DNA of 64,000 nucleotides from Clostridium niameyense. GTDB taxonomy: Bacteria; Bacillota; Clostridia; Clostridiales; Clostridiaceae. Positions 1 through 64,000 of this stretch are shown here, in pieces. Position numbers and translations under genes: made by a program. How positions within the stretch are numbered: the first letter of the stretch is position 1; each line of letters opens with the position of its first letter. Under the pieces are notes generated by a model. It worked only from the letters and a program-made list of their open reading frames with translations, was not told the origin of the DNA and ran no database searches. Location: the NCBI RefSeq assembly GCF_001243045.1, contig NZ_LN849007.1:1640989-1704988 (forward strand). The letters run 5' to 3'.

Positions 1-1685
1 TTTGTTTTATCATATATAGCTTGTATTATTGATGTTATACTTTCAGAAGAACTTTTAGTTTGTTCTGATAGCTTTCTTATTTCATCTGCTACTACTGCAA
101 ATCCTCTTCCAGCTTCTCCTGCTCTTGCAGCCTCTATAGCAGCATTTAATGCAAGTAAATTTGTTTCATCTGCTATACTATTTATTAAATTTATTATCTC
201 ATTTACTTCATTTATACCTGTTCCTAATTTACCTATTTCTTCTGAAAAACTATTAAAAGACTTTTTAACTTCTTCAGTAGATTTTATAATCTCCTCCATC
301 TCCTTGTTTCCTTCAGTAGCTGCCATATCTATATTCTCTGATTCATCTGTAACTTTAAGCATTTCTTTAACTATATTTTCTATTTTATTAGATACATTAT
401 TGGCTATGTTTTCTGTATCAATTAAATCCTCTGATTGTTCTTGAATAACTTTAGTTACATCTTGAATTGTTACAGATACGTTCTCTGCTGAAGATGCTAT
501 CTCCTCTGAAATAGAACTTAAACTTTCAGATTCAGAGCTTATATTAGAAGAATGATCTTTAAAAACCATCATCATATCTCTCATATTATAAATAGTTTGT
601 TCTATAGAACATGCTATTTCTCCAAGTTCATTATTCATAACTTTTAACTTGTTTGGAATTTTTACCGTTAAATCACCTTGTCCAAATTTTATTATAGTAT
701 TTTTCAAATTATTCATAGCTCTTGATAATCTAACTCCAATATAATATGCTAAAGCTATAGATATAATAGAAACTACTAATGTACCTACAATTGAAAATAC
801 TTTTATAATAAATAATTCACTTGCTATTTCTTCATCATCCAGTGTAACTATAAACTTCCACCCTGTTTTATTATTAGTATAATATCCAGCAGATTTTAAT
901 GTATTTTCATATTTATATTCTATTTTTCCTTTTTTGTTTACTGAAACCGCATCTTTCCACCAACTTTGTTTGGACAATTCTTTAGTTCCTATAACATTAG
1001 AACTTTTATGTGCTAAAGCTATACCTTCTTTGTCCATTACAATTACATAGCCTTTTTTTCCTAATCTAATTTTAGAAATTTCTTTACTAAAATCCCCTAA
1101 CGTTATATCTATACAAACAACGCCTATAACTTTATCTTGTTTTTTTACAACTTTTGATACAGATATAATCATTTTGCCATCTATATCCTTATAATATTTT
1201 GACCAATATACTTTTCCAGGATTATTTATAGGCTCCTTAAACCAATTCCTACTTCTAGGATCATATTTGTCTGAAGGTGTAATAATATCCCCCTCAGATT
1301 GAACCATAATACCATTTAAATTAGTAAAATACACATTTAATATATCTGCATTGCTATTTTTAAGCGTTCTTAAAAAATTCTCTAAGCTTTCTAAGTTTTG
1401 TTTATTATTAATATCCTCTCCTAAAGTAGGATTATTGCTAGCAACATCTAATGTGCCTTCTATACCATCTAAAAAATAATTTATTCCATAATCCACTTGT
1501 GTAGCAAATTGTAGTGAATCATCTAAAAGTTTATATTTTAAGATTTTATAAGACTTATTGTATAACATAAAACTCAATATCATTAAACTTAAAATGCTCA
1601 TTAAAGATATTGTAACTATAAGTTTTGTTTTGACACTTCCCTTTTTCATAAAATTGTTCTTATTTTTTTCCTTATTTTTGTTCAT
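1..1685 (-). CDS. Methyl-accepting chemotaxis protein, dCache type (3' end outside window)
   Basis: Membrane chemoreceptor; the reading frame runs off the left edge, so the C-terminal end is missing. The ATG at 1685 follows AAAAGGAGGA with good spacing and gives a Lys/Asn-rich cytoplasmic start, a first membrane segment (about residues 20-42), an extracellular dCache-like sensor (about 50-280), a second membrane segment, a HAMP region and most of the MCP signalling domain. The hairpin-tip motif [12 protein letters not shown] is encoded near 110-145. It is closely related over its full visible length to the next gene downstream in coordinates (1874-3931), so the two are tandem duplicates. It would signal to CheA/CheW, which are not in this window. 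The ligand cannot be told from sequence. Confidence 0.95.
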
Positions 1686-1822
1686 CCAATTCCTCCTTTT
1701 TATTTTTTTATTAAAATAACTAAAAAACATACCAATGCATATTTATATTTCGACCATTTTTTTAAATAATCAACACGAATGTATAAAAACATCATAATAT
1801 TTACTGAAATTAATATTATGAT

Positions 1823-1864
1823 AAAAGGACTGTTTCAAATTATATTTTTGAAACAGTCCTTTTT
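1823..1864 (-). terminator. Rho-independent terminator after the second chemoreceptor gene
   Basis: A 17-bp perfect inverted repeat (arms 1823-1839 and 1848-1864, core GGACTGTTTC) with A-rich and T-rich outer ends lies just downstream of the stop at 1874 on the minus strand. It is symmetrical, so it could work in both directions. Confidence 0.85.
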
Positions 1865-1873
1865 AAAATAATT

Positions 1874-3931
1874 TTAAATTTTAAATTTGTCTATATGATT
1901 TTGCATCTCGTAGGTCATAGAATTTAAAGCTTGGGCGGAAGATGCTACTTCCTGAGTAGATGCACTCATTTGCTCCGAGGATGCAGATATTTCTTCTGAA
2001 GATGCTGAAACTTCTTGTGATACAGAAGATACATTATCTATTCTCTTTATTATATCTTCTTTATTTTTATTTAAGGTTTCCACCGTATTATTTGTAGAAT
2101 CTATCCTTGGTAATATTTCATGGATTCCATTTACTATTAGTACAAATTCATCTATTGAATTTGTAATAGCATTAAATTGATCTCCCAATTCTTCATCTAC
2201 AACTTTAGTATCTCCAACTATCTTACTTGTTTTTTCATGAACTGATTTTATTATAGACGTTATACTTTCAGAAGAACTTTTTGTTTGCTCTGACAACTTT
2301 CTTATTTCATCTGCTACCACTGCAAATCCTTTTCCTGCCTCTCCAGCTCTTGCAGCCTCTATTGCTGCATTTAATGCAAGTAAATTTGTTTGCTCTGCTA
2401 TACTATTTATAAGATTTATTATTTCATTTACTTCTTTTATACTAGAGCCTAAATTTTCTATCTCAGAAGAAAATTTATTAAAAGATGTTTTTACATCCTG
2501 TGTAGATTTAGATACTTTTTTCATTTCCTTATTTCCTGTTGTAGCTACACTATCTATTTTGTTAGCGCTTTCCATTACTTTAATCATTTCTTTGGCTATA
2601 CTATCCATTTTATCAGAAAAATTTTTTACTATTTCCAATATGTTAATTAAATCTTCTGATTCTCCTTGGGTTCCTTTTGCTACATCTTGAATTGTAAGTG
2701 AAATATTTTCAGCTGAAGATGCCATTTCTTCTGATATAGCACTTAAAGCAGATGATTGCTGACTTATATTAGAAGATTGTTCTTTACATATTATCATCAT
2801 ATTTCTCGTGTTATTGATAGCTTCCGTAATAGATTGTGCCATTTCTCCTAACTCATTATCCATATTTATTATTTCTTTTGGTACCTTTATTGTAAGATCT
2901 GATTGTCCAAATTTTATTATAGACTCTTTAAGTTTATTTAATGACACACATACTCTGTTTCCTATAAGATAAGCTAAAATTATAGACATTATAGAAAATA
3001 TTAATGTAACTATCAAGGAAAATATTTTTATAGAATATAAATCTTTTTCTATTTCCCCTTCATCCAATAAACACATTAATTTCCATCCTGTTTTATCATT
3101 AGTGTAAAATCCTGTAAATTTTGGCTTGTTTTTATATTTATATTCTACAACTCCTTTTTTATTTGTAGATACTTCTTTCCAAAAGCTTTGTTTTAACACA
3201 TATTTAGTACCTATAATTTTAGGATTTTTATGAGTTAACGTTATTCCCTCTTTATTTGCTATAGCTAAGTAACCTCTTTCACCTAATTTAATCTTTGACA
3301 TTTCTTTCATAAAATCTTCTAATTTTATATCTGTAGCTACTACTCCTATAACCTTACCATCATGTTTTACTGCTCTTGATGCTGATATTACCATTTTACC
3401 ACTTATATCTTGATAACATTTTGATAAACAAATCTTATCTGGATTACTTATAGCATCTTTATACCAAAGTCTATTCCTTCCATCTAACTTTTCTGAAGCT
3501 TTAATAATAGAGTCTTTGAACTGCAGGATATTACCATTAATATCAGAAAAATATACATTTGATATATCATCATTACTATCATTAACAGTTTTTAAAATAT
3601 ATTGTAGTTTATCTACACTCTCTTTTTTATCAATATCAAAATCTTTTACATCTGGATTTTTACTAACAACATCAACGCTTTCTTCAATACCTTCTAGATA
3701 ATTATTTAAACCATAATTAACTTGAGCTATAAATTGAAGTGAGTTTTGCATAATTTTTTTCTTTAAAATTTTATAAGATTTATTATATAAAATACTACCT
3801 AATATACTAAGGCTTATAATAGAAACTATTGATATTGAAAAAATAAGTCTTGTTTGAATACTTTTCTTTTTGTTTTTTTTGTTTTTACTGTAATGAGTGC
3901 TACGATTTATACTTTTTCTTATGTTCTTCAT
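1874..3931 (-). CDS. Methyl-accepting chemotaxis protein, dCache sensor
   Basis: Chemoreceptor of about 685 residues. Order: basic N-terminus rich in Lys/Asn, membrane segment about 28-50, extracellular dCache-like domain about 55-295 (with the Cache-type stretch [10 protein letters not shown]), second membrane segment about 300-325, HAMP about 325-380, then a long methyl-accepting coiled coil with the tip motif [20 protein letters not shown]. It ends in KFKI like the two complete receptors next door. The chosen ATG at 3931 has GGGGG seven bases upstream; an upstream ATG at 3937 sits almost on that site and an ATG at 3976 has none. It is a tandem paralogue of 1-1685. No che genes are adjacent; the sensed compound is unknown. 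Confidence 0.95.
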
Positions 3932-4059
3932 GTACATACCCCCTGGTTTAATTGAATTTTGAAATAATTTTAACAATTCCCTAATATATTTCTCGACTAA
4001 TTTATTAAATAATTAAGCTAACGGCTTAGCTACAAGATTATCTAATATGCGAATATAAT

Positions 4060-4121
4060 AAAAATTCACCAGCAAAATACAATATTTATTAAAAATACCT
4101 ACATTTTACTGGCGAATTTTT
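4060..4121 (-). terminator. Rho-independent terminator after the third chemoreceptor gene
   Basis: AAAAATTCaCCAG and CTGGcGAATTTTT form a 13-bp stem. The single mismatch is a G-U pair when read on the minus strand, which fits termination of the minus-strand gene ending at 4168. A T tract follows. Confidence 0.75.
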
Positions 4122-4167
4122 ATTTTTTAACCATATTAACTATTAAATACTAAATTCTAAAATTATG

Positions 4168-5880
4168 TTAAATTTTAAACTTTTGAACTATTTCATTAAG
4201 ATTCTGAGCAAATTCTGCTTGACTTTGAGCAGTATTGGCAACTTGCTCCATAGCTTCACTTGACTCATTTACACTTTCTTGTATACCATTTAAATTTTCT
4301 GATGAATTTTGAGCCATTTGAGCCATATTTTGAACTGCTTCGCTAACTTGATTTATTGTAGCTGTTATTTCCTCAGACATAGATGCCAATTCTTCAGACA
4401 TATTATTTATAAACACACCATCTTTTCCATATCTACTTCCTATACTAACAAAAGCATGGAATTGTGGAGTTACGTTATTATTCATAAACTTTAATAATTC
4501 ATTACTATTTTCAGATAAATTTTTAAAAGCATCTTGTACCTTTTCTATAGTAGATTTAACACTCTCTACCGCTACTGAAGATTGTTCTGCAAGTTGTCTT
4601 ACTTCTTCTGCAACTACTGCAAATCCCTTACCTGCTTCCCCTGCTCTTGCCGCTTCTATAGCAGCATTTAATGCAAGTAAATTTGTTTGTTCTGCTATGC
4701 TAGCAATAGTATCTGCCATAAGCTTAATATCATTAACTACTTTTCCATTTTCTATATCTTTTAATATTTCTTTTTCCATTTCAAAGTATAAATCCTCTGC
4801 ATTTTTAGCTGATTCCTTACTTTCTTTTTCTACCATAGCTGCTCTTTCTTTTATTTTAGTTGCATTGTTGCTTCCATCAAGTGCTTTATCTGAAAGTACA
4901 GAAATACTAGAGTCTACTTCTTGTATAGATGCAGATAATTCTTCTGCTGTAGCACTAGTTTCTTCAATTCCACCATTAACTTCCTTTGTAGAAGAATTTA
5001 TACTCTCTAATTTTGAAGTCATTTCTTCAACAGTTGCTGATAATTCCTCACTAGCTGTACTCATATTTTCACTACTGTTTATAAGATTCTTTATTAAATC
5101 TCCTACATTGGCTTGGGCCTTATTTAATGCATTTCCAACTTGTCCAAATTCGTTTTTAGCCGATATTGTTACAGGTTCTGAAAAATCATATTGACTTAAT
5201 CTATTAGCTAATTTACCTATTTTATTTAAAGGATCTGTTATAGCTTTTGTTATTAAAGTAGCACACATTACTAAAGCTATAATAGAAAGGGCAATTATAA
5301 CTGTAATTAATTTTAATGAACTTTTAAAAGTAGCTTTACTACCTTGTATTGCCTGTTTTGCCCAACTATCATTTAATTCAACTAATTTTTTTATCACATT
5401 ATTCATACCATGTCGTAGTTTTGTAACCTCAGAAAATTTAGCTTCTGCTTCACTTAATTTTCCATCTAAAACTAGCTGCATATACTCCTTGTTAGCAATT
5501 TTACATGCTTTTAGTTTTTCTTCCATTTCATTCATAAGTCTTCTATCTTCATCTTTAGTAATAGCTGCCTTATAATTTTGAATTTCCTTATCATCTTTTT
5601 CTGATAAAGTCTTATTTATATTAGATAATTCGTGTATTCTATTTGTATCCTTTATGTACATCATTAATTCAGTATTAGAATAAATGATTTCTAAATTTTT
5701 ATCTAAACGATTTATAGCGCATATACCTGCCACATTATCATTATATAAATTATCAGAGGATTTACTTATCTTTCTCATATTTTTAACACCAATTCCTCCA
5801 ATACTTATCATAAGTGCAGCCATAATTATAAAGCTAATAACTAATTTCTTAGATATCTCCATATCTTTAAAACTCTTCAT
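4168..5880 (-). CDS. Methyl-accepting chemotaxis protein, four-helix-bundle sensor
   Basis: Chemoreceptor of 570 residues. Domains: membrane segment about 10-30, a short helical extracellular sensor (about 35-185, 4HB_MCP type), second membrane segment about 187-210, HAMP about 212-265, then the signalling domain with [20 protein letters not shown]. The start is ATG 5880: GGAG lies eight bases upstream, whereas an in-frame GTG at 5889 overlaps that Shine-Dalgarno sequence. Alignment of the N-terminus with the neighbouring paralogue ([10 protein letters not shown] against [10 protein letters not shown]) supports this start. It ends in VQKFKI. Paralogue of 6222-7934; ligand unknown. Confidence 0.95.
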
Positions 5881-6157
5881 TAAAATCACTCCAATTTTGC
5901 TATAAAATTTTATGACTTACATACTCTTCATCTTAATACTTTAATATTCTTTGTTTTAATTCCCTTCTTTCTATTAACTTGATTTATAAAGATTACTAAG
6001 TATACTGTTTTTATTTATACAATTATATCACAAAAATCCTAATTTTATAGTTTTATTATAAAATTTATCATATTACCCAATATATTTATACAATTAAAGT
6101 TATTTTTTTATAAAAAGTGTCAAATATATATACTTATTTAAATAATTTTATATAAAA

Positions 6158-6206
6158 ATAAAGTATCAATTAACTAAATACTAAAATTGCGTTAATTGAT
6201 ACTTAT
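6158..6206 (-). terminator. Terminator of the fourth chemoreceptor gene; rest of 5881-6221 is featureless
   Basis: AAGTATCAATTAAC (left) and GTTAATTGATACTT (right) form a stable stem followed on the minus strand by an AT-rich tract, just after the stop at 6222. The remainder of the 340-base gap (5881-6157) is extremely AT-rich and must carry the promoter of the 4168-5880 gene, but I could not single out convincing -35/-10 boxes. Confidence 0.75.
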
Positions 6207-6221
6207 TTTTTATATAAGTTT

Positions 6222-7934
6222 TTAAATTTTAAATTTTTGAACCATTTCATTAAGTTTTTGTGCAAATTCTGCTTGACTTTGTGCTGTATTTGCTACTTGT
6301 TCCATGGCTTCATTAGATTCATTAATACTTTCTTGTATTCCATTTAAATTTTGTGAAGAATCTTGAGCCATTTGAGCCATATTTTGTACAGCATCACTGA
6401 CTTGATTTATAGTTGCTGTTATTTCTTCGGTCATAGATGCAAGTTCCTCTGACATATTATTTACAAATATTCCATCCTTTTTATATTGTCCCCCAATACT
6501 AACAAAGGCCTGAAATTGAGGTGTTACTTTATCATTCATAAATTTCAATAAACCATTACTATTATTAGATAAATTATCAAAAGCAACTTGCACTTTTTCT
6601 ATAGTACACTTAACATTTTCTACTGCTATTGAGGATTGTTCTGCAAGTTTTCTAACTTCATCCGCAACTACCGCAAATCCCTTGCCATGCTCTCCTGCTC
6701 TTGCAGCTTCTATAGCAGCATTTAATGCAAGTAAATTTGTTTGTTCTGCTATGCTAGCAATAGTTTCAGCCATAACTTTAATATCGTTAACTACTTTTCC
6801 ATTTTCTATATCTTTTAAAATTTCTTTTTCCATTTCTGTATATACAATTTCTGTATCTTCTACAGCTAATTTACTATCCTTTTCAACCGTATTAGCTCTT
6901 TCCTTTATCTCAATAGCATTATTGCTACCATCTAGTGCCTTATCAGACAATACAGATACGCTAGAATTAACTTCTTGTATAGATGCAGATAGTTCTTCTG
7001 CCGTAGCACTAGTTTCTTGAACTCCTCCATTGATTTCTCTTGTAGAAGCATTTATAGTTTCAAACTTTGATGTAATTTCCTCAACAGTTGCAGATAATTC
7101 TTCACTAGCTGCACTCATCTCTTGACTACTATTTATAAGATTTTTTATTAATTCCCCAACATTATGTTGAGCTTTATTTAACTCTGAAGCTACTTGTCCA
7201 AATTCATCTTTTGAATCTATTAATAAGTCCTTTGAAAAATCATATGTACTTAATCTACTAGCCAATTTCTTTATATTATTTAAAGGTTTAGTTATAGATT
7301 TTATTATAAAACTTGCCCATAAAAGTAACGCTATTGCTGATAGAATAATTAATCCTACAATCATTTTAAGAGAACTCTTAAAAGTTTGTTTATTATTTTG
7401 TACTTGTTGCTTTGCCCAAGTATCATTTAATTCAACCATTTTACTTAGTATATTAAATACCTTTTCTTTCATTTTTGTACACTCTAAAAACTTACTTTCA
7501 GCCTCTTCAACTTTACCACTAATTATCAATGAGGTATATTCAAGATTACAAGCTCTATATCCACCTATTGCATCCTTGAAATCAGATATAAGTTTTTTAT
7601 CTTGATTTTTAGTTATACCACCTTCATACTTCTTAATTATATTATTATTTTCATTAGCTAGTTTTGTATTTTTATCAGCTAATTGTTTTATTTTATTTGT
7701 ATCCTTAACATAATACATTAATTCTAAGTTTGAATAAATTTCAAAAGCATTTTTATTTAATTTACTAATTGTAGATATTCCTACTATATTATCACTGTAT
7801 AGATTATTTGATGAATTATTTATTTGCTTTATATCAATAACACCAATACTTCCAATTAACATCATTAAAATACCTGCAAATAAAAAACTTGTTAAAAGTT
7901 TAGTAGATATTTTAGCATTTTTAAAAAAATTCAC
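6222..7934 (-). CDS. Methyl-accepting chemotaxis protein, four-helix-bundle sensor (paralogue)
   Basis: Chemoreceptor of 570 residues with the same architecture as 4168-5880: membrane segment near 10-30, helical sensor to about 185, second membrane segment, HAMP, and a signalling domain with [20 protein letters not shown]. The last 30 residues are nearly identical to the paralogue, while the sensor regions differ more, as expected for duplicated receptors that have taken different ligands. The start is taken as GTG 7934, eight bases after AAGGAG; the GTG at 7943 lies inside that ribosome site. Unusually, no ATG is available at this position. Confidence 0.94.
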
Positions 7935-8219
7935 TGAACCCACTCCTTAATTGTTTTTATTATCTTTTGATTTGATTAATTATAAGGTTATTACATCCCT
8001 CCCATTATATCCTTTATTTATCTATATTAATATATTTCGATATTTTTTTCTTTTAATGTATATCAAAATACATATTTTCTTATTTTACTCAAATTGTATT
8101 TTATTTCTAAAAGTTATTAATATAAGTGGTAAATTAAATATTAATTGGGTATCAAGGTACATTAATGCCATAAAAGCGTTATACATTTAATTAATTCTTA
8201 TAATGTAATTAATTTAGCA

Positions 8220-8249
8220 TGGACATACTTTTTATCTTTTTGTTAAAAT
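8220..8249 (+). promoter_or_regulatory. Likely sigma-A promoter for the cell-wall hydrolase gene
   Basis: TGGACA at 8220-8225 and TAAAAT at 8244-8249 are 18 bases apart, which would start transcription near 8257, right at the beginning of the riboswitch. The preceding part of the gap (7935-8219) is AT-rich with no gene I can support. Confidence 0.55.
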
Positions 8250-8257
8250 AACACTAA

Positions 8258-8371
8258 ATCTTGTCGAAACTCTTAAAAGAGTGCGGGGGATATTTTTGGG
8301 GTGAATCTTAATTATAAGTAGGGTACCTCTAACCCGAACCCGTCAACTAACCTCGTAGACATTATGGAGGG
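8258..8371 (+). promoter_or_regulatory. c-di-AMP riboswitch (ydaO/yuaA class)
   Basis: The region contains the hallmark blocks of this class in order: GCGGGGGA, GGGGTGAATC, AGTAGGGTAC, then CCGAACCCGTCAACTAACC and CTCGTAGACA. The aptamer ends next to the GGAGGG ribosome site (8366-8371) of the hydrolase gene, and I see no terminator between aptamer and gene. This favours control at translation, or a terminator overlapping the aptamer. Riboswitches of this class commonly precede cell-wall hydrolase genes and are typically turned off by c-di-AMP. Confidence 0.93.
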
Positions 8372-8381
8372 ATTTAAACAA

Positions 8382-9155
8382 ATGAAAAAAATTAAAACAT
8401 TATTATTAACTTCAGCTTTATGCTTTACTTTATCATCTCCAGCTTTTGCTGCAGATTATAAAGTATTATCTGGTGACTCATTATATAAGGTAGGAAAACT
8501 TTTTAACACATCATCAGATACTTTAATAAAAGATAATAATCTTAAAGGAACTACCATATATCCTGGACAAGTTTTAAAAGTTCCTAGTAGTACTTATACT
8601 GTAAAAAGTGGAGATAGTTTATTTTTAATCTCTAAAGCAAATGGCATAAAGTTAGATGATTTACGAAAAGCTAATAATAAGTGGGATAATCTTATTTATC
8701 CTGGACAAGTTCTTAATTTACCAGGAAAAACTCCTAATAGTGGAAATTCTAATATTGAAAATACCAATACTGAAAAACCAATCATAAACTATAGCAATGA
8801 AGATTTAGATCTTTTGGCAAGACTTATAACTTCTGAAGCTCAAGATCAACCTTATGATGCACAAGTTGCTGTAGCTTCTGTGGTACTTAACAGAATCAAA
8901 AGTTCTGAATTTCCAAACACCATATCATCTGTAATTTATCAAAAAAGTGATGGATATTATCAATTTACACCTGTAGAAAATGGTTGGATAAAGAAACCTG
9001 CTACAGAGACTTCAAAAAAAGCTGCTAAAGATGCCTTATATGGTGCTGATCCAAGTAATGGAGCTTTATATTACTTTGATGATACTGCTACTAATAAGTG
9101 GTTATGGTCCAAGCCTATAAAAGCTAGAATCGGCAATATGGTTTATGTTAAATAA
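8382..9155 (+). CDS. Secreted LysM cell-wall hydrolase (SleB-like Hydrolase_2 domain)
   Basis: A 257-residue exported peptidoglycan hydrolase. An N-terminal signal peptide ending at the SPAFA-A junction is followed by two LysM repeats (about 24-65 and 70-112; each has the sequence YPGQVL near its end) that bind peptidoglycan, a short Asn/Thr/Ser/Pro linker, and a C-terminal Hydrolase_2 domain (about 145-257) of the SleB/CwlJ lytic type, with the motif ARLITSEAQDQPYDAQVAVA including the expected Glu. The start at 8382 is ten bases after GGAGGG; an in-frame ATG at 8364 precedes that site and lies in the riboswitch. Control by c-di-AMP links this enzyme to wall and osmotic homeostasis. Confidence 0.93.
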   Translation: MKKIKTLLLTSALCFTLSSPAFAADYKVLSGDSLYKVGKLFNTSSDTLIKDNNLKGTTIYPGQVLKVPSSTYTVKSGDSLFLISKANGIKLDDLRKANNKWDNLIYPGQVLNLPGKTPNSGNSNIENTNTEKPIINYSNEDLDLLARLITSEAQDQPYDAQVAVASVVLNRIKSSEFPNTISSVIYQKSDGYYQFTPVENGWIKKPATETSKKAAKDALYGADPSNGALYYFDDTATNKWLWSKPIKARIGNMVYVK

Positions 9156-9189
9156 TGGATATATCTAACTAATTTAATATAGAATTATA

Positions 9190-9228
9190 AAAAACCTGTG
9201 TTTAAAAATTTTTCAACCACAGGTTTTT
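9190..9228 (+). terminator. Bidirectional terminator between convergent genes
   Basis: AAAAACCTGTG and CACAGGTTTTT form an 11-bp stem with a T tract on either strand. It sits between the hydrolase gene and the end of the pilus locus and probably serves both. Confidence 0.85.
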
Positions 9229-9256
9229 ACCATATTTTAATAAAGCTTTATGAATG

Positions 9257-11650
9257 CTAAAACAAATCTGGAATATCTACAACTTCCATTTTTATTTTAG
9301 TTTCTTTATTATCAATTATAAGCTTTAAGTCATCTTGTAGAACTTGTTCACCTTCCATATCAAAGATTACAAAATAATACTTTTCCTCCTTTACTCCAGT
9401 TTTATTAAAAGGCATATTTGTTGAATATAAATTATCAATTTTGTAAATTTTATGTGTGTTATCTTTAACTTCTCCATCTGCATCATATAGGTCATAATTA
9501 TGAATCTTTACTTTATCATTGTCAAAGTTAATTTTAAAATTAGAATCTTTATTATTTACTTTTATTAAAAAACCTACTCTTGTCTTTATATCCTTAGGTA
9601 TTTTTAAACTGCCATCTTCACTTATATTTAAGTGTTCTTTCATTGCTTGTATTTTTTCTTTACTTGGATTTATAATAGTTTTATTTGTATATACCCCATA
9701 GGCTATTAAAGAGGAATCTATACTATCTATCTGTATATTATTTTCATTAAAATATTGATCTATATTTTCCCCAGTTACATCTTTATAAGATATTTTAGAT
9801 GATTTATCTTTTCCTAATATATACTCACCTGATTTAGTTCCTTTTGCTTTAATCTTAAATTCTAAAGGCTTGGCTTTATACTCTCCAGATTTTTCATCTA
9901 ATATATAGTGTATATCTCCTATATTACCTATAAGCTTTCCATTTTCCACTTTAAAACCTGGAGGTAACTCTGTAATTTCTATCCCCTCTGGTATATCTTC
10001 TTCTATAGTCATATTCTTGGCATATAAATCTCTTTTTATAGAATTAGATATCTCCTTATATACATTATCTATATTTTCTTTTGTTTGAGCCTCTTTATAG
10101 AAACATCTTTCACCATCATTGGCTGCATCACTTATAGCCTTTAAATTTTCTGAATGTATATCACTTGTAAAAGCTATCATATAGGATTTTATATTAGAAT
10201 CTTTATCTGAGGCTATTAACTTAGAAAGCTTTTCAGCATAATCCAAACCATTTTTAGAATAATTATCACTTTGTATATCATTTGTATTAGCTTTTCCTTT
10301 ATCATATACATACTCACCATTTTTACCTGTATAATAACAAGGATCTCCATCAGTTAATAATACTATATATCTTTCTCTGTTCTTATTTGGAGAGTCTTTA
10401 AGCATCCAATAGGCATTTCTTAACCCATCACCTATATTAGTTCCTCCCTCAGGTATTATATGATTTATATCTGTTTTTAAATTTTCAAAATCTTTTTTAT
10501 CCTTCAATGGAATTTCCATATTAGCAAAAGCTTCATAACTAACTGCTCCTATACTTACGTTCCCATCATAGTTTTTAAAACTATCTATAAATCTATTTGC
10601 AGCATCTTGTACCGCTTCCAATCTAGTATTACTAGAAAATTTTCTAGTAGAATCCATAAAAAATCCATTAAAGTCACCTAGTATTTTATATGTGTCACCG
10701 TATTTTTCCAAAGGACAGTATATTCTTCTTCCATTTGTATATACTACAATTTCATAGGGCTCAGTTTCACCTTTATGATAATTTAATATCCCATAGTACA
10801 TCTCTTGACCTCTATATATCATACGATATCTTCCATTAGAATCTTCTTTGTAATTATTATCCTCATCTTTTTTATTTAAAGACATTTTCATACTCTCTGA
10901 TTTATCAATTACTAAAACTATATCTAAATCCTTCTTTTGGGGGGTTGCTTTTATAACTTCAGGATTAATAGTATAAGTCATAGTAAATTCATCTTTTTTT
11001 ACTTTTATTTTTTCCTTATCTAATGACTTTTTTATACTCATAGTTGTCATAGCTTTATCTTGTATACTTAATTTAATAGCTTTAAATACTTTTTTTTGAG
11101 AATTCATATATAAATTATTAAAAAGCATATTATAATTTACAAAAGAATCCTCTTTTTCTCCTAAAATATAATTCCCTTTTTTATTGCCTTTTAGCGTAAT
11201 ATAAAACTCTACAGCATTAGCTTTATATTTTTTTTCTTTTTTATCGTAATGATAGGTTATATTGGATAAATTTCCTTTAACTTTATTATTATTAATATTC
11301 ATTTCCTTTGGTACTAACTCTACATTTAAACCTTTGGGAAAAGTTTCTTGAAAAATAATATTAGATACTATTAAATCACTTTTTATTTTTTTCTTACCCC
11401 AGGTCTCTTTATAACACCCTTTTTTATTACTTAAATCTTTAGTAATATCATTATAATCTATATCCTTAAGAGTTATTTTATACTTTATTTTTATATCCTC
11501 TCCTATTTTATAATCACTTTTACTAATAGTTTTATCTACACAAACTTTATCTAATAATTTTTCATTCATATTGTTAGCTTTTATTTTAGTAATACTAATA
11601 AAAAATATAACAACGGTAAGTATTGTTATAAATAATATACTTTTTTTCAT
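9257..11650 (-). CDS. Secreted von Willebrand factor A protein, last gene of the type IV pilus locus
   Basis: A 797-residue exported protein, probably a pilus-associated adhesin. Signal peptide about 1-26; VWA domain about 243-545 with the metal-site residues DKSES (about 249-253), a GGT threonine and TDGD. About 85 residues rich in Tyr and charged residues are inserted straight after DKSES. The VWA domain is flanked by two copies of the same roughly 78-residue module (about 97-177 and 546-624); both contain a GN(L/I) strand, a YKA..(V/L)EF strand and a YILG strand. There is no LPXTG signal, C-terminal membrane anchor or prepilin motif, so retention on the cell must come from partners. It follows three minor pilins closely (25 bases to the nearest). 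ATG 11650 is preferred over a TTG at 11653 because of spacing from GGGGGAG. Role in adhesion is inference. Confidence 0.85.
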   Translation of the reverse strand: MKKSILFITILTVVIFFISITKIKANNMNEKLLDKVCVDKTISKSDYKIGEDIKIKYKITLKDIDYNDITKDLSNKKGCYKETWGKKKIKSDLIVSNIIFQETFPKGLNVELVPKEMNINNNKVKGNLSNITYHYDKKEKKYKANAVEFYITLKGNKKGNYILGEKEDSFVNYNMLFNNLYMNSQKKVFKAIKLSIQDKAMTTMSIKKSLDKEKIKVKKDEFTMTYTINPEVIKATPQKKDLDIVLVIDKSESMKMSLNKKDEDNNYKEDSNGRYRMIYRGQEMYYGILNYHKGETEPYEIVVYTNGRRIYCPLEKYGDTYKILGDFNGFFMDSTRKFSSNTRLEAVQDAANRFIDSFKNYDGNVSIGAVSYEAFANMEIPLKDKKDFENLKTDINHIIPEGGTNIGDGLRNAYWMLKDSPNKNRERYIVLLTDGDPCYYTGKNGEYVYDKGKANTNDIQSDNYSKNGLDYAEKLSKLIASDKDSNIKSYMIAFTSDIHSENLKAISDAANDGERCFYKEAQTKENIDNVYKEISNSIKRDLYAKNMTIEEDIPEGIEITELPPGFKVENGKLIGNIGDIHYILDEKSGEYKAKPLEFKIKAKGTKSGEYILGKDKSSKISYKDVTGENIDQYFNENNIQIDSIDSSLIAYGVYTNKTIINPSKEKIQAMKEHLNISEDGSLKIPKDIKTRVGFLIKVNNKDSNFKINFDNDKVKIHNYDLYDADGEVKDNTHKIYKIDNLYSTNMPFNKTGVKEEKYYFVIFDMEGEQVLQDDLKLIIDNKETKIKMEVVDIPDLF

Positions 11651-11675
11651 CAATACTCCCCCTATTTCTCGCTAC

Positions 11676-12197
11676 TTATCTACTATTTCTAAAAAATACA
11701 TCTGTATCTATGACATAATTTGTTTCTGACTCTTTCATATTAAATTTTATTTTTACTCCCCTAGAATCTTTAAAATTTTTATTATCTAAAGGTTCAAATT
11801 CTAGACTATTAATATTACTTGCTACCAAAAACCTATTATATTTATTATCACTAAATAGCAACTTATTATTTTCTATACTAAATATATACTTTAACTTTTC
11901 ATCTGTAATAAATACTACCTTTTTTATCTTTTGTTTTCCATTAGATTCTTCTATATGTGAATATTTTTCGTTATATATTTCCAATATACCCTTAGCTTCC
12001 ATAGCTTTATCACTTAAAAATTTAGCTCCAAACTGGGCATCATTTTGCAAAGCATCTTTTGATTCTATTTTATTTAAATTACCTACGTTATACTTAAACA
12101 TAGGAAAAATCATAGAAAGCACTAAAAATAATATTCCTATAGTTACCACAACTTCTATTATAGTAAAAGCCCTTTTAGTAGAAGTTATTTTTTTCAA
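11676..12197 (-). CDS. Minor pilin-like protein with prepilin N-terminus (PilW/ComGF-like)
   Basis: About 173 residues with a class III prepilin signal: basic leader then KRA-FTIIEVVVTIGILF, including Glu5 of the mature protein and a hydrophobic helix. The residue before the cleavage site is Ala instead of the usual Gly. The rest is a small mixed domain without a family I can name. The start is likely TTG 12197, six bases after AGAGGTG; the in-frame GTG at 12206 lies within that ribosome site. It sits between the large pilin-like protein and the VWA protein with 3-25 base gaps, so it is translated with them and probably belongs to the tip or priming complex of the pilus. Confidence 0.8.
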   Translation of the reverse strand: MKKITSTKRAFTIIEVVVTIGILFLVLSMIFPMFKYNVGNLNKIESKDALQNDAQFGAKFLSDKAMEAKGILEIYNEKYSHIEESNGKQKIKKVVFITDEKLKYIFSIENNKLLFSDNKYNRFLVASNINSLEFEPLDNKNFKDSRGVKIKFNMKESETNYVIDTDVFFRNSR

Positions 12198-12209
12198 TAT
12201 ATTCACCTC

Positions 12210-14402
12210 TTATTTAAGTATTTTCCATTTTTCTACTGTAATCAATTTTTGTCTTATATCATCTGTACCTAAATCATTTTCTGGTGAAGCTTTTACATAG
12301 GTTAGAACATTTTCTTTATTAGTCTGTGGTCCTATAAATACATTTTTAAAACAATCATAATTTTTAGCTACAATTTTTTTAATATAATCCTTATCATATA
12401 TTATATTTTTTTCTCCATCATCTAATATGATTATATCTCCAAGAGAAATTACAGTACCCCTAAAATTTATTTTCCCCGATAAATATACATTTCCTTTAGT
12501 TACTATAATACCTTTATTCTCTTTATTACTTACATCTATAAAATCTGAATTCCCTTGTCTATCTCCGCCTTCTCCTATTAACGTAAGTTGTTTGCTCTCA
12601 TCTCCATTCAAATAAATTACAGAATTTTTATTAACATTTTTGTATTTAATTTTGCTAAAGTCTACCTCTGTAGAAACTGTTCTCAATAGTTTTCCATTTT
12701 CATATATATGCCAGCTAGAATTTTGAAAGTTTTCTTTATCTATAGTACTACTTCTTATAGATAAACCCGTAGCATCCCCCATAGCATAGGCCATAATTGC
12801 ATAATTACCTGCCCTTTTTCTAATATCTTCTTCTAAATCTACGCTATAATTTCCAGTATAAAACTTTCCATCAGATACTCCCGATCCTATAGTAGTTTTA
12901 TTTTTAGGTAAACTTATACCATTTTTCTTTAATTTCTCTGAGCTTTTTGTAGCACTTAATGCGAAATAGTCACTTTTATCTTGCCATGTTAATTCTTCTC
13001 CATTTTTAAATTTTGTAACTAATATTAATGGATCTCTATATTCAAATATTACATTATCTTCATTTAAAGGTCTTTTTCTTAAAATAGGCTCTCCATTATT
13101 ATCTCTTCTTATATTTCCTTCTTCATCTAACTCATATTTCCCCTGTTGTACTGGATAACAATAAACTTTATAATTTCCTTTTACAGCTACAGATTCTCCT
13201 GTTTGATAAGCTGGTTTAGTTTTTATATAAGCTGTCCCCATCAATAAAAGTTCATTGCCTATATTTATTTCAGATCCATTTTTTTCTCCTAAATCTTCTG
13301 TATTAACTAAAATAGAACTAGAAACTTTAGATTTTTCTTCTTCTTTAATATCACTACTTTTATTTATATCATTTAACCCATAAAATCCATTTTCTATATT
13401 AACATGAGACTTTAAGGCATTAAAAACTAAATCATTATTAGTATATACAGCTTTTTTTACTTGTAGTTTTGAGTTTGAAGCCTCCTTATCTAAAAGAACA
13501 TTAGCTGCATATATATTTCCACCATTATTCTTATCTTCATTTACATTTACAATATTATTAGGACTTTTAAATTTGAAAACTCCTGGGGTTACTATATCAC
13601 CTTTAAAATTACAGTTAGCCCCTTCTATATTTATACCTCCATCTTTATCCCTACCTTTTATATAAATATCTCCATCTATATTTAATTTACCCTTGGCTTT
13701 TAAATTTCCATCTGCACAAATCGCTTTAGTCCAAACAGGCTTTATAGGTACCTCCACCTTCTTACTTTCTACACTATAAATTTCTCCATAATTAGGCACT
13801 AAAACATTATAGGTAACCTTTAATATTTTTTCAGACTTGTCCTTATAAGTTGACTTTAAATTTAATGAAAGAGCTTCCCTTTCTTTATTCTTTACTTTAA
13901 TTTTTTGAAACCCCTCATGCTTACACTGTTTTTCATTTTCCAACTTTACTTTAGGAGTATTTCCATGTTTATTTTTTATATAAGGATTTTTTCTAATACC
14001 ATCTATCTTTATTCCTAATTCAATATTATCTTTTATATTATTTTTTATATATCCTTTATATTCTCTTTTAAAAATATTATTCTGCATAGATTTTAATTTT
14101 ACTTCATCTACCGTACCATCTTCTTTTTTAGGATATTTTTCATCATCTAATTTCTCCATGTAACTTAATGCACTTTTATTTCCATGCTCTATAGCATTTT
14201 CTATAGTTTTACCTATTATGCCATAAGCTATATCCAACCCTGCCTCTGAAAAATATTGATTTCTTTTTTCTAAACTTTCACTAAATCTTTTATTATAGGA
14301 AGAAACAGTTAAAGAAAGTAATGATACTCCTAAAATAATTAATATACTTATAGAAACTAAGACTATCATTAAAGAGTACCCTTTTTTCACTGTACTTTTC
14401 AT
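12210..14402 (-). CDS. Large pilin-like protein (PilX/GspK-like) lacking Glu5
   Basis: A 730-residue protein starting with a short basic leader, KKG-YSLMIVL and a hydrophobic helix (about 9-32), i.e. a prepilin-like N-terminus with Gly before the cleavage site but Ile at mature position 5 in place of Glu. The body is unusually large for a pilin and contains repeated short beta strands with Gly turns (for example GDIYIKGRDKDGG and GNVYLSGKINFRG), suggesting a beta-helix or beta-solenoid. In type II secretion, the large minor pseudopilin GspK, which caps the filament, also lacks Glu5; by analogy this is a candidate filament cap. It was chosen as PilX-like by N-terminus and locus position; the body has no named family I recognise. 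Confidence 0.78.
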   Translation of the reverse strand: MKSTVKKGYSLMIVLVSISILIILGVSLLSLTVSSYNKRFSESLEKRNQYFSEAGLDIAYGIIGKTIENAIEHGNKSALSYMEKLDDEKYPKKEDGTVDEVKLKSMQNNIFKREYKGYIKNNIKDNIELGIKIDGIRKNPYIKNKHGNTPKVKLENEKQCKHEGFQKIKVKNKEREALSLNLKSTYKDKSEKILKVTYNVLVPNYGEIYSVESKKVEVPIKPVWTKAICADGNLKAKGKLNIDGDIYIKGRDKDGGINIEGANCNFKGDIVTPGVFKFKSPNNIVNVNEDKNNGGNIYAANVLLDKEASNSKLQVKKAVYTNNDLVFNALKSHVNIENGFYGLNDINKSSDIKEEEKSKVSSSILVNTEDLGEKNGSEINIGNELLLMGTAYIKTKPAYQTGESVAVKGNYKVYCYPVQQGKYELDEEGNIRRDNNGEPILRKRPLNEDNVIFEYRDPLILVTKFKNGEELTWQDKSDYFALSATKSSEKLKKNGISLPKNKTTIGSGVSDGKFYTGNYSVDLEEDIRKRAGNYAIMAYAMGDATGLSIRSSTIDKENFQNSSWHIYENGKLLRTVSTEVDFSKIKYKNVNKNSVIYLNGDESKQLTLIGEGGDRQGNSDFIDVSNKENKGIIVTKGNVYLSGKINFRGTVISLGDIIILDDGEKNIIYDKDYIKKIVAKNYDCFKNVFIGPQTNKENVLTYVKASPENDLGTDDIRQKLITVEKWKILK

Positions 14403-14413
14403 TTTGTTCCCTC

Positions 14414-15316
14414 CTATTCCTCTACATTTATATAAGATATAATATCTTCCAAAACTTTATTTTGGTCTATATCAAAAACCTTAACCCGTACCTTATATAA
14501 TCTAGTATTATTTTTGTATTTCTTATTATTTACCATTATATTATTATAAGTTTTTATCTTTCCTAATTTATTTTCTACAGTATAATTAGATGAAAAATCA
14601 GGTTTTTGAAGAAAATATAATCTTAATTCTTCTTCTTCTTTATTTTCAGCTTTTACCTTTAAATTACATTTTGTATCATTTTCAAAATATATAATTAGAT
14701 TTGAAGCTTTTTCCTTAGAATTATCTGAGTTTTTTTCTATAATAATAGGTGTTTTTAAAGACTTGAATTTATTATCCGTTAAATTAACTTTAATTTTATG
14801 CTTTTCATTTACTATTTCTACAATATTGTTGTTTTTAATATTTACACTATCTAAACTTACAGTAGAATAAGAATTATAAAATTCCATTTTATTTTCATTT
14901 TGTACTCTTTTTATTTTTAACTTTCCATCATACATTATATCTTTAATTTTCTTTTTATTATTACTACTTTTGAATTTATATTCTTCTTCCTCTTTTATAG
15001 TTTTCTCCACCTTAAAATTTTTAGGTATCTCTTTGTCTTGTTTATTTGTAAATTCCGTTTTATACATTCCCGTTTTATTATCTATAAATATTTCTCTATC
15101 CATCTTAGCTTTTTCTGTATACTTTTGTGCTACATAAATAGCTTTTTGTTTATCTTCTGAATTTTTGTTAGCTTTACTACTTTGAAAAAACATAGTAAGT
15201 ACAGGCACTATAAGTAATGATATTATAGAAATACTTATGACCACTTCTAACAATGTAAGTGCCTTCTTTTTTTCATATTTCAAATTCTTGTGTATTTTAT
15301 TAATTTCTTTTAACAT
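14414..15316 (-). CDS. Minor pilin-like protein with prepilin N-terminus (PilV/GspI-like)
   Basis: A 300-residue protein with leader ...KKKA-LTLLEVVISISIISLL: a prepilin signal with Glu5 but Ala in place of Gly before the cleavage site, as in the other small minor pilin of the locus. After the hydrophobic helix (about 18-42) the protein is Lys/Asn-rich with predicted beta strands and no domain I recognise. The start overlaps the end of the pilO-like gene by 17 bases, pointing to translational coupling. Function as a minor pilin that helps start or cap the filament is inferred from motif and neighbours. Confidence 0.8.
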   Translation of the reverse strand: MLKEINKIHKNLKYEKKKALTLLEVVISISIISLLIVPVLTMFFQSSKANKNSEDKQKAIYVAQKYTEKAKMDREIFIDNKTGMYKTEFTNKQDKEIPKNFKVEKTIKEEEEYKFKSSNNKKKIKDIMYDGKLKIKRVQNENKMEFYNSYSTVSLDSVNIKNNNIVEIVNEKHKIKVNLTDNKFKSLKTPIIIEKNSDNSKEKASNLIIYFENDTKCNLKVKAENKEEEELRLYFLQKPDFSSNYTVENKLGKIKTYNNIMVNNKKYKNNTRLYKVRVKVFDIDQNKVLEDIISYINVEE

Positions 15317-16550
15317 TTACACTAGTCCCTTCAGAAGATATATTTACTCTAGGCTTTGTAATATCATCATCTTGTATATTTACATTTACTTGTTTATCCG
15401 TTTTGTTATATATATTAATGTCTGCCCTAGACAAATCATTTTTATCTATTCTTTTATTAGAATAAATCTTTAAGTTTATATTAGATGACTTAGGTATGAA
15501 TTCTTCCCCTTTTCCATTAAAATCCGTGGGATAAGCATCGTTTTCAGTTTTATATTTAAAATAGTATTTATCTTTCTCCTTTAAAAAGTAAATTTCTACA
15601 TTTTCTTTTACTGGATTATCTGCATATACATAACTAGATTTCACCTTGTCATTAGCTTTCCCAAGCATAACTGTAGGTAAATCAGATTGTTCACTCCTCA
15701 TTGCCATAACAAAATCAAGAGTGTCCTCTTTATTTAATTTATGAATATCCTCAATAGTGGTTCCAACTTCATTGGAAATTCCTATTAATCCATCAAAAGG
15801 ATTTTGCTTTCCATATTCCCCTTCAATTTTCCATTTTAAAAATTCCTTATCATCTTCATTTATTTTAGGTACAGCATAAAATTCTAAAGTAGCTACTCCA
15901 GTAACCAAACTATCAGAACCTTTATTTATTTTTATATTAGACATAACTATTCTTTTTTCAAATTCCTCTACTTTACTTATAAACTCTACTACATCCAAAT
16001 AATTTCCTTTGAAATTTATAGTAGCAGTTATAGATTCTACTGGATTTTTATATTTCTCATTACTATCATTCTTAGGATTATTTAAATTCTTATTATTTTT
16101 GTTCTTTTTATTATTTTTTTCTGTTCCCTTATATTCTCTCGCTAAATCCTCCAGATGATTTTTGTTTTCTTTTTTTTTCTCAAATTGAAAAGCTTTTACC
16201 TCATTAAATTCCCTTTCAGAAAATTTTATAGAAAAAGCTGTTAATTCAGACTTTTTAATCAACTCATCTAATTCTACTATTATTTTTTCTTGTTCTATAC
16301 TTGGGAAAAATAAAGTAGTATTATCTTGTATTTTATAATTTAGTATTTTTAAATTTCTTTGGGTTTTTTTTATAATTTTATCCATACCAACTATTTTATA
16401 TTTTTTATCTTCATACTCTTTCTTTATAGCTTTTAGAGTATTAATCTTTTGCCTTTGAGGTATGTATATAAAATTATAGTAAACAACTATAGTAGATAAT
16501 ATAGCTAATATTATAAGCAAATATTTTTCTCTTTTAGTTACCTTCATCAT
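15300..16550 (-). CDS. pilO: PilO-like type IV pilus alignment protein
   Basis: About 416 residues: a short cytoplasmic start, one membrane segment (about 8-28), a coiled-coil stretch and an extracytoplasmic region. The gene follows pilM and pilN in the standard order, and its topology fits PilO, which with PilN links cytoplasmic PilM to the assembly platform. The middle contains a low-complexity Lys/Asn stretch (about 145-165). The protein is about twice the usual PilO length; the extra C-terminal region (about 230-416) contains a short GTTIEDIHKLN stretch resembling LysM, which I cannot confirm. Start: four closely spaced Met codons (16559-16547) follow AAAGGA; 16550 has the best spacing. 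Overlaps pilN by 17 bases. Confidence 0.8.
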   Translation of the reverse strand: MMKVTKREKYLLIILAILSTIVVYYNFIYIPQRQKINTLKAIKKEYEDKKYKIVGMDKIIKKTQRNLKILNYKIQDNTTLFFPSIEQEKIIVELDELIKKSELTAFSIKFSEREFNEVKAFQFEKKKENKNHLEDLAREYKGTEKNNKKNKNNKNLNNPKNDSNEKYKNPVESITATINFKGNYLDVVEFISKVEEFEKRIVMSNIKINKGSDSLVTGVATLEFYAVPKINEDDKEFLKWKIEGEYGKQNPFDGLIGISNEVGTTIEDIHKLNKEDTLDFVMAMRSEQSDLPTVMLGKANDKVKSSYVYADNPVKENVEIYFLKEKDKYYFKYKTENDAYPTDFNGKGEEFIPKSSNINLKIYSNKRIDKNDLSRADINIYNKTDKQVNVNIQDDDITKPRVNISSEGTSVNVKRN

Positions 16551-17151
16551 CATCAACATCCTTTAACATGCATTTTAAAGAAAAAGAATAATTTTTAGAA
16601 GTATTCTCATCTAAGTTTTCATTTATGTTGGATACTTGTACATCTTCTATAAAATTTAAAGCCTTTAAATTATGTTGAATTTCTGCTATACTTTGTCTAT
16701 TTTCTGAAACTCCTTGAATTTGTATACCATCAGATGATATAGATGTTAATTTAAAAGATACATTTCCTGGTACAACCTTAGAAATTTGTTCTAATAATTT
16801 AGAATTTACTATGTCCCTTTTTTCCACATTAGTATTTATTTTTTTAACTGAAGCATAATATTCGTCTAAGATTTTCTCTTTTTTTTCTAAAGTCTCCATT
16901 GTACTAATTTTAAGCTTTGATGCTGGTGAATTAACGAATTTTTCTAAATTCCCTATTTCATTTTCTAAGTTCTTTATATGGATAAAATTCAAAAAATAAC
17001 TCCCTATAAAAATTAAAATTAAAATAGATATACTGGATATAATAACATTAGTATTTCTCTTTTCCTGCTTTTCTTTTCCTATATAATTTTTAAAAAAGTT
17101 AAAGTCTTGAGATCTATTATTTTTATTTAAAATAAATTTTAAATCACTCAT
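16534..17151 (-). CDS. pilN: PilN-like type IV pilus assembly protein
   Basis: A 205-residue bitopic protein: cytoplasmic N-terminus of about 35 residues, where PilN proteins contact PilM, one membrane segment (about 36-57), a coiled coil (about 58-105) and a ferredoxin-like domain (about 115-195) containing a QSIAEIQHNLKAL helix typical of the family. It forms a dimer or heterodimer with PilO. It lies 12 bases after pilM and overlaps pilO, so the three are co-expressed. Ribosome site AGGTG precedes ATG 17151. Confidence 0.88.
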   Translation of the reverse strand: MSDLKFILNKNNRSQDFNFFKNYIGKEKQEKRNTNVIISSISILILIFIGSYFLNFIHIKNLENEIGNLEKFVNSPASKLKISTMETLEKKEKILDEYYASVKKINTNVEKRDIVNSKLLEQISKVVPGNVSFKLTSISSDGIQIQGVSENRQSIAEIQHNLKALNFIEDVQVSNINENLDENTSKNYSFSLKCMLKDVDDDEGN

Positions 17152-17163
17152 ATATGCACCTAC

Positions 17164-18219
17164 CTATAATCTTATTAAAGCTCCTATAGCATTTAAACAA
17201 TAATCTATGTCATTGTCATACACATCCTTTGAAAAAACTATATTACTCATAGAATTTATTTTTTCTACAGCTATATTTAAATCTTTTGATATATACTTAT
17301 CTATTCCTTTTAGTCTAGAACTTCCCCCATATAAATATAGTTTGTCTAAAACATTGCCAGTTTTTTTACTTTTATAATAATTAATTATTCTAAGTATTTC
17401 TTCAATCCATATAGTTATCTCTTTTTTTATAATATAGTTTAACTCTTCCATATATTCCACCTTATTTTCTATCATTAAATCACAATGATTCTTTTTTCTC
17501 TTTTCTGCATCCTTTAATTTTATATGGAAATTAGTTGATATTGCCTTATCAATGTTCTTTCCACCCCTATCAATAATTCTACTAAATTCTAACTGACCTT
17601 TAGAAAATATACTAATAGTTAGCTGCTCTGATCCCATATCTATAATGCCAATAGTATTGTCTTTCTTATAATCTTCTTCATTTATTTTTATGTCATCTTT
17701 AAACAACTTATTTATTGAATTAGGATTTATGTCTAAAGCTTTAGGCTCTAAATCTAAAGAATCTAACAACTTTACATAATCCTCTATTAAAATTTTAGGA
17801 TATACCACCACAAAAATTCTTAGCTTTTCTATATTTTCTTCTTTAATATTTTCAATAATTTTATGCTGGAGTATATACTCTTCCATATTTATAGGCAAAT
17901 ATTGTTGTATTTCAAACTGAATTATAGATTCTAATTCTTTCCCCTCAGCCTTAGGTACTATAATTTCTCTATTAATTATTAAAGTACTATTACTAGTTAT
18001 AATAGCTTCTATTTCCTTAAAGTCATACATACCCAGGCTTTCATCTAATAGTTGAAAAAGACTCTCATAACTATTTATTTTTCCATCACTAATTAAATCT
18101 TTACTATTTTCTATTACTGCTAAATTATTTATATATATTTTATTTTTCTTTATCTTTCCTGATACTATTTTAGTGTTGTTATTTCCTAAATCCAAAGAGA
18201 GAAATTTTTTTAAAAACAA
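17164..18219 (-). CDS. pilM: PilM type IV pilus actin-like ATPase
   Basis: A 351-residue actin-fold cytoplasmic protein. The phosphate-1 motif appears as LSLDLGNNNTKIV near the N-terminus, the second as IGIIDMGSEQLTISIF (about 190-205), and the adenosine motif as LYLYGGSSRLKGI (about 290-302). PilM binds ATP and the N-terminus of PilN and connects the assembly motor to the envelope proteins. The start is TTG 18219, seven bases after GGAGGT; no ATG fits. A hairpin separates this gene from pilA. Confidence 0.92.
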   Translation of the reverse strand: MFLKKFLSLDLGNNNTKIVSGKIKKNKIYINNLAVIENSKDLISDGKINSYESLFQLLDESLGMYDFKEIEAIITSNSTLIINREIIVPKAEGKELESIIQFEIQQYLPINMEEYILQHKIIENIKEENIEKLRIFVVVYPKILIEDYVKLLDSLDLEPKALDINPNSINKLFKDDIKINEEDYKKDNTIGIIDMGSEQLTISIFSKGQLEFSRIIDRGGKNIDKAISTNFHIKLKDAEKRKKNHCDLMIENKVEYMEELNYIIKKEITIWIEEILRIINYYKSKKTGNVLDKLYLYGGSSRLKGIDKYISKDLNIAVEKINSMSNIVFSKDVYDNDIDYCLNAIGALIRL

Positions 18220-18259
18220 GGAAACTACCTCCTTTAAAAATTAATATAAAATAGTTTTA

Positions 18260-18288
18260 AAGTGTAAAACTATTTAGTCTTACACTTT
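18260..18288 (-). terminator. Hairpin between pilA and pilM, possible partial terminator
   Basis: AAAGTGTAA and TTACACTTT form a 9-bp stem, and an overlapping alternative stem pairs ATAGTTTT with AAAACTAT at 18251-18273. It lies directly after the pilA stop on the minus strand. The downstream tract is AT-rich but lacks a clean run of T, so leaky termination or RNA protection are both possible. Confidence 0.45.
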
Positions 18289-18310
18289 AGCAACTTTATA
18301 AATTAATTAT

Positions 18311-18781
18311 TTACTTAACATATATACCTGTTGGTTTACTATTAGTACCATATAATACATTCTTAGAATTATTTTTTTCCTCTATTTTAGTTACCTTTCC
18401 AGCTTCATTAATTGTTATTGTTAACGGGAAGGATGCTCCTTTAGTTTTTAATTTTAAAGTACCTTCTTTTAAATACTCTTCTATTTTCTTAGCATCTCCT
18501 GTATTGGTAGTATTTGTAAGTTCAAGCTTTCCATCCTTGCCATATTTTGAGCCTGTCGAGTCCTTTTCTATAGTTCCTTCTGTTATTAATATTTCTGTAG
18601 CATGAGCTATATTTCTACCTAAATTAATATCTGAATCAATGTTGGCATTATTTCTTACCTTTATAAAATTAGGTATTGCAAAGGCTGCAATAATTGCTAT
18701 TATAGCTATAACTACTATAAGTTCTATTAGGGTAAAACCTTTTTTATTTTTAATATTTTTTAATAAATTTCTTCTAAACAT
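18311..18781 (-). CDS. pilA: Major type IV pilin
   Basis: A 156-residue prepilin with a 15-residue basic leader and the perfect signal KKG-FTLIELIVVIAIIAII; Gly before the cut, Phe1 and Glu5 are all present. The mature protein is about 141 residues, with a hydrophobic helix and a globular C-terminal domain rich in Lys, Thr and Gly; there are no cysteines, so no disulfide-bounded loop. This is the only protein here with an ideal signal and the strongest ribosome site (GGAGG), which suits the main filament subunit. PilD (21757-22503) would cleave and methylate it. Confidence 0.93.
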   Translation of the reverse strand: MFRRNLLKNIKNKKGFTLIELIVVIAIIAIIAAFAIPNFIKVRNNANIDSDINLGRNIAHATEILITEGTIEKDSTGSKYGKDGKLELTNTTNTGDAKKIEEYLKEGTLKLKTKGASFPLTITINEAGKVTKIEEKNNSKNVLYGTNSKPTGIYVK

Positions 18782-18799
18782 AAAAAATCCTCCTTATTT

Positions 18800-20005
18800 T
18801 TATTGTATATGATTATAAATATCAAATACCGGTAGTACTATCGCTATAATCATAAAACCTATGATTACACCCATAATTAATATCATTATAGGCTCTAACA
18901 TAGAGGTGAATTGTTGTATATAAGCTTCTAATTCATCATCATAAAAATCCGCTGTCTTATTTAGGATATAATCTAATGAGCCAGATTCCTCACCTATTTT
19001 TACCATAGAACTTAACATAGGTGGGAAGTAGCCTGTCTTATATAATGGTTGTGCTAATCCAGCTCCTTTAACAACTTCCTCTTTTACTTGTATAATCTTA
19101 TTTTCTATAATTTTATTTCCTATAATTTTTGATACTACCTCTAAGCCTTCTACTAAAGTTATTCCGCTAGCTAAAACTGTAGATAGTGTTCTCGTAAATC
19201 TAGAAACTATTATTTTTTCATTTATTTTTTTTAATATAGGGAAATTTAATTTTATTCTATTTAAAATGATTTCTCCTCTTTTAGTTTTAAAATAATATTT
19301 CAGTAAAAACACTATTAAAAGTATAATTGACAGTACTATATACCACTTAGTTTTTAAAATATTACTAATACTCATCATAATCTTAGTAGCTATAGGAAGT
19401 TCCACATTATTATCATCAAACATTCCTATAAATATAGGCATTACAAAAGTTAATATTAAGGTAATCAAACCTAAAGATAAAATTGCTAACATTATAGGAT
19501 AAACCATAGCAGCTTTTACTTTATTGTTTATTTTATTTTCCTTTTCATAATGCTCTGCCATTCTTCTCATTACCACCTCTAAGTTTCCACTAACTTCCCC
19601 TGCCTGTACCATACTTATAAGTAAATCTGGAAAAACTTCTTCTTCTTTTCTCATAGCCTCAGATAGATTTAATCCTTTTCTTATGTTTTCCTCTATAGAA
19701 AACATACTTCCCTTTAACCTTTTATTTGTAAGTTGTTCCCCTAATACATTCAAAGAGTTAGTAATGTTAGAACCTGCATTTATCATAGTATAAAATTGCC
19801 TACAAAATATTGCTATATCTTTAATTTTTACTTTCGTCATCCATTTAATTTTTAAATTTTTTTCTTTTGATAGCGGCTGCACCCTAAGGGGATAGTAATT
19901 ATTGCTTTTTATCATGCTTAATACTTCATCTTTATCCTTAGCCTTATATATCCCCTCTAACCTCTCTCCATTTTTGTTCATTATTTTATACTTAAAATTG
20001 GCCAT
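18800..20005 (-). CDS. pilC: PilC type IV pilus inner-membrane platform protein
   Basis: A 401-residue polytopic protein of the GspF/PilC family. Two related T2SF domains (about 68-190 and 270-392) each contain the family core, seen as EVSGNLEVVMRRMAEHYEKE and EESGSLDYILNKTADFYDDE, with membrane segments near 165-195, 215-235 and 370-400. It forms the platform on which the PilB motor turns pilins into the filament. Start ATG 20005 follows GAGGTGAG. The 38-base gap to pilB indicates one operon. Confidence 0.94.
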   Translation of the reverse strand: MANFKYKIMNKNGERLEGIYKAKDKDEVLSMIKSNNYYPLRVQPLSKEKNLKIKWMTKVKIKDIAIFCRQFYTMINAGSNITNSLNVLGEQLTNKRLKGSMFSIEENIRKGLNLSEAMRKEEEVFPDLLISMVQAGEVSGNLEVVMRRMAEHYEKENKINNKVKAAMVYPIMLAILSLGLITLILTFVMPIFIGMFDDNNVELPIATKIMMSISNILKTKWYIVLSIILLIVFLLKYYFKTKRGEIILNRIKLNFPILKKINEKIIVSRFTRTLSTVLASGITLVEGLEVVSKIIGNKIIENKIIQVKEEVVKGAGLAQPLYKTGYFPPMLSSMVKIGEESGSLDYILNKTADFYDDELEAYIQQFTSMLEPIMILIMGVIIGFMIIAIVLPVFDIYNHIQ

Positions 20006-20043
20006 TTAAAAGCTCACCTCTTTTAACTTTAGTCATCTATTTT

Positions 20044-21735
20044 TTAAAAATCTCTAAGATAAGCTATTTTTAAAAATTCTTCTAGAGTAGTTTGTCCTTT
20101 TAATACCAATTCCCTACAAGACATTTTTATGGTTTTCATGCCGTTTTTTATAGACAACTCTTGTAAATCATCACTACTTTTGTTTTGCATAATCATCTCT
20201 ACATGTTCCCTTCCTATTTCCATTATTTCAAAAACTCCTGTTCTACCTATATAACCTGTATTCTTACAATATCCACAACCCTGTCCTTTGTATAGCATCA
20301 ATTTTTTATTTTTATTTATATCCAATATATCCTTCTCCTGCTCATTAGCTTCATGAGATTCTATACAATAAGGACATATTTTTCTTACAAGTCTTTGAGA
20401 TATTACCCCAGATAATGAGGTAGATATTAAATAAGGCATTACTCCCATATCTTTAAGCCTTATTATTGAAGATGCTGAATCATTGGTATGAATAGTACTT
20501 AGAACTAAATGCCCTGTAATAGCTGCCCTTATGGCAATTTCTGCAGTTTCTCTATCTCTTATTTCACCTATCATTATAATATCTGGATCTTGTCTTAATA
20601 TTGAACGAAGACCATTTGCAAAGGTCAATCCCGCTTTTGTATTAACATTAACTTGATTTACTCCTTGTAAAACATATTCTACTGGATCTTCTATGGTAAC
20701 TATATTATTTTTGCTATCATTTAAATCATTTAATAGAGTATATAAGGTAGTAGATTTTCCACTTCCTGTAGGTCCTGTAACTAAAATTATTCCATGAGGA
20801 CTTTTTATTATTTTTTCTATTTTTTCAATATCCTCTTTCTCCATATTTAATTTATCTTTTCCAATTAAATAATTTTCCCTATTTAATATTCTTATAACTA
20901 CTTTTTCTCCGAAAACTGTAGGAAGAGTGGATACCCTAAGATCTATTTCTTTTTTATTAATTTTCTTTAAAATTCTTCCATCTTGTGGAATTCTCTTTTC
21001 TGCAATATCTAAATTGGCAAGTATTTTTATTCTTGTAACCAAGGGTACTAAACTATCCTTTGAAATAGTAGATATCTGTTGCAATTCACCATCTATTCTG
21101 TATCTTATTTTAACTAATTCGTCAAAAGGTTCTATGTGTATATCACTAGCTCTAGATTGTATTGCATTTTGAATGAGGGAATCTAATATTTTTACTACAG
21201 GAGCATTTTTTATATCATCAAATTCTATATTTTCTATTTCCTTTTCTTTAATATCTTTTTTATTTTCTCTCCTTAACTCTTGTGCTACTTCTTGAACATA
21301 TTGATCTATATAATACCTTTCAATAGCTCTTTTTATTTCTTGTCTGGTAGCAACAAAAGGCTCTACATCATAACCTGAAACGATCTTTACATCATCTATA
21401 GCAAATATATTTAAAGGATCCCACATAGCCACTTGTATCTTATTGTCTTTAAACCCTATAGGAACTAATAAGTGTTTTAATGCTAATTTCTCTGGTATAA
21501 CTTTTATTGCTTCTTTATTAATATTTATCATATTTATATCAACTTTTTTAATTCCCAGTTGTTGACTTATAGCCTCCATTATATTCTCTTCTGTTATTAT
21601 TTTTTCATCTATTAATATCTCACCTAATTTTTTACCCTTACTTTTTTGTTTATTCAAAGCTGACTTTAATTGTTCCTTTGTTATCTTATTAGCTTCAACT
21701 AATATATCTCCTAACTTTTTCTTTTTTAAATCCAT
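20044..21735 (-). CDS. pilB: PilB type IV pilus extension ATPase
   Basis: A 563-residue GspE/PilB hexameric ATPase. An MshE-type N-terminal domain (about 1-150) of the kind able to bind c-di-GMP in some relatives is followed by the catalytic core: Walker A GPTGSGKSTT, an Asp-box region containing TIEDPVEY, Walker B IMIGEIRDRETAEIA, and the His box with TGHLVLSTIHTND. Four cysteines (CPYC and CGYC, about 460-490) form the zinc-binding element characteristic of extension motors. It drives filament extension with PilC. No retraction ATPase (PilT) is encoded nearby. Confidence 0.95.
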   Translation of the reverse strand: MDLKKKKLGDILVEANKITKEQLKSALNKQKSKGKKLGEILIDEKIITEENIMEAISQQLGIKKVDINMININKEAIKVIPEKLALKHLLVPIGFKDNKIQVAMWDPLNIFAIDDVKIVSGYDVEPFVATRQEIKRAIERYYIDQYVQEVAQELRRENKKDIKEKEIENIEFDDIKNAPVVKILDSLIQNAIQSRASDIHIEPFDELVKIRYRIDGELQQISTISKDSLVPLVTRIKILANLDIAEKRIPQDGRILKKINKKEIDLRVSTLPTVFGEKVVIRILNRENYLIGKDKLNMEKEDIEKIEKIIKSPHGIILVTGPTGSGKSTTLYTLLNDLNDSKNNIVTIEDPVEYVLQGVNQVNVNTKAGLTFANGLRSILRQDPDIIMIGEIRDRETAEIAIRAAITGHLVLSTIHTNDSASSIIRLKDMGVMPYLISTSLSGVISQRLVRKICPYCIESHEANEQEKDILDINKNKKLMLYKGQGCGYCKNTGYIGRTGVFEIMEIGREHVEMIMQNKSSDDLQELSIKNGMKTIKMSCRELVLKGQTTLEEFLKIAYLRDF

Positions 21736-21756
21736 AAAAATACATCCTTTTAATAA

Positions 21757-22503
21757 TTAGAATAATGTTATATACCATAAAAATATTTTTTCTCCAAAAA
21801 ATATAGAAAATATAGAGGCCATAGCAATGTATGGTACAAAAGGCATATAATCTTTTTTATCCTTTTTTTTAAGCAAAATTAAAATTATCCCCATAACTCC
21901 ACCGAAAATAAAAGAAAGCATTAAAGTTATAGCTGTAAGCTTTACCCCTAAAAACAATCCTACTATTAAACAAATATCTAAATCTCCAGTTCCCATAGAA
22001 TTTGTAATAAAAATTATGCTGCCCATAACAATTAAAGATAATAAAGCTCCATATATATATATACTTATATTATGTTTTAAGTAAAATTTTTCTATAAGTA
22101 TAAAAATTATGGCTAAAACAGCAAAAGGTATTGTGGTTTTAGAATAAACATTTGTGGTATCTAAATCAATTATTGCTATAGATAAAATAAAACAAATTAA
22201 TGTTATATTTTTAACAAAATAAAAACTAACTCCATAAAAATTATAAATTACTAAAAATAATAAACCGGTACTTATCTCTATAATTGGATACTTAATAGAT
22301 ATTTTACTTTGACAATATCTACATTTTCCTTGTAAAAAAATATAACTTATTACTGGAATCAGATCATAAGGTTTTATTAAATTATTACAACTTCCACAAT
22401 GAGATGGAGGGTACACTATAGATTCTCCTTTAGGTATTCTATAAATACACACATTTAAAAAGCTTCCCATAATTAACCCTAAAATAAAAACTATAATTTT
22501 CAT
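21757..22503 (-). CDS. pilD: Prepilin peptidase / N-methyltransferase
   Basis: A 248-residue polytopic membrane enzyme of the A24 aspartic peptidase family that removes prepilin leaders and methylates the new N-terminus. The cytoplasmic N-terminal domain carries two cysteine pairs (CGSC and CRYC) as in bifunctional PilD. The two catalytic aspartates appear in AIIDLDT and in the GTGDLDICL (GxGD) motif. About seven to eight membrane segments. ATG 22503 follows GAGGTGTG; an ATG at 22521 lies before that site. It is the first gene of the pilus locus, 21 bases before pilB. Confidence 0.93.
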   Translation of the reverse strand: MKIIVFILGLIMGSFLNVCIYRIPKGESIVYPPSHCGSCNNLIKPYDLIPVISYIFLQGKCRYCQSKISIKYPIIEISTGLLFLVIYNFYGVSFYFVKNITLICFILSIAIIDLDTTNVYSKTTIPFAVLAIIFILIEKFYLKHNISIYIYGALLSLIVMGSIIFITNSMGTGDLDICLIVGLFLGVKLTAITLMLSFIFGGVMGIILILLKKKDKKDYMPFVPYIAMASIFSIFFGEKIFLWYITLF

Positions 22504-22774
22504 ACTTAATACACACCTCATAGTTTTATATAATATGTTTTGAAAAATAAATTTTATTAATTGTATAATTTTGTATATTATACAATTTTTTATTTAATTA
22601 TATTATTATTATAAGTAATTTAAATTATTTATTCAATGATTTGCATGGTATTTTTTTCTATAATTTTCAATTAAATCATATTATATTTTTTATTTAATTT
22701 AATAATACTTTTATTACTTTTGGGAAAACTAAAATATATTGAAAATTAAGCTTATTTAAAGGAGGTTCAATATA

Positions 22775-23131
22775 ATGAAAGAAGATAATAAAACTGGATC
22801 TACCATAGTAAATTATCTATTAAGGCTTATTCTAGTGGCTATTATATTAGGAATAACCTCATTTTTAACTCCTGGATTTAGTATTTCAGGATTTTGGGCA
22901 TTTATATTAGCTGCTATAGTTATAACCGTTATAGATTATTTAGTAGAATCAATTATAAAAGTCGATGCTTCACCTTTTGGAAAAGGCTTTAAGGGTTTTG
23001 TAATTTCTGCTATAATACTCTATTTAACACAGTTTATAGTTCCTACTATGAAAGTTTCCTTAATAGGAGCAATTTTAGCTTCTATTGTTATAGGAATATT
23101 AGATGCTATTTTGCCTGGAAGAGCTATGTAA
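22775..23131 (+). CDS. Small four-helix membrane protein, phage holin superfamily IV type
   Basis: A 118-residue, very hydrophobic protein with about four membrane segments (about 12-30, 37-58, 72-92, 95-115) and the sequence pattern of the Phage_holin_4_2 / YvlD-type family. Such genes are usually chromosomal in Firmicutes and not part of phages; nothing phage-like surrounds this one. It stands alone, with AGGAGG before ATG 22775 and its own terminator. Function unknown; a holin activity should not be assumed. The gap before it (22504-22774) is AT-rich with a weak hairpin at about 22557-22591. Confidence 0.8.
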   Translation: MKEDNKTGSTIVNYLLRLILVAIILGITSFLTPGFSISGFWAFILAAIVITVIDYLVESIIKVDASPFGKGFKGFVISAIILYLTQFIVPTMKVSLIGAILASIVIGILDAILPGRAM

Positions 23132-23133
23132 AT

Positions 23134-23172
23134 AAAAAAATCGTCTTTTAAATCTTAAAAGACGATTTTTTA
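23134..23172 (+). terminator. Rho-independent terminator
   Basis: AAAAATCGTCTTTTA and TAAAAGACGATTTTT form a 15-bp stem with a five-base loop followed by T residues, directly after the stop of the holin-like gene. Confidence 0.9.
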
Positions 23173-23232
23173 TTACTTCATTCTGGATTTCATATAATTG
23201 TTCTTTTTTATCTGTAAATCTTTGGTAACAAA

Positions 23233-23892
23233 TTAAAATTCTTTTTTTTGTATTTTTCTTGACAAAAGATAAGAACCACTTACAAGCAAAGCAGAAATAC
23301 CTAAGTTTGTAAAAATAAATATTACAGTATTGGAATGGAAATAATTAATAGTTGTCATAACACGAGTGTAAAAAACATTATTTTTCATTAAGTAATTCAC
23401 AAGTGGAATACCAATGACAAAACAAGCTATATAAGGTAATATTGCCATTATACTTGCTTTCGAGTATTCAAACTTAAAGTAAAATGGATATTGAATGCTG
23501 ATAAAAAACAAGGCAATAAATGTTAATATTAATAAAAATTCAATTCCATATACCCAATCAATACTTCCTTTAGAAATCACAGAAAGTACAATAAAAATTA
23601 TAAATGATACAATAGCAGTAAGAGCCACAATAATAAGAGAAAACAAATATCTGCTCAATATATTTGCAGATTTCTTTATTGGCAAAATACCATACAGTTT
23701 TCCAAAACTACTACATTCAGAAATAGAAAATACAATATTTAACATAAAAACAACAAAAGTTAAAGTAACTATCATACTTGTACCCAAATCAGCTACTATC
23801 CCAAGAATAACTGGAATAATCATAAAAAAAATCATAAATTTAGCAAGGGGTTTTATTGTATAAAAATCTAGTTTAATCAAATTTTTAATCAT
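23233..23892 (-). CDS. ABC-2 type transporter permease of a YtrA-type operon
   Basis: A 219-residue integral membrane protein with about six membrane segments, including an N-terminal LIKLDFYTIKP start typical of ABC-2 permeases in which the first residues run along the membrane before helix 1. It follows the ATPase gene by 15 bases and would form the membrane half of the exporter. AAAGGAG precedes ATG 23892. Its substrate is not evident; related YtrA-linked systems respond to cell-envelope stress or peptide antibiotics. Confidence 0.8.
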   Translation of the reverse strand: MIKNLIKLDFYTIKPLAKFMIFFMIIPVILGIVADLGTSMIVTLTFVVFMLNIVFSISECSSFGKLYGILPIKKSANILSRYLFSLIIVALTAIVSFIIFIVLSVISKGSIDWVYGIEFLLILTFIALFFISIQYPFYFKFEYSKASIMAILPYIACFVIGIPLVNYLMKNNVFYTRVMTTINYFHSNTVIFIFTNLGISALLVSGSYLLSRKIQKKEF

Positions 23893-23907
23893 TGTAGTAC
23901 TTCTCCT

Positions 23908-24759
23908 TTACTTTTTCAAATCTATATGAATTAAAATTTCATCAATTATTGCTTTTTCAATAATAATATCTTCTGTAATGTATTTCATATTCTGAACATC
24001 TAACAATGCTGAAAATCCAGTTTTTCGTCGTTGAATACCTATTAAATGGTTTTCCATTTCAGAACTTAATTCTTCAACACCACCTTTAGCAATGCAATAT
24101 CTTTCAAAAAGTTGGTCTTTAGTTCCTGTATAAAATACTTTTCCATTGTTTATAATAGTAAGAAAGTCCGCAATATTATCTAGGTCTGATGTTATATGTG
24201 TTGAAAAAAGGACGCTATTGTTTTCATCTTCTATATACTCTAAAAGAATATCTAATAATTCATCACGAGCAACGGGATCTAGTCCACTTGTTGGCTCATC
24301 TAAAATCAACAATCTTGCCTTATGAGATAAAGCTACCGCTAACATAAGTTTCATTTTCATACCTTTGGAGAGTTCCTTTACTTTTTTATTCTGCAATAGA
24401 TTAAGTTTTTTTAAATAAGTATGAAATGTATTTGTATCCCATTTTTTATAGAACGGAGAGAGTGCTGACTCTACATCTGATATTTTCCAATCTTCCACAA
24501 AAAACAAATTATCAAATACAACCGCTATATCTTGTTTAAAGTCATAAGTATCCATTATATCATTTCCAAAAATTTTTACTAAACCATTATCTTTTTCTAA
24601 TAATTCTAAAATCAGCTTTATAGTGGTGGCTTTTCCAGTCCCGTTTTTTCCAATTAACCCCATAATGAAGCCCTTTTGCAGGGAAAATGGAATGTTATTC
24701 AACTTAAAATTATTGAATTCTTTCGTAAGATTATAAACTTCTAGTACATTGTTATTCAT
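23908..24759 (-). CDS. ABC transporter ATPase with altered Walker A
   Basis: A 283-residue ATP-binding subunit. Signature motif LSKGMKMKLMLAVAL and Walker B LLILDEPTSGLDP are present, and the H-loop appears as STHIT. Walker A reads GKNGTGKATT: the Ser/Thr that follows the Lys and holds magnesium is Ala, encoded by GCC where ACC would give Thr. This could weaken ATP hydrolysis or reflect a point mutation. The C-terminal 60 residues form a small accessory domain usual in this subfamily. The start overlaps the regulator gene by eight bases, and the permease follows, so all three are one operon. Confidence 0.88.
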   Translation of the reverse strand: MNNNVLEVYNLTKEFNNFKLNNIPFSLQKGFIMGLIGKNGTGKATTIKLILELLEKDNGLVKIFGNDIMDTYDFKQDIAVVFDNLFFVEDWKISDVESALSPFYKKWDTNTFHTYLKKLNLLQNKKVKELSKGMKMKLMLAVALSHKARLLILDEPTSGLDPVARDELLDILLEYIEDENNSVLFSTHITSDLDNIADFLTIINNGKVFYTGTKDQLFERYCIAKGGVEELSSEMENHLIGIQRRKTGFSALLDVQNMKYITEDIIIEKAIIDEILIHIDLKK

Positions 24760-25129
24760 GATTTAACTCCTCCATTAAAAATTGTAATATTTGAATTAGT
24801 TCATCATCTGATTTCTTTAGAATCTTGGCACATTTTCTTATTTCTCTAAAATGCTTTTCAATACTATTTAACAATTTTTCTTCTATAACATTTCGATTAA
24901 TTTCTTTTACATAACACCCTTTTCCTTGAACAATCATAATATACCCGTCATTTTCTAAATCTGTATAAGCTCTGGTGGTTGTAATTACGCTTACTTTCAA
25001 TTCTCTTGATAAGTGCCTAATGGATGGGAGAAGTTGTCCCTCCGATATATTACCTGATAATATCTCCTCTTTTATTTGTTCATAAATTTGTTGATAAATA
25101 GGCATATATGATGAATTTTGTATAATCAT
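24752..25129 (-). CDS. GntR-family regulator, YtrA subfamily
   Basis: A short (125-residue) transcription factor: an N-terminal winged helix-turn-helix of the GntR type (about 8-75, with YEQIKEEILSGNISEGQLLP and SVITTTRAYTDLENDGYI) and a short C-terminal helical dimerisation tail, the layout of the YtrA subfamily. It is the first gene of an operon with an ABC ATPase and permease and probably represses it until an inducer, often an envelope-active antibiotic, appears. ATG 25129 matches the family start; 18 further in-frame codons upstream do not look like part of the domain. Confidence 0.87.
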   Translation of the reverse strand: MIIQNSSYMPIYQQIYEQIKEEILSGNISEGQLLPSIRHLSRELKVSVITTTRAYTDLENDGYIMIVQGKGCYVKEINRNVIEEKLLNSIEKHFREIRKCAKILKKSDDELIQILQFLMEELNHE

Positions 25130-25211
25130 TTCATAAGCCTTTGTCAATAATAAGCATACAAATCTTTTAAAATAAATGCACATTATTAGCTTTATACGTT
25201 TATGAATTTCT

Positions 25212-25242
25212 TTAACAATTCTACCTTTATTTATTGTATAAT
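25212..25242 (+). promoter_or_regulatory. Possible promoter of the flavin split-barrel gene
   Basis: A perfect TATAAT lies at 25237-25242, 34 bases before the start codon. The best upstream partner, TTAACA at 25212-25217, has a 19-base spacer, so only the -10 box is strong. Confidence 0.45.
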
Positions 25243-25275
25243 AGATTTATATCCTAAATAAGGAGTGATTTAAAA

Positions 25276-25740
25276 TTGTTTAAAAAGATGAGAAGAAAAG
25301 ATAAAATAATTTCTAAAGATGATATTATATTTATACTAAACAAGGGTAATTTCGGAATACTATCTACCGTAGATACTAATGGATATGGTTATGGAGTACC
25401 TTTAAATTATGTGTATAAAAATAATTCTATTTATTTTCATTGTGCTCCTGTTGGTGAAAAACTTGAAAATATAAAAAATAATAATAAAGTTTCTTTTTGT
25501 GTAACTAATAATGTCGAGATACTTAATTCTAAATTTGATACAAACTATGAAAGTGTAATAATCTTTGGAAAAGCTTACGAAATTTTTGGACAAGAAAAAG
25601 ATGAAGCACTTTTATATCTTATTGATAAATATTCTAAAGATTTTATGGATGAAGGAAAGAAGTATATTGAAAATTCCAAAGATAAAATAAAAGTTATAAA
25701 AATTGACATAGAACATAGCTCTGGTAAAGCTCAAAAATAA
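25276..25740 (+). CDS. Pyridoxamine 5'-phosphate oxidase family (NimA-like) flavin protein
   Basis: A 154-residue single-domain protein with the FMN-binding split-barrel fold. It begins with MRRKDKIISKDD, the usual opening of NimA/Pnp-oxidase-like clostridial proteins, followed by GILSTVDTNGYGYGVPLNYVY and IYFHCAPVGEKLENIKNNNKV, where family members bind flavin. Some relatives reduce nitroimidazoles; others are of unknown role, so no substrate is assigned. TTG 25276 lies ten bases after AAGGAG; ATG 25288 is an alternative but is 22 bases away. Confidence 0.85.
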   Translation: MFKKMRRKDKIISKDDIIFILNKGNFGILSTVDTNGYGYGVPLNYVYKNNSIYFHCAPVGEKLENIKNNNKVSFCVTNNVEILNSKFDTNYESVIIFGKAYEIFGQEKDEALLYLIDKYSKDFMDEGKKYIENSKDKIKVIKIDIEHSSGKAQK

Positions 25741-25754
25741 ATATTTTATAAAAC

Positions 25755-25802
25755 AAAAATACTATTAAATAAACTAATTTTAGTTAATTTAATAGTATTT
25801 TT
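25755..25802 (+). terminator. Terminator between convergent genes
   Basis: A 16-bp inverted repeat, AAAAATACTATTAAAT with ATTTAATAGTATTTTT, ends in T residues on both strands and separates the flavin protein gene from the convergent NifX-like gene. Confidence 0.75.
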
Positions 25803-25829
25803 ATAGATAATTAAGTATATTTTTATTAT

Positions 25830-26183
25830 CTATTTGTGATGATCACCATGATAATTGCACATCACCTTTTTATCTTGTAGTTCTCCGTTTAAATATTTTT
25901 CTACTACATCCTCAATTTTTCCTGATGCTCCTCTTATAACTTTTAACCCTTCTTGCTTTAAAGCATCATAAGCTCCTTGACCAATGCCTCCTGTAATAAC
26001 TAATTCTACTCCTTCCTCTACTAATAATTTAGATAAACCTCCATGGTTATGTTGTAGAGTTTCTGCAGAAATTTCTTTAACATTTTTAACGTTATCATCT
26101 TCTATAGTCATTACAGCAAAACTTTTACTTTTACCAAAATGCTGATTTATATTTTCTCCATTTTTAGGCATTGCTATTTTCAT
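25830..26183 (-). CDS. NifX/NifB-family iron-molybdenum cluster-binding-like protein
   Basis: A 117-residue protein of the dinitrogenase iron-molybdenum cofactor (NifX/MTH1175) family with the RNase-H-like fold: it opens MKIAMPKNGENINQHFGKSKSF and contains LLVEEGVELVITGGIGQGAYDAL. The C-terminus ends in a Cys/His-rich CNYHGDHHK tail that could bind metal. Such stand-alone proteins occur widely in anaerobes without nitrogenase and are thought to handle metal clusters; the function is unproven. No nif genes are nearby. Start ATG 26183 has GGAGTG upstream. Confidence 0.88.
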   Translation of the reverse strand: MKIAMPKNGENINQHFGKSKSFAVMTIEDDNVKNVKEISAETLQHNHGGLSKLLVEEGVELVITGGIGQGAYDALKQEGLKVIRGASGKIEDVVEKYLNGELQDKKVMCNYHGDHHK

Positions 26184-26255
26184 CTATATCACACTCCAAT
26201 AAATAATTTATATTGGTATGATAACACATTATTATTAAATTTCCAATAAATGCGT

Positions 26256-27146
26256 TTATATATCTATAATATGATTTTGCCTATGTTTTCCCATAAAGAA
26301 CACTGCAAGAGCACCCGGTCCTCCATAGGTTCCTACTACTGGTCCTACATAATTTATTATTATTTCCTTAACATTAATTGATTTTAAGATTTTTTGCTTT
26401 AACTTTTCTGCGTCTTCTATACATTCTCCATGACAAATGCAGACTACTGATTCTTCTGGATTTTCAATTTTTTCTATTACAAACTCAGCTAGTTTAGATA
26501 TAACCGCTTTTCTTCCCTTTGCCTTACGAATAACTATAACTCTTCCTTCATCATTTAATGTAAGAATAGGCTTTATATTTAGCATTTTTCCAACTAGAGC
26601 TGCTGCAGTAGAGATTCTGCCCCCATTTTTTAAATACTCCAAGTCATCTACTGTAATATAAGTATTTAATTTAAGTTTATTATTATTTAAAAACTCAACA
26701 ATCTCATCAATAGTTGATCCCTTTTCTTTCATATTTAAAGCAACATCCACTGCAAGACCTTGTCCTAATGAAGCTGTTAATATATCTACTATTTCTATTT
26801 TTGCATTAATATATTCATCTAATATCATATTTTTAGCTATATTGGCACTATTGTAAGTTCCACTTAAACCTGAAGATACACAGACGTATAATATATCTTT
26901 ATCTTGTTTGATATATTTTTCAAAAATTTTATAAAAAGCATCTGGACTTGGTTGTGAGGTCTTGGGAATTTCGCCCTGTCTCATTCCTTCATAAAACTCT
27001 TTATAAGAAAGGCTTTGTCCAAAATCATCCAAATATTCTTTTCCTTTAAAACTACAAGTTAATCTAACATACGGTATATTATTATTTTTTATATATTCAC
27101 TTGGTAAATCACAACAAGAATCTGTCATTATTATATAATTCTTCAT
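26256..27146 (-). CDS. DegV family fatty-acid-binding protein
   Basis: A 296-residue two-domain DegV (EDD-fold) protein. The N-terminal domain starts IIMTDSCCDLPSEYI and includes PKTSQPSPDAFY and CVSSGLSGTYNSAN, where the family binds a fatty-acid carboxylate with Ser/Thr residues; the second domain contains LKNGGRISTAAALVGKMLNIKP. Proteins such as FakB bind acyl chains for the kinase FakA, which is not encoded here. The gene is monocistronic, with AAAGGAG before ATG 27146. Confidence 0.93.
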   Translation of the reverse strand: MKNYIIMTDSCCDLPSEYIKNNNIPYVRLTCSFKGKEYLDDFGQSLSYKEFYEGMRQGEIPKTSQPSPDAFYKIFEKYIKQDKDILYVCVSSGLSGTYNSANIAKNMILDEYINAKIEIVDILTASLGQGLAVDVALNMKEKGSTIDEIVEFLNNNKLKLNTYITVDDLEYLKNGGRISTAAALVGKMLNIKPILTLNDEGRVIVIRKAKGRKAVISKLAEFVIEKIENPEESVVCICHGECIEDAEKLKQKILKSINVKEIIINYVGPVVGTYGGPGALAVFFMGKHRQNHIIDI

Positions 27147-27243
27147 TCACAATCTCCTTTTTTTAAAATTTATTTATATAAATAATATATCAAAAATTGC
27201 GAAAAAATATAATATACTTTTATTATTATCTCTAAAATATATA

Positions 27244-27285
27244 AAAACATGTATTAATAATTTTTTTCTACAAAATACATGTTTT
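27244..27285 (-). terminator. Terminator of the CPBP protease gene
   Basis: AAAACATGTATT and AATACATGTTTT form a 12-bp stem with a T tract on the minus strand, just after the stop at 27320. Confidence 0.75.
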
Positions 27286-27319
27286 CATAAATATATTGAT
27301 AAAATTTTTCTAACTATTT

Positions 27320-28117
27320 TTAATCATATATAACTTTTCTATTTCTTAAGAAAATAAACATACATAAAGAAGAAATAAAAATTCCAATAAATAATTTTGT
27401 TAAACTGAATTTCTCAGAATAAATGAAAGGACAATATGCTGTTATCCAGCAGAAAAAGTTGTTTGCAAAATGCATAAACATACAAGGTATTAAAGAGTTA
27501 GTCCTAAAATATATAATTCCAAGTATAATACCTATAAAAAAAGCATTTATACCTTGAGTTAAATTAAAATGAAATACTCCAAACATCAAACCTGATATAA
27601 CTATAGCATTTATTGCTCTATATTTTTTTAGTAATCCATCTAAAATTATTCCTCTAAATATTATCTCTTCAAAAATAGGTGCTACTAATACCATAGAAAT
27701 AAGAGCTGCTATTGGAGTATGTAACATTTCCTCAAAAATTTTTGAAACCCAAGTATCATTTATAAATTTTGAAACTAAAATTCCTAAAGTGTTATCGTAA
27801 AAAAGCATATAACCAAATAAAATTAATAATATAAACATATACCCTTTCAATTTTAAGGTATTATTTAATAGAAGTTTATGATTATTATCTTTATTGTATT
27901 TTGTCACAAACAACACATATCCTAAAACACTAGATAATATATTTTTATAATTTTCTAAATAGACTACATTAGGTTTTACTATTTTTGCTATATAAAAAAT
28001 AATATTTATAGGTATGGATACTAAAAATCCATATGCTAATACCATAAACATAATAAAAAGTGCCCCTTTTATAGTTATCCCTGAGTTTAGTTCTAAATTT
28101 AAATCATTATTTTCCAC
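27320..28117 (-). CDS. CPBP family intramembrane metalloprotease
   Basis: A 265-residue integral membrane protein with about seven membrane segments. The three signature elements of CPBP (CAAX protease and bacteriocin-processing) enzymes are visible: EEIIFRG (Glu-Glu and Arg), GVFHFNLTQG (His) and MFMHFANNFF (His/Asn). Members cleave membrane substrates or serve in bacteriocin self-immunity; no bacteriocin precursor is evident here. GTG 28117 is preferred: it follows AGGGGG by six bases, whereas the in-frame ATG at 28135 overlaps the upstream side of that site. Confidence 0.88.
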   Translation of the reverse strand: MENNDLNLELNSGITIKGALFIMFMVLAYGFLVSIPINIIFYIAKIVKPNVVYLENYKNILSSVLGYVLFVTKYNKDNNHKLLLNNTLKLKGYMFILLILFGYMLFYDNTLGILVSKFINDTWVSKIFEEMLHTPIAALISMVLVAPIFEEIIFRGIILDGLLKKYRAINAIVISGLMFGVFHFNLTQGINAFFIGIILGIIYFRTNSLIPCMFMHFANNFFCWITAYCPFIYSEKFSLTKLFIGIFISSLCMFIFLRNRKVIYD

Positions 28118-28162
28118 ATATATCCCCCTATCCATTAAAATTAATATTCTAATATATATCCT

Positions 28163-29881
28163 TTAAATTGAATTTTCTTTTTCTAATGTAGAATTTAATT
28201 TACTATATATACCTTCAAGTTCCATAAGTTCCTTATGGGTACCTTTCTCCTCAATTCCCTTATCTGTTAAAACTATTATTTTATCTGCATTCTTTATAGT
28301 AGATAATCTATGAGCCACTACTATAGTTGTCCTTCCTCTAGACAACTGTTCTAAAGATTTTTGTATCAAATATTCTGTAGCATTATCTAAAGCAGAAGTG
28401 GCTTCATCTAATATAAGTATAGGTGGGTTCTTTAAAAATACTCTTGCTATAGATATTCTTTGTTTTTGTCCTCCTGATAATTTTATTCCTCTTTCCCCTA
28501 TATATGTATCGTATCCATCTGGTAGACTCTCGATAAATTCATGTATATTAGCAAGCTTTGCAGCTTCTATTACTTCTTCATCTGTAGCTTCCGGATTTCC
28601 ATATAATATATTGTGTTTTATACTGCCTGTAAATAAAAAAACTTCCTGTTGAACCATTCCGATGTTTTTTCTTAAAGAATCTAATTTAATATCATAAATA
28701 CTTAAGTTATCTATTAATATATCACCTTTATCTATATCATAAAATCTAGGTATTAAATTACAAATGGTTGTTTTTCCACCACCAGAAGGCCCTACTAAAG
28801 CAAAAGTTTTACCTTTTTCTATTTTAAAGCTTATATTTTTTAATATATAAGTATTCTCATCATATTTAAAATTTACATTTTTAAATTCTATAAAACCATT
28901 TACTTTATCTAAAGTTTTATCTCCCATATCATTTTCTTGTTCTACACTTAAAAGTTCAGTATATCTTTTAAAACCCGTTACTCCTGATTGGTATTGTTCT
29001 ACAAAAGTAATTAATCTTCTAATTGGCATCATAAACATTTTTATATATAGAAGATAAGCAACCAGGTCACCAAAGTTAATATATCTGTTATAAACAAAAT
29101 ATCCTCCTAAAATTAATACCATTAAATTTAATATATCTATAAATATATACATTCCTGAAAAATAATCTGCCATAGCCCTATAGGATTCTTTTCTTGCTTT
29201 TACAAAGTGTTTATTATCTTTTTCAAACTTATTATTTTCAAAACTTCTATTGGTAAATGCTTTTGAAACCCTTATACCAGCTATGCTATTTTCAAGACCT
29301 GCATTAAGTTCTCCAATTTTAACTCTACTATCCATAAATGCCTTTTGCATTTTTAGTTTATTTTTAATTGAAAATATAATCAAAATTGGTATAAATGCAA
29401 AGGTTATTAAAGTCAGTGGTATGTTTATTGTGCATAAGATTATAAAAGAACCTATTATTGCAATTATTGAAATAAACAAATCTTCTGGTCCATGATGGGC
29501 AAGTTCTGATATCTCCATAAGATCATTAATTATTCTAGACATTATAACCCCAGTTTTATTTTCATCAAAATAAGAAAATGGCAATTTTTGAAGATGGTTA
29601 AAAACCTTTTTCCTCATATCTGCTTGAATTCTAACTCCTACCATATGACCCCAATATTGAATAAAATGATTTAAAAAATATTTTAAAATATATATTAAGA
29701 GTAAAAATGCTGCCCATATAAAAAGCAAATTTATTTTTCTATTGGGAATAATATTGTTTATAACTTGTCTAGTTACCATGGGATAAAATAAATCGCATAA
29801 AGCTACAACAAAAGCTGCAATAAGATCTAATATAAATAATTTTTTATGTGGCTTATAATAAGATATAAATTCTTTAAACAT
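28163..29881 (-). CDS. ABC exporter with fused membrane and ATPase domains (MsbA/LmrA-like)
   Basis: A 572-residue half-transporter that would act as a homodimer or pair with another subunit. An ABC type-1 membrane domain with six segments (about 15-310) is followed by a nucleotide-binding domain (about 330-565) with Walker A GPSGGGKTT, signature LSGGQKQRISIARVF, Walker B ILILDEATSALD and a switch His in VVAHRLSTI. All catalytic residues are present. Likely exports a lipid, drug or peptide. It is 28 bases upstream of the CPBP gene on the same strand, so these may be co-transcribed. Confidence 0.92.
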   Translation of the reverse strand: MFKEFISYYKPHKKLFILDLIAAFVVALCDLFYPMVTRQVINNIIPNRKINLLFIWAAFLLLIYILKYFLNHFIQYWGHMVGVRIQADMRKKVFNHLQKLPFSYFDENKTGVIMSRIINDLMEISELAHHGPEDLFISIIAIIGSFIILCTINIPLTLITFAFIPILIIFSIKNKLKMQKAFMDSRVKIGELNAGLENSIAGIRVSKAFTNRSFENNKFEKDNKHFVKARKESYRAMADYFSGMYIFIDILNLMVLILGGYFVYNRYINFGDLVAYLLYIKMFMMPIRRLITFVEQYQSGVTGFKRYTELLSVEQENDMGDKTLDKVNGFIEFKNVNFKYDENTYILKNISFKIEKGKTFALVGPSGGGKTTICNLIPRFYDIDKGDILIDNLSIYDIKLDSLRKNIGMVQQEVFLFTGSIKHNILYGNPEATDEEVIEAAKLANIHEFIESLPDGYDTYIGERGIKLSGGQKQRISIARVFLKNPPILILDEATSALDNATEYLIQKSLEQLSRGRTTIVVAHRLSTIKNADKIIVLTDKGIEEKGTHKELMELEGIYSKLNSTLEKENSI

Positions 29882-29970
29882 ATATATATCATCTCCTTTC
29901 TTATTAATTATAAAAGCATTTTCATATATAAGTAAAATACTTTTATTAAAACATTATATATTACTATGTA

Positions 29971-30010
29971 AAAAAATTAAGGTAGAGAATAAAACCCTAC
30001 CTTAATTTTT
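29971..30010 (-). terminator. Terminator of the POT transporter gene
   Basis: AAAAATTAAGGTAG and CTACCTTAATTTTT form a 14-bp stem with T tract on the minus strand, beginning a few bases after the stop at 30017. Confidence 0.88.
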
Positions 30011-30016
30011 ATTATT

Positions 30017-31414
30017 TTAATTATTTTCTGGCTCAGTAAGTGCTGTAATTTTCTTATTACAAGCAAATAATATACCCGCTCCTATAAGAAGTATGATTGG
30101 TATAGTTACAAACACTTCCATAGTTCCTAGCTTTGCTATTATTCCTTCCACATAACCTGATGCCTTTTGAGATATAAATGTAGCAAAAGACCACACACCC
30201 ATTAACAATGATAAATATTTAGGAGGGGCCGTTCTACTTACTACAGATGTACCCAGTGGTGAAAAACACATCTCTCCTACTGTTTGGAAAAAAGAGAATA
30301 ATAATATCCATATTATACTAGAGTGAGGTCCTGTATCTCCACCTCTCGCAATTTCGGCTCCTACCATAACTAAAAATGCTACAGCTAATAATATATAACC
30401 TAACGCTATTTTTTGGGTCATAGTAAAGTCCCCTTCTTTTCTCTTCTTGGCAATTTTCATCCAAAGCTTTGCAATTGCTGGTGCCAAAACAACACAAAGC
30501 AGTCCATTAAATGAAGTAGTTGTCCAAGTAACTGGCACTTTAAAACCACCTACATTAAAGTTAGTATATTTATCAACGTACAATAATATTGATGCCTCAG
30601 ATTGGTTATAGAATAACCAGAAGAATATTGAGAACAATGATAAAATAAGAATAACTATAACTTGATTTCTTTCTTGTTTAGTTAAAGGTCTGTTTTTATC
30701 TTTATTGTTTGATTTAGTATCAATACCCAATGAAACTATATTAGGCTTCTTTCCTAAGTCACCTAGATCCTTACAGGTAAATAAAAATACAATTCCTGAA
30801 ACCAAGCAAACCACTGCAGCTAATAAATAACATTGTCTAAATGCATAAGATACAATATTTCCAGAGGAATCTTTTATAGCTAAAAGTGAAGTAAACATAT
30901 AACCCATTATAATAGATCCAACAAATGCACCTGCATTAACAAAAGAATAAACTATAGAATATGCCATATCTTTACGAGGATCATCTTTTTCATATAACTC
31001 ACCTACTAAAGTATTCAAATTTCCTTTAAAAAATCCTGTACCAATAGATACTACTATGATAAGTGCATTAATCCATGCAGCACTAGTGGCAAAATAACCA
31101 AAAGCCCAACCCATACTCATAAGAATAGTACCTAAAAGCACACAATAACGTGGTCCTAACCACCTATCTGCAATGATACCACCAAATATTGGCGCTAGAT
31201 AAGTAAACGCACCTAAATTTGCTGCAATAATTGTTGCCTCTGTTTTACTAATACCAATTCCACCTTTTGCTACTGCATAAGTTAGGAAAAGTACAAGCAT
31301 TGGCTTACCCCCATAGTAAGCAAATCTCTCAAATGTAAAAGTCAATCCTAACCCATATAAGGCCTTAGGATGTTTCTGACTTTTTCCTGGTGCTACAGAA
31401 GCCTTTGTACTCAT
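30017..31414 (-). CDS. POT/PTR2 family proton-coupled peptide transporter
   Basis: A 465-residue major-facilitator protein with about 12-14 membrane segments. The family opening is recognisable as FTFERFAYYGGK, and FGGIIADRWLGPRYCVLLG is the conserved loop after helix 2. It would import di- or tripeptides with protons. The ExxERFxYY motif normally starts with Glu; here that position is Phe, while the second Glu, Arg and both Tyr remain. The next gene upstream is a dipeptidase, consistent with peptide use. The gap upstream (31415-31723) holds two inverted repeats and is otherwise AT-rich without a gene. Confidence 0.9.
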   Translation of the reverse strand: MSTKASVAPGKSQKHPKALYGLGLTFTFERFAYYGGKPMLVLFLTYAVAKGGIGISKTEATIIAANLGAFTYLAPIFGGIIADRWLGPRYCVLLGTILMSMGWAFGYFATSAAWINALIIVVSIGTGFFKGNLNTLVGELYEKDDPRKDMAYSIVYSFVNAGAFVGSIIMGYMFTSLLAIKDSSGNIVSYAFRQCYLLAAVVCLVSGIVFLFTCKDLGDLGKKPNIVSLGIDTKSNNKDKNRPLTKQERNQVIVILILSLFSIFFWLFYNQSEASILLYVDKYTNFNVGGFKVPVTWTTTSFNGLLCVVLAPAIAKLWMKIAKKRKEGDFTMTQKIALGYILLAVAFLVMVGAEIARGGDTGPHSSIIWILLFSFFQTVGEMCFSPLGTSVVSRTAPPKYLSLLMGVWSFATFISQKASGYVEGIIAKLGTMEVFVTIPIILLIGAGILFACNKKITALTEPENN

Positions 31415-31445
31415 AAAACAATCCCCCTTTTTTAATATTTATACT

Positions 31446-31484
31446 GTATAATATAATAAATTTTAATAATTTATTATATTATAC
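31446..31484. repeat. Perfect 16-bp inverted repeat, AT-only arms except at the ends
   Basis: GTATAATATAATAAAT and its exact complement ATTTATTATATTATAC flank a seven-base loop. It lies about 30 bases upstream of the POT transporter start and 240 bases downstream of pepD on the same strand. It could be an operator, the leader terminator of the transporter, or simply an AT-rich stem; there is no adjoining T tract. Confidence 0.7.
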
Positions 31485-31560
31485 ATATATCCCCACTTTA
31501 TAATGACTATAATTTAGAAAAAATCAGAATACTTATTTTGATATACTTTTAGTTAATATT

Positions 31561-31592
31561 TGAATTATATGCATCAAATTACATATAATTCA
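31561..31592. repeat. 11-bp inverted repeat between pepD and the POT gene
   Basis: TGAATTATATG and CATATAATTCA are exact complements separated by ten bases. Together with the repeat at 31446-31484 it makes the longest structured intergenic stretch in this part of the window. A regulatory role is only a guess. Confidence 0.5.
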
Positions 31593-31723
31593 ATATATGT
31601 ATATACTATTATAACATATTTTATAAATTTATATATAATAATTTTCATATTTGTAAGAAAATTATTATAATTTTATTTTTTCTATAAATTCACACAATTT
31701 ATAAATATGCACCTTTCCTTAAT

Positions 31724-33187
31724 CTATAAGTATTTTATTTCTTTTAATATCTCAAGAAAATATTTCCACGTCCTTTCTGTAGAAGATATGCTCAGGTGCT
31801 CACTTGGCGTATGAACTCTAAATATATCAGGACCTATGGATATACAATCTAATGATGGTATCTTTTCTATAAAAACACCACATTCTAATCCGCAATGATA
31901 AGCAGTTATCTCTGGAGTTTTATTATAAAGTTTTTCAAATACATTTTTACATAGGCAAAGTATTTTTGAATCTTTATTATAATTCCAACTTGGATATTCT
32001 GAATAAAAATCAAGGTTTGAATCAGTAATTCTACTTAAACATTTTATATTGTTTACCATATTATCTTTTAAACTATCTATAGAACTTCTTATACCACTTT
32101 CCAAAACTACCTCATAATCCTTAGTAGTAACTATACCTAAATTTGATGAACTTTCTACTAATCCTTCCATATGAGCACTAGTAGTTTGTATACCATCTGC
32201 AGTTAAATTTAAAGAAGTTATAACCTTCATAGTAGTATCTTTTGAGAAGGCTCTATCTAAAGTAACATTTAACCTTTCAAGTTCAACATATACATTAGGT
32301 TCTTTTAAATCTAGCTCTTTTTTTAAATTACTATCCCAAAGTTTTATTTTTTTATTTAACTTTTCTTCTAAATCCTTTTCTATTAGAATAGTTCCCTTTG
32401 AATTTATTGGAATAGCACTAGTCTTCTTTCCACCTTCAATAAAACATAAATTATAATCGATATCATCTATTAGATCATATAATATTCTTCCTAATATCTT
32501 GTTGGCGTTTCCCCTTCTTTTATGTATTTCTAATCCTGAATGTCCTCCTTGGAGGCCTCCTACATTTATATTAAAAGCAACTAATTCTGCTTTACTACGT
32601 TCCCAAGCTATAGGAATTCTTTGAATAGTATCTATACCACCTGCACTTCCAACTAATAATTTTCCTTCTTCCTCTGAGTCTAAATTAATTAAAATTTTTC
32701 CCTCTAACAGTTTTTCATCTATGTTAAGGGCACCAAACATAGATGATTCTTCCTCAGTTGTAAGTACTACTTCAAGTGATGGATGCTCAATAGTATCATC
32801 ATCTAATAGCGCTAATACATAAGCTATAGCCAATCCATCATCGGCTCCTAAAGTAGTTCCTTTAGCATAGAGCATATCTTCCTTTATTTCAAATTCTATG
32901 GGATCCTTCTCAAAATCATGTTGTATGTATGGATGTTTTTCACAAACCATGTCCATATGTCCTTGTAATATTACAGTGGGTGCCGATTCGTATCCCTTTG
33001 TAGCTTCTTTTTTTATGATAATATTTAAATACTTATCTTGGATTACATTTAAATTTCTTTGTTTTGCAAAGTTAAAAATGTAATCACTTATACCTTTTTC
33101 ATTACCAGATCCCCTTGGTATACTGGATATCTCCTTAAAATACTTAAATATTTTGTTATTCATAAGTTCCTCTAAGTTATTGTACAT
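31724..33187 (-). CDS. pepD: Beta-Ala-His / aminoacyl-histidine dipeptidase (M20)
   Basis: A 487-residue cytosolic zinc dipeptidase of the PepD branch of M20 peptidases. Metal and catalytic motifs are present: QGHMDMVCEK (His and Asp), LGADDGLAIAY (bridging Asp), TTEEESSMFGA (catalytic Glu-Glu), NLDSEEEG, the lid-domain GLQGGHSGLEIH, and HTPSEHLSI near the end for the last His ligand. It hydrolyses dipeptides such as carnosine and Xaa-His. The start at 33187 has GGGAGG eight bases upstream; an ATG at 33193 is too close to it. Confidence 0.93.
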   Translation of the reverse strand: MYNNLEELMNNKIFKYFKEISSIPRGSGNEKGISDYIFNFAKQRNLNVIQDKYLNIIIKKEATKGYESAPTVILQGHMDMVCEKHPYIQHDFEKDPIEFEIKEDMLYAKGTTLGADDGLAIAYVLALLDDDTIEHPSLEVVLTTEEESSMFGALNIDEKLLEGKILINLDSEEEGKLLVGSAGGIDTIQRIPIAWERSKAELVAFNINVGGLQGGHSGLEIHKRRGNANKILGRILYDLIDDIDYNLCFIEGGKKTSAIPINSKGTILIEKDLEEKLNKKIKLWDSNLKKELDLKEPNVYVELERLNVTLDRAFSKDTTMKVITSLNLTADGIQTTSAHMEGLVESSSNLGIVTTKDYEVVLESGIRSSIDSLKDNMVNNIKCLSRITDSNLDFYSEYPSWNYNKDSKILCLCKNVFEKLYNKTPEITAYHCGLECGVFIEKIPSLDCISIGPDIFRVHTPSEHLSISSTERTWKYFLEILKEIKYL

Positions 33188-33250
33188 ATACATTTCCTCC
33201 CTATTTTATATTTTTATTGTTATATCTTTTACATTAATTAAATTTATATA

Positions 33251-33303
33251 AAAAAGCAAGTACCAAAACCTTTTATTGAAAATTTTTAGTACTTGCTTTT
33301 TTA
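33251..33303 (-). terminator. Terminator of mntP
   Basis: AAAAAAGCAAGTAC and GTACTTGCTTTTTT form a 14-bp stem with a T tract immediately after the mntP stop. Confidence 0.9.
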
Positions 33304-33306
33304 ATT

Positions 33307-33888
33307 TTACATTATAGTATGCTCAATAAATATTTTTATTCCTATTAGTATTAGCACAGCTCCTCCCAAAAATTCTGCTTTTGTTTTCAAAAACTGCCCA
33401 CATTTCCTACCTATTAAAACTCCTATAAAACAAATTATAAATGTTATTAGTCCAATTAGTATCGCAGATTGTATAATGGAAACTTTTAAAAATGCAAAAC
33501 TTATTCCTACAGCTAAAGCATCAATACTTGTAGCTATAGAAAGTATTATTAAAGTTTTATTGCTTAGGGATTCCTGATTTTTATAGGCTTCACACTGAGA
33601 TTCACCTTTTTTATTTTCTTTTAAGGTTTCGTATATCATTTTTCCTCCTATAAACCCTAATAATAAAAATGCAATCCAATGATCTATTTCTGTTATATAA
33701 TTTTGAAACTTTACACCTAAAATCCATCCCAATAAAGGCATAAAAGCCTGAAAGCCTCCAAAATAAACTCCTATTTTAAATGCATCCCCTTTTGTTACTT
33801 TTTTTAATACAGCCCCGTTAGTGATAGATACTGCAAAAGCATCCATAGACAATCCAAATGCTATGAATATAATGGTTAAAAAATCCAT
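33307..33888 (-). CDS. mntP: Manganese efflux pump MntP
   Basis: A 193-residue membrane protein with six segments formed by two related halves. Each half carries the conserved Asp motif: FGLSMDAFAVSITNG (about 12-26) and ATSIDALAVGISFA (about 118-131), which make up the metal path in MntP (DUF204). It exports excess Mn2+. GGGAGGA precedes ATG 33888. An Mn-sensing riboswitch directly upstream independently supports the assignment. Confidence 0.95.
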   Translation of the reverse strand: MDFLTIIFIAFGLSMDAFAVSITNGAVLKKVTKGDAFKIGVYFGGFQAFMPLLGWILGVKFQNYITEIDHWIAFLLLGFIGGKMIYETLKENKKGESQCEAYKNQESLSNKTLIILSIATSIDALAVGISFAFLKVSIIQSAILIGLITFIICFIGVLIGRKCGQFLKTKAEFLGGAVLILIGIKIFIEHTIM

Positions 33889-33907
33889 ATAATATCCTCC
33901 CTCAATT

Positions 33908-33954
33908 TAAAAAATAAAAAAAGACACATGTATAGCAAATACTATACATGAGTC
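33908..33954 (-). terminator. Riboswitch-controlled terminator upstream of mntP
   Basis: GACACATGTATAG (33923-33935) and CTATACATGAGTC (33942-33954) pair with a six-base loop, followed on the minus strand by a run of T (33908-33922). Part of the 5' arm in the RNA also belongs to helix P1 of the riboswitch, so the two structures exclude each other. Confidence 0.85.
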
Positions 33955-34035
33955 TCATTATTCAAGACAAGCCAGACTTTCGTCAATATGTTGACTATGC
34001 CACACAATAAACTGTGCTAACTACTCCCTCATATA
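33943..34035 (-). promoter_or_regulatory. Manganese riboswitch (yybP-ykoY class)
   Basis: On the minus strand, a P1 helix formed by TATATGAG and CTCATGTATA encloses the class hallmarks GGGAGTAG straight after the 5' arm and TGAGA just before the 3' arm, with a long central hairpin. The 3' arm of P1 is reused by the terminator, so metal binding that stabilises P1 would prevent termination and switch mntP on, as known for this class. Confidence 0.85.
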
Positions 34036-34106
34036 TTTATGGAATTTATATTATTTATAAAATACTTAAAAAATTATACAATAATCACATATATATTTCA
34101 ATATAA

Positions 34107-36299
34107 TTACTTTAAATTTAGCTTAGCTAAAGCATCCTTTAAAGCTGAATTAATGGGTTCTTCTGTTTCTTGTTTCATTTTCTTCATATATTTCGCTACA
34201 TCCCTTTTATTTAATTTATTATTTTGCTTAAATCTTTTATTAAAGGAAGATAGTTTTTCTCTAAAGTTACAATTTGTGCATACATATATTTGACCTTCGC
34301 CTTGCCCTCTAAGTTCTAATTTTTTATGACATTCAGGGCATCTTACATTGGTAAACCTACTTATATTCTCCCTGTGACCGCACTCTCTGTCTTGACACAC
34401 AAGAATTATTCCATTTTTGCCTTTTACTTTTAACATATACTTACCACATTCAGGACACTTTGTTCCGGTTAAATTATCATGTACATATTTATCATTGCTA
34501 TTTTTAACATCATTAACTAGCTTTGAAGAATACTTTCTCATCTTACTTGTAAATTCACGTTGACTTTCTATTCCTTTACTTATAGCTTCTAATTCCTTCT
34601 CCCAACTAGCTGTCAGCAATGGAGATTTTAGATCTTTAGGAACTAATTCCACTAATTGCTCTGCTTTTGAAGTTGGTATTATCTCTTTTCCTTTTTTTTC
34701 TATATAAAAAGTATTATAAAGCTTTTCTATTATATCTGCTCTAGTAGCAACAGTACCAAGACCTCCTGTTTCTCCTAAAATCTTTGAATTTTTTTTATCT
34801 AATTGTATATACTTTTGAGGATTCTCCATAGCTGAAAGTAATGTAGCTTCATTGAATCTAGCTGGTGGTTTAGTTTTTAATTTATTTATATTAACAGATG
34901 TAAATACTATACTATCACCTTTATTTAATTTAGGTATTATTTGTTCTTTAAGGTGTTGTTCTTCTTTATTATCCTCTTCTAATTCTTCAAATTTATCATA
35001 TAAAAGTTGCCATCCTTTAGATTTTACTGTTTTTCCCTTTGCTATAAAAATTTCATTTTCTACTTCTGCTTTTATGGTAGTTTGTATATATTCAAAGGGA
35101 GGTAACATAATAGATAAAAATCTTTTAACTACTAAATCATAAATATTTCTTTCTTCTACACTTAACTTAGATAAACTTGGAGTTTTTTCTGTAGGAATTA
35201 TAGCATGGTGATCTGATACTTTACTATCATCTACAAATCCTTTATGTGCATTTATTTTACCTTTTAATATTTCTCTTGTAAATTTACTATAAGAACCTAT
35301 AGATATGGCATTTAATCTTTCCCTTAAAGTACCTACTACATCCTTAGTTATATATCTAGAGTCTGTTCTAGGATAGGTTAATATCTTATGATTTTCATAT
35401 AATCTCTGCATTATAGATAAGGTTTGTTTAGCAGAATAAGAAAATATCCTATTTGCATCTCTTTGAAGTTCTGTTAAATCATAAAGTGCTGGTGAATACT
35501 TTTTCCTATAACTTTCATTTATATCTATAATTTCCCCAGTTTTATTTTTAATTTTTCCTTCTACCTTCTTAGCTTCACTATAGTCGAAAGTATTAAAATG
35601 ACCTTGATTTTTTTGCCACCTCATAGTAATCCCTTTAGCTATAGCTTCTATACTATAATAATCTTCAGACTTAAAATTTTTAATTTCTTCTTCTCTTTTA
35701 ACTATCATAAAAAGTGTTGGCGTTTGAACTCTTCCAGCGGAAAGTTGAGCATTATATTTACAAGTTAAAGCTCTTGTTACATTAAGCCCTACAAGCCAAT
35801 CTGCTTCCGCTCTACATACTGCAGATTTGTATAGATTCTCATAATTTTTTCCATCTTTTAAATTTTTGAATCCATCCAAAATAGCCTTATCTGTCTGAGA
35901 AGATATCCAAAGACGTTTTATTGGTTTTTTAAATCCTACTTTCTCAATAATCCATCTTGCTACTAGTTCCCCTTCACGACCAGCATCTGTAGCTATAATA
36001 AGTTCATCAATATCTTTTCTTGTCATAACTCTTTTTACTTCTCCAAAGTGTTTTGAAGTTTTCTTTATAACTGTTAACCTCATATATTTAGGTAACATTG
36101 GTAGCGTATCCATACTCCATTTTTTAAATTTCTCATCATAACTTTCTGGATCTGCTAAAGTTACTAGGTGACCTAAAGCCCAAGTTATAATATATTTATT
36201 TCCCTCTAAATAACCATTTCCTTTTTTATTACATTTTAAAACTTTAGCTATATCCCTGGCTACACTAGGTTTTTCTGCTAAAACTAAGGTTTTTGCCAT
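34107..36299 (-). CDS. topB: DNA topoisomerase III
   Basis: A 730-residue type IA topoisomerase that relaxes and decatenates single-stranded crossings. TOPRIM domain at the N-terminus (LVLAEKPSVARDIAKVL, and ATDAGREGELVARW with the acidic triad), central catalytic domain with SAGRVQTPTLFMIV and the active-site Tyr in LTYPRTDSRYI (about 308-318). The C-terminal end has two zinc-ribbon-like modules (CPECGKY...CQDRECGH and CPECHKK...CTNCNF, about 620-695), followed by a basic tail. Full length and intact. Confidence 0.95.
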   Translation of the reverse strand: MAKTLVLAEKPSVARDIAKVLKCNKKGNGYLEGNKYIITWALGHLVTLADPESYDEKFKKWSMDTLPMLPKYMRLTVIKKTSKHFGEVKRVMTRKDIDELIIATDAGREGELVARWIIEKVGFKKPIKRLWISSQTDKAILDGFKNLKDGKNYENLYKSAVCRAEADWLVGLNVTRALTCKYNAQLSAGRVQTPTLFMIVKREEEIKNFKSEDYYSIEAIAKGITMRWQKNQGHFNTFDYSEAKKVEGKIKNKTGEIIDINESYRKKYSPALYDLTELQRDANRIFSYSAKQTLSIMQRLYENHKILTYPRTDSRYITKDVVGTLRERLNAISIGSYSKFTREILKGKINAHKGFVDDSKVSDHHAIIPTEKTPSLSKLSVEERNIYDLVVKRFLSIMLPPFEYIQTTIKAEVENEIFIAKGKTVKSKGWQLLYDKFEELEEDNKEEQHLKEQIIPKLNKGDSIVFTSVNINKLKTKPPARFNEATLLSAMENPQKYIQLDKKNSKILGETGGLGTVATRADIIEKLYNTFYIEKKGKEIIPTSKAEQLVELVPKDLKSPLLTASWEKELEAISKGIESQREFTSKMRKYSSKLVNDVKNSNDKYVHDNLTGTKCPECGKYMLKVKGKNGIILVCQDRECGHRENISRFTNVRCPECHKKLELRGQGEGQIYVCTNCNFREKLSSFNKRFKQNNKLNKRDVAKYMKKMKQETEEPINSALKDALAKLNLK

Positions 36300-36463
36300 A
36301 ATCTTATCTTCCTTCCATATTTAATTAATAAACTCATAAAAATAAGGATAGATAAAATTTTCCTCTATCCTTAATAATCTATATTATACTATTAAATGCT
36401 TAAAATAAACTATATATATTATTATATATCTTAAAGCTTCAACTTTACAAGCTATAGTCTACA

Positions 36464-36832
36464 TTATTTTGTCATTCCATAAATAGCTCCAGATAAAAAC
36501 GGAATTAACCAAATAACCCATACTACAATACTAAATTTATGAAATTTAATTTTCATATCTTGTTCATTTTTTATCAAAACTATTGTAGCCCATACTGCGT
36601 GAAAAAGCATTAATAATATAGCTAGAAGTCCCGTTACACCATGAAAATTAAGCTTAAAACCTATACCTGCAATTTTACTCATAGCAGAAGTTCCTAAAGT
36701 ATCACATAAAAGTCCTACCCAAAATATTACTACATGCCATTTTTTTAATGTTCCTTGTTTTTTTTCACTCCAAACACCTATAGTGTAAAACACTAAAGCT
36801 AAACTGATAAAAATTATTGCATAAGCCAACAT
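36464..36832 (-). CDS. HsmA-family (TIGR03987) small membrane protein
   Basis: A 122-residue membrane protein with four predicted segments (about 3-20, 33-50, 62-85, 96-118). Conserved-looking His and charged residues lie at the helix ends: KKWHVVIFW, FHGVTGLLAILLMLFHAVWA and KFHKFSIVVW. This pattern matches the TIGR03987 family; HsmA members have been linked to heme resistance. The function here is not proven. AGGAGGG precedes ATG 36832. A perfect dyad overlaps the leader (36852-36868). The gap upstream (36833-37169) otherwise holds AT-rich sequence and the promoter of the divergent gene. Confidence 0.75.
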   Translation of the reverse strand: MLAYAIIFISLALVFYTIGVWSEKKQGTLKKWHVVIFWVGLLCDTLGTSAMSKIAGIGFKLNFHGVTGLLAILLMLFHAVWATIVLIKNEQDMKIKFHKFSIVVWVIWLIPFLSGAIYGMTK

Positions 36833-36851
36833 ATTTTTCCCTCCTAAAGGT

Positions 36852-36868
36852 TATGAACTGAGTTCATA
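36852..36868. promoter_or_regulatory. Palindromic operator-like site upstream of the HsmA-family gene
   Basis: TATGAACT-G-AGTTCATA is a perfect 8-bp dyad with a single central base, about 20 bases before the start codon. It closely resembles the dyad in front of the tetR gene at 45491-45514 and the TGAAC..GTTCA form commonly bound by TetR/AcrR proteins. Confidence 0.6.
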
Positions 36869-37061
36869 TAATTTTATAAAAAAATTCCATCATTAAATAA
36901 TGTAATTTTTTACTGCTAAATTTTTAATATGCTTTATTATAGTTTTATGTTGTAAATTTGTCAATAAAATTATTTATCCATTTTATGAAATGAAAACATT
37001 TAACAAGTGCTTAATTTATAATACATCTTCCTAATTATCTTTATATTATTAAACAAATTTA

Positions 37062-37091
37062 TTGAAAAATGCCCTATTTATATATTATAAT
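37062..37091 (+). promoter_or_regulatory. Likely promoter of the DUF2953-gerW operon
   Basis: TTGAAA at 37062-37067 and TATAAT at 37086-37091 are 18 bases apart and 80 bases before the start codon, a good vegetative (sigma-A) match. Confidence 0.6.
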
Positions 37092-37169
37092 GAAACATTT
37101 ATATTAAATAATTTAACTTAAAGCTGTCAAACTAATAGTGTAGATAATTTTTAGTTAGGAGGTGCTGTT

Positions 37170-37706
37170 TTGTATATATTAACCTTTATAATTTCAATAC
37201 TTTTAATATTTTTATTACTTTTAATATTGATTCCTTTTAAAATTTCTTTTTCAGTAATTTCAGAACAAGAATCTAAAATAAACTTAATTGTTTCTTGGAT
37301 TTACCCATTTTTAAAAGGTGAGTTAATAGATTATAGCTTAAATCATGCAACTTTTGCTATATATTTATTTAAGAAAAAAGTAGGAACTAAAAATTTTAAA
37401 TTTAAGTTTAAGAATAATAATACCAATAAGTTAAACATATTTAAAAGTATTATTCCCGAATATGTCAATATAGAAACTTACTATGGTTTTGAAGATCCTT
37501 CAATTACAGGATTTTTATGTGGAATTATAAATTTAATTCCTGATTATTCTGAAGCTTCTATTATATATAATAATCCAGATTTCACTACAGATACATCTTA
37601 TTTTAATGGAAGAGGTGTTATTAAAATAAATATTTTTTCTGCTATCATAAAAATAATAAACTCTAATACTAAAAATAATTCAAAAATATCCTATGGAAAC
37701 AAATAA
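37170..37706 (+). CDS. DUF2953 domain-containing membrane protein
   Basis: A 178-residue protein with one N-terminal membrane segment (about 2-24) followed by a beta-rich extracytoplasmic region (about 30-165) of the DUF2953 type. The family is usually found next to gerW (ytfJ) in spore formers, as here (21-base gap), which suggests a role in spore formation or germination; it has no known biochemical activity. The start is TTG 37170, five bases after AGGAGGTG. Confidence 0.8.
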   Translation: MYILTFIISILLIFLLLLILIPFKISFSVISEQESKINLIVSWIYPFLKGELIDYSLNHATFAIYLFKKKVGTKNFKFKFKNNNTNKLNIFKSIIPEYVNIETYYGFEDPSITGFLCGIINLIPDYSEASIIYNNPDFTTDTSYFNGRGVIKINIFSAIIKIINSNTKNNSKISYGNK

Positions 37707-37727
37707 AATTTTAAGGAGGAATTCAAT

Positions 37728-38195
37728 ATGGATAATAATTATTTTAATGATAATATGAATACTATATTTACTAAAGTAGAAGACTTTGTTAAAAAGGAAA
37801 GCACTATGGGAGCTCCTGTTAATGTAGAAAACAAAACATTAATACCAATAGTTTCTGTCACTTTAGGTTATGGTAATGGAACTTGCAATTCTAAGGCAAA
37901 AAATAGTGGAAGCTCTACACCTCCTAAGTTAGGTTTAGGTACTAAAATATGCACTGATGCTGTAATAGTTATAGATAAAGATGACGTATCAATGTTACCT
38001 GTAACACTAAAGAGTAATGCTAACCAAGTTATGACTAAACTTCCAGATGTAGTTTCTACTCTTAAACAAAACATTCCTATGCAAAATATGGGCATGGGTA
38101 TGAATCAAAATGCACAACAAAATGCACAACAAAATACAACAACACAATCTAGCACCACTTCTTCTACGCCACAAAATGCTAAACAAACTAAATAG
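37728..38195 (+). CDS. gerW: GerW family sporulation protein (YtfJ)
   Basis: A 155-residue soluble protein. Residues 1-125 match the YtfJ/GerW family, with LIPIVSVTLGYGNG, a Gly/Ser-rich loop, LGLGTKICTDAVIVIDKDDVSMLPV and a C-terminal helix; the last 30 residues are low-complexity Gln/Asn/Thr/Ser repeats (for example QNAQQNAQQNTTTQ). In Bacillus, GerW is a forespore protein needed for germination with certain nutrients. Clear AAGGAGG before ATG 37728. Confidence 0.92.
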   Translation: MDNNYFNDNMNTIFTKVEDFVKKESTMGAPVNVENKTLIPIVSVTLGYGNGTCNSKAKNSGSSTPPKLGLGTKICTDAVIVIDKDDVSMLPVTLKSNANQVMTKLPDVVSTLKQNIPMQNMGMGMNQNAQQNAQQNTTTQSSTTSSTPQNAKQTK

Positions 38196-38210
38196 TTTAT
38201 TATAATAAGA

Positions 38211-38238
38211 GAGCCTAAAGAATTTATTCTTTAGGCTC
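38211..38238 (+). terminator. Bidirectional terminator between gerW and the thiazole operon
   Basis: GAGCCTAAAGAAT and ATTCTTTAGGCTC form a 13-bp stem with a short two-base loop region, between the convergent ends of gerW and the thiamine genes. Confidence 0.8.
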
Positions 38239-38255
38239 CCTATTTTCTAGTTTTA

Positions 38256-38825
38256 TTATAATAATTTTTTTATATTTTCAGGAGTTTTCATAGCTAAAGA
38301 CATTACCGCTGCACCATATGCTCCTACTTCTTTTATACTTTTTATGTTATTTTCATTTATTCCCCCAATAGCTATTACTGGGATATTAATACTACTTATT
38401 ATTTTCTTAAGAAAATTTTCACCTTTTCCTTTTAATCCTGGTTTACAATTAGTTTCATATATATTTCCTACTAATATATACTTTGCACCCAATCGTTCTG
38501 CTTCTATGCCTTCCTCTAAGCTATGAATTGAAACACCTGTATTAAAGTTTAGTGGTTGATCTATTTTTTTTAAATTTAAAAAACTTGTATGATAATAGTT
38601 AGCTTTTACTTTTTTAGCTATCTTAAAATTTCCGTTTACTATAAATTCAGCATTATACTTTTCTGTAATCTTTTTTAACTGTAAAGCTATAGGATATAAA
38701 CTTTTAAAATCTAAATCCTTTTCTCTAAGCATTATTGCTCCCGCACCGGATTTTAATGCTTGTTCCACTATAATATATAAGTTTCCTCTTTCGGTAAGTT
38801 TTCTGCTAGTAACTGCAACTATCAT
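38256..38825 (-). CDS. ThiE/TenI family protein, last gene of the thiazole operon
   Basis: A 189-residue TIM-barrel protein of the thiamine phosphate synthase superfamily. AIMLREKDLDF matches the QLREK region and GVSIHSLEEGIEAERLGAKYILVGNIYET and IAIGGINENNIKSIKEVGAYGAAVMS match the phosphate-binding half. The D...HLGQ stretch that binds the pyrimidine in true ThiE is replaced by YYHTSFLN, so it may be a TenI-type thiazole tautomerase and not ThiE. It follows thiH by 44 bases. It is commonly annotated simply as thiamine phosphate synthase. Confidence 0.82.
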   Translation of the reverse strand: MIVAVTSRKLTERGNLYIIVEQALKSGAGAIMLREKDLDFKSLYPIALQLKKITEKYNAEFIVNGNFKIAKKVKANYYHTSFLNLKKIDQPLNFNTGVSIHSLEEGIEAERLGAKYILVGNIYETNCKPGLKGKGENFLKKIISSINIPVIAIGGINENNIKSIKEVGAYGAAVMSLAMKTPENIKKLL

Positions 38826-38869
38826 ATAAATCTCCTAAAATAAATTTTATTATAAAATTCTAAAGTTTT

Positions 38870-39973
38870 TTATGCCCTCTCCCAGTCCTTAAATATAGGA
38901 TTATAACCTTTAGATTTTAACATGTTTTTCATCTCATCCACGCCTCTTGGATCTGCTATATCGAATTGAGCCTCCCCTTTATTTTCATTAGAATGACCTC
39001 CTACCTCTGTAGATACTCCAGCAGACATTTTTGTGACACCTAATGGTATTAAATTATCTCTAAATTCAGCGCATTCCCTAGTTGTTATATTGGTACCCGC
39101 TCTTGGTAAAAATAATTTATAAGCCAAAAGTGCCTGTACAATATTATTATCTGTTACCTTATATATATCATTAAAAGAGCCTACATGAGGTCTAATACGT
39201 GGTACAGACATAGACATTTCCACCCAAGGATAATTTTGTTGTATATAATATGCATGAAATCCTGAGAAAAAGGCTTCTTCTCTCCATTTATAAAGACCTA
39301 AGAGAGCACCTACACCTAAAGAATGTATTCCAGCTTTACATGCCCTTTCTGGTGCTTCCAATCTATAAGTAAAATTTTTTTTAGGACCTGCTATATGAAC
39401 TTTATCATATACTTCTCTATTGTAAACTTCTTGATATACTGTAAGCCCATTTACACCCGCATCTATTAATTCTTTATATTCTTCTTCCTCTAATGGATAT
39501 ACTTCGATTGATATAGAACTAAAGTATTTTTTTAAAACTTGTACACAATCTTTAATATAGGATACTGGTGTATGAAATTTTGACTCTCCGGTTAATATTA
39601 AAATATGCCTAAGTCCTGTATCATATATACTCTTTGCTTCTCTTTCCACTTCCCTCAAAGTTAACTTTTTCCTTTTTACTTTATTCTCCACATTATATCC
39701 ACAATAAGCACACTTGTTAACGCAGTAGTTAGCTACATACATTGGTGTATATAAGCTTACACTTCTTCCAAAATTTTTAAGAGAAAGCATTCTAGCTTTC
39801 TGTGCCATAGGTTCTAAGTATTTTTCTGCTATAGGTGATAGAAGTCTCAAAAAGTCCAATTCATTTAAATATTCCTTTAAAAGTATTTCTTCTATATCTT
39901 CATCTGATACATTATTAAAAAACTCATTAAAATCAAAGTTATCATATTCCATAAGCTTGTTATAAAAACTCAT
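38870..39973 (-). CDS. thiH: 2-iminoacetate synthase (thiazole synthesis)
   Basis: A 367-residue radical SAM enzyme that splits tyrosine to give dehydroglycine for the thiazole ring. The 4Fe-4S motif CVNKCAYCGYNV (CxxxCxxC) is present at about residues 82-93, with GLRHILILTGE after it for SAM binding and MSMSVPRIRPHVG and TTRECAEFRDNL in the BATS-type C-terminal part. ATG 39973 is eight bases after GGAG; an in-frame GTG at 39982 lies in that site. It abuts thiG. Confidence 0.94.
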   Translation of the reverse strand: MSFYNKLMEYDNFDFNEFFNNVSDEDIEEILLKEYLNELDFLRLLSPIAEKYLEPMAQKARMLSLKNFGRSVSLYTPMYVANYCVNKCAYCGYNVENKVKRKKLTLREVEREAKSIYDTGLRHILILTGESKFHTPVSYIKDCVQVLKKYFSSISIEVYPLEEEEYKELIDAGVNGLTVYQEVYNREVYDKVHIAGPKKNFTYRLEAPERACKAGIHSLGVGALLGLYKWREEAFFSGFHAYYIQQNYPWVEMSMSVPRIRPHVGSFNDIYKVTDNNIVQALLAYKLFLPRAGTNITTRECAEFRDNLIPLGVTKMSAGVSTEVGGHSNENKGEAQFDIADPRGVDEMKNMLKSKGYNPIFKDWERA

Positions 39974-39984
39974 GTTACTCACTC

Positions 39985-40749
39985 CTATCTTAAAAATCCT
40001 GTAAGTGGGGAGGATGCCTTAGCGTATTGTTTCACTGAACCAGGCTTAGCTAAATAAGCTTTTCGGCCTCCCTTTACGGCTAGAGAAAAAGCTTCTGCCA
40101 TAGTTACTGGGTGTCCTGCTGTTGCAATTGCTGTATTTACAAGAACCGCATCTGCTCCCATTTCCATAGCATAAGCAGCATCTGATGGTTTTCCTATACC
40201 TGCATCTACAATAATAGGCACATTTATTTCTTCTATTAGAATTTTAATAATTTCTTCCGTTCTTATACCCTTATTAGTTCCAATAGGTGCTCCCAAAGGC
40301 ATTACTGCATGTGCTCCGGCTTCTACTAACCTTCTAGCATCCATCAAGTCGGGATTCATATAAGGTAAAACTACAAAACCCTCTTTTACTAAAACTTCAG
40401 TAGCTTTAATAGTTTCAGCATTATCTGGAAGTAAATATTTATTATCAGATACTACCTCAATTTTAATCCAGTTACCACAACCTGATGCTTTGGCTATTCT
40501 AGCAAGCCTTATAGCCTCTTTAGCAGTTCTTGCACCAGATGTATTAGGAAGAAGTATACAATCTTTTTGTATATAATTTAATATATTTTCCTCCTTTAAA
40601 TTATTATCTACTCTTCTTAATGCCATAGTTATAACCTGGGATTTACTTTTTTCTATTACTTCAGTTAATATTTCATTAGATGAGAATTTTCCTGTACCTA
40701 CAAACAATCTATTACTTAACTCTTTTCCTCCAATTAATAAATTATCCAT
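39985..40749 (-). CDS. thiG: Thiazole synthase
   Basis: A 254-residue TIM-barrel enzyme that forms thiazole phosphate from DXP, dehydroglycine and ThiS thiocarboxylate. Family motifs present: [39 protein letters not shown], the Schiff-base Lys in [22 protein letters not shown], and [28 protein letters not shown] precedes ATG 40749. Only 11 bases separate it from thiH. Confidence 0.95.
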
Positions 40750-40805
40750 TATAACTCCTCCTAAAATATGTTATAATTTTATTTACAGTAAATTTTCACA
40801 AACAA

Positions 40806-41612
40806 TCAGACATTATTTTCATTTAAAATTATTCTTAAAATCATATTGGCTTCATGATTAGCCGCAATAGCTACTCGTGGAGCCATAAGTCCACAACCTG
40901 TCTTTACCTTTGAGATTTCATCTCCTATTAAGTAAAATCTATCATTAATTTTTCTTGTTTTTATAGTATTACTAGAAAAATATCCAGCCATACCTGAGGA
41001 TGCAACTATAATCTTATGCTTCATTTCTAGAAGAATTTTATTTACGAGTAATGCTTTACTTTTGTTATCATCTAAAGCTTCAATTATCAAATCTGCATCT
41101 TTAAATATAGAACTAATATTATTTTTATTTATAAGAACATTCTTGGTTTCTACTTTTATAAAAGGATTACATCTATTTATAGTTTCAGCTAAAGCCTCAG
41201 TTTTTTTCATTCCAATTTGATCTATAAAATAATATTGCCTATTTAAATTACTAAGCTCCACCACATCATAATCTACTAAAACTAATTTACCTATACCTAT
41301 TCTAGCTAAAGATACTGCTGCATTAGATCCTAATCCCCCTAATCCGGCAATATATACAGTAGAATTTTTTATTTTATCCTGAATTTTTTTAGTATGTCTT
41401 ACGTTAAGCTGAAACTCTATTTCATACTCCTTTGGAATATGTCCTTTTTTAATAAAAACTATTGAATCCCCATTTTGTAGAAACAAATCCTTATCACAGG
41501 GAAAACCATTATATACAATCAAATCAACACCTTTTTTATATATTTCTTTTAACTGAAATAAGCTTGTCCTATCTTCTATTTTTACTAATTTCTCATTTAC
41601 ATAGATCTCCAT
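40806..41612 (-). CDS. thiF: ThiS adenylyltransferase ThiF with N-terminal ThiS-like domain
   Basis: A 268-residue E1-like enzyme that adenylates the C-terminus of ThiS. Residues about 1-60 form an extra beta-grasp-like domain resembling ThiS (MEIYVNEKLVKIED opening) but without a terminal GlyGly. The adenylation domain (about 70-268) has VYIAGLGGLGSNAAVSLAR, LVDYDVVELSNLNRQYYF and ADLIIEALDDNKSK. It starts on the base after the thiS stop codon. The fused domain, also seen in some other clostridial ThiF proteins, may position or regulate the carrier. Confidence 0.9.
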   Translation of the reverse strand: MEIYVNEKLVKIEDRTSLFQLKEIYKKGVDLIVYNGFPCDKDLFLQNGDSIVFIKKGHIPKEYEIEFQLNVRHTKKIQDKIKNSTVYIAGLGGLGSNAAVSLARIGIGKLVLVDYDVVELSNLNRQYYFIDQIGMKKTEALAETINRCNPFIKVETKNVLINKNNISSIFKDADLIIEALDDNKSKALLVNKILLEMKHKIIVASSGMAGYFSSNTIKTRKINDRFYLIGDEISKVKTGCGLMAPRVAIAANHEANMILRIILNENNV

Positions 41613-41807
41613 TTATCCTCCTCCCACAAATCTTATAACCTCAACTTTTGAATCTGAATTTAAAAAGGTACTTTTATATTTTTCTTTCTCCAGTATGTTA
41701 AAATTTAACTCTATTACTACTGTACTTGCATCTAAATTCATTTTATTTAACATATCTAATACAGTTATTCCTTCATACAAATTATTTTCTTTACCGTTTA
41801 CTATCAA
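41613..41807 (-). CDS. thiS: Sulfur carrier protein ThiS
   Basis: A 64-residue ubiquitin-like protein ending in RFVGGG; the terminal GlyGly is adenylated by ThiF and turned into a thiocarboxylate that donates sulfur to the thiazole. The N-terminal MIVNGKEN and VIELNFNIL strands fit the beta-grasp fold. The start is TTG 41807 with GGAGG upstream. It is the first gene after the TPP riboswitch and its terminator. Confidence 0.93.
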   Translation of the reverse strand: MIVNGKENNLYEGITVLDMLNKMNLDASTVVIELNFNILEKEKYKSTFLNSDSKVEVIRFVGGG

Positions 41808-41871
41808 AATATACCTCCTTCCTTTTTGTGTATAATTTAACTTTATAAAAATATTTATTTAGGTATAAAAT

Positions 41872-41899
41872 AAAAAGGGAAACTTAAAAAAGTTTCCCT
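41872..41899 (-). terminator. Riboswitch-controlled terminator upstream of thiS
   Basis: AGGGAAACTT and AAGTTTCCCT pair around a four-base loop and are followed on the minus strand by TTTTTATTTT. The start of the stem overlaps an 11-base sequence (41896-41906) that is exactly complementary to a segment inside the TPP aptamer. Confidence 0.9.
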
Positions 41900-41949
41900 C
41901 ATAACCTTATTATAACTTTATATAGTACTATATAAAATCTAAAACATAA

Positions 41950-42047
41950 AATTTCCTTTCCTACGTTGGCATTATCCAAGTCAGGTTATGAGGGTCTAGA
42001 ATAACATTCTACTCTCAGCCCATCAATATAGGCTCCCCTTAGAAATT
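41950..42047 (-). promoter_or_regulatory. TPP riboswitch (THI element)
   Basis: On the minus strand the canonical blocks follow in order: GGGGAGCC, GATGGGCTGAGAG, GACCCTCATAACCTGA, CTTGGATAATGCCAACGTAG and GGAAA, enclosed by a P1 helix (AATTTC with GAAATT). It controls thiS-thiF-thiG-thiH-thiE/tenI by transcription termination: TPP binding would free the terminator. Confidence 0.97.
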
Positions 42048-42074
42048 AGTGTAATTATTTGGTTGTACCAACTA

Positions 42075-42103
42075 ATATTAGCATAAAAAAAATTTAAAAT
42101 CAA
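42075..42103 (-). promoter_or_regulatory. Promoter of the thiazole operon
   Basis: On the minus strand TTGATT (42103-42098) and TAATAT (42080-42075) are exactly 17 bases apart and 28 bases upstream of the riboswitch, a good vegetative promoter. Confidence 0.65.
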
Positions 42104-42263
42104 TATAGCTAATTATTTAAAATAATCTTTTGCATGGCTATAAAGATATCTTATATTATGATTTTTAAAGTTTGTGTTAATCTATAGGTCAAAACATACT
42201 AAATAAGCTTATTATATTATATAATTAAGTTAATTCACAATTTTTAACAAGGGGGAGGATTCC

Positions 42264-42425
42264 ATGGCAAAAACATTAAAAAAGAAAACACTATTTAAAA
42301 TATTTTTATCTGCTTTAGCTATTGGCTCCATAATATTAGCATCTAAGAGTGAAGACTCCAATTGCTCTGATTCAGAGGAACATACTGAATATGTAGTATT
42401 TAATGAAGATTTAGAGGAAGAATAA
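42264..42425 (+). CDS. Small membrane peptide of 53 residues, unknown function
   Basis: An open reading frame with the ribosome site GGGGGAGG six bases before ATG 42264, stop TAA at 42425. The peptide has a basic start (MAKTLKKKTLFK), one hydrophobic helix (about 11-26, FKIFLSALAIGSIILA) and a strongly acidic tail (ending NEDLEEE) with one Cys. The strong ribosome site, clean charge layout and a terminator right after the stop make it a credible gene, though I know no family for it. It may be a secreted or membrane-anchored peptide; the acidic tail would be on the outside by the positive-inside rule. Confidence 0.65.
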   Translation: MAKTLKKKTLFKIFLSALAIGSIILASKSEDSNCSDSEEHTEYVVFNEDLEEE

Positions 42426-42476
42426 CACAATATCATTACGTTCTTTATAAGCACCTATTTAAAGAATATTAAAAAT

Positions 42477-42514
42477 AATTAAGGGATATATTATATATAA
42501 TATATCCCTTAATT
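42477..42514 (+). terminator. Perfect 17-bp inverted repeat after the small peptide gene
   Basis: AATTAAGGGATATATTA and its exact complement flank a four-base loop, 52 bases after the stop of the 53-residue gene. The A/T ends suit termination on either strand. Confidence 0.65.
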
Positions 42515-42578
42515 ATATGTTTTACTAATAATATATAAATTATATAGCTAAAAACAAGAGGCTTTCAAGTTATCTATT

Positions 42579-43223
42579 TTATAAATTAGATAACTCTAAT
42601 TTTTTTATCTCATTACATATAGAGTAAAATCCACTTTTATCTTTCTTATCTAAAGCTTCATCTGCAAAAGCATATAGAGCATCTAAATATAACTTATTTT
42701 TTTCTTCCTTACTTAAAATATATCTAGTATTGTTGATATAATATCCCATATCTAAGTTATTTTTTTTATAATATATTTTTTCTAATAAATCTATATATTG
42801 AGAGAACTCATCCTTATCTAGAATAAAAAATGTTCTTTTTCCACCATACACTTCATTAGATAATTTTACAAATTCTTCTCCTATTGAGCTAAGAACTATT
42901 TTACCTTGATCTTTGAATAAAAAATCATGCTCTATGTTTACCTCTTTTTTTGTTAAATGCCTTAGTATGTTATTAAAATTCTTAAGGAAAAAAATATATA
43001 ATATAAGCTCATTTCTTAATAAATAAAATTTATTCTTTATTACTTTTCCACGATACAATCTATTAAAACATAACTCAAAATATTCTTCACCTAGAACATG
43101 TTTATGATGTAGTATCTTTATCTTATCTATATATTTATTTAAAGCCTTATTATTCTTAAGCTCTACTCCATATATTAACTCATTATTTTCTCCCCAAAAT
43201 AATTCAATATATTTTATTTTCAT
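42579..43223 (-). CDS. Hypothetical protein with a possible C-terminal IDEAL-like segment
   Basis: A 214-residue soluble, charged protein I do not recognise as a whole. The last 35 residues (LYLDALYAFADEALDKKDKSGFYSICNEIKKL, split here across about 180-211) resemble the IDEAL domain, a short helical segment in Firmicutes proteins with the pattern aliphatic-DEALD-x-x-DK-x-x-F. No signal peptide or membrane segment. The start is ATG 43223, eight bases after GGGG; an in-frame ATG at 43244 lacks a ribosome site. It follows the PAS kinase gene on the same strand but a terminator lies between them. Confidence 0.6.
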   Translation of the reverse strand: MKIKYIELFWGENNELIYGVELKNNKALNKYIDKIKILHHKHVLGEEYFELCFNRLYRGKVIKNKFYLLRNELILYIFFLKNFNNILRHLTKKEVNIEHDFLFKDQGKIVLSSIGEEFVKLSNEVYGGKRTFFILDKDEFSQYIDLLEKIYYKKNNLDMGYYINNTRYILSKEEKNKLYLDALYAFADEALDKKDKSGFYSICNEIKKLELSNL

Positions 43224-43260
43224 AGGCATTTCCCCATTCATCAACTTATTTTATTAAAGA

Positions 43261-43294
43261 AAAAGACTACCCTCTAGGAGTTGGGCAGTCTTTT
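43261..43294 (-). terminator. Terminator downstream of the PAS histidine kinase gene
   Basis: AAAAGACTACCC and GGGCAGTCTTTT form a 12-bp stem whose one mismatch becomes a G-U pair on the minus strand; TTTTTCTTT follows. It lies 177 bases after the kinase stop; the stretch between (43295-43470) is AT-rich with nothing I can name. Confidence 0.7.
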
Positions 43295-43470
43295 CCCCGT
43301 GTGTATAATAAATCAAGGAAGGCTTTTAATAAATGTAGTTTATATAACAGTATCTACATTTAAAACCTTTAATTATTTACACTTAAATTATAAATTAAAT
43401 TATTAAATTTTTATATATTTATAAAAAAACACTATGAGTGAATACACATGCAATAAATTTTTATAATAAA

Positions 43471-44727
43471 TTATACTTCTATATCAGAGAATTCTATATT
43501 TATATGAGGATTACTGTTTTTATTTTTAATATTATGTTCATTTTTACATTCTAATACCTTTACTGGTAACTTTATTGTAAACTTACTGCCTTTATCGATT
43601 TTACTGTCCACCTTTATAGCTCCTCCATGAGCTTCTATAAAGGATTTTACTATAAATAATCCTATACCGCTCCCTTGAGATTTTCTATAAGAACTACAGT
43701 TACCTTGGTTAAACTTCTCAAATATTTTTTTCTGTATAGTATTGGGAATACCAACACCACTATCCTTTACAGAAATTATTATAAAATCACCATCATCCAA
43801 AACCTTAACAAAAATTTCTCCGCCTATAGGAGTAAATTTAATAGCATTAGAAAGTAAATTTAACATTACCCTCTCAATTTTATCCGCATCAAAAGCTAAT
43901 ATTTTTTCTTCTATATTAGTGTCAAATATAATTTGAATATTTTTAGATTGAGCATATGGTACTGAAGATAGTGTTATATTTTCAACTATCTCAACTATAT
44001 TATAATTTTTTAAATTTAAATTAAAGAATCCATTATCAATTTTGCTACTATCAATTATATTATTTATAAGCTTAGTTAAACGATAACAATTTTGAGTCAT
44101 AATTTTTATATATTCACTGAATTTCTCATATTGTCTACCTTTGTTGTCCTTGTATATTTTTTCTATAAGTTGTATTGTAGATAAAATTATATTCAAGGGA
44201 GTTCTAAGATCATGAGATATATTAGATATTTCATTAGTCTTCTCTTTATTAAATTTATTTAATTTGTCTAACTCATACAGTTTATCTTTTATTACTTTAG
44301 CGGAAGTAACATCCTTGGCTATCCAAATCAACATATCTTCACCATTGTAGTTATCTAAAAATATAAATTTAGAGCTTAAATATATTAGTTCATTATTTTT
44401 GTTAACTAATTTACACTCCTTTAAAGTAAACTGTCCTCCATCATATAAAGTTTTTAATTTATGTTTAATTAAATCTATAGTTTCATTATCCATATGTACT
44501 AACTCACCTAAATATTTATTTTTAACTTTATCTAAAGAGGTTTCTCCGATAACATCTAATGCCGCTTTATTTAAGAAAAATATTCTTCTATTTTTAAATA
44601 TAAATATTACATCAGATAAAAAATCTAGTGCACAATAATTTTTATCTAAAAATTCATATATTTGTTTATTAGCAACTAACAAATTTACGAACTTTTCCTG
44701 ATCGTTTATATTTGATCTTGTTTCCAT
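43471..44727 (-). CDS. Cytoplasmic PAS sensor histidine kinase
   Basis: A 418-residue histidine kinase without membrane segments. A PAS domain (about 25-150, with FIFKNRRIFFLNKAAL) is followed by the dimerisation/phospho-acceptor domain with the His in NISHDLRTPLNIIL (about 170-183) and the ATPase domain with N box NLLSNAIKFTP, G1 VKDSGVGIP, F box KFNQG and G2 GSGIGLFIVKSF. All catalytic motifs are intact. No response regulator is adjacent, so it is an orphan kinase; in clostridia such kinases often feed Spo0A, which is only a suggestion here. Start ATG 44727 follows AAAGGGGGAG; an ATG at 44760 precedes that site. Confidence 0.92.
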   Translation of the reverse strand: METRSNINDQEKFVNLLVANKQIYEFLDKNYCALDFLSDVIFIFKNRRIFFLNKAALDVIGETSLDKVKNKYLGELVHMDNETIDLIKHKLKTLYDGGQFTLKECKLVNKNNELIYLSSKFIFLDNYNGEDMLIWIAKDVTSAKVIKDKLYELDKLNKFNKEKTNEISNISHDLRTPLNIILSTIQLIEKIYKDNKGRQYEKFSEYIKIMTQNCYRLTKLINNIIDSSKIDNGFFNLNLKNYNIVEIVENITLSSVPYAQSKNIQIIFDTNIEEKILAFDADKIERVMLNLLSNAIKFTPIGGEIFVKVLDDGDFIIISVKDSGVGIPNTIQKKIFEKFNQGNCSSYRKSQGSGIGLFIVKSFIEAHGGAIKVDSKIDKGSKFTIKLPVKVLECKNEHNIKNKNSNPHINIEFSDIEV

Positions 44728-44842
44728 ATTTTCTCCCCCTTTTTTTGTAAAATCCCCCATTGCAATAACTACATTTATATATGTTGATTTCTACAATAAT
44801 ACTTAATTTCCTTTATTATAAAATATATTTATCATATATAAG

Positions 44843-44875
44843 TAAAAAAATAGTCTATAAATATTATTTATAGAC
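44843..44875 (-). terminator. Terminator of the tetR gene
   Basis: GTCTATAAAT and ATTTATAGAC form a 10-bp stem followed on the minus strand by a run of seven T, directly after the stop at 44885. Confidence 0.85.
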
Positions 44876-44884
44876 ACTTTTTAT

Positions 44885-45454
44885 TTATAGAAATGAGGAA
44901 ACTATAGTATACAAAAATTGTATATTTACTTCTTTTTCATCTTCATGATTTTCAATTAAAACACTCATGGTAGAAAGCAATATTTCTATAAGTCTTGTAA
45001 CTACATCGTATTCTTTAATAAAATTACTTTCACTTAGTTCTCGTTGAAATAAATCTCTTATATTTAAAACTATTTCTTCTGTAAAATAAATAATATGCTT
45101 CTCTACATTGTTTTTTTGTTTATTACAACTAATTTTGAATATAGCTTCACTAATACCTTTTCTATTCTCTAAGCTCTCATAAAGTATTTTTACATAGGCC
45201 TTTAATTTTTCTCTACTTTCCTTATTAATTTTACCTTCCTCTTTTAACTTAAAAAGGGTTTCATTCCAATTCAGCCTAAAAACTTCTAGAAAAAGTTCAC
45301 TTTTATTAGTATAATAATTATATAATGTTCCTACTGCTACCCCAGTTTTTTGAGCAATATGTCTCATATCTATTGACTCATAACCATATTCTCCAAAAAG
45401 CTCCATAGCAGCATTACTTATTTTCTCCTCTATATTTTTTATTATTTTAGGCAC
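44885..45454 (-). CDS. TetR/AcrR family transcriptional regulator
   Basis: A 189-residue regulator. The N-terminal helix-turn-helix (about 8-55) reads AAMELFGEYGYESIDMRHIAQKTGVAVGTLYNYY across its core (given here as AMELFGEYGYESIDMRHIA then GVAVGTLYNYY), the standard TetR pattern; the C-terminal ligand domain (about 60-189) is all-helical and unassigned. GTG 45454 follows GAGGTG. A perfect dyad lies 37-60 bases upstream and suggests autoregulation; the same type of site precedes the HsmA-family gene. Confidence 0.92.
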   Translation of the reverse strand: MPKIIKNIEEKISNAAMELFGEYGYESIDMRHIAQKTGVAVGTLYNYYTNKSELFLEVFRLNWNETLFKLKEEGKINKESREKLKAYVKILYESLENRKGISEAIFKISCNKQKNNVEKHIIYFTEEIVLNIRDLFQRELSESNFIKEYDVVTRLIEILLSTMSVLIENHEDEKEVNIQFLYTIVSSFL

Positions 45455-45490
45455 ATGTACACCTCTTTTATAACTTTAGTTATACATAAA

Positions 45491-45514
45491 TTAAATGAAT
45501 CTGGGTTCATTTAA
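45491..45514. promoter_or_regulatory. Operator-like dyad upstream of tetR
   Basis: TTAAATGAA and TTCATTTAA are exact complements around TCTGGG. The core ATGAATCTGGGTTCAT differs from the site at 36852-36868 (ATGAACTGAGTTCAT) by one inserted and one changed base. Likely bound by the adjacent TetR protein. Confidence 0.6.
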
Positions 45515-45569
45515 CAACTATAACTAATTTTATATTCTAAGCATAACTTTGTCAAATGCTATTTATATA

Positions 45570-46046
45570 TTATTTTTTTAAACATTCCACCAATATATAT
45601 ATTTTTAAATTTTCAGATAATATTAATTTTTTGACTTTGATTTTATATTCTTTTTCATTTATTTTCATTATTCTATTATCTATAACAGACATTAATACAT
45701 CTGCATCTAATTTATCTATCTCCTTACCTATTACATTATTATACTTTTCTTTAATATATTTTTCTAGCTCTATTGAAACTATTTCATTTTCCTTTTCATC
45801 TTTAAACTTAGTATCTAATTCTACTTTTTTTAATATTAATTTTTTCTTATGTAATTTATCTTCAAAGTTTTCTAGTCTAACCTCTTGTTCTTCTATTATA
45901 GAATTTAAATATTCTATTTCCCTATGATACTGTTCTATTCTATAACTTATTAAAATATTAAAAATTAATATTCCTAATAATACTCCTGTAAGTATACCCA
46001 CCCCAAATAAAAAAATATATTTTCTTCCATTTTTTATATTTTCCAT
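45570..46046 (-). CDS. ytrI: YtrI-like sporulation membrane protein
   Basis: A 158-residue protein with one N-terminal membrane segment (about 10-32), a coiled coil (about 36-75) and a C-terminal alpha/beta region (about 78-158). This layout and its position overlapping the end of ytrH by 13 bases match YtrI, which with YtrH is made in the mother cell during sporulation in Bacillus. Sequence divergence is large, so the name relies partly on context. Confidence 0.78.
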   Translation of the reverse strand: MENIKNGRKYIFLFGVGILTGVLLGILIFNILISYRIEQYHREIEYLNSIIEEQEVRLENFEDKLHKKKLILKKVELDTKFKDEKENEIVSIELEKYIKEKYNNVIGKEIDKLDADVLMSVIDNRIMKINEKEYKIKVKKLILSENLKIYILVECLKK

Positions 46047-46372
46047 ATTTCACCGCATTTATCTATTAATTTTATAAATTTAAAAGCTAGATTAGCTCCT
46101 ATCAGCGCTGACATTATATAAAATATTTGTTTAATCATCCCCCTAAATTCTCCTCTAAAAATACCTTCCTCTAAAATAGAAAAGGATGAAAAAGTGCCTC
46201 CTAAGGCTATAGCTACGGCCCATATCTTAATAGAATTAGCTATACCGGTCATAATTTTTAAGGGAGGATCATTATTTATAATAGCTCCTATTCCTGCAAA
46301 AGCACTTCCACCTATCACTACCCCAAAGGCTACGAGAAAACTATATATAATATTAGTTACAAATCCTCTCAT
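46034..46372 (-). CDS. ytrH: YtrH family sporulation protein
   Basis: A 112-residue membrane protein with about three segments and the family sequence FLVAFGVVIGGSAFAGIGAI near the N-terminus, followed by DPPLKIMTGIANSIKIWAVAIA and a C-terminal SALIGANLAFKFI segment. YtrH is a spore-coat-related mother-cell protein in Bacillus. It is the first gene of the ytrH-ytrI pair. Presence of this pair indicates a spore former. Confidence 0.9.
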   Translation of the reverse strand: MRGFVTNIIYSFLVAFGVVIGGSAFAGIGAIINNDPPLKIMTGIANSIKIWAVAIALGGTFSSFSILEEGIFRGEFRGMIKQIFYIMSALIGANLAFKFIKLIDKCGEIWKI

Positions 46373-46452
46373 TCATGTTCCTCAATAAATTACTATCTAT
46401 AAAAAATTTATGAATAAAATTAGGTTTTTATAACTAATAGGTTTTTTTAATA

Positions 46453-46818
46453 TTATTTGGCAATATTCTCCCATTGATCATAAAATTCCGTTAATCCTGA
46501 TAGGGTTATGCCTAGGTCTTTAGCCTTTATAGCACCTTTTATTCTTGCAATATTATTAGTTATATCATTTATTTCATCTAATTCTGAACCAAATTGAACT
46601 CTTTTTAAAACCTTTCTACAAGCATTATCTAGTTTTTCTATTTCTTCTTGGGCTTTATCCCAATCTTCTGCTTCTGCATATGCCATTGTAACACTTATAT
46701 ATTTATTTACGTCTTCCTGTTCATTTCTAGGTTTTTTCATATATTCACCACTTAACATAATACACACAAATGCTATAACTGCTATTACTGGAATTGCTCT
46801 TACTAAAAACTTTCTCAT
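46453..46818 (-). CDS. DUF4363 family protein
   Basis: A 121-residue protein with an N-terminal membrane segment or signal (about 5-23) and a helical extracytoplasmic domain with AYAEAEDWDKAQEEIEKL and IKAKDLGITLSGLTEFYDQW, matching DUF4363. It follows the DUF421 gene by 29 bases; the two families occur together in many clostridia. Function unknown. Confidence 0.85.
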   Translation of the reverse strand: MRKFLVRAIPVIAVIAFVCIMLSGEYMKKPRNEQEDVNKYISVTMAYAEAEDWDKAQEEIEKLDNACRKVLKRVQFGSELDEINDITNNIARIKGAIKAKDLGITLSGLTEFYDQWENIAK

Positions 46819-46847
46819 AATATACCTTCTCTCTCATATTGACTCTC

Positions 46848-47579
46848 TTAATAAGGACCCTTATAATCTCCTACATCTATTATTTTATCTAAAGTATCCT
46901 TATACGTGTCTACATATAAATTTTTACACTGCTCATCTATAGTAGCTAAAAAAACTTCAGAGAAATTATGTATTCCTTGTTTATTAAGCTGAGTTTTAAG
47001 CCAATCCTCACTTTTATTTACAGTTTTTAAATTTTGTTTTATTAATTTTCCATCATAAATAACTTCTACCCCAATACCTTTTTTGAAGCTTTGAATATTT
47101 AAATCTTTAGGGGTTATGGGGTTATTTTCTGGTTTTTTTAGTATAGATAATTTCCCATCAGATTCTAATATGCCATATTCCACCTCAGATACATCAAAAA
47201 CTCCCTGATTTCTTAATAATTCTAATAAATTTGAAATCCTAAATCTCATTTTTCTTAATTCATTTTCCATGATTTTACCATTCATGATAACAATACTGGG
47301 CTCTCCCTCCATATATTTCGCCGCATATTTCCACTTTAATGTAATAATTTGCATAAAAAATCCTGCTGCCATCCAAGTCATTAATCCTACCCAATGAGGC
47401 CAAGCTTTACTGGATAAATCTGTGGTAAGACTTGAAGCTGTGGATCCTATAGTTATTCCTAATACATAATCAAAAAAAGTAAGCTGACTTATTTGTTGTT
47501 TTCCTAATATACGAGCAAATATTAAAAGAGTAAAAAATCCAATAATTCCTCTTACAAGAACTACAATAGCTTCATTCAT
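46848..47579 (-). CDS. DUF421 (YetF-like) membrane protein
   Basis: A 243-residue protein with three N-terminal membrane segments (about 5-25, 35-55, 62-82; the family text GKQQISQLTFFDYVLGITIGS is seen in parts GKQQISQLTFFDYV and LGITIGS) and a cytoplasmic YetF-type domain (about 85-165) with EGEPSIVIMNGKI and LRNQGVFDVSEVEYGILESDG. Several members are linked to spore or envelope functions. A further C-terminal part (about 170-243) follows. Operon with the DUF4363 gene. Confidence 0.9.
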   Translation of the reverse strand: MNEAIVVLVRGIIGFFTLLIFARILGKQQISQLTFFDYVLGITIGSTASSLTTDLSSKAWPHWVGLMTWMAAGFFMQIITLKWKYAAKYMEGEPSIVIMNGKIMENELRKMRFRISNLLELLRNQGVFDVSEVEYGILESDGKLSILKKPENNPITPKDLNIQSFKKGIGVEVIYDGKLIKQNLKTVNKSEDWLKTQLNKQGIHNFSEVFLATIDEQCKNLYVDTYKDTLDKIIDVGDYKGPY

Positions 47580-47757
47580 AAATTATCACCTTTACTTAAA
47601 AAATTTGAAATCTTATTGATAATAAATATTCATTTATATTATTCTACAAAGTAAGTAATTTATGTGATAACGGTATTATCTGTAAGAATAATGATATTCA
47701 CCTTGATTTATTTTTAATTATTATTATCAATTGATATTAGAATTCATAATTTTTTTA

Positions 47758-47786
47758 TTGAACATTATTTATATTACTAATATAAT
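47758..47786 (+). promoter_or_regulatory. Promoter of the cation diffusion facilitator gene
   Basis: TTGAAC (47758-47763) and a perfect TATAAT (47781-47786) are 17 bases apart, 53 bases before the start codon. One of the best vegetative promoter matches in the window. Confidence 0.7.
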
Positions 47787-47838
47787 ATAGTATTATAAGG
47801 CGATTTTTATTTTTCAATTAATAACGAGGTGTTTTTAT

Positions 47839-48723
47839 ATGAAAAGTTTTGAAAGATTAAGAATAGGTAATAGGGTATCTAAAATAACCATAATATTGAA
47901 TATAATTTTATCTGCAGTAAAGATATTTTTTGGTATTATAGGAAAAAGTTCTGCCACTATTGCAGATGGTGTACATTCTATATCAGACGTTTTATCTACA
48001 GTAGCCGTGATGATCGGACTTAAAATTTCTTCTAAGCCTGCTGATAAAAATCATCCTTATGGACATGAAAAGTTAGAGCCTATTATAGCTAAAATTTTAG
48101 CCACGTTGCTTTTTTTAACAGGTATATTCATAGGTTTGAACAGCATAGAAATTATAAATAATAAAAACTTTTCAATCCCAAGGAAATTAACTATTTATGT
48201 AGCGCTTTTATCCATAATCACAAAAGAATGTATGTATAGATACACTTTAAAAGCTGCAAAAAAAATAAATAGTACAGCTCTTAAAGCAGATGCATGGCAT
48301 CATCGTTCTGATGCCTTTTCTTCTATAGGAACCTTAGTAGGTATTATTGGGGCTAGATTAAAATATCCTATATTAGATCCTATTGCCTCTTTAGTAATAT
48401 GTTTATTTATATTTAAAGTATCTATAGATATCTATAAGGATTCTATAAATCAACTAATAGATCATGCTGCAGATGATAAAACTATAAATTCAATAAAAAA
48501 AGAAATCAATTCTATAAAAAGTGTTAAAAAATTAGATGTGTTAAAAACAAGAGTTCATGGAAATAAACTTTATGTAGACGTGGAAATATCCGTGGATAAT
48601 ACCCTTTCTTTAAATAAGGCACATGATATAGCTGAACTAGTTCATAAAAAAATTGAACTTTGTAATTCAGATATAATTCACTGTATGGTTCACGTAAATC
48701 CTTATAAAGAAGAACCTTCTTAA
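47839..48723 (+). CDS. Cation diffusion facilitator family metal exporter
   Basis: A 294-residue metal/proton antiporter. Six membrane segments in the N-terminal 200 residues carry the two metal-site motifs ADGVHSISDVLST (about 40-52, HxxxD) and ADAWHHRSDAFSS (about 150-162, HxxxD); the C-terminal cytoplasmic domain (about 210-290) has the ferredoxin-like fold with a VDVEISVD strand. Metals commonly moved by this family are Zn, Fe, Co, Cd and Mn; which one is not evident. GAGGTG precedes ATG 47839. Confidence 0.93.
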   Translation: MKSFERLRIGNRVSKITIILNIILSAVKIFFGIIGKSSATIADGVHSISDVLSTVAVMIGLKISSKPADKNHPYGHEKLEPIIAKILATLLFLTGIFIGLNSIEIINNKNFSIPRKLTIYVALLSIITKECMYRYTLKAAKKINSTALKADAWHHRSDAFSSIGTLVGIIGARLKYPILDPIASLVICLFIFKVSIDIYKDSINQLIDHAADDKTINSIKKEINSIKSVKKLDVLKTRVHGNKLYVDVEISVDNTLSLNKAHDIAELVHKKIELCNSDIIHCMVHVNPYKEEPS

Positions 48724-48726
48724 ATA

Positions 48727-48776
48727 AAAATATCTGCCTTAATTATACAAAATAAAAATATTAAGGCAGATATTTT
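48727..48776 (+). terminator. Bidirectional terminator
   Basis: AAAATATCTGCCTTAA and TTAAGGCAGATATTTT form a 16-bp perfect stem between the convergent CDF and LapA-like genes. Confidence 0.88.
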
Positions 48777-48805
48777 AATATAAAACTATAATAAATTTAT
48801 TTTTA

Positions 48806-49132
48806 TTATGAATCATTGTCCATAGCACTTTCTTTTTGTGGTAGTTCTTCTGTTTTTTCATCTATTATATCTTTAGAAACCTTTATGTTTTCTTCTAACT
48901 CTTGAACTTTTCTTAATAAATTTTTATTTTCCTTTTTAATATTAAATTCCTTTTTTATTCCTAATAATGCTACTATCACTGCCCCTAATATAGCTGAGAT
49001 TAAAATTATGAGAGCTAAGGATATGTTAGCTTGCCAAAACAAAAATTTTATAGGCATAACTGCTGAATTCTGTATAGCAAATATGGCTACTATTAATGCC
49101 GCTATAAGAGAAAATATAAAACCATTTCTCAT
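48806..49132 (-). CDS. LapA/DUF1049 family membrane protein
   Basis: A 108-residue protein with two membrane segments (about 4-22 and 38-60) and the family sequence FAIQNSAVMPIKFLFWQANI between them, followed by a cytoplasmic coiled coil (about 64-95) and an acidic end. In proteobacteria the related LapA takes part in lipopolysaccharide assembly; in Firmicutes the role is unknown. GGGGAGGA precedes ATG 49132. Confidence 0.85.
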   Translation of the reverse strand: MRNGFIFSLIAALIVAIFAIQNSAVMPIKFLFWQANISLALIILISAILGAVIVALLGIKKEFNIKKENKNLLRKVQELEENIKVSKDIIDEKTEELPQKESAMDNDS

Positions 49133-49235
49133 ATAATCCTCCCCTTTCTATATGTAACCTATATATCTATTTTATTAACTATGAAAATAATATCATTTAC
49201 TTTATATATTATCAATAATTATCTTATAATATAAA

Positions 49236-51389
49236 TTAATCTATAAATTCCTTTATATAACTCCTAGTTTTTCTATCTTTTATATCATACAAGTCTAAAA
49301 TAGTATCATCAATTTGGTTTATGTATTGTTTACTCCAATTATTCAAAGAGCTTGTACATGTTGAGCTATTTATTATATTATCTACCAAGTTTGCAATTTC
49401 TAACTGCTTTTCAATAGTACATTTTTTAATAGGGATACTATTTAATCTATATTTTTTTATTTGAGGTGTAGAATTTTTATTTGTAATTAAAAAATTTTTA
49501 TAATACCAATTTATTAATTTAGAATTTAAAATAGCTAAAATATATTTATAATCAAATTCTTTATCAACATTTATTATGCCATACAGTGATTGTTCTATAG
49601 GAAATCCATTTAAATCATAGGCCGCTATTATTTCTTTGCCTGTTTTTCTTACAAGAATTTTTTCTTTTTTCTTTAGTTTCTTTAGATTTTTGGTACCACC
49701 TTTTATATTTTCATCTATTAAATTATAATAATAATGAGATTTACAAAAATACCTTTCTATATTTTCTCCTTTATAAACTTCTATTTCTTTAGGATTTACT
49801 TGCTGTTTATTTATTTTTTTAGAAACACCAATAAATCCTGTAAAAGTATCCCCTATATCCCCTAAGGCTCTTGAATCTATAAATATTTTTTCTTTTATAT
49901 CATTACTAAAATTAAAACTAGTATAATTGAATTCAAAATTAGAAGAATTTAAATATTCCTTTTGAGGCAACTTATATTGTCTTTTATCTAACACATCTAT
50001 ATTAATATTATTTTCTTTTATATTTTCTTTTTTTATCGTAAACACCATAGCTTCCGTTATTATACTTGGAAAGGAAATATTAAAGATTAAATTTTTTATA
50101 GCATAATTTTGTAATATATACTGCCTAAAATTCTTATACTGTTTGTTTTTAGAAAAATTAATAGGCACTACAAAAGAAATATATCCACCATATTTTGTTT
50201 TTTCCATAGCTCTATCAATAAAATACTTAAACAAATTAGGTGAATGTAAATTCCCTTTATAATTCTCCCTATAATATTTAAATTTTTCACTAGATATTTC
50301 TTGCTTGTGTTTTCTAAGTAAAGAAACCCATGGTGGATTACCTATGATATAATCAAATTCTTTTTTCCAAAATTCATATATATATTTGTTGTGTTTTAAA
50401 TATTTAAATTCCTTTTCCCATTTTATTAAACTATCACAATTAACCACATTTAACTTATCTATATTTTTATCTATATCTTTAGACAATAAATTTATAACAA
50501 GTATTTGAATAGCAAATTTATCTATATCTGCCCCATATATTAAATTATTTAATATATGATAGTGTATATTCTCTTGTTGCCAATAATCATATCCGTTTAA
50601 TCTTATATCTTGTCCATTTTTTCTTAAAATATAAGATTTTTTTCCATATATCCTTCTAAGACTATCTAAATTTTTCAAAAATTTATTTCTTAAAATATCA
50701 TAAGTTTCTATTAAAAAGTACCCACAACCACTAGAAATATCTGCTATGGTTACAAAAGGCTTCTTAACCACATCTATATTTTCTACAGTACTTTCTAAAA
50801 TAGATTTCACTACTTTTTTAGGGGTATAAAATTGCCCCACAGATTTTTTCAGATTTTTTTCTACTATACTCTCATATATCTCACCTAAATCATAAGGACT
50901 TAAATTAACATCAAACTCCAAAACATCCTCTACAATTTTATTAATTTTTATTTTGTATCGTGATATATTACAATCACTACAAAATAATTCATTAAATTCA
51001 TACTTATTATTTACATGAAACATTTGTGATAAAAACTTTTTATCTACATTATAAAATAAAAGATTTATTAATTCCTCAAAGCTATATCTAAATACAACAT
51101 TACTTAAATCTTCCCTTTCATATATATCTTTATTTAATTTTATATTATCTTGTTCACAGATTTTTAGTATTAAAGTTTTTAGTATTAATATATAGGAGGA
51201 TTTTCTACAAAATAAATCTATAGTTGTTTTTTTATCATTAGTATTTTGAATTTCTCTATCTATGATATTTTTAAAATCTTTATAGTTTTTATACCTATAA
51301 TCAAATAAATTTAAATAGCATTCTAATACTTTTTTATATTGTTTATTTAACATACAAATAAAATTACAAAAGGTTATTTTGCTTTTCAT
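49236..51389 (-). CDS. N6-adenine DNA methyltransferase, Eco57I/TaqI-like, apparently solitary
   Basis: A 717-residue class gamma-like adenine methyltransferase. The N-terminal 170 residues are helical with no nuclease motif I can see; motif X appears as GQFYTPKKVV (about 185-194), the SAM motif as ADISSGCGYF (about 216-225; usual form DPACGSGxF), the catalytic motif as YIIGNPPWVSLL (about 347-358). The C-terminal 220 residues look like a TaqI-type target-recognition domain (with PKEIEVYKGENIERYF). No restriction enzyme or second specificity gene is adjacent, so it may be an orphan epigenetic methylase or the modification part of a lost type IIG system. Confidence 0.85.
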   Translation of the reverse strand: MKSKITFCNFICMLNKQYKKVLECYLNLFDYRYKNYKDFKNIIDREIQNTNDKKTTIDLFCRKSSYILILKTLILKICEQDNIKLNKDIYEREDLSNVVFRYSFEELINLLFYNVDKKFLSQMFHVNNKYEFNELFCSDCNISRYKIKINKIVEDVLEFDVNLSPYDLGEIYESIVEKNLKKSVGQFYTPKKVVKSILESTVENIDVVKKPFVTIADISSGCGYFLIETYDILRNKFLKNLDSLRRIYGKKSYILRKNGQDIRLNGYDYWQQENIHYHILNNLIYGADIDKFAIQILVINLLSKDIDKNIDKLNVVNCDSLIKWEKEFKYLKHNKYIYEFWKKEFDYIIGNPPWVSLLRKHKQEISSEKFKYYRENYKGNLHSPNLFKYFIDRAMEKTKYGGYISFVVPINFSKNKQYKNFRQYILQNYAIKNLIFNISFPSIITEAMVFTIKKENIKENNINIDVLDKRQYKLPQKEYLNSSNFEFNYTSFNFSNDIKEKIFIDSRALGDIGDTFTGFIGVSKKINKQQVNPKEIEVYKGENIERYFCKSHYYYNLIDENIKGGTKNLKKLKKKEKILVRKTGKEIIAAYDLNGFPIEQSLYGIINVDKEFDYKYILAILNSKLINWYYKNFLITNKNSTPQIKKYRLNSIPIKKCTIEKQLEIANLVDNIINSSTCTSSLNNWSKQYINQIDDTILDLYDIKDRKTRSYIKEFID

Positions 51390-51442
51390 ATATTAATTTT
51401 CTCCTTAAAATTTCTAATTAAATACACTATAATTTATAAATA

Positions 51443-52060
51443 TTATTTTTTTCTTAAGGACACCCATGAACTTTCATCTATATAATATCTCCATAAGAAA
51501 TCCTTTGCCTCCTCAGCATAATCTATTCCAACCCTTTTAGCTTCTACTATAGTAAATTGTTCTTCATCATTATATTGTTCTATATATAACTTATCTTCAC
51601 ATAAATTTTCCATATTGTTATGTTTATCTATATTAAATGCCATGCAAAACTTTGAAGGTCCTGAAGTTAAATTCTTTTTTTGCATCTTAGTTAAATCCTT
51701 TAATGGTTTATTAAATCTTAATTTTGACATTTTTTCTATTCCTTCTAATGGCTCTACCGCTCTTATTAAAACACCTTCTGGAACTTCTTTTTTACCAGTT
51801 ATTACATTAAAGCAAAAATATTTACCATATATAAAATAAACATAAGTAATACCTGGTTCCCCATATAATGGCTCTAGCCTTTCAGTTCTCTTTCCTCCAA
51901 AAGCATGGGAAGCCTTGTCTATGGCTCCAATATAAGCTTCCGTCTCTACTATTTTCCCCTTTAGGGTTACTCCATCTACTTTATGTACTATAACTTTTCC
52001 TAGAAGTTCTCTTGCAACTTCTCTAGCATCTCTACTATAAAATTCTTTAGTCAGCTTCAT
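51443..52060 (-). CDS. DNA-3-methyladenine glycosylase (AAG/MPG type)
   Basis: A 205-residue base-excision repair enzyme that removes alkylated purines. The family core is present: [34 protein letters not shown] with the catalytic Glu, [31 protein letters not shown] and [18 protein letters not shown] 52060 follows GAGGTGG by six bases; the GTG at 52075 lies in that site. It is 54 bases upstream of the DNA methyltransferase gene on the same strand. Confidence 0.93.
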
Positions 52061-52186
52061 ACAAATCCACCTCACTTATTTAATTATACCAAAATATATA
52101 ATTTAACAAATAGAAATATACATCTTATTATAATTAAAGATTTATTTTAATATACCCTAATTTATTAATATTAATCTATATATAAA

Positions 52187-52237
52187 TAAAAAAACTACAA
52201 ATTAAAAAGTTATATCCTTAATAATTTAGTAGTTTTT
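52187..52237 (-). terminator. Terminator of the molybdenum operon
   Basis: AAAAACTACAAATTA and TAATTTAGTAGTTTTT pair with one bulged base and end in a T tract on the minus strand, just after the stop of the last operon gene. Confidence 0.75.
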
Positions 52238-52259
52238 GTATACTTAATTTTAATTTTTA

Positions 52260-52988
52260 CTATTTGCCATAAAAGCAAACTCTTTTTAATCCAAGTATAT
52301 ATGCAGCCCCTGCAAGAGTTGTTCCATAGAAGATAACTTCTTTATCTAAATTAATAAAATTTACTAAAGATCCATTACAAATAGTACTTCCTGTACAAAG
52401 AATAATATCTGCCCATTTAACTACAGACTCATAATCATTTATTCCATGTTCCACTAATGTATCATATTTTATTTTACCTATATTATCTTCATTTAAATCT
52501 AATACCCTAACATGAAAATCATCTTTTATATGTTCCAATATAGAAGGTTGAAATCCTATAAGGGCAATTTTACAATTATCATAATTCTTTTTTAAATAGT
52601 CCAAATATTTTTCTCCACACAGCTCTGGTTCTTCATTTTTACAATGAATAGTGCCTCCAACAACCCCTAAATGCTTTAACACTGCATTTAATGTTGATAT
52701 AAATATTACTTTATTATAGTTATCATCTAAATCTAAAGACAATATTTCTGATAAGGTACCCTCATAAATAGAAGGTGAAGATGTAAATGCTTGTCCTACA
52801 GAATCTTTAAATTTAGCCTCTATCATAACTTCCTTTCCATTTAAAATAGGAAAATCTTTTCTTTTAGTTTCTCCTATAGCCTCTTTAGGACTTAAAGTTT
52901 TAGTAGTTACTAACACTTTATCTTCTTTTAAATCATTTTCTAATATAATAGTTTCAAATTTTTCTTTGATCTTATCATATATATTCAT
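52260..52988 (-). CDS. DUF364 (putative heavy-metal chelation) protein in the molybdenum operon
   Basis: A 242-residue cytosolic protein with an N-terminal DUF4213-like part (about 1-85, with EAIGETKRKDFPILNGKEVM) and a C-terminal Rossmann-like DUF364 part (about 95-240, with ISTLNAVLKHLG, KIALIGFQPSILEHI and ADIILCTGSTICNGSL). Families of this type are described as possible metal chelators; relatives sit near metal uptake genes. The start (ATG 52988, seven bases after GGGAG) lies inside the end of the modC-like gene, which implies translational coupling. A role in handling molybdate, tungstate or the cofactor is inferred from position only. Confidence 0.85.
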   Translation of the reverse strand: MNIYDKIKEKFETIILENDLKEDKVLVTTKTLSPKEAIGETKRKDFPILNGKEVMIEAKFKDSVGQAFTSSPSIYEGTLSEILSLDLDDNYNKVIFISTLNAVLKHLGVVGGTIHCKNEEPELCGEKYLDYLKKNYDNCKIALIGFQPSILEHIKDDFHVRVLDLNEDNIGKIKYDTLVEHGINDYESVVKWADIILCTGSTICNGSLVNFINLDKEVIFYGTTLAGAAYILGLKRVCFYGK

Positions 52989-53670
52989 ATAAAAACTCCC
53001 TTCCTTTAGATTTAATTGAAGCATCTACAGATAACACATTTGATATAGTATTATTTTTCATAATTCCTATTTTATCTGCAAAAAATAATGCTTCATCTAT
53101 ATCATGAGTTACATGAATTACTGTTGGATTAAATTTTATATGTATATCCTTTAACATTATTTTTAGACTATCTTTAGTTAAATAATCTAATGCGCTCATA
53201 GGTTCATCTAGTAATAATAATTTAGGGAATATAATTAAAGCTCTTGCTATAGCTACTCTTTGTTTTTCTCCTCCACTTAAATTTTTAGGATATCTATTTT
53301 TAAGATATGAAATTGATAATGTCTCTAACATTTCATCTATTTTATATTCTATTTCTTTTTTAGGAAACTTCCTAAGTTTTAATGCAAATCCTATATTCTC
53401 TGAAACTCTCATATGAGGAAAAAGTTCATAATTTTGATATACAAAACCTACTCCTCTTTTTTCTGGAGACAGCGTAGAAAGTTCCTGTCCTTGAAATTTC
53501 ATAGATCCTTCACCTATATTATATCTACCTGCTATAGTTTCCAAAAATACAGTTTTGCCTACTCCACTTTTTCCTAAAAGTACAAAATATTCACCTGAAT
53601 TTAAAGTTAAATTTATATTCTTTAATGAAAATTTAGAAATACTAAGAGATAAATTAGAAATTATAAACAT
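52975..53670 (-). CDS. modC: Molybdate ABC transporter ATPase (ModC-like)
   Basis: A 231-residue ATPase with Walker A GKSGVGKTVFLE, Q-loop VYQNYELFPHM, signature LSGGEKQRVAIARALI, Walker B LLLLDEPMSALD and a switch His in VTHDIDEA. It lacks the C-terminal TOBE (molybdate-sensing) domain of E. coli ModC, ending soon after the ATPase core. Assigned to molybdate by the adjacent modB and modA genes and the cofactor operon; tungstate is also possible. Confidence 0.9.
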   Translation of the reverse strand: MFIISNLSLSISKFSLKNINLTLNSGEYFVLLGKSGVGKTVFLETIAGRYNIGEGSMKFQGQELSTLSPEKRGVGFVYQNYELFPHMRVSENIGFALKLRKFPKKEIEYKIDEMLETLSISYLKNRYPKNLSGGEKQRVAIARALIIFPKLLLLDEPMSALDYLTKDSLKIMLKDIHIKFNPTVIHVTHDIDEALFFADKIGIMKNNTISNVLSVDASIKSKGREFLYEYI

Positions 53671-53684
53671 AAATCAACATTCCT

Positions 53685-54464
53685 TTAAACTTTTTTATCT
53701 ATTATTTCAAAAATCACAAGTGAAATCAACGATATTATTATTAATATAGTAGCTACACCAATAGCTACATCTAAATCTCCCGTAGACATATTTAAAAATA
53801 TAGCTGTAGGAATAACCTCTGTTTTCATTCTCGTGGATCCCGCCACCATCATAACTGCACCAAATTCCCCAAGTGCTCTTGACCAACTCATTATAGCTGC
53901 AGTTATAATCCCTTTTTTAAGTAAAGGCACTGTTACATATCTAAAAGCTTGAAATTCACTACAACCCAATGTTCTAGCTATAAACTCCATTCTATTGTTT
54001 GTTTCCTCTAAAGAAGTTGTTAATATTTTTATGCAAAAGGACAAATTAACAAATACTTGAGCCAATATAACACCATTTACAGTAAATACAAAATCTAAAT
54101 GGAGCTTATCGCAAAGAAGATTTGAAAAAGATGTTTTTCCAAATAATAATAATAATCCTATACCTGACACTATATGGGGTAATGACATAGGCAAATATAT
54201 TATAGAAGATAAAAAATTCTTAAACTTTAACTTCCCCCGTGAAAGTATATAACTTGTAGGTAAAGATAAAATTAAACAAATAAAAGTTGATATTATAGAA
54301 GTTTTTAAACTTAATTTTATAGAAAATAATACTTCTTCTGATTTTAAACAAGGAATAATATAAATTACTCCTCTATTTATAAGTAAAAAAAGAGGAGTAA
54401 TTATAAATAATACCGTTATTGTAAAGAAAACATATAATATACAATTAAAAGCTTTATTATTCAA
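53685..54464 (-). CDS. modB: Molybdate ABC transporter permease (ModB)
   Basis: A 259-residue inner-membrane subunit with about six segments and the coupling loop containing EFIARTLGCSEFQAFRYVTVPLL (seen in parts ARTLGCSEFQAFRYVTVPLL) followed by SWSRALGEFGAVMMVAGS, the conserved ModB EAA-type region. Start TTG 54464 after AAGGAA. It lies 14 bases before modC and 20 after modA. Confidence 0.92.
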   Translation of the reverse strand: MNNKAFNCILYVFFTITVLFIITPLFLLINRGVIYIIPCLKSEEVLFSIKLSLKTSIISTFICLILSLPTSYILSRGKLKFKNFLSSIIYLPMSLPHIVSGIGLLLLFGKTSFSNLLCDKLHLDFVFTVNGVILAQVFVNLSFCIKILTTSLEETNNRMEFIARTLGCSEFQAFRYVTVPLLKKGIITAAIMSWSRALGEFGAVMMVAGSTRMKTEVIPTAIFLNMSTGDLDVAIGVATILIIISLISLVIFEIIDKKV

Positions 54465-54484
54465 AATAAGTTTTCCTTATAAAT

Positions 54485-55294
54485 TTATTTTTCAAAAGGT
54501 TTAAATCCATACTTTTTAAATATTTCTTTTCCTTTATCAGAAGCCACTAAATCAACAAATTTATCTGCTAACTCTTTATTTTTAGCATTCTTTAGAGAAC
54601 ATACGGGTATAATTTGGTCTATATTCTTATCTTTAGGTATTTGTATGGTATCAATATCTTTATTTTGGAAAACTGAATCACTAGTTACTATAGCAGCATC
54701 TGCTTTAGAAGAAGTTAATTGAACAACTATCTCATTAACTGTAGCTGCTTTAGATATAGTATTTTTATTTATATCTGGAAGATTGTTTTTCTTTATAATC
54801 TTTTGTGCTGTCATGCCTATAGCATTAGCTTTTTCATCTCCCAACACAACCTTTACTCCAGATTTTTCCATATCTTCAAGTGATTTTATCCCTTTAGGAT
54901 TTCCTTTTTGCACTGCTATAGCTGGAGTATGGTGTGCAACCTTTTTATATGGATTTACAAGATCTTTTTTACTTGCCACGTCATAAGCCTTTACAGAACC
55001 TACTATAAATACATCACCTTTATTTCCAAGTTCCATTTGAGATATTAGCTGGGTTGAACCTGCATATATGTATTCAACTTTTACATTATTCTCCTTTTCA
55101 AACTCCTTCTTTATTTCCTCCATAGGCTTTTTAAGTCCAGCACCTGAAAATACCACTAAAGATTCCTGTTTAACTGCTTCCTTAGATTTTTCTTTAGTAC
55201 TTGCTTCTTCTTTATTACTACCACAACCCACTAATATAGTTGCAAACAAAGAAAAAACAACAATTAATGATAATAATTTCTTATTAAAATTCAT
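54485..55294 (-). CDS. modA: Molybdate-binding lipoprotein (ModA)
   Basis: A 269-residue exported solute-binding protein. The lipobox LVGC (Cys at about 24) anchors it to the membrane; the mature domain opens LVVFSGAGLKKPMEEI and includes VEYIYAGSTQLISQMELGNKGDVFI and a C-terminal ASDKGKEIFKKYGF, all typical for ModA/WtpA-type oxyanion receptors. Oxyanion contact Ser residues (SGAG, GST) are present. Delivers substrate to ModB/ModC. Confidence 0.93.
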   Translation of the reverse strand: MNFNKKLLSLIVVFSLFATILVGCGSNKEEASTKEKSKEAVKQESLVVFSGAGLKKPMEEIKKEFEKENNVKVEYIYAGSTQLISQMELGNKGDVFIVGSVKAYDVASKKDLVNPYKKVAHHTPAIAVQKGNPKGIKSLEDMEKSGVKVVLGDEKANAIGMTAQKIIKKNNLPDINKNTISKAATVNEIVVQLTSSKADAAIVTSDSVFQNKDIDTIQIPKDKNIDQIIPVCSLKNAKNKELADKFVDLVASDKGKEIFKKYGFKPFEK

Positions 55295-55342
55295 ATTATC
55301 TTCTCCCTCTTAAATAATTACATTTTATATAAAAATATTTAG

Positions 55343-56560
55343 CTAAAGTAATATAACCTCAACTAATTGACCACTTTTTAATTCATCAGATCCCTTTGGT
55401 ACATCAATTAAACAATTTGAATTTAATATAGAACTTAATATACCATTGCCTTGAGCCACTTGAGTAAGTTTTATTATGTTTTTTTCTTGTTTATACATAA
55501 TATTTGCCCTTATAAAACGTCTTATAGAACTTTTTTTAGGGAAATCCTCTACAAGGATTCCTTTAATCCTATTTATATCTATTTCTTTTATACCAATAAT
55601 TTTAGACAAAAGAGGCCTTACCATAAGTTCAAAACTTGTTATTGCTGCTCCCGGATTTCCAGAAAGACTAATTATAAGTTTTCCTTTTAAAACACTGCAA
55701 AGTAATGCAGACCCTGGCTTTATATTTACCCTCCAGAATAAGATTTCTCCTCCAAGTTTTTTTATGGCATCTGATACAATATCTTTCTCCCCTACAGAAA
55801 CCCCTCCTGTAGTTATAATTAAATCACAAACCTGTAAAGACTTTTCTATCTTGTCACACATGGATTTTAAATCATCTTCTACACTTCCTAATATAAAAGG
55901 AGTACAGTAACATTCCTTAATCCTTGCAGCTATGCAATATAAATTGCTATTATATATTTTCCCATATGTTAAATCTTCACCTATATCTAAAACTTCATCC
56001 CCTGTACTTAAAACACCCAACTTTAATTTCTTATATACTTTTACTTTAGTTATACCCACACTTGATAAAACACCAATCTCCCCGTATTTTAAGATTGTAT
56101 CTTTTTTTAAAATTAGCTGTCCTTGTTTTACATCTTCCCCTTTAGGACATACATTTTGTCCAGGAGTAAACTCATTAAATATTTTTACTTTTCCATCTTT
56201 ACATTCTACAACTTCTTGTTTTACAACACAGTTAGCACCTTTAGGTATTGGTGCTCCTGTCATAATTCTTACAGCAGTACCACAAACTACTTCCTTATCT
56301 GTATAATGACCTGCGTAAACCTTATCTATTATCTTTAAAGTAATAGGATTTTTACTATTAGCTCCTTTAGAATCCTCTCCTCTAAAGGCATAACCATCTA
56401 AAGGAGATCGATTAAAAGGCGGTTGATTTATAGGAGAGTAAATATCTTCTGCTAATATTCTTTCATGACATTTAAAAAGTTCTACTTCTTCTATATCTAA
56501 ATTAAACACTTTTTCCTTTAACATTTCTTGTGCTTTCTCCAATTCTATTCCTTGAATCAA
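55343..56560 (-). CDS. moeA: Molybdopterin molybdenumtransferase (MoeA)
   Basis: A 405-residue MoeA that inserts molybdate into adenylylated molybdopterin. Four-domain layout: linker domain with INQPPFNRSPLDGYAFRGED, domain with RIMTGAPIPKGANCVVKQE, the MPT-binding domain with LGVLSTGDEVLD, IITTGGVSVGEKDIV and ISLSGNPGAAITSFELMV, and a C-terminal beta domain. Start TTG 56560. Six bases after the MoeA-like gene, so the two are co-translated. Confidence 0.94.
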   Translation of the reverse strand: MIQGIELEKAQEMLKEKVFNLDIEEVELFKCHERILAEDIYSPINQPPFNRSPLDGYAFRGEDSKGANSKNPITLKIIDKVYAGHYTDKEVVCGTAVRIMTGAPIPKGANCVVKQEVVECKDGKVKIFNEFTPGQNVCPKGEDVKQGQLILKKDTILKYGEIGVLSSVGITKVKVYKKLKLGVLSTGDEVLDIGEDLTYGKIYNSNLYCIAARIKECYCTPFILGSVEDDLKSMCDKIEKSLQVCDLIITTGGVSVGEKDIVSDAIKKLGGEILFWRVNIKPGSALLCSVLKGKLIISLSGNPGAAITSFELMVRPLLSKIIGIKEIDINRIKGILVEDFPKKSSIRRFIRANIMYKQEKNIIKLTQVAQGNGILSSILNSNCLIDVPKGSDELKSGQLVEVILL

Positions 56561-56565
56561 CTAAA

Positions 56566-57588
56566 TCACCATCCTTTTCCAAAACTACAGTTTGGATATC
56601 TGCAAATTTCACAGCCTAAACAAAATCCTCCGTGTCCATAAGCTGCTAAATCCCTTTTAGTAATCTTCTCTCCAGCTAACACTCGTGGAAGTACCAAATC
56701 AAAAATAGTTGTTTTAGCATACATAACACACCCTGGCAATCCTAATATAGGGACATTACCCTTATATGAGATTAAAAACATTGCTCCTGGCAATACTGGT
56801 GCCCCATAAGAAATTATTGTAGCTCCTGTATTTTTGATAGCTGTTGGTGTAGTATCATCTGGATCTACAGACATTCCCCCAGTACATAATATAAGTTCCG
56901 CTCCTTCACTTATAAAGTCTTCTATAGCTTTTGTAATTCTATTAGGATTGTCATCTGATATAATACTTCCTATTACCTCACAATTAAATTTAGATATTTT
57001 TTCTTTTATTACAGGACCAAAAGCATCTTTTATTCTTCCATGATAAACTTCATTTCCGGTAATAATTATAGCTACCTTAAATTTTTTATAAGGTCTTATA
57101 TTAACTATCTTTTTACCTTCTGTTAGTTTTTCTGCCTCTAGTATTTTTTTTTCATCTATTACAAGAGGTATAACTCTAGTACCTGCTACTTTTTCTCCTT
57201 TTTTAACAGGTATATTATTATGTCTTGTAGCTAACATAATTTCATCTATTAAATTTAACTCCATTAGAAGTTCTCTATCTACTTTTAAAATTCCATCCCT
57301 ATCTGCAATAAAATTTATCTTTCCTTCCTTTACTTCTGAAAAACTTAATCCTTCTCCGGCAGATAAGTCTTTAAGTCTTTCTGCTGCTTCATTTTCATGA
57401 AGAAAGCCTTCTTTTTTCTCCCAGACATATAAATGGTCTTTTCCTAAAGATAATAAAACAGGTATATCATCTTTAGTAACTATATGACCTTTTTTGAAAG
57501 CCCGATCCTTTATTTTTCCAGGTATAATTTGAGTAATATCATGACATAATACTGTTCCTATGGCTTCTTTAGTAGGTATTTTTTTCAT
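56566..57588 (-). CDS. MoeA/MogA-like molybdopterin-binding protein with Cys-rich tail
   Basis: A 340-residue protein. The N-terminus (about 1-60: TKEAIGTVLCHDITQIIPG) resembles the start of MoeA, the centre (about 160-310) is a molybdopterin-binding domain with VAIIITGNEVYHGRI, ILCTGGMSVDPDDTT and PILGLPGCVMYAKTT, and the last 20 residues hold a cysteine cluster (FCLGCEICRYPNCSFGKGW) with four Cys that could bind a metal or an Fe-S cluster. Found next to moeA in several anaerobes; it may act on the cofactor or transfer it to an enzyme. Exact role unknown. Confidence 0.88.
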   Translation of the reverse strand: MKKIPTKEAIGTVLCHDITQIIPGKIKDRAFKKGHIVTKDDIPVLLSLGKDHLYVWEKKEGFLHENEAAERLKDLSAGEGLSFSEVKEGKINFIADRDGILKVDRELLMELNLIDEIMLATRHNNIPVKKGEKVAGTRVIPLVIDEKKILEAEKLTEGKKIVNIRPYKKFKVAIIITGNEVYHGRIKDAFGPVIKEKISKFNCEVIGSIISDDNPNRITKAIEDFISEGAELILCTGGMSVDPDDTTPTAIKNTGATIISYGAPVLPGAMFLISYKGNVPILGLPGCVMYAKTTIFDLVLPRVLAGEKITKRDLAAYGHGGFCLGCEICRYPNCSFGKGW

Positions 57589-57619
57589 AAGTTATTTCTC
57601 CTTTCACAATATTTATGTA

Positions 57620-58057
57620 TTACTTTTCCACTATATCTATAACATCGCCAACCTTAGTAATGCCACCTTTTAATACTCTAGTAAAAATTCCTTCTCTTGG
57701 CATTATACAATCTCCTACTGCTTTGTAGATAGCACAACCACTATGACACTTCTTTCCTATTTGTGTAACTTCTAATTCTATATCTTCATTTATTTTTAAC
57801 TTAGTTCCTATTGGCAATTTAGCTAAATCAATACCTTGAACTAAAATATTTTCTCCAAAAGCTCCCTTATCTACATTTACACCTTTTTTCTTAAACTCCT
57901 CTACCTTCTCAAAAGATAATAAACTTACTTGTCTATGCCATTTTCCTGCATGAGCATCACCTTTTATCCCATGTTCTTTAATTAATTCTACTGTTCCCAC
58001 ATCTTTTTTTTGAACTCCTTTTTCTTTACTAAGACAGACCGCTACTATTTTTCCCAT
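57620..58057 (-). CDS. MOSC domain protein
   Basis: A 145-residue single-domain MOSC protein with GIKGDAHAGKWHRQVSLLS, GAFGENILVQGIDLAKLPIG and the conserved Cys motif IGKKCHSGCAIYKAVGDCIM. MOSC domains carry sulfur for the molybdenum cofactor and bind the pterin. In this operon it may sulfurate Moco or act as a carrier. Seven bases before it ends moaA. Confidence 0.9.
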   Translation of the reverse strand: MGKIVAVCLSKEKGVQKKDVGTVELIKEHGIKGDAHAGKWHRQVSLLSFEKVEEFKKKGVNVDKGAFGENILVQGIDLAKLPIGTKLKINEDIELEVTQIGKKCHSGCAIYKAVGDCIMPREGIFTRVLKGGITKVGDVIDIVEK

Positions 58058-58063
58058 AATTAA

Positions 58064-59056
58064 TTACCCTCCTATTTGAAACATAGATCTATTATCATAT
58101 TTAGAATTTTTATCTTGTTTATTTTCTTTAACACTTTTAAATTCATGATGTTGTGGCTTGTCCTTTATAGCCGTATATATTACTTCTTTTAACTTTTCAT
58201 CACTTATACCTTCTCTTAATTTTTCTTTTAAATCTATTCCCAAATTCCAATGAAGACACAATTTTAAAAATCCTTCTGATGTTAAACGCACCCTATTACA
58301 TCTATTACAAAACTCATGACTTATAGGGCTTATAAATCCTATTGTGCCCTTGGCATTAGGAATCTTATAGTAAGAAGCTGGTCCTAATCCCACTACCTCT
58401 TTACATGATATTAGTTCTTTTTCTTTTTCTATAATTTCTTTTACTTTATCATTTTCAATAGTAGTAAATCTACCACCTAATCCTATAGGCATTAATTCTA
58501 TAAATCTTATATGTATAGGATATTTTTCTGTAAGAGTTACAAATTCTATAACTTCTGTAATATTAACCTCTTTCATAGTTACCACATTTAACTTTACACA
58601 ACTTATACCTTTTTCTAAAGCTAAAATTATTCCTCTTTTAACCTTATGGAAAACATCCATACGAGTAACTTTCATAAATTTTTCTCTATCTAATGTATCT
58701 AAACTTATATTAATTCTGTCTAGCCCTGCATCCACTAATTCATCTATATATTCTGGAAGATACACCCCATTAGTTGTAATACTAACTTCTTTTATTCCCT
58801 CAACCCCTTTAATTTCTCTTATAAGATTTGGTATGTTTTTTCTAACTAAAGGCTCTCCCCCTGTTATACGAATATTTTCTATACCAAGCTTAGCACAACT
58901 TTTAACCACTCTTAGTATTTCATCAAATCTCAAAATATCATCATGTGATAACAAATCAATACCTTCTTCAGGCATACAATAAACACATCTAAGATTGCAC
59001 CTATCTGTAACAGATATTCTAAGATAGTCTATTTTTCTTCCTATATTATCAATCAC
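58064..59056 (-). CDS. moaA: GTP 3',8-cyclase (MoaA)
   Basis: A 330-residue radical SAM enzyme for the first step of Moco synthesis. The N-terminal cluster motif CNLRCVYCMPEEG, SAM motif TGGEPLVRKNI and the C-terminal second cluster motif EFCNRCNRVRLTSEG with the third Cys in FLKLCLHW are present, and the protein ends in GlyGly (FQIGG) as required for the active site. GTG 59056 follows GGGGAG; it overlaps mobB by eight bases. Confidence 0.95.
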   Translation of the reverse strand: MIDNIGRKIDYLRISVTDRCNLRCVYCMPEEGIDLLSHDDILRFDEILRVVKSCAKLGIENIRITGGEPLVRKNIPNLIREIKGVEGIKEVSITTNGVYLPEYIDELVDAGLDRINISLDTLDREKFMKVTRMDVFHKVKRGIILALEKGISCVKLNVVTMKEVNITEVIEFVTLTEKYPIHIRFIELMPIGLGGRFTTIENDKVKEIIEKEKELISCKEVVGLGPASYYKIPNAKGTIGFISPISHEFCNRCNRVRLTSEGFLKLCLHWNLGIDLKEKLREGISDEKLKEVIYTAIKDKPQHHEFKSVKENKQDKNSKYDNRSMFQIGG

Positions 59057-59558
59057 TAATTTTCTCCCCTATTTTTAATATTTTCTGTTCAATCAAATCT
59101 ACAAATCCTTTATAATCATTTATGTCATATACAGGTATATTATCTACATTATGACTTATATCACTAGCTATAGCTATTAAGTGTTCCTTTTTAGATATTA
59201 CATTCTTATACATTTTTGAACGAACAACCTCTATTTTAGGTTTACTACTATTTTTAAATCCCTCTACTATAACTAAATCTGCATCAGAATTAAGTTCTAT
59301 TAACTCATCTAAAGTCCATTCTCGCTGCACTTTTTTTATCATAGCAATTTTATTAGGAGATGAAATGGTTACACTAGATGCCCCTGCCTTAGCATGACGA
59401 TAAGTATCCTTTCCTTCTTTATCCACATCAAATCCATGAACATCATGTTTTATTGTAGCCACATTATATCCTCTTCTAACTAATTCTTTTAACAATTTTT
59501 CTATTAAAGTAGTTTTGCCTACATTAGACTTACCAACAACAGAAACAACAGGTACCAT
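59049..59558 (-). CDS. mobB: Molybdopterin-guanine dinucleotide adapter protein MobB
   Basis: A 169-residue P-loop GTPase with Walker A VGKSNVGKTTLIEKLL, the following IKHDVHGFDVDKEGKDTYRH region (given in part as KHDVHGFDVDKEGKDTYRH) and VIVEGFKNSSKPKIEV. It assists MobA in forming the guanine dinucleotide form of Moco. Starts 15 bases after mobA and overlaps moaA. Confidence 0.93.
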   Translation of the reverse strand: MVPVVSVVGKSNVGKTTLIEKLLKELVRRGYNVATIKHDVHGFDVDKEGKDTYRHAKAGASSVTISSPNKIAMIKKVQREWTLDELIELNSDADLVIVEGFKNSSKPKIEVVRSKMYKNVISKKEHLIAIASDISHNVDNIPVYDINDYKGFVDLIEQKILKIGEKISD

Positions 59559-59573
59559 TATATCCTCCTCATT

Positions 59574-60161
59574 TTAATAATTATTTCCTATAAGTTCCTT
59601 ATAATCTTTAGGAGTATTTATATTCTTAAATTGATTTTTAATATTTTTACAACATGTTAATTCTTTTTCATTTATGTAATGAACCTTTATACTAGAATAT
59701 AATAGAGTAATTTTTCTTATATCATTCTTTAGATAACTTTCTATTTTATTTAAACAATTTTTTTTATAAATTGCACATAAAGGTTGTAATTTTTTATTTA
59801 CAATAGGAACTAAAGCATCATATTCGCTCTTAAAATTTCCTAAATAATTCACTAAATCCCTCTTTATCATAGGCATATCACACGCAACACATAGACATTC
59901 ATTATAGGTAGCATTATTAAGAGCTGAATGAATTCCACTTAAAGGACCTTTATTAGGTAATATATCTTCTACTATTCTTACCCCCAAATATTTATAGTCT
60001 TGTTTTTTATTAGATACTATAACTATTTCTTTATAATCTTTAAGTTCTTCTATAATAAGTTCTATAAATCTCTTATCTTTTATCTTTAATAAAGATTTAT
60101 CATTAAAATTCATTCTACTACTTTTTCCACCTGCTAATATTACTGCAGTTTTGTCTATCAT
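59574..60161 (-). CDS. mobA: Molybdenum cofactor guanylyltransferase MobA
   Basis: A 195-residue nucleotidyltransferase with the signature AVILAGGKSSRMNFNDKSLL, GPLSGIHSALNN and CVACDMPMIKRDLV for GTP and metal binding. It attaches GMP to Moco, the form used by DMSO-reductase-type enzymes such as formate dehydrogenase and nitrate reductase. No such enzyme is encoded in the window. Confidence 0.93.
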   Translation of the reverse strand: MIDKTAVILAGGKSSRMNFNDKSLLKIKDKRFIELIIEELKDYKEIVIVSNKKQDYKYLGVRIVEDILPNKGPLSGIHSALNNATYNECLCVACDMPMIKRDLVNYLGNFKSEYDALVPIVNKKLQPLCAIYKKNCLNKIESYLKNDIRKITLLYSSIKVHYINEKELTCCKNIKNQFKNINTPKDYKELIGNNY

Positions 60162-60188
60162 TAAATCACCTCTAAGTTTTATAAATGC

Positions 60189-60662
60189 CTATATTTCATT
60201 TATAAAAGTTCCACTTTTCCCCCCAGTTTTTGAGAAAAGATGAATATCACCAATAACCATCTTTTTATCTACAGCCTTACACATATCATATATAGTAAGT
60301 GCAGCTACCGAAACCATAGTTAAAGCTTCCATTTCTACTCCTGTTTTTCCAGTAGTTTTAACTGTGCTTTCTATATTTATACAAAAGTTTTCTTTATCGA
60401 TACTAAAATTAATTTCACTACCTGTAAGCATAAGAGGATGACACATAGGAATTAAATCACTAGTTTTTTTTCCTCCCATTATAGCTGCAACTCTAGCTAC
60501 TCCTAAAACATCTCCTTTACCAATATCACCTTTTATTACAAGATTTAAAGTTTCTTTAGACATTTTTACTTTTCCACGAGCCACAGCTATTCTAGTAGTT
60601 TCATTTTTATTGGTAACATCAACCATTATAGCCTTACCTTCTTTGTCAAAATGATTCAACAT
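60189..60662 (-). CDS. moaC: Cyclic pyranopterin monophosphate synthase (MoaC)
   Basis: A 157-residue enzyme acting after MoaA. Motifs: [60 protein letters not shown] and FSKTGGKSG near the end. ATG 60662 lies close after GAAGGTG; ten more in-frame codons upstream overlap that site. It is the first gene of the operon, directly downstream of the Moco riboswitch and terminator. Confidence 0.95.
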
Positions 60663-60699
60663 TATTTCACCTTCTTTTATATACTTTTTCAAACCTATA

Positions 60700-60738
60700 A
60701 AAAATACGCTTATTTTTCATTGCACGAGAAATAAGCGT
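60700..60738 (-). terminator. Riboswitch-controlled terminator upstream of moaC
   Basis: On the minus strand ACGCTTATTT pairs with AAATAAGCGT and is followed by ATTTTTTAT. An alternative hairpin just upstream (AATAAG-TA-CGTAG with CTACG-CTTATT, 60758-60730) would take up the first arm and act as antiterminator. Confidence 0.85.
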
Positions 60739-60756
60739 AGTGGTCCTACGTACTTA

Positions 60757-60866
60757 TTCCCCTTTCCAAATTCGGGAGGCATCCTCATTTCTAAGAACAC
60801 CCTGTGGATATAAAATCCAGACTAATATTCCCTGGGAAATCCTTTAGGCATATTAATTCGGAGAAC
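60757..60866 (-). promoter_or_regulatory. Molybdenum/tungsten cofactor riboswitch (Moco RNA motif)
   Basis: On the minus strand a short P1 (TTCTCC with GGGGAA) encloses CCGAATTAATATGCC, GGATTTCCCAGGG, CACAGGGTG and the strongly conserved GATGCCTCCCGA...TTGGAAAGGGG part of the Moco motif. It sits in front of moaC and the whole molybdenum operon. The 3' arm of P1 overlaps the antiterminator, so cofactor binding would favour termination. The class is known to sense Moco or its tungsten form; which one applies here is not certain. Confidence 0.9.
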
Positions 60867-60867
60867 A

Positions 60868-60897
60868 ATTTTAGTATTTATTAAATTTATTTGTCTA
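60868..60897 (-). promoter_or_regulatory. Likely promoter of the molybdenum operon
   Basis: On the minus strand TAGACA (60897-60892) and TAAAAT (60873-60868) are 18 bases apart and directly precede the riboswitch aptamer. Confidence 0.5.
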
Positions 60898-60966
60898 AAT
60901 TATAATATATATAATATCACTAACTTATGTTTTTGTTAAATCCATTTAGTTAAATTATTTTTATTA

Positions 60967-60996
60967 TTAGACTTAAAATGCTACATTTTGTATAAT
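60967..60996 (+). promoter_or_regulatory. Likely promoter of the divergent mogA/moaB gene
   Basis: TTAGAC (60967-60972) and a perfect TATAAT (60991-60996) are 18 bases apart, 47 bases before the start codon. This transcript does not contain the riboswitch. Confidence 0.5.
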
Positions 60997-61043
60997 TAGA
61001 TATATTCATAATTTAAAACATAAAAAATGAAAGAAGGTATCTT

Positions 61044-61532
61044 ATGTTTAAGGTTGGCATTATTACTGCTAGTGATAAGGGTTTTAAAAATGAAAGAGTA
61101 GATGAAAGCGGTAAAGTAATTAAAGAGATTATATGTAATAAAGGTTATACTGTAGATGAATATATTATATTACCTGACGATAAAGAACAACTAAAAAATG
61201 AACTTATAAAAATGTGTGACGTTTTAAAAGTTAACCTAATTTTAACCACTGGCGGAACAGGATTTAGCAAAAGAGATGTAACTCCTGAAGCTACACTAGA
61301 GGTTATAGAAAGAGAAACTCCTGGAATATCTGAAGCCATGAGATTTAATAGTTTAAACTATACACCTCGGGCTATGTTATCTAGGGGAGTATCCGGTATT
61401 CGTAATAACACATTAATTATAAATCTTCCTGGAAGCCCTAAAGCTGTACGCGAATGTCTTGATTATATTTTAGATAGCATACATCATGGATTAGAAATCT
61501 TACTTGGACTAGACAGTGAGTGCAGTAGATAA
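61044..61532 (+). CDS. MogA/MoaB family molybdopterin adenylyltransferase
   Basis: A 162-residue protein with the molybdopterin-binding fold: GIITASDKGFKNERVDESG at the N-terminus, LILTTGGTGFSKRDVTPEAT for the pterin site with the Asp, and SRGVSGIRNNTLIINLPGSPKA. It adenylates molybdopterin before metal insertion by MoeA. It is divergent from the main operon and, unlike it, is not preceded by the riboswitch, so it may be expressed constitutively. AGAAGG precedes ATG 61044. Confidence 0.93.
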   Translation: MFKVGIITASDKGFKNERVDESGKVIKEIICNKGYTVDEYIILPDDKEQLKNELIKMCDVLKVNLILTTGGTGFSKRDVTPEATLEVIERETPGISEAMRFNSLNYTPRAMLSRGVSGIRNNTLIINLPGSPKAVRECLDYILDSIHHGLEILLGLDSECSR

Positions 61533-61549
61533 ATTTATTTTAATAAAAT

Positions 61550-61606
61550 AAATCTGTATAGCTATAAAAACATATAGAAACTACACTGCAATAGCTATAC
61601 AGATTT
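61550..61606 (+). terminator. Bidirectional terminator
   Basis: AAATCTGTATAGCTAT and ATAGCTATACAGATTT form a 16-bp perfect stem with a T-rich end, between the convergent mogA/moaB and ribokinase genes. Confidence 0.8.
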
Positions 61607-61621
61607 TTATAAGATTAATAT

Positions 61622-62551
61622 TTAAGAATTTTCCCTCATAAATTTTTCTATATCTTCCATATAAGGCATAGATGGAGCTGTTCCTAATTTTGTTACCGAT
61701 AAAGCAGCTACAGCATTTCCATATTTTGTAGCTTCGAATATATCTTTTCCGTGTGATAGTGCAGCTACAAATCCACCATTGAATGCATCTCCTGCTCCTG
61801 TAGTGTCTACGGCTTTAACTCTGTATGCTTTTATAAATTCATCTTTTTTTAAAGTTTTTACATAAACACCCTTTGATCCTAATGTTATTACTACATTATC
61901 TATACCCTTCTGTTGTAAAATACAAGCAGCCTTTTTTACATCTTCCATGGTTTTTATTTTCACACCTGTAAACTCTCCTGCCTCCACTTCATTAGGAGTA
62001 ATTATATCTATCAATTTTAATATAGAATCTGATATTAATTGCACTGGTGCTGGGTTTAAAACCACTTGAATATTATTTTCACTAGCTATTGAAATTACTT
62101 TTTCTAAGGCATCTTTATTTGTTTCTAATTGAGTTACAAAAATATCACAATTTTTTATTTCTTCTGTAACCATTTCTATTTCTGTATCTGTAATATTTCC
62201 ACAGGCACCTGAAATAACAACAATTTCATTTTCACTTGTATTTGAATCTACTGTAATTAAAGCTGTACCTGTAGATAATTGTTTATCCTCAAACATATAC
62301 TTTGTATCCATCTTTTCTTTTTTATATGTCTCTAATGCCAATTGTCCAAAAACATCTTTACCAATTTTTGATATAAAAGTAACATCTCCTCCAGCCCTTT
62401 TAGCAGCTATAGCCTGGTTAGAACCTTTTCCTCCTGGCCCTATTTTAAAGCTTTCTCCTTTTACAGTTTCTCCTGGAACCGGCAAATGAGGTGTACGTGC
62501 CATTAAGTCTGCTATAAAGCTCCCGAATACTACAATTTTCTTTTTCATCAT
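61622..62551 (-). CDS. rbsK: Ribokinase (PfkB family)
   Basis: A 309-residue sugar kinase. The N-terminal FGSFIADLMARTPHLPVPGE and GGKGSNQAIAAKRAGGDV bind the sugar, NPAPV follows in the middle, and the C-terminal DTTGAGDAFNGGFVAAL carries the catalytic Asp and anion hole. The sequence is closest to ribokinase/deoxyribokinase among PfkB members. No ribose transporter is adjacent, so the gene stands alone. ATG 62551 follows GGAGAG by seven bases. The gap after it (62552-62822) is AT-rich and contains TATAAT at 62778-62783, the probable -10 box of the next gene. Confidence 0.9.
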   Translation of the reverse strand: MMKKKIVVFGSFIADLMARTPHLPVPGETVKGESFKIGPGGKGSNQAIAAKRAGGDVTFISKIGKDVFGQLALETYKKEKMDTKYMFEDKQLSTGTALITVDSNTSENEIVVISGACGNITDTEIEMVTEEIKNCDIFVTQLETNKDALEKVISIASENNIQVVLNPAPVQLISDSILKLIDIITPNEVEAGEFTGVKIKTMEDVKKAACILQQKGIDNVVITLGSKGVYVKTLKKDEFIKAYRVKAVDTTGAGDAFNGGFVAALSHGKDIFEATKYGNAVAALSVTKLGTAPSMPYMEDIEKFMRENS

Positions 62552-62822
62552 ACCCTAACTCTCCTTTATTACCTTAAGAAAAATAATCTTCATATTTATA
62601 TAAACCATATTATCACAAAATAAATAATTCTATTTATTATTCTTCCAATATAATATTATTTATTTTAATTTCTCTAAAATAATATTACTCTAACTACTAT
62701 AAGATATTAAATTAATCTTAGAACCTACTCTATATAAAAACATCGTAAAGATTTAATAATACGTATATCTTATATGTTATAATGTTGATATATATATACA
62801 TGTAAGGAGTAATTTATTTACT

Positions 62823-64000
62823 ATGAGGAATTTTTTTTGTAAAACAAAAAAATTTTATATATTATTTTTTTTATTTATTATTTTATTCTTTATTAGCTAT
62901 TCCCATTGTAATGCTCATGAAATTTATAGTTGTCCTGAAAATAATAAAACAAAAAATGTTTTAATAGTACATTCTTATAATAGAACATTTAAATGGACAA
63001 ATGATACTACAAAAGGAATAGAATCTTCTATAAAAAATTCCTACTATAGTTTAAATATAAACCATGATTATATGGATTTAAATAGGATGTGTAATGAAGA
63101 ATATTTTAAAACTTTTTATAATATGCAAAAATTAAAATATGAGAATTTTAAATTTGATGTGATAATTTGCTGTGATAATGGAGCTTTTAGATATTTTAAT
63201 CAATATGGTAAAAATATTTTTCCTAATACTCCTGTTATATTCTGTGGCATTAATTCCATAAATACTCAACAAATAATAGAAAATCCTTTATTTAAAGCTG
63301 TAGAAGAAAACTTAAATTTAGAAGAAAATCTTAAAATTATATCTAAATTACAACCTAATATTAAAAAAATTATTTTCATTGGTAATTCGCATTTAATAGG
63401 TTCAAATTCATCAGAACATTTTAATAAAATTATAGCTAAATATAAAAGTAATTTTTCGTTTCAATTTGTAAAGCCTATTACTGTACAACAGTTAACAGAT
63501 ACATTAAAAAATTTAAATCCTAAAACTACAGCTGTAGTTTTTACATTAAATCCCATATTAGATAATTTAAACAGGGGAACTTACTTATCTAACCTAACTT
63601 ATGATTCTTTTAAAAATAGTAAAGTTCCTTTATATTCTTTTTGGGATTTTGATTTAAATCATGGAACTATTGGAGGTAAACTTGTAAATGGCTTTAATGA
63701 AGGAAAATTAGCTGGTAATTTGGCTTTAAAAATTTTAAATGATGAAAACATAAATTCAATACCCAATATGAACATCCATGAAAATGAAATTATTTTCGAT
63801 TATAATAAATTAACAAGTTTTAATATAAATTTAAAAAACTTACCTAAAAATTCTAAAATTATAAATAAACCTGAACCTTTTTATAAAACATATAAAAAGC
63901 TTGTTATTTTTATTATAGTATTTATAAGCTTATTACTTTTATTTATAATAATCCTATTTTTCTATGTAAGAGAAAAAGAAAAAAATAGAAAGAAACTAAA
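62823..64000 (+). CDS. Membrane sensor with extracytoplasmic ABC-substrate-binding-like domain (3' end outside window)
   Basis: The frame is open to the window edge (392 codons visible). N-terminal membrane segment or signal (about 11-28), a periplasmic-binding-type domain (about 45-345, with NVLIVHSYNRTFKWTNDTT and VFCGINSI-like text; the sequence shown reads VIFCGINSINTQQ), then a second membrane segment (about 360-382) followed by a charged stretch (YVREKEKNRKK). This is the layout of receptor proteins with an ABC_sub_bind-like sensor linked to a cytoplasmic output domain such as a histidine kinase, GGDEF or similar, which lies beyond the window. TAAGGAG precedes ATG 62823. Confidence 0.8.
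   Translation, partial: MRNFFCKTKKFYILFFLFIILFFISYSHCNAHEIYSCPENNKTKNVLIVHSYNRTFKWTNDTTKGIESSIKNSYYSLNINHDYMDLNRMCNEEYFKTFYNMQKLKYENFKFDVIICCDNGAFRYFNQYGKNIFPNTPVIFCGINSINTQQIIENPLFKAVEENLNLEENLKIISKLQPNIKKIIFIGNSHLIGSNSSEHFNKIIAKYKSNFSFQFVKPITVQQLTDTLKNLNPKTTAVVFTLNPILDNLNRGTYLSNLTYDSFKNSKVPLYSFWDFDLNHGTIGGKLVNGFNEGKLAGNLALKILNDENINSIPNMNIHENEIIFDYNKLTSFNINLKNLPKNSKIINKPEPFYKTYKKLVIFIIVFISLLLLFIIILFFYVREKEKNRKKL

Follow-up and report, generated by a model that had tools for sequence, protein, structure and literature searches.

How do the type IV pili of Gram-positive bacteria hold an adhesin? To our knowledge, this is largely open outside Streptococcus sanguinis. A locus in Clostridium niameyense raises the question. 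We analyzed a stretch of 64,000 nucleotides (the window), in which a minus-strand type IV pilus operon runs from 22521 to 9257. The genes pilD-B-C-A-M-N-O are followed by V, K, and W, which encode pilin-like proteins, and by a gene for a protein with a VWA domain:

21757..22521, minus strand: pilD, prepilin peptidase (assigned by inspection of the sequence)
20044..21735, minus strand: pilB, assembly ATPase (assigned by inspection of the sequence)
18800..20005, minus strand: pilC, platform protein (assigned by inspection of the sequence)
18311..18781, minus strand: pilA, major pilin (profile match)
17164..18219, minus strand: pilM (clear profile match)
16534..17151, minus strand: pilN (clear profile match)
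15300..16559, minus strand: pilO, PilO/GspM-like (weak T2SSM match and position)
14414..15316, minus strand: V, PilV/GspI/ComGE-like minor pilin, 300 aa, Glu5 present
12210..14402, minus strand: K, large PilX/GspK-like pilin, 730 aa, without Glu5
12333..13751, minus strand: β-solenoid body of K, residues 218-690 (the range of the tapirin alignment), predicted tapirin-like fold
11676..12206, minus strand: W, ComGF/PilW/GspJ-like minor pilin, 176 aa, Glu5 present, C-terminal FRN
9257..11653, minus strand: VWA protein, candidate secreted modular tip adhesin, 798 aa, TTG start
9974..10945, minus strand: VWA domain and flanking segments, residues 237-560, with MIDAS residues D250, S252, S254, T405, and D435
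9260..9718, minus strand: conserved C-terminal domain of the VWA protein, residues 646-798
9260..9274, minus strand: extreme C-terminal tail of the VWA protein, IPDLF (consensus LPDLF-COOH)

Because pilB, pilC, pilD, pilM, pilN, pilO, and a major pilin with GFxxxE occur together, we consider this a Pil-type operon. Genes were called with a simple longest-ORF script, and the last four lie where the first-pass annotation had placed them, in the order V, K, W, VWA after pilO. V starts inside the end of pilO, and the gaps that follow are 11 bases (V-K), 3 bases (K-W), and 22 bases (W-VWA). Beyond the VWA gene, a LysM/cell-wall-hydrolase gene lies in the opposite orientation (8364-9155). A DNA search of plasmids gave no match. 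We propose that V, K, and W probably cap the pilus and that the product of the fourth gene, a candidate secreted adhesin of modular build, is held by them at its C-terminal end. We will call the products of the fourth gene tip proteins.

A protein search of genome contigs with K found two loci: one from Clostridium magnum (L001, 38% identity) and one in a Coxiella assembly, which matched weakly. The order in C. magnum is V, K, W, a 193-aa gene with a K-like N-terminus, and a 1722-aa protein with two VWA matches. To judge co-inheritance, we chose a panel of relatives by PilM (PF11104) and not by the VWA gene. Among 187 genomes of C. magnum's family, 154 matched PilM at E 1e-8, some of them partially. 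We took 100 neighborhoods, namely the best PilM match from each of the 97 other genomes with E < 1e-25 and three slightly weaker matches; with the window and C. magnum, this gave 102.

V-K-W with a K of at least 550 aa was found in 70 of the 102 neighborhoods by a filter on order and size. This filter makes errors: L098 passed with pilD in the place of W, and L103 failed, its operon being on the other side of pilM (L155). The remaining 32 neighborhoods include short contigs, other arrangements, and smaller pilin sets, some of which look C. perfringens-like. In 67 of the 70 V-K-W loci, a co-directional gene of at least 450 aa lies within the next two genes. Of the other three, L028 breaks off, L098 has no tip gene, and in L061 the VWA gene follows three ORFs later. 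Median gaps across the panel were 13 (V-K), 6 (K-W), and 22.5 bases (W-tip gene). The genomes that we compared are related, so our counts are not independent events and a Fisher test of them is inflated. The four-gene order is conserved across the relatives, which excludes chance as its source: the order is inherited as a block. Its recurrence in other clostridia had been set beforehand as a check on the first-pass annotation, and the check was clearly passed.

The tip protein of the window matches the VWA family (PF00092, E 2.6e-16, above the cut-off), and all five residues of the MIDAS motif are present. In an alignment of 40 tip proteins, the D, S, and S of this motif are at least 90% conserved. 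Across the 67 tip proteins, we found no sortase motif near the end (0/67) and no C-terminal hydrophobic segment (0/67). A hydrophobic N-terminus is present in 65 of the 67, and the other two (L055 and L060) are later pieces of split genes. Thus, as had been claimed, this is a secreted VWA protein without an anchor of its own. Whole tip proteins range from 624 to 2511 aa; lengths of 544 and 619 aa correspond to pieces of split genes, and the protein from L036 is cut by its contig.

The front of the tip protein is exchangeable. VWA was found in 49 of the 67 by an iterated profile whose seed was the domain from the window, and Pfam's VWA_2 was found in 41 of the 60 that we scanned (36/40 and 5/20, in sets without overlap). 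Seven of the 67 had neither VWA nor the C-terminal domain that is described below. In 60 of the 66 complete tip proteins, we also searched for further Pfam modules and found DUF5057 (15), PA14 (13), GLEYA (9), and several Ig families; these counts overlap, as one protein may carry several families. A search of the openly licensed literature found no paper on DUF5057. The first-pass annotation had described the fourth component as a VWA protein. The window's protein does contain VWA, but we rejected VWA as the defining feature of the fourth protein, because the C-terminal domain and tail are more constant.

This variety also bears on the idea that the main job of the fourth protein is to prime pilus assembly or to sense surface contact, as has been proposed for PilY1, with adhesion being secondary. 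PilY1 and the minor pilins are said to prime pili in Myxococcus, and the VWA domain is reportedly tied to surface sensing in Pseudomonas. However, modules such as PA14 and GLEYA stand beside VWA in some tip proteins and in its place in others, and this is easier to square with ligand binding than with a sensor that stays fixed. Also, some operons have pilins but no tip protein (for example, L044, which has a 200-aa K, L052, and L070), so the tip protein is not needed for a pilus. We consider a mainly priming or sensing role to be very improbable.

Our structure models were made from two- and four-row alignments of the window and C. magnum only. The model of the tip protein had a pLDDT of 57.5 overall and below 50 in the C-terminal domain. 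With the VWA part as the query, Foldseek's first matches were tip adhesins of sortase-assembled pili from Gram-positive bacteria, a VWA protein from Catenulispora, Mfa5, and PilB from S. sanguinis (3e-12). Integrins, COPII, and other VWA proteins follow further down the same list. So, the nearest folds do include pilus-tip VWA adhesins, but the VWA fold is common and these matches are not specific.

The C-terminal end is the more constant part. An iterated profile detected a C-terminal domain, which spans about 160 residues, in 47 of the 67 tip proteins (no match in the other 20). A search of the sequences of solved structures with its profile gave no match. The tail motif P-x-[LVIHY]-[FDYKEQ] ends 61 of the 66 complete tip proteins, with exactly LPDLF in 24. 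The five without it end in LKDLF, LQDLF (twice), DGLLY, and GVDYF, and two tip proteins from outside the 70 loci end in RELF (L149) and RPLF (L084); these run against our model. Besides the start, the tail proline is the only invariant column in the alignment of 40 tip proteins, which leaves out the five motif-less proteins, where this proline is missing. In some tip proteins, a polar linker lies between the last conserved stretch and the tail, so we read the tail as a putative separate linear motif. Among the other proteins of at least 300 aa from the 102 loci, just 4 of 656 have the tail motif, and displaced tip proteins account for three of the four (L061, L111, and L120).

To see where the C-terminal domain occurs more broadly, we examined 225 genomes of the order. 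In total, 67 genomes contained the domain, which occurred at 70 places, and 86 genomes contained K: 63 genomes had both, 23 had K only, 4 had the domain only, and 135 had neither. Of the 70 places, 57 are in PilM regions or in C. magnum, and we fetched and read the other 13. Two of these (G033 and G179) are contig-end pieces without pilus genes, and in each of these genomes the operon breaks at a contig end elsewhere. The rest are at pilus genes or decayed pilus loci. Among the four domain-only genomes, G195 has a 910-aa K adjoining the domain, which the genome search had missed, and the others (G034, G154, and G167) have decayed pilus loci.

The 23 genomes with K only break down as follows: in ten, the fetched loci contain a tip protein with a fitting tail (G035, G059, G060, G064, G076, G130, G160, G161, G178, and G182), four have a tip protein that ends otherwise (G043, G054, G070, and G206), and five are cut by contig ends (G046, G050, G211, G213, and G214). 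G036 and G203 lie outside the fetched loci, G127 lacks a tip protein and has a K of 200 aa, and in G188 the K match is weak and no tip protein was seen. In one genome (G205), there are two pilus operons, and a separate tip protein is encoded in both. Outside the order, the domain is almost absent: an even draw across the class had it in 9 of 391 genomes, six of which were already counted. The other three are weak partial matches, and their loci, roughly 3 kb long, show no pilus gene by profiles.

Could the fourth protein be an ordinary surface adhesin that is co-transcribed with the pilins and is either wall-bound or released, with its C-terminus doing another job? VWA surface proteins are common in clostridia, the fourth protein has its own hydrophobic N-terminus, and its contact with the pilins is something we infer. 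However, neither type of anchor was seen in any of the tip proteins. Across the 225 genomes, the domain occurs only at pilus loci, decayed remnants, and the two contig-end pieces, and the other proteins encoded at these loci almost never carry the tail. These patterns make an ordinary surface adhesin unlikely.

Another reading is that the pilus machine recognizes the LPDLF tail as a signal for sorting or export, and that the VWA protein is the substrate of a pseudopilus like that of type II secretion. Conserved motifs at the extreme C-terminus are often sorting signals. Furthermore, V and W are similar to GspI and GspJ, or to the ComG pilins, and K lacks Glu5, as GspK does. On the other hand, given a Sec-type signal peptide and a single membrane, a second export step would be unnecessary, and there is usually one dedicated protein per genome instead of many substrates. 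We think that secretion of the VWA protein by a pseudopilus is improbable, although somewhat less so than a mainly priming or sensing role.

If the fourth protein is instead held at the pilus tip, then what holds it? V and W are of the types that had been claimed, based on weak profile matches, all of which are below the curated cut-offs. V matched N_methyl (3.9e-4), ComGE (3.5e-9), and PilV (6e-6), while W matched N_methyl (3e-3), ComGE (3e-5), and ComGF (2e-3). With cleavage sites guessed by a script, Glu at +5 is present in V from 64 of the 70 loci, in W from 68, and in K from none. Because W ends in a nearly invariant FRN or LRN (66/70), it is our first candidate for the docking partner of the tip protein. 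When we searched solved structures by sequence with W, the pilin helix alone matched.

We also asked if the tip protein coevolves with the pilins, using mirror-tree partial correlations that were controlled for PilM, PilN, and PilO (300 permutations). After this control, the correlation was 0.46 for V-K and 0.30 for V-W. For the C-terminal domain, it was 0.07 with K (reached by 25/300 permutations), 0.06 with V (40/300), and 0.11 with W (3/300), which is a weak lean towards W. The last residue of the tail was associated with columns of K in 65 of 66 cases, but columns of PilM or PilO did so in 64 of 66; K does hardly better, so this association may reflect phylogeny. Neither result separated partnership from phylogeny.

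K itself was described in the first-pass annotation as a GspK-like large pilin. The 730-residue protein does follow V, and it shares with GspK the absence of Glu5; V and W would fill the roles of GspI and GspJ, which form a trimer with GspK at the tip, going by their weak sequence matches. By sequence, though, we rejected K as a GspK: the T2SSK profile matched neither the window's K (E 1) nor any of the 48 of the 70 Ks that we scanned (E 0.01). The window's K has a PilX-like helix, and its sole profile match is to DUF2572 (2e-4, below the cut-off). Among the 48 aligned Ks (E 0.01), DUF2572 matched 22, PilX_N matched 5, and Bactofilin matched 4. The predicted fold of K's body is also less like GspK than like the tapirins, with ComZ of Thermus being further off.

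How might these parts work together? V, K, and W would assemble first and cap a type IVa-like fiber. In type II secretion, a pilin without Glu5 (GspK) caps the fiber; because K lacks Glu5, it would by the same logic be the outermost subunit. The body of K, a predicted β-solenoid, would be too bulky for the shaft and would project forward, as was argued for ComZ, a β-solenoid pilin that was said to fit only at the pilus tip (PMC6561018). The fourth protein would exit via its Sec-type signal peptide, anchor-free, and the cap would hold it by its C-terminal domain and LPDLF-type last residues. Its exchangeable N-terminal part (in the window, VWA) would then bind a ligand.

This arrangement would resemble PilY1/PilC of diderm type IVa pili, which go with the minor pilins FimU-PilV-PilW-PilX, in that gene order. 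In both systems, a secreted protein combines a C-terminal part that stays constant with N-terminal modules that can be exchanged, and minor pilins present it (in our model, for the clostridial protein). However, the constant part of the clostridial protein is not the β-propeller of PilC. PF05567, the β-propeller family, matched neither the window's protein (E 1) nor any of 60 of the 66 complete tip proteins (E 1e-3), so we rejected membership in the PilY1 family. PilC and PilY1 are described as having a common C-terminal β-propeller and differing N-termini, with PilY1 being modular, in PMC8179133. In the same paper, the VWA adhesin PilB is proposed to sit at the type IV pilus tip of the Gram-positive S. 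sanguinis. In PilB, the VWA domain is fused to a pilin, while the clostridial VWA protein is separate: the window's protein does not match N_methyl, and its sequence, read by eye, shows no prepilin motif. PilU, PilV, and PilK of C. difficile have been proposed to form a tip complex, and we liken them to the V-K-W cap by description only; the passages that we consulted do not mention a modular secreted partner (PMC9556784). In a 2011 survey of Gram-positive pili, the terms Willebrand, adhesin, and GspK are absent from the main text (PMC3244431). Tip complexes, VWA tip adhesins, and modularity were known. Our searches of the openly licensed literature turned up nothing that describes the link between K and tapirins, the separate clostridial tip protein, or its tail. 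With the C-terminal domain in 67 of the 225 genomes of the order, this tip kit would be a monoderm counterpart of PilY1, built from other parts.

K appears to be a relative of the tapirins, which are the cellulose grippers of some heat-loving bacteria. The structure model of K, from the same small alignments, had a mean pLDDT of 42.7 and was confident only at about residues 226-343 and 594-680. Foldseek alone gave no match to K below E 0.2, and the K profile against the sequences of solved structures gave only weak matches to antifreeze proteins (E 0.86-1.2) and two others at chance level. Nevertheless, K is predicted to share the β-helix fold of the tapirins' C-terminal domain. We compared K profiles to seven tapirins or tapirin-like proteins, with and without the first 90 residues. 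At full length, the original profile gave E values of 5e-7 to 0.036, and a broadened profile gave 3e-14 to 7e-10. Without the first 90 residues, the original profile matched none of them, while the broadened profile matched three of the seven (1.4e-3 to 7e-3) and 0 of 140 shuffles. hhalign gave 97.6 over the full length and 80.2 without the N-terminus. The match is clear for the whole protein and weak for the body alone.

On balance, we lean slightly towards the view that clostridial Ks and tapirins form one family of tip pilins, and that pilus tips evolve along two routes: either the solenoid of K is the adhesin, as in tapirins, or K carries a separate secreted adhesin with a swappable front, which would plug into the K-V-W cap by its constant C-terminal domain and LPDLF tail. 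Tapirins bind cellulose (PMC7142884); where they stand, K itself would be the adhesin. ComZ, whose fold is a weaker match to K, is a DNA binder, and the passages of PMC6561018 that we consulted name no VWA partner for it. If there is one such family, it would explain how tapirins stay on the cell: kinship with K offers a testable account of their display, as tip pilins. In the 20 kb fetched around tapirin loci, we found neither a VWA gene nor a gene for the C-terminal domain. The Caldicellulosiruptor tapirins also differ from K in being encoded by two tandem genes, in all three of the intact loci that we read.

The putative tip protein, which is encoded after the pilin-like proteins V, K and W and carries a VWA domain in the window, can have a different body in relatives. 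In the relative's locus L031 (4923-8498), and in others, this alternative body contains the Pfam domain of unknown function DUF5057. Pfam scans found DUF5057 in the tip proteins of L031 and 11 other loci among 20 that were scanned, and in 3 of 40 additional ones. We found no paper naming DUF5057 in the openly licensed literature.

One relative's pilus operon (L044) encodes V and W and a K of just 200 amino acids, and it has no tip protein. Both the tip protein and K's large body are absent from this locus.

Some relatives carry additional K-like genes or a different gene order. In Clostridium magnum (L001), W and the VWA gene are separated by an extra gene (13014-13595), whose product of 193 amino acids has a prepilin N-terminus resembling that of K. 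L148 contains two V-K pairs (7426-14431), across pilD from pilB, pilC and pilM; W and the tip gene lie behind pilO in L111, a locus that overlaps L148. In L182 (7111-11237), V is followed by two consecutive K-type genes, the second of which is present as two ORFs. (L160, a short locus at the same place as L182, terminates in a stretch of unknown residues.) These tandem K-type genes recall the pair of tapirins, the cellulose-binding proteins of Caldicellulosiruptor.

Elsewhere, tip genes appear split or displaced, or the pilus locus is decaying. The tip genes of L055 and L060 are apparently broken into two ORFs, and in L061, other ORFs intervene between W and the tip gene. The pilus loci L141, L146 and L147 are decaying, and each retains a fragment bearing the tip protein's conserved C-terminal domain next to pilD or other remnants.

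In the window, the neighbour beyond the end of the pilus operon is a LysM/cell wall hydrolase gene (8364-9155) in the opposite orientation, with a c-di-AMP riboswitch immediately before it. Past the hydrolase gene lie two chemotaxis-like proteins that resemble each other and have the same length.

Chemotaxis-like genes and riboswitches in the window
4168-5889, minus strand: methyl-accepting chemotaxis-like protein, 573 amino acids, identified by reading
6222-7943, minus strand: methyl-accepting chemotaxis-like protein, 573 amino acids, identified by reading
8252-8376, plus strand: c-di-AMP riboswitch (RF00379, 93 bits)
41941-42049, minus strand: TPP riboswitch
60743-60875, minus strand: Moco riboswitch
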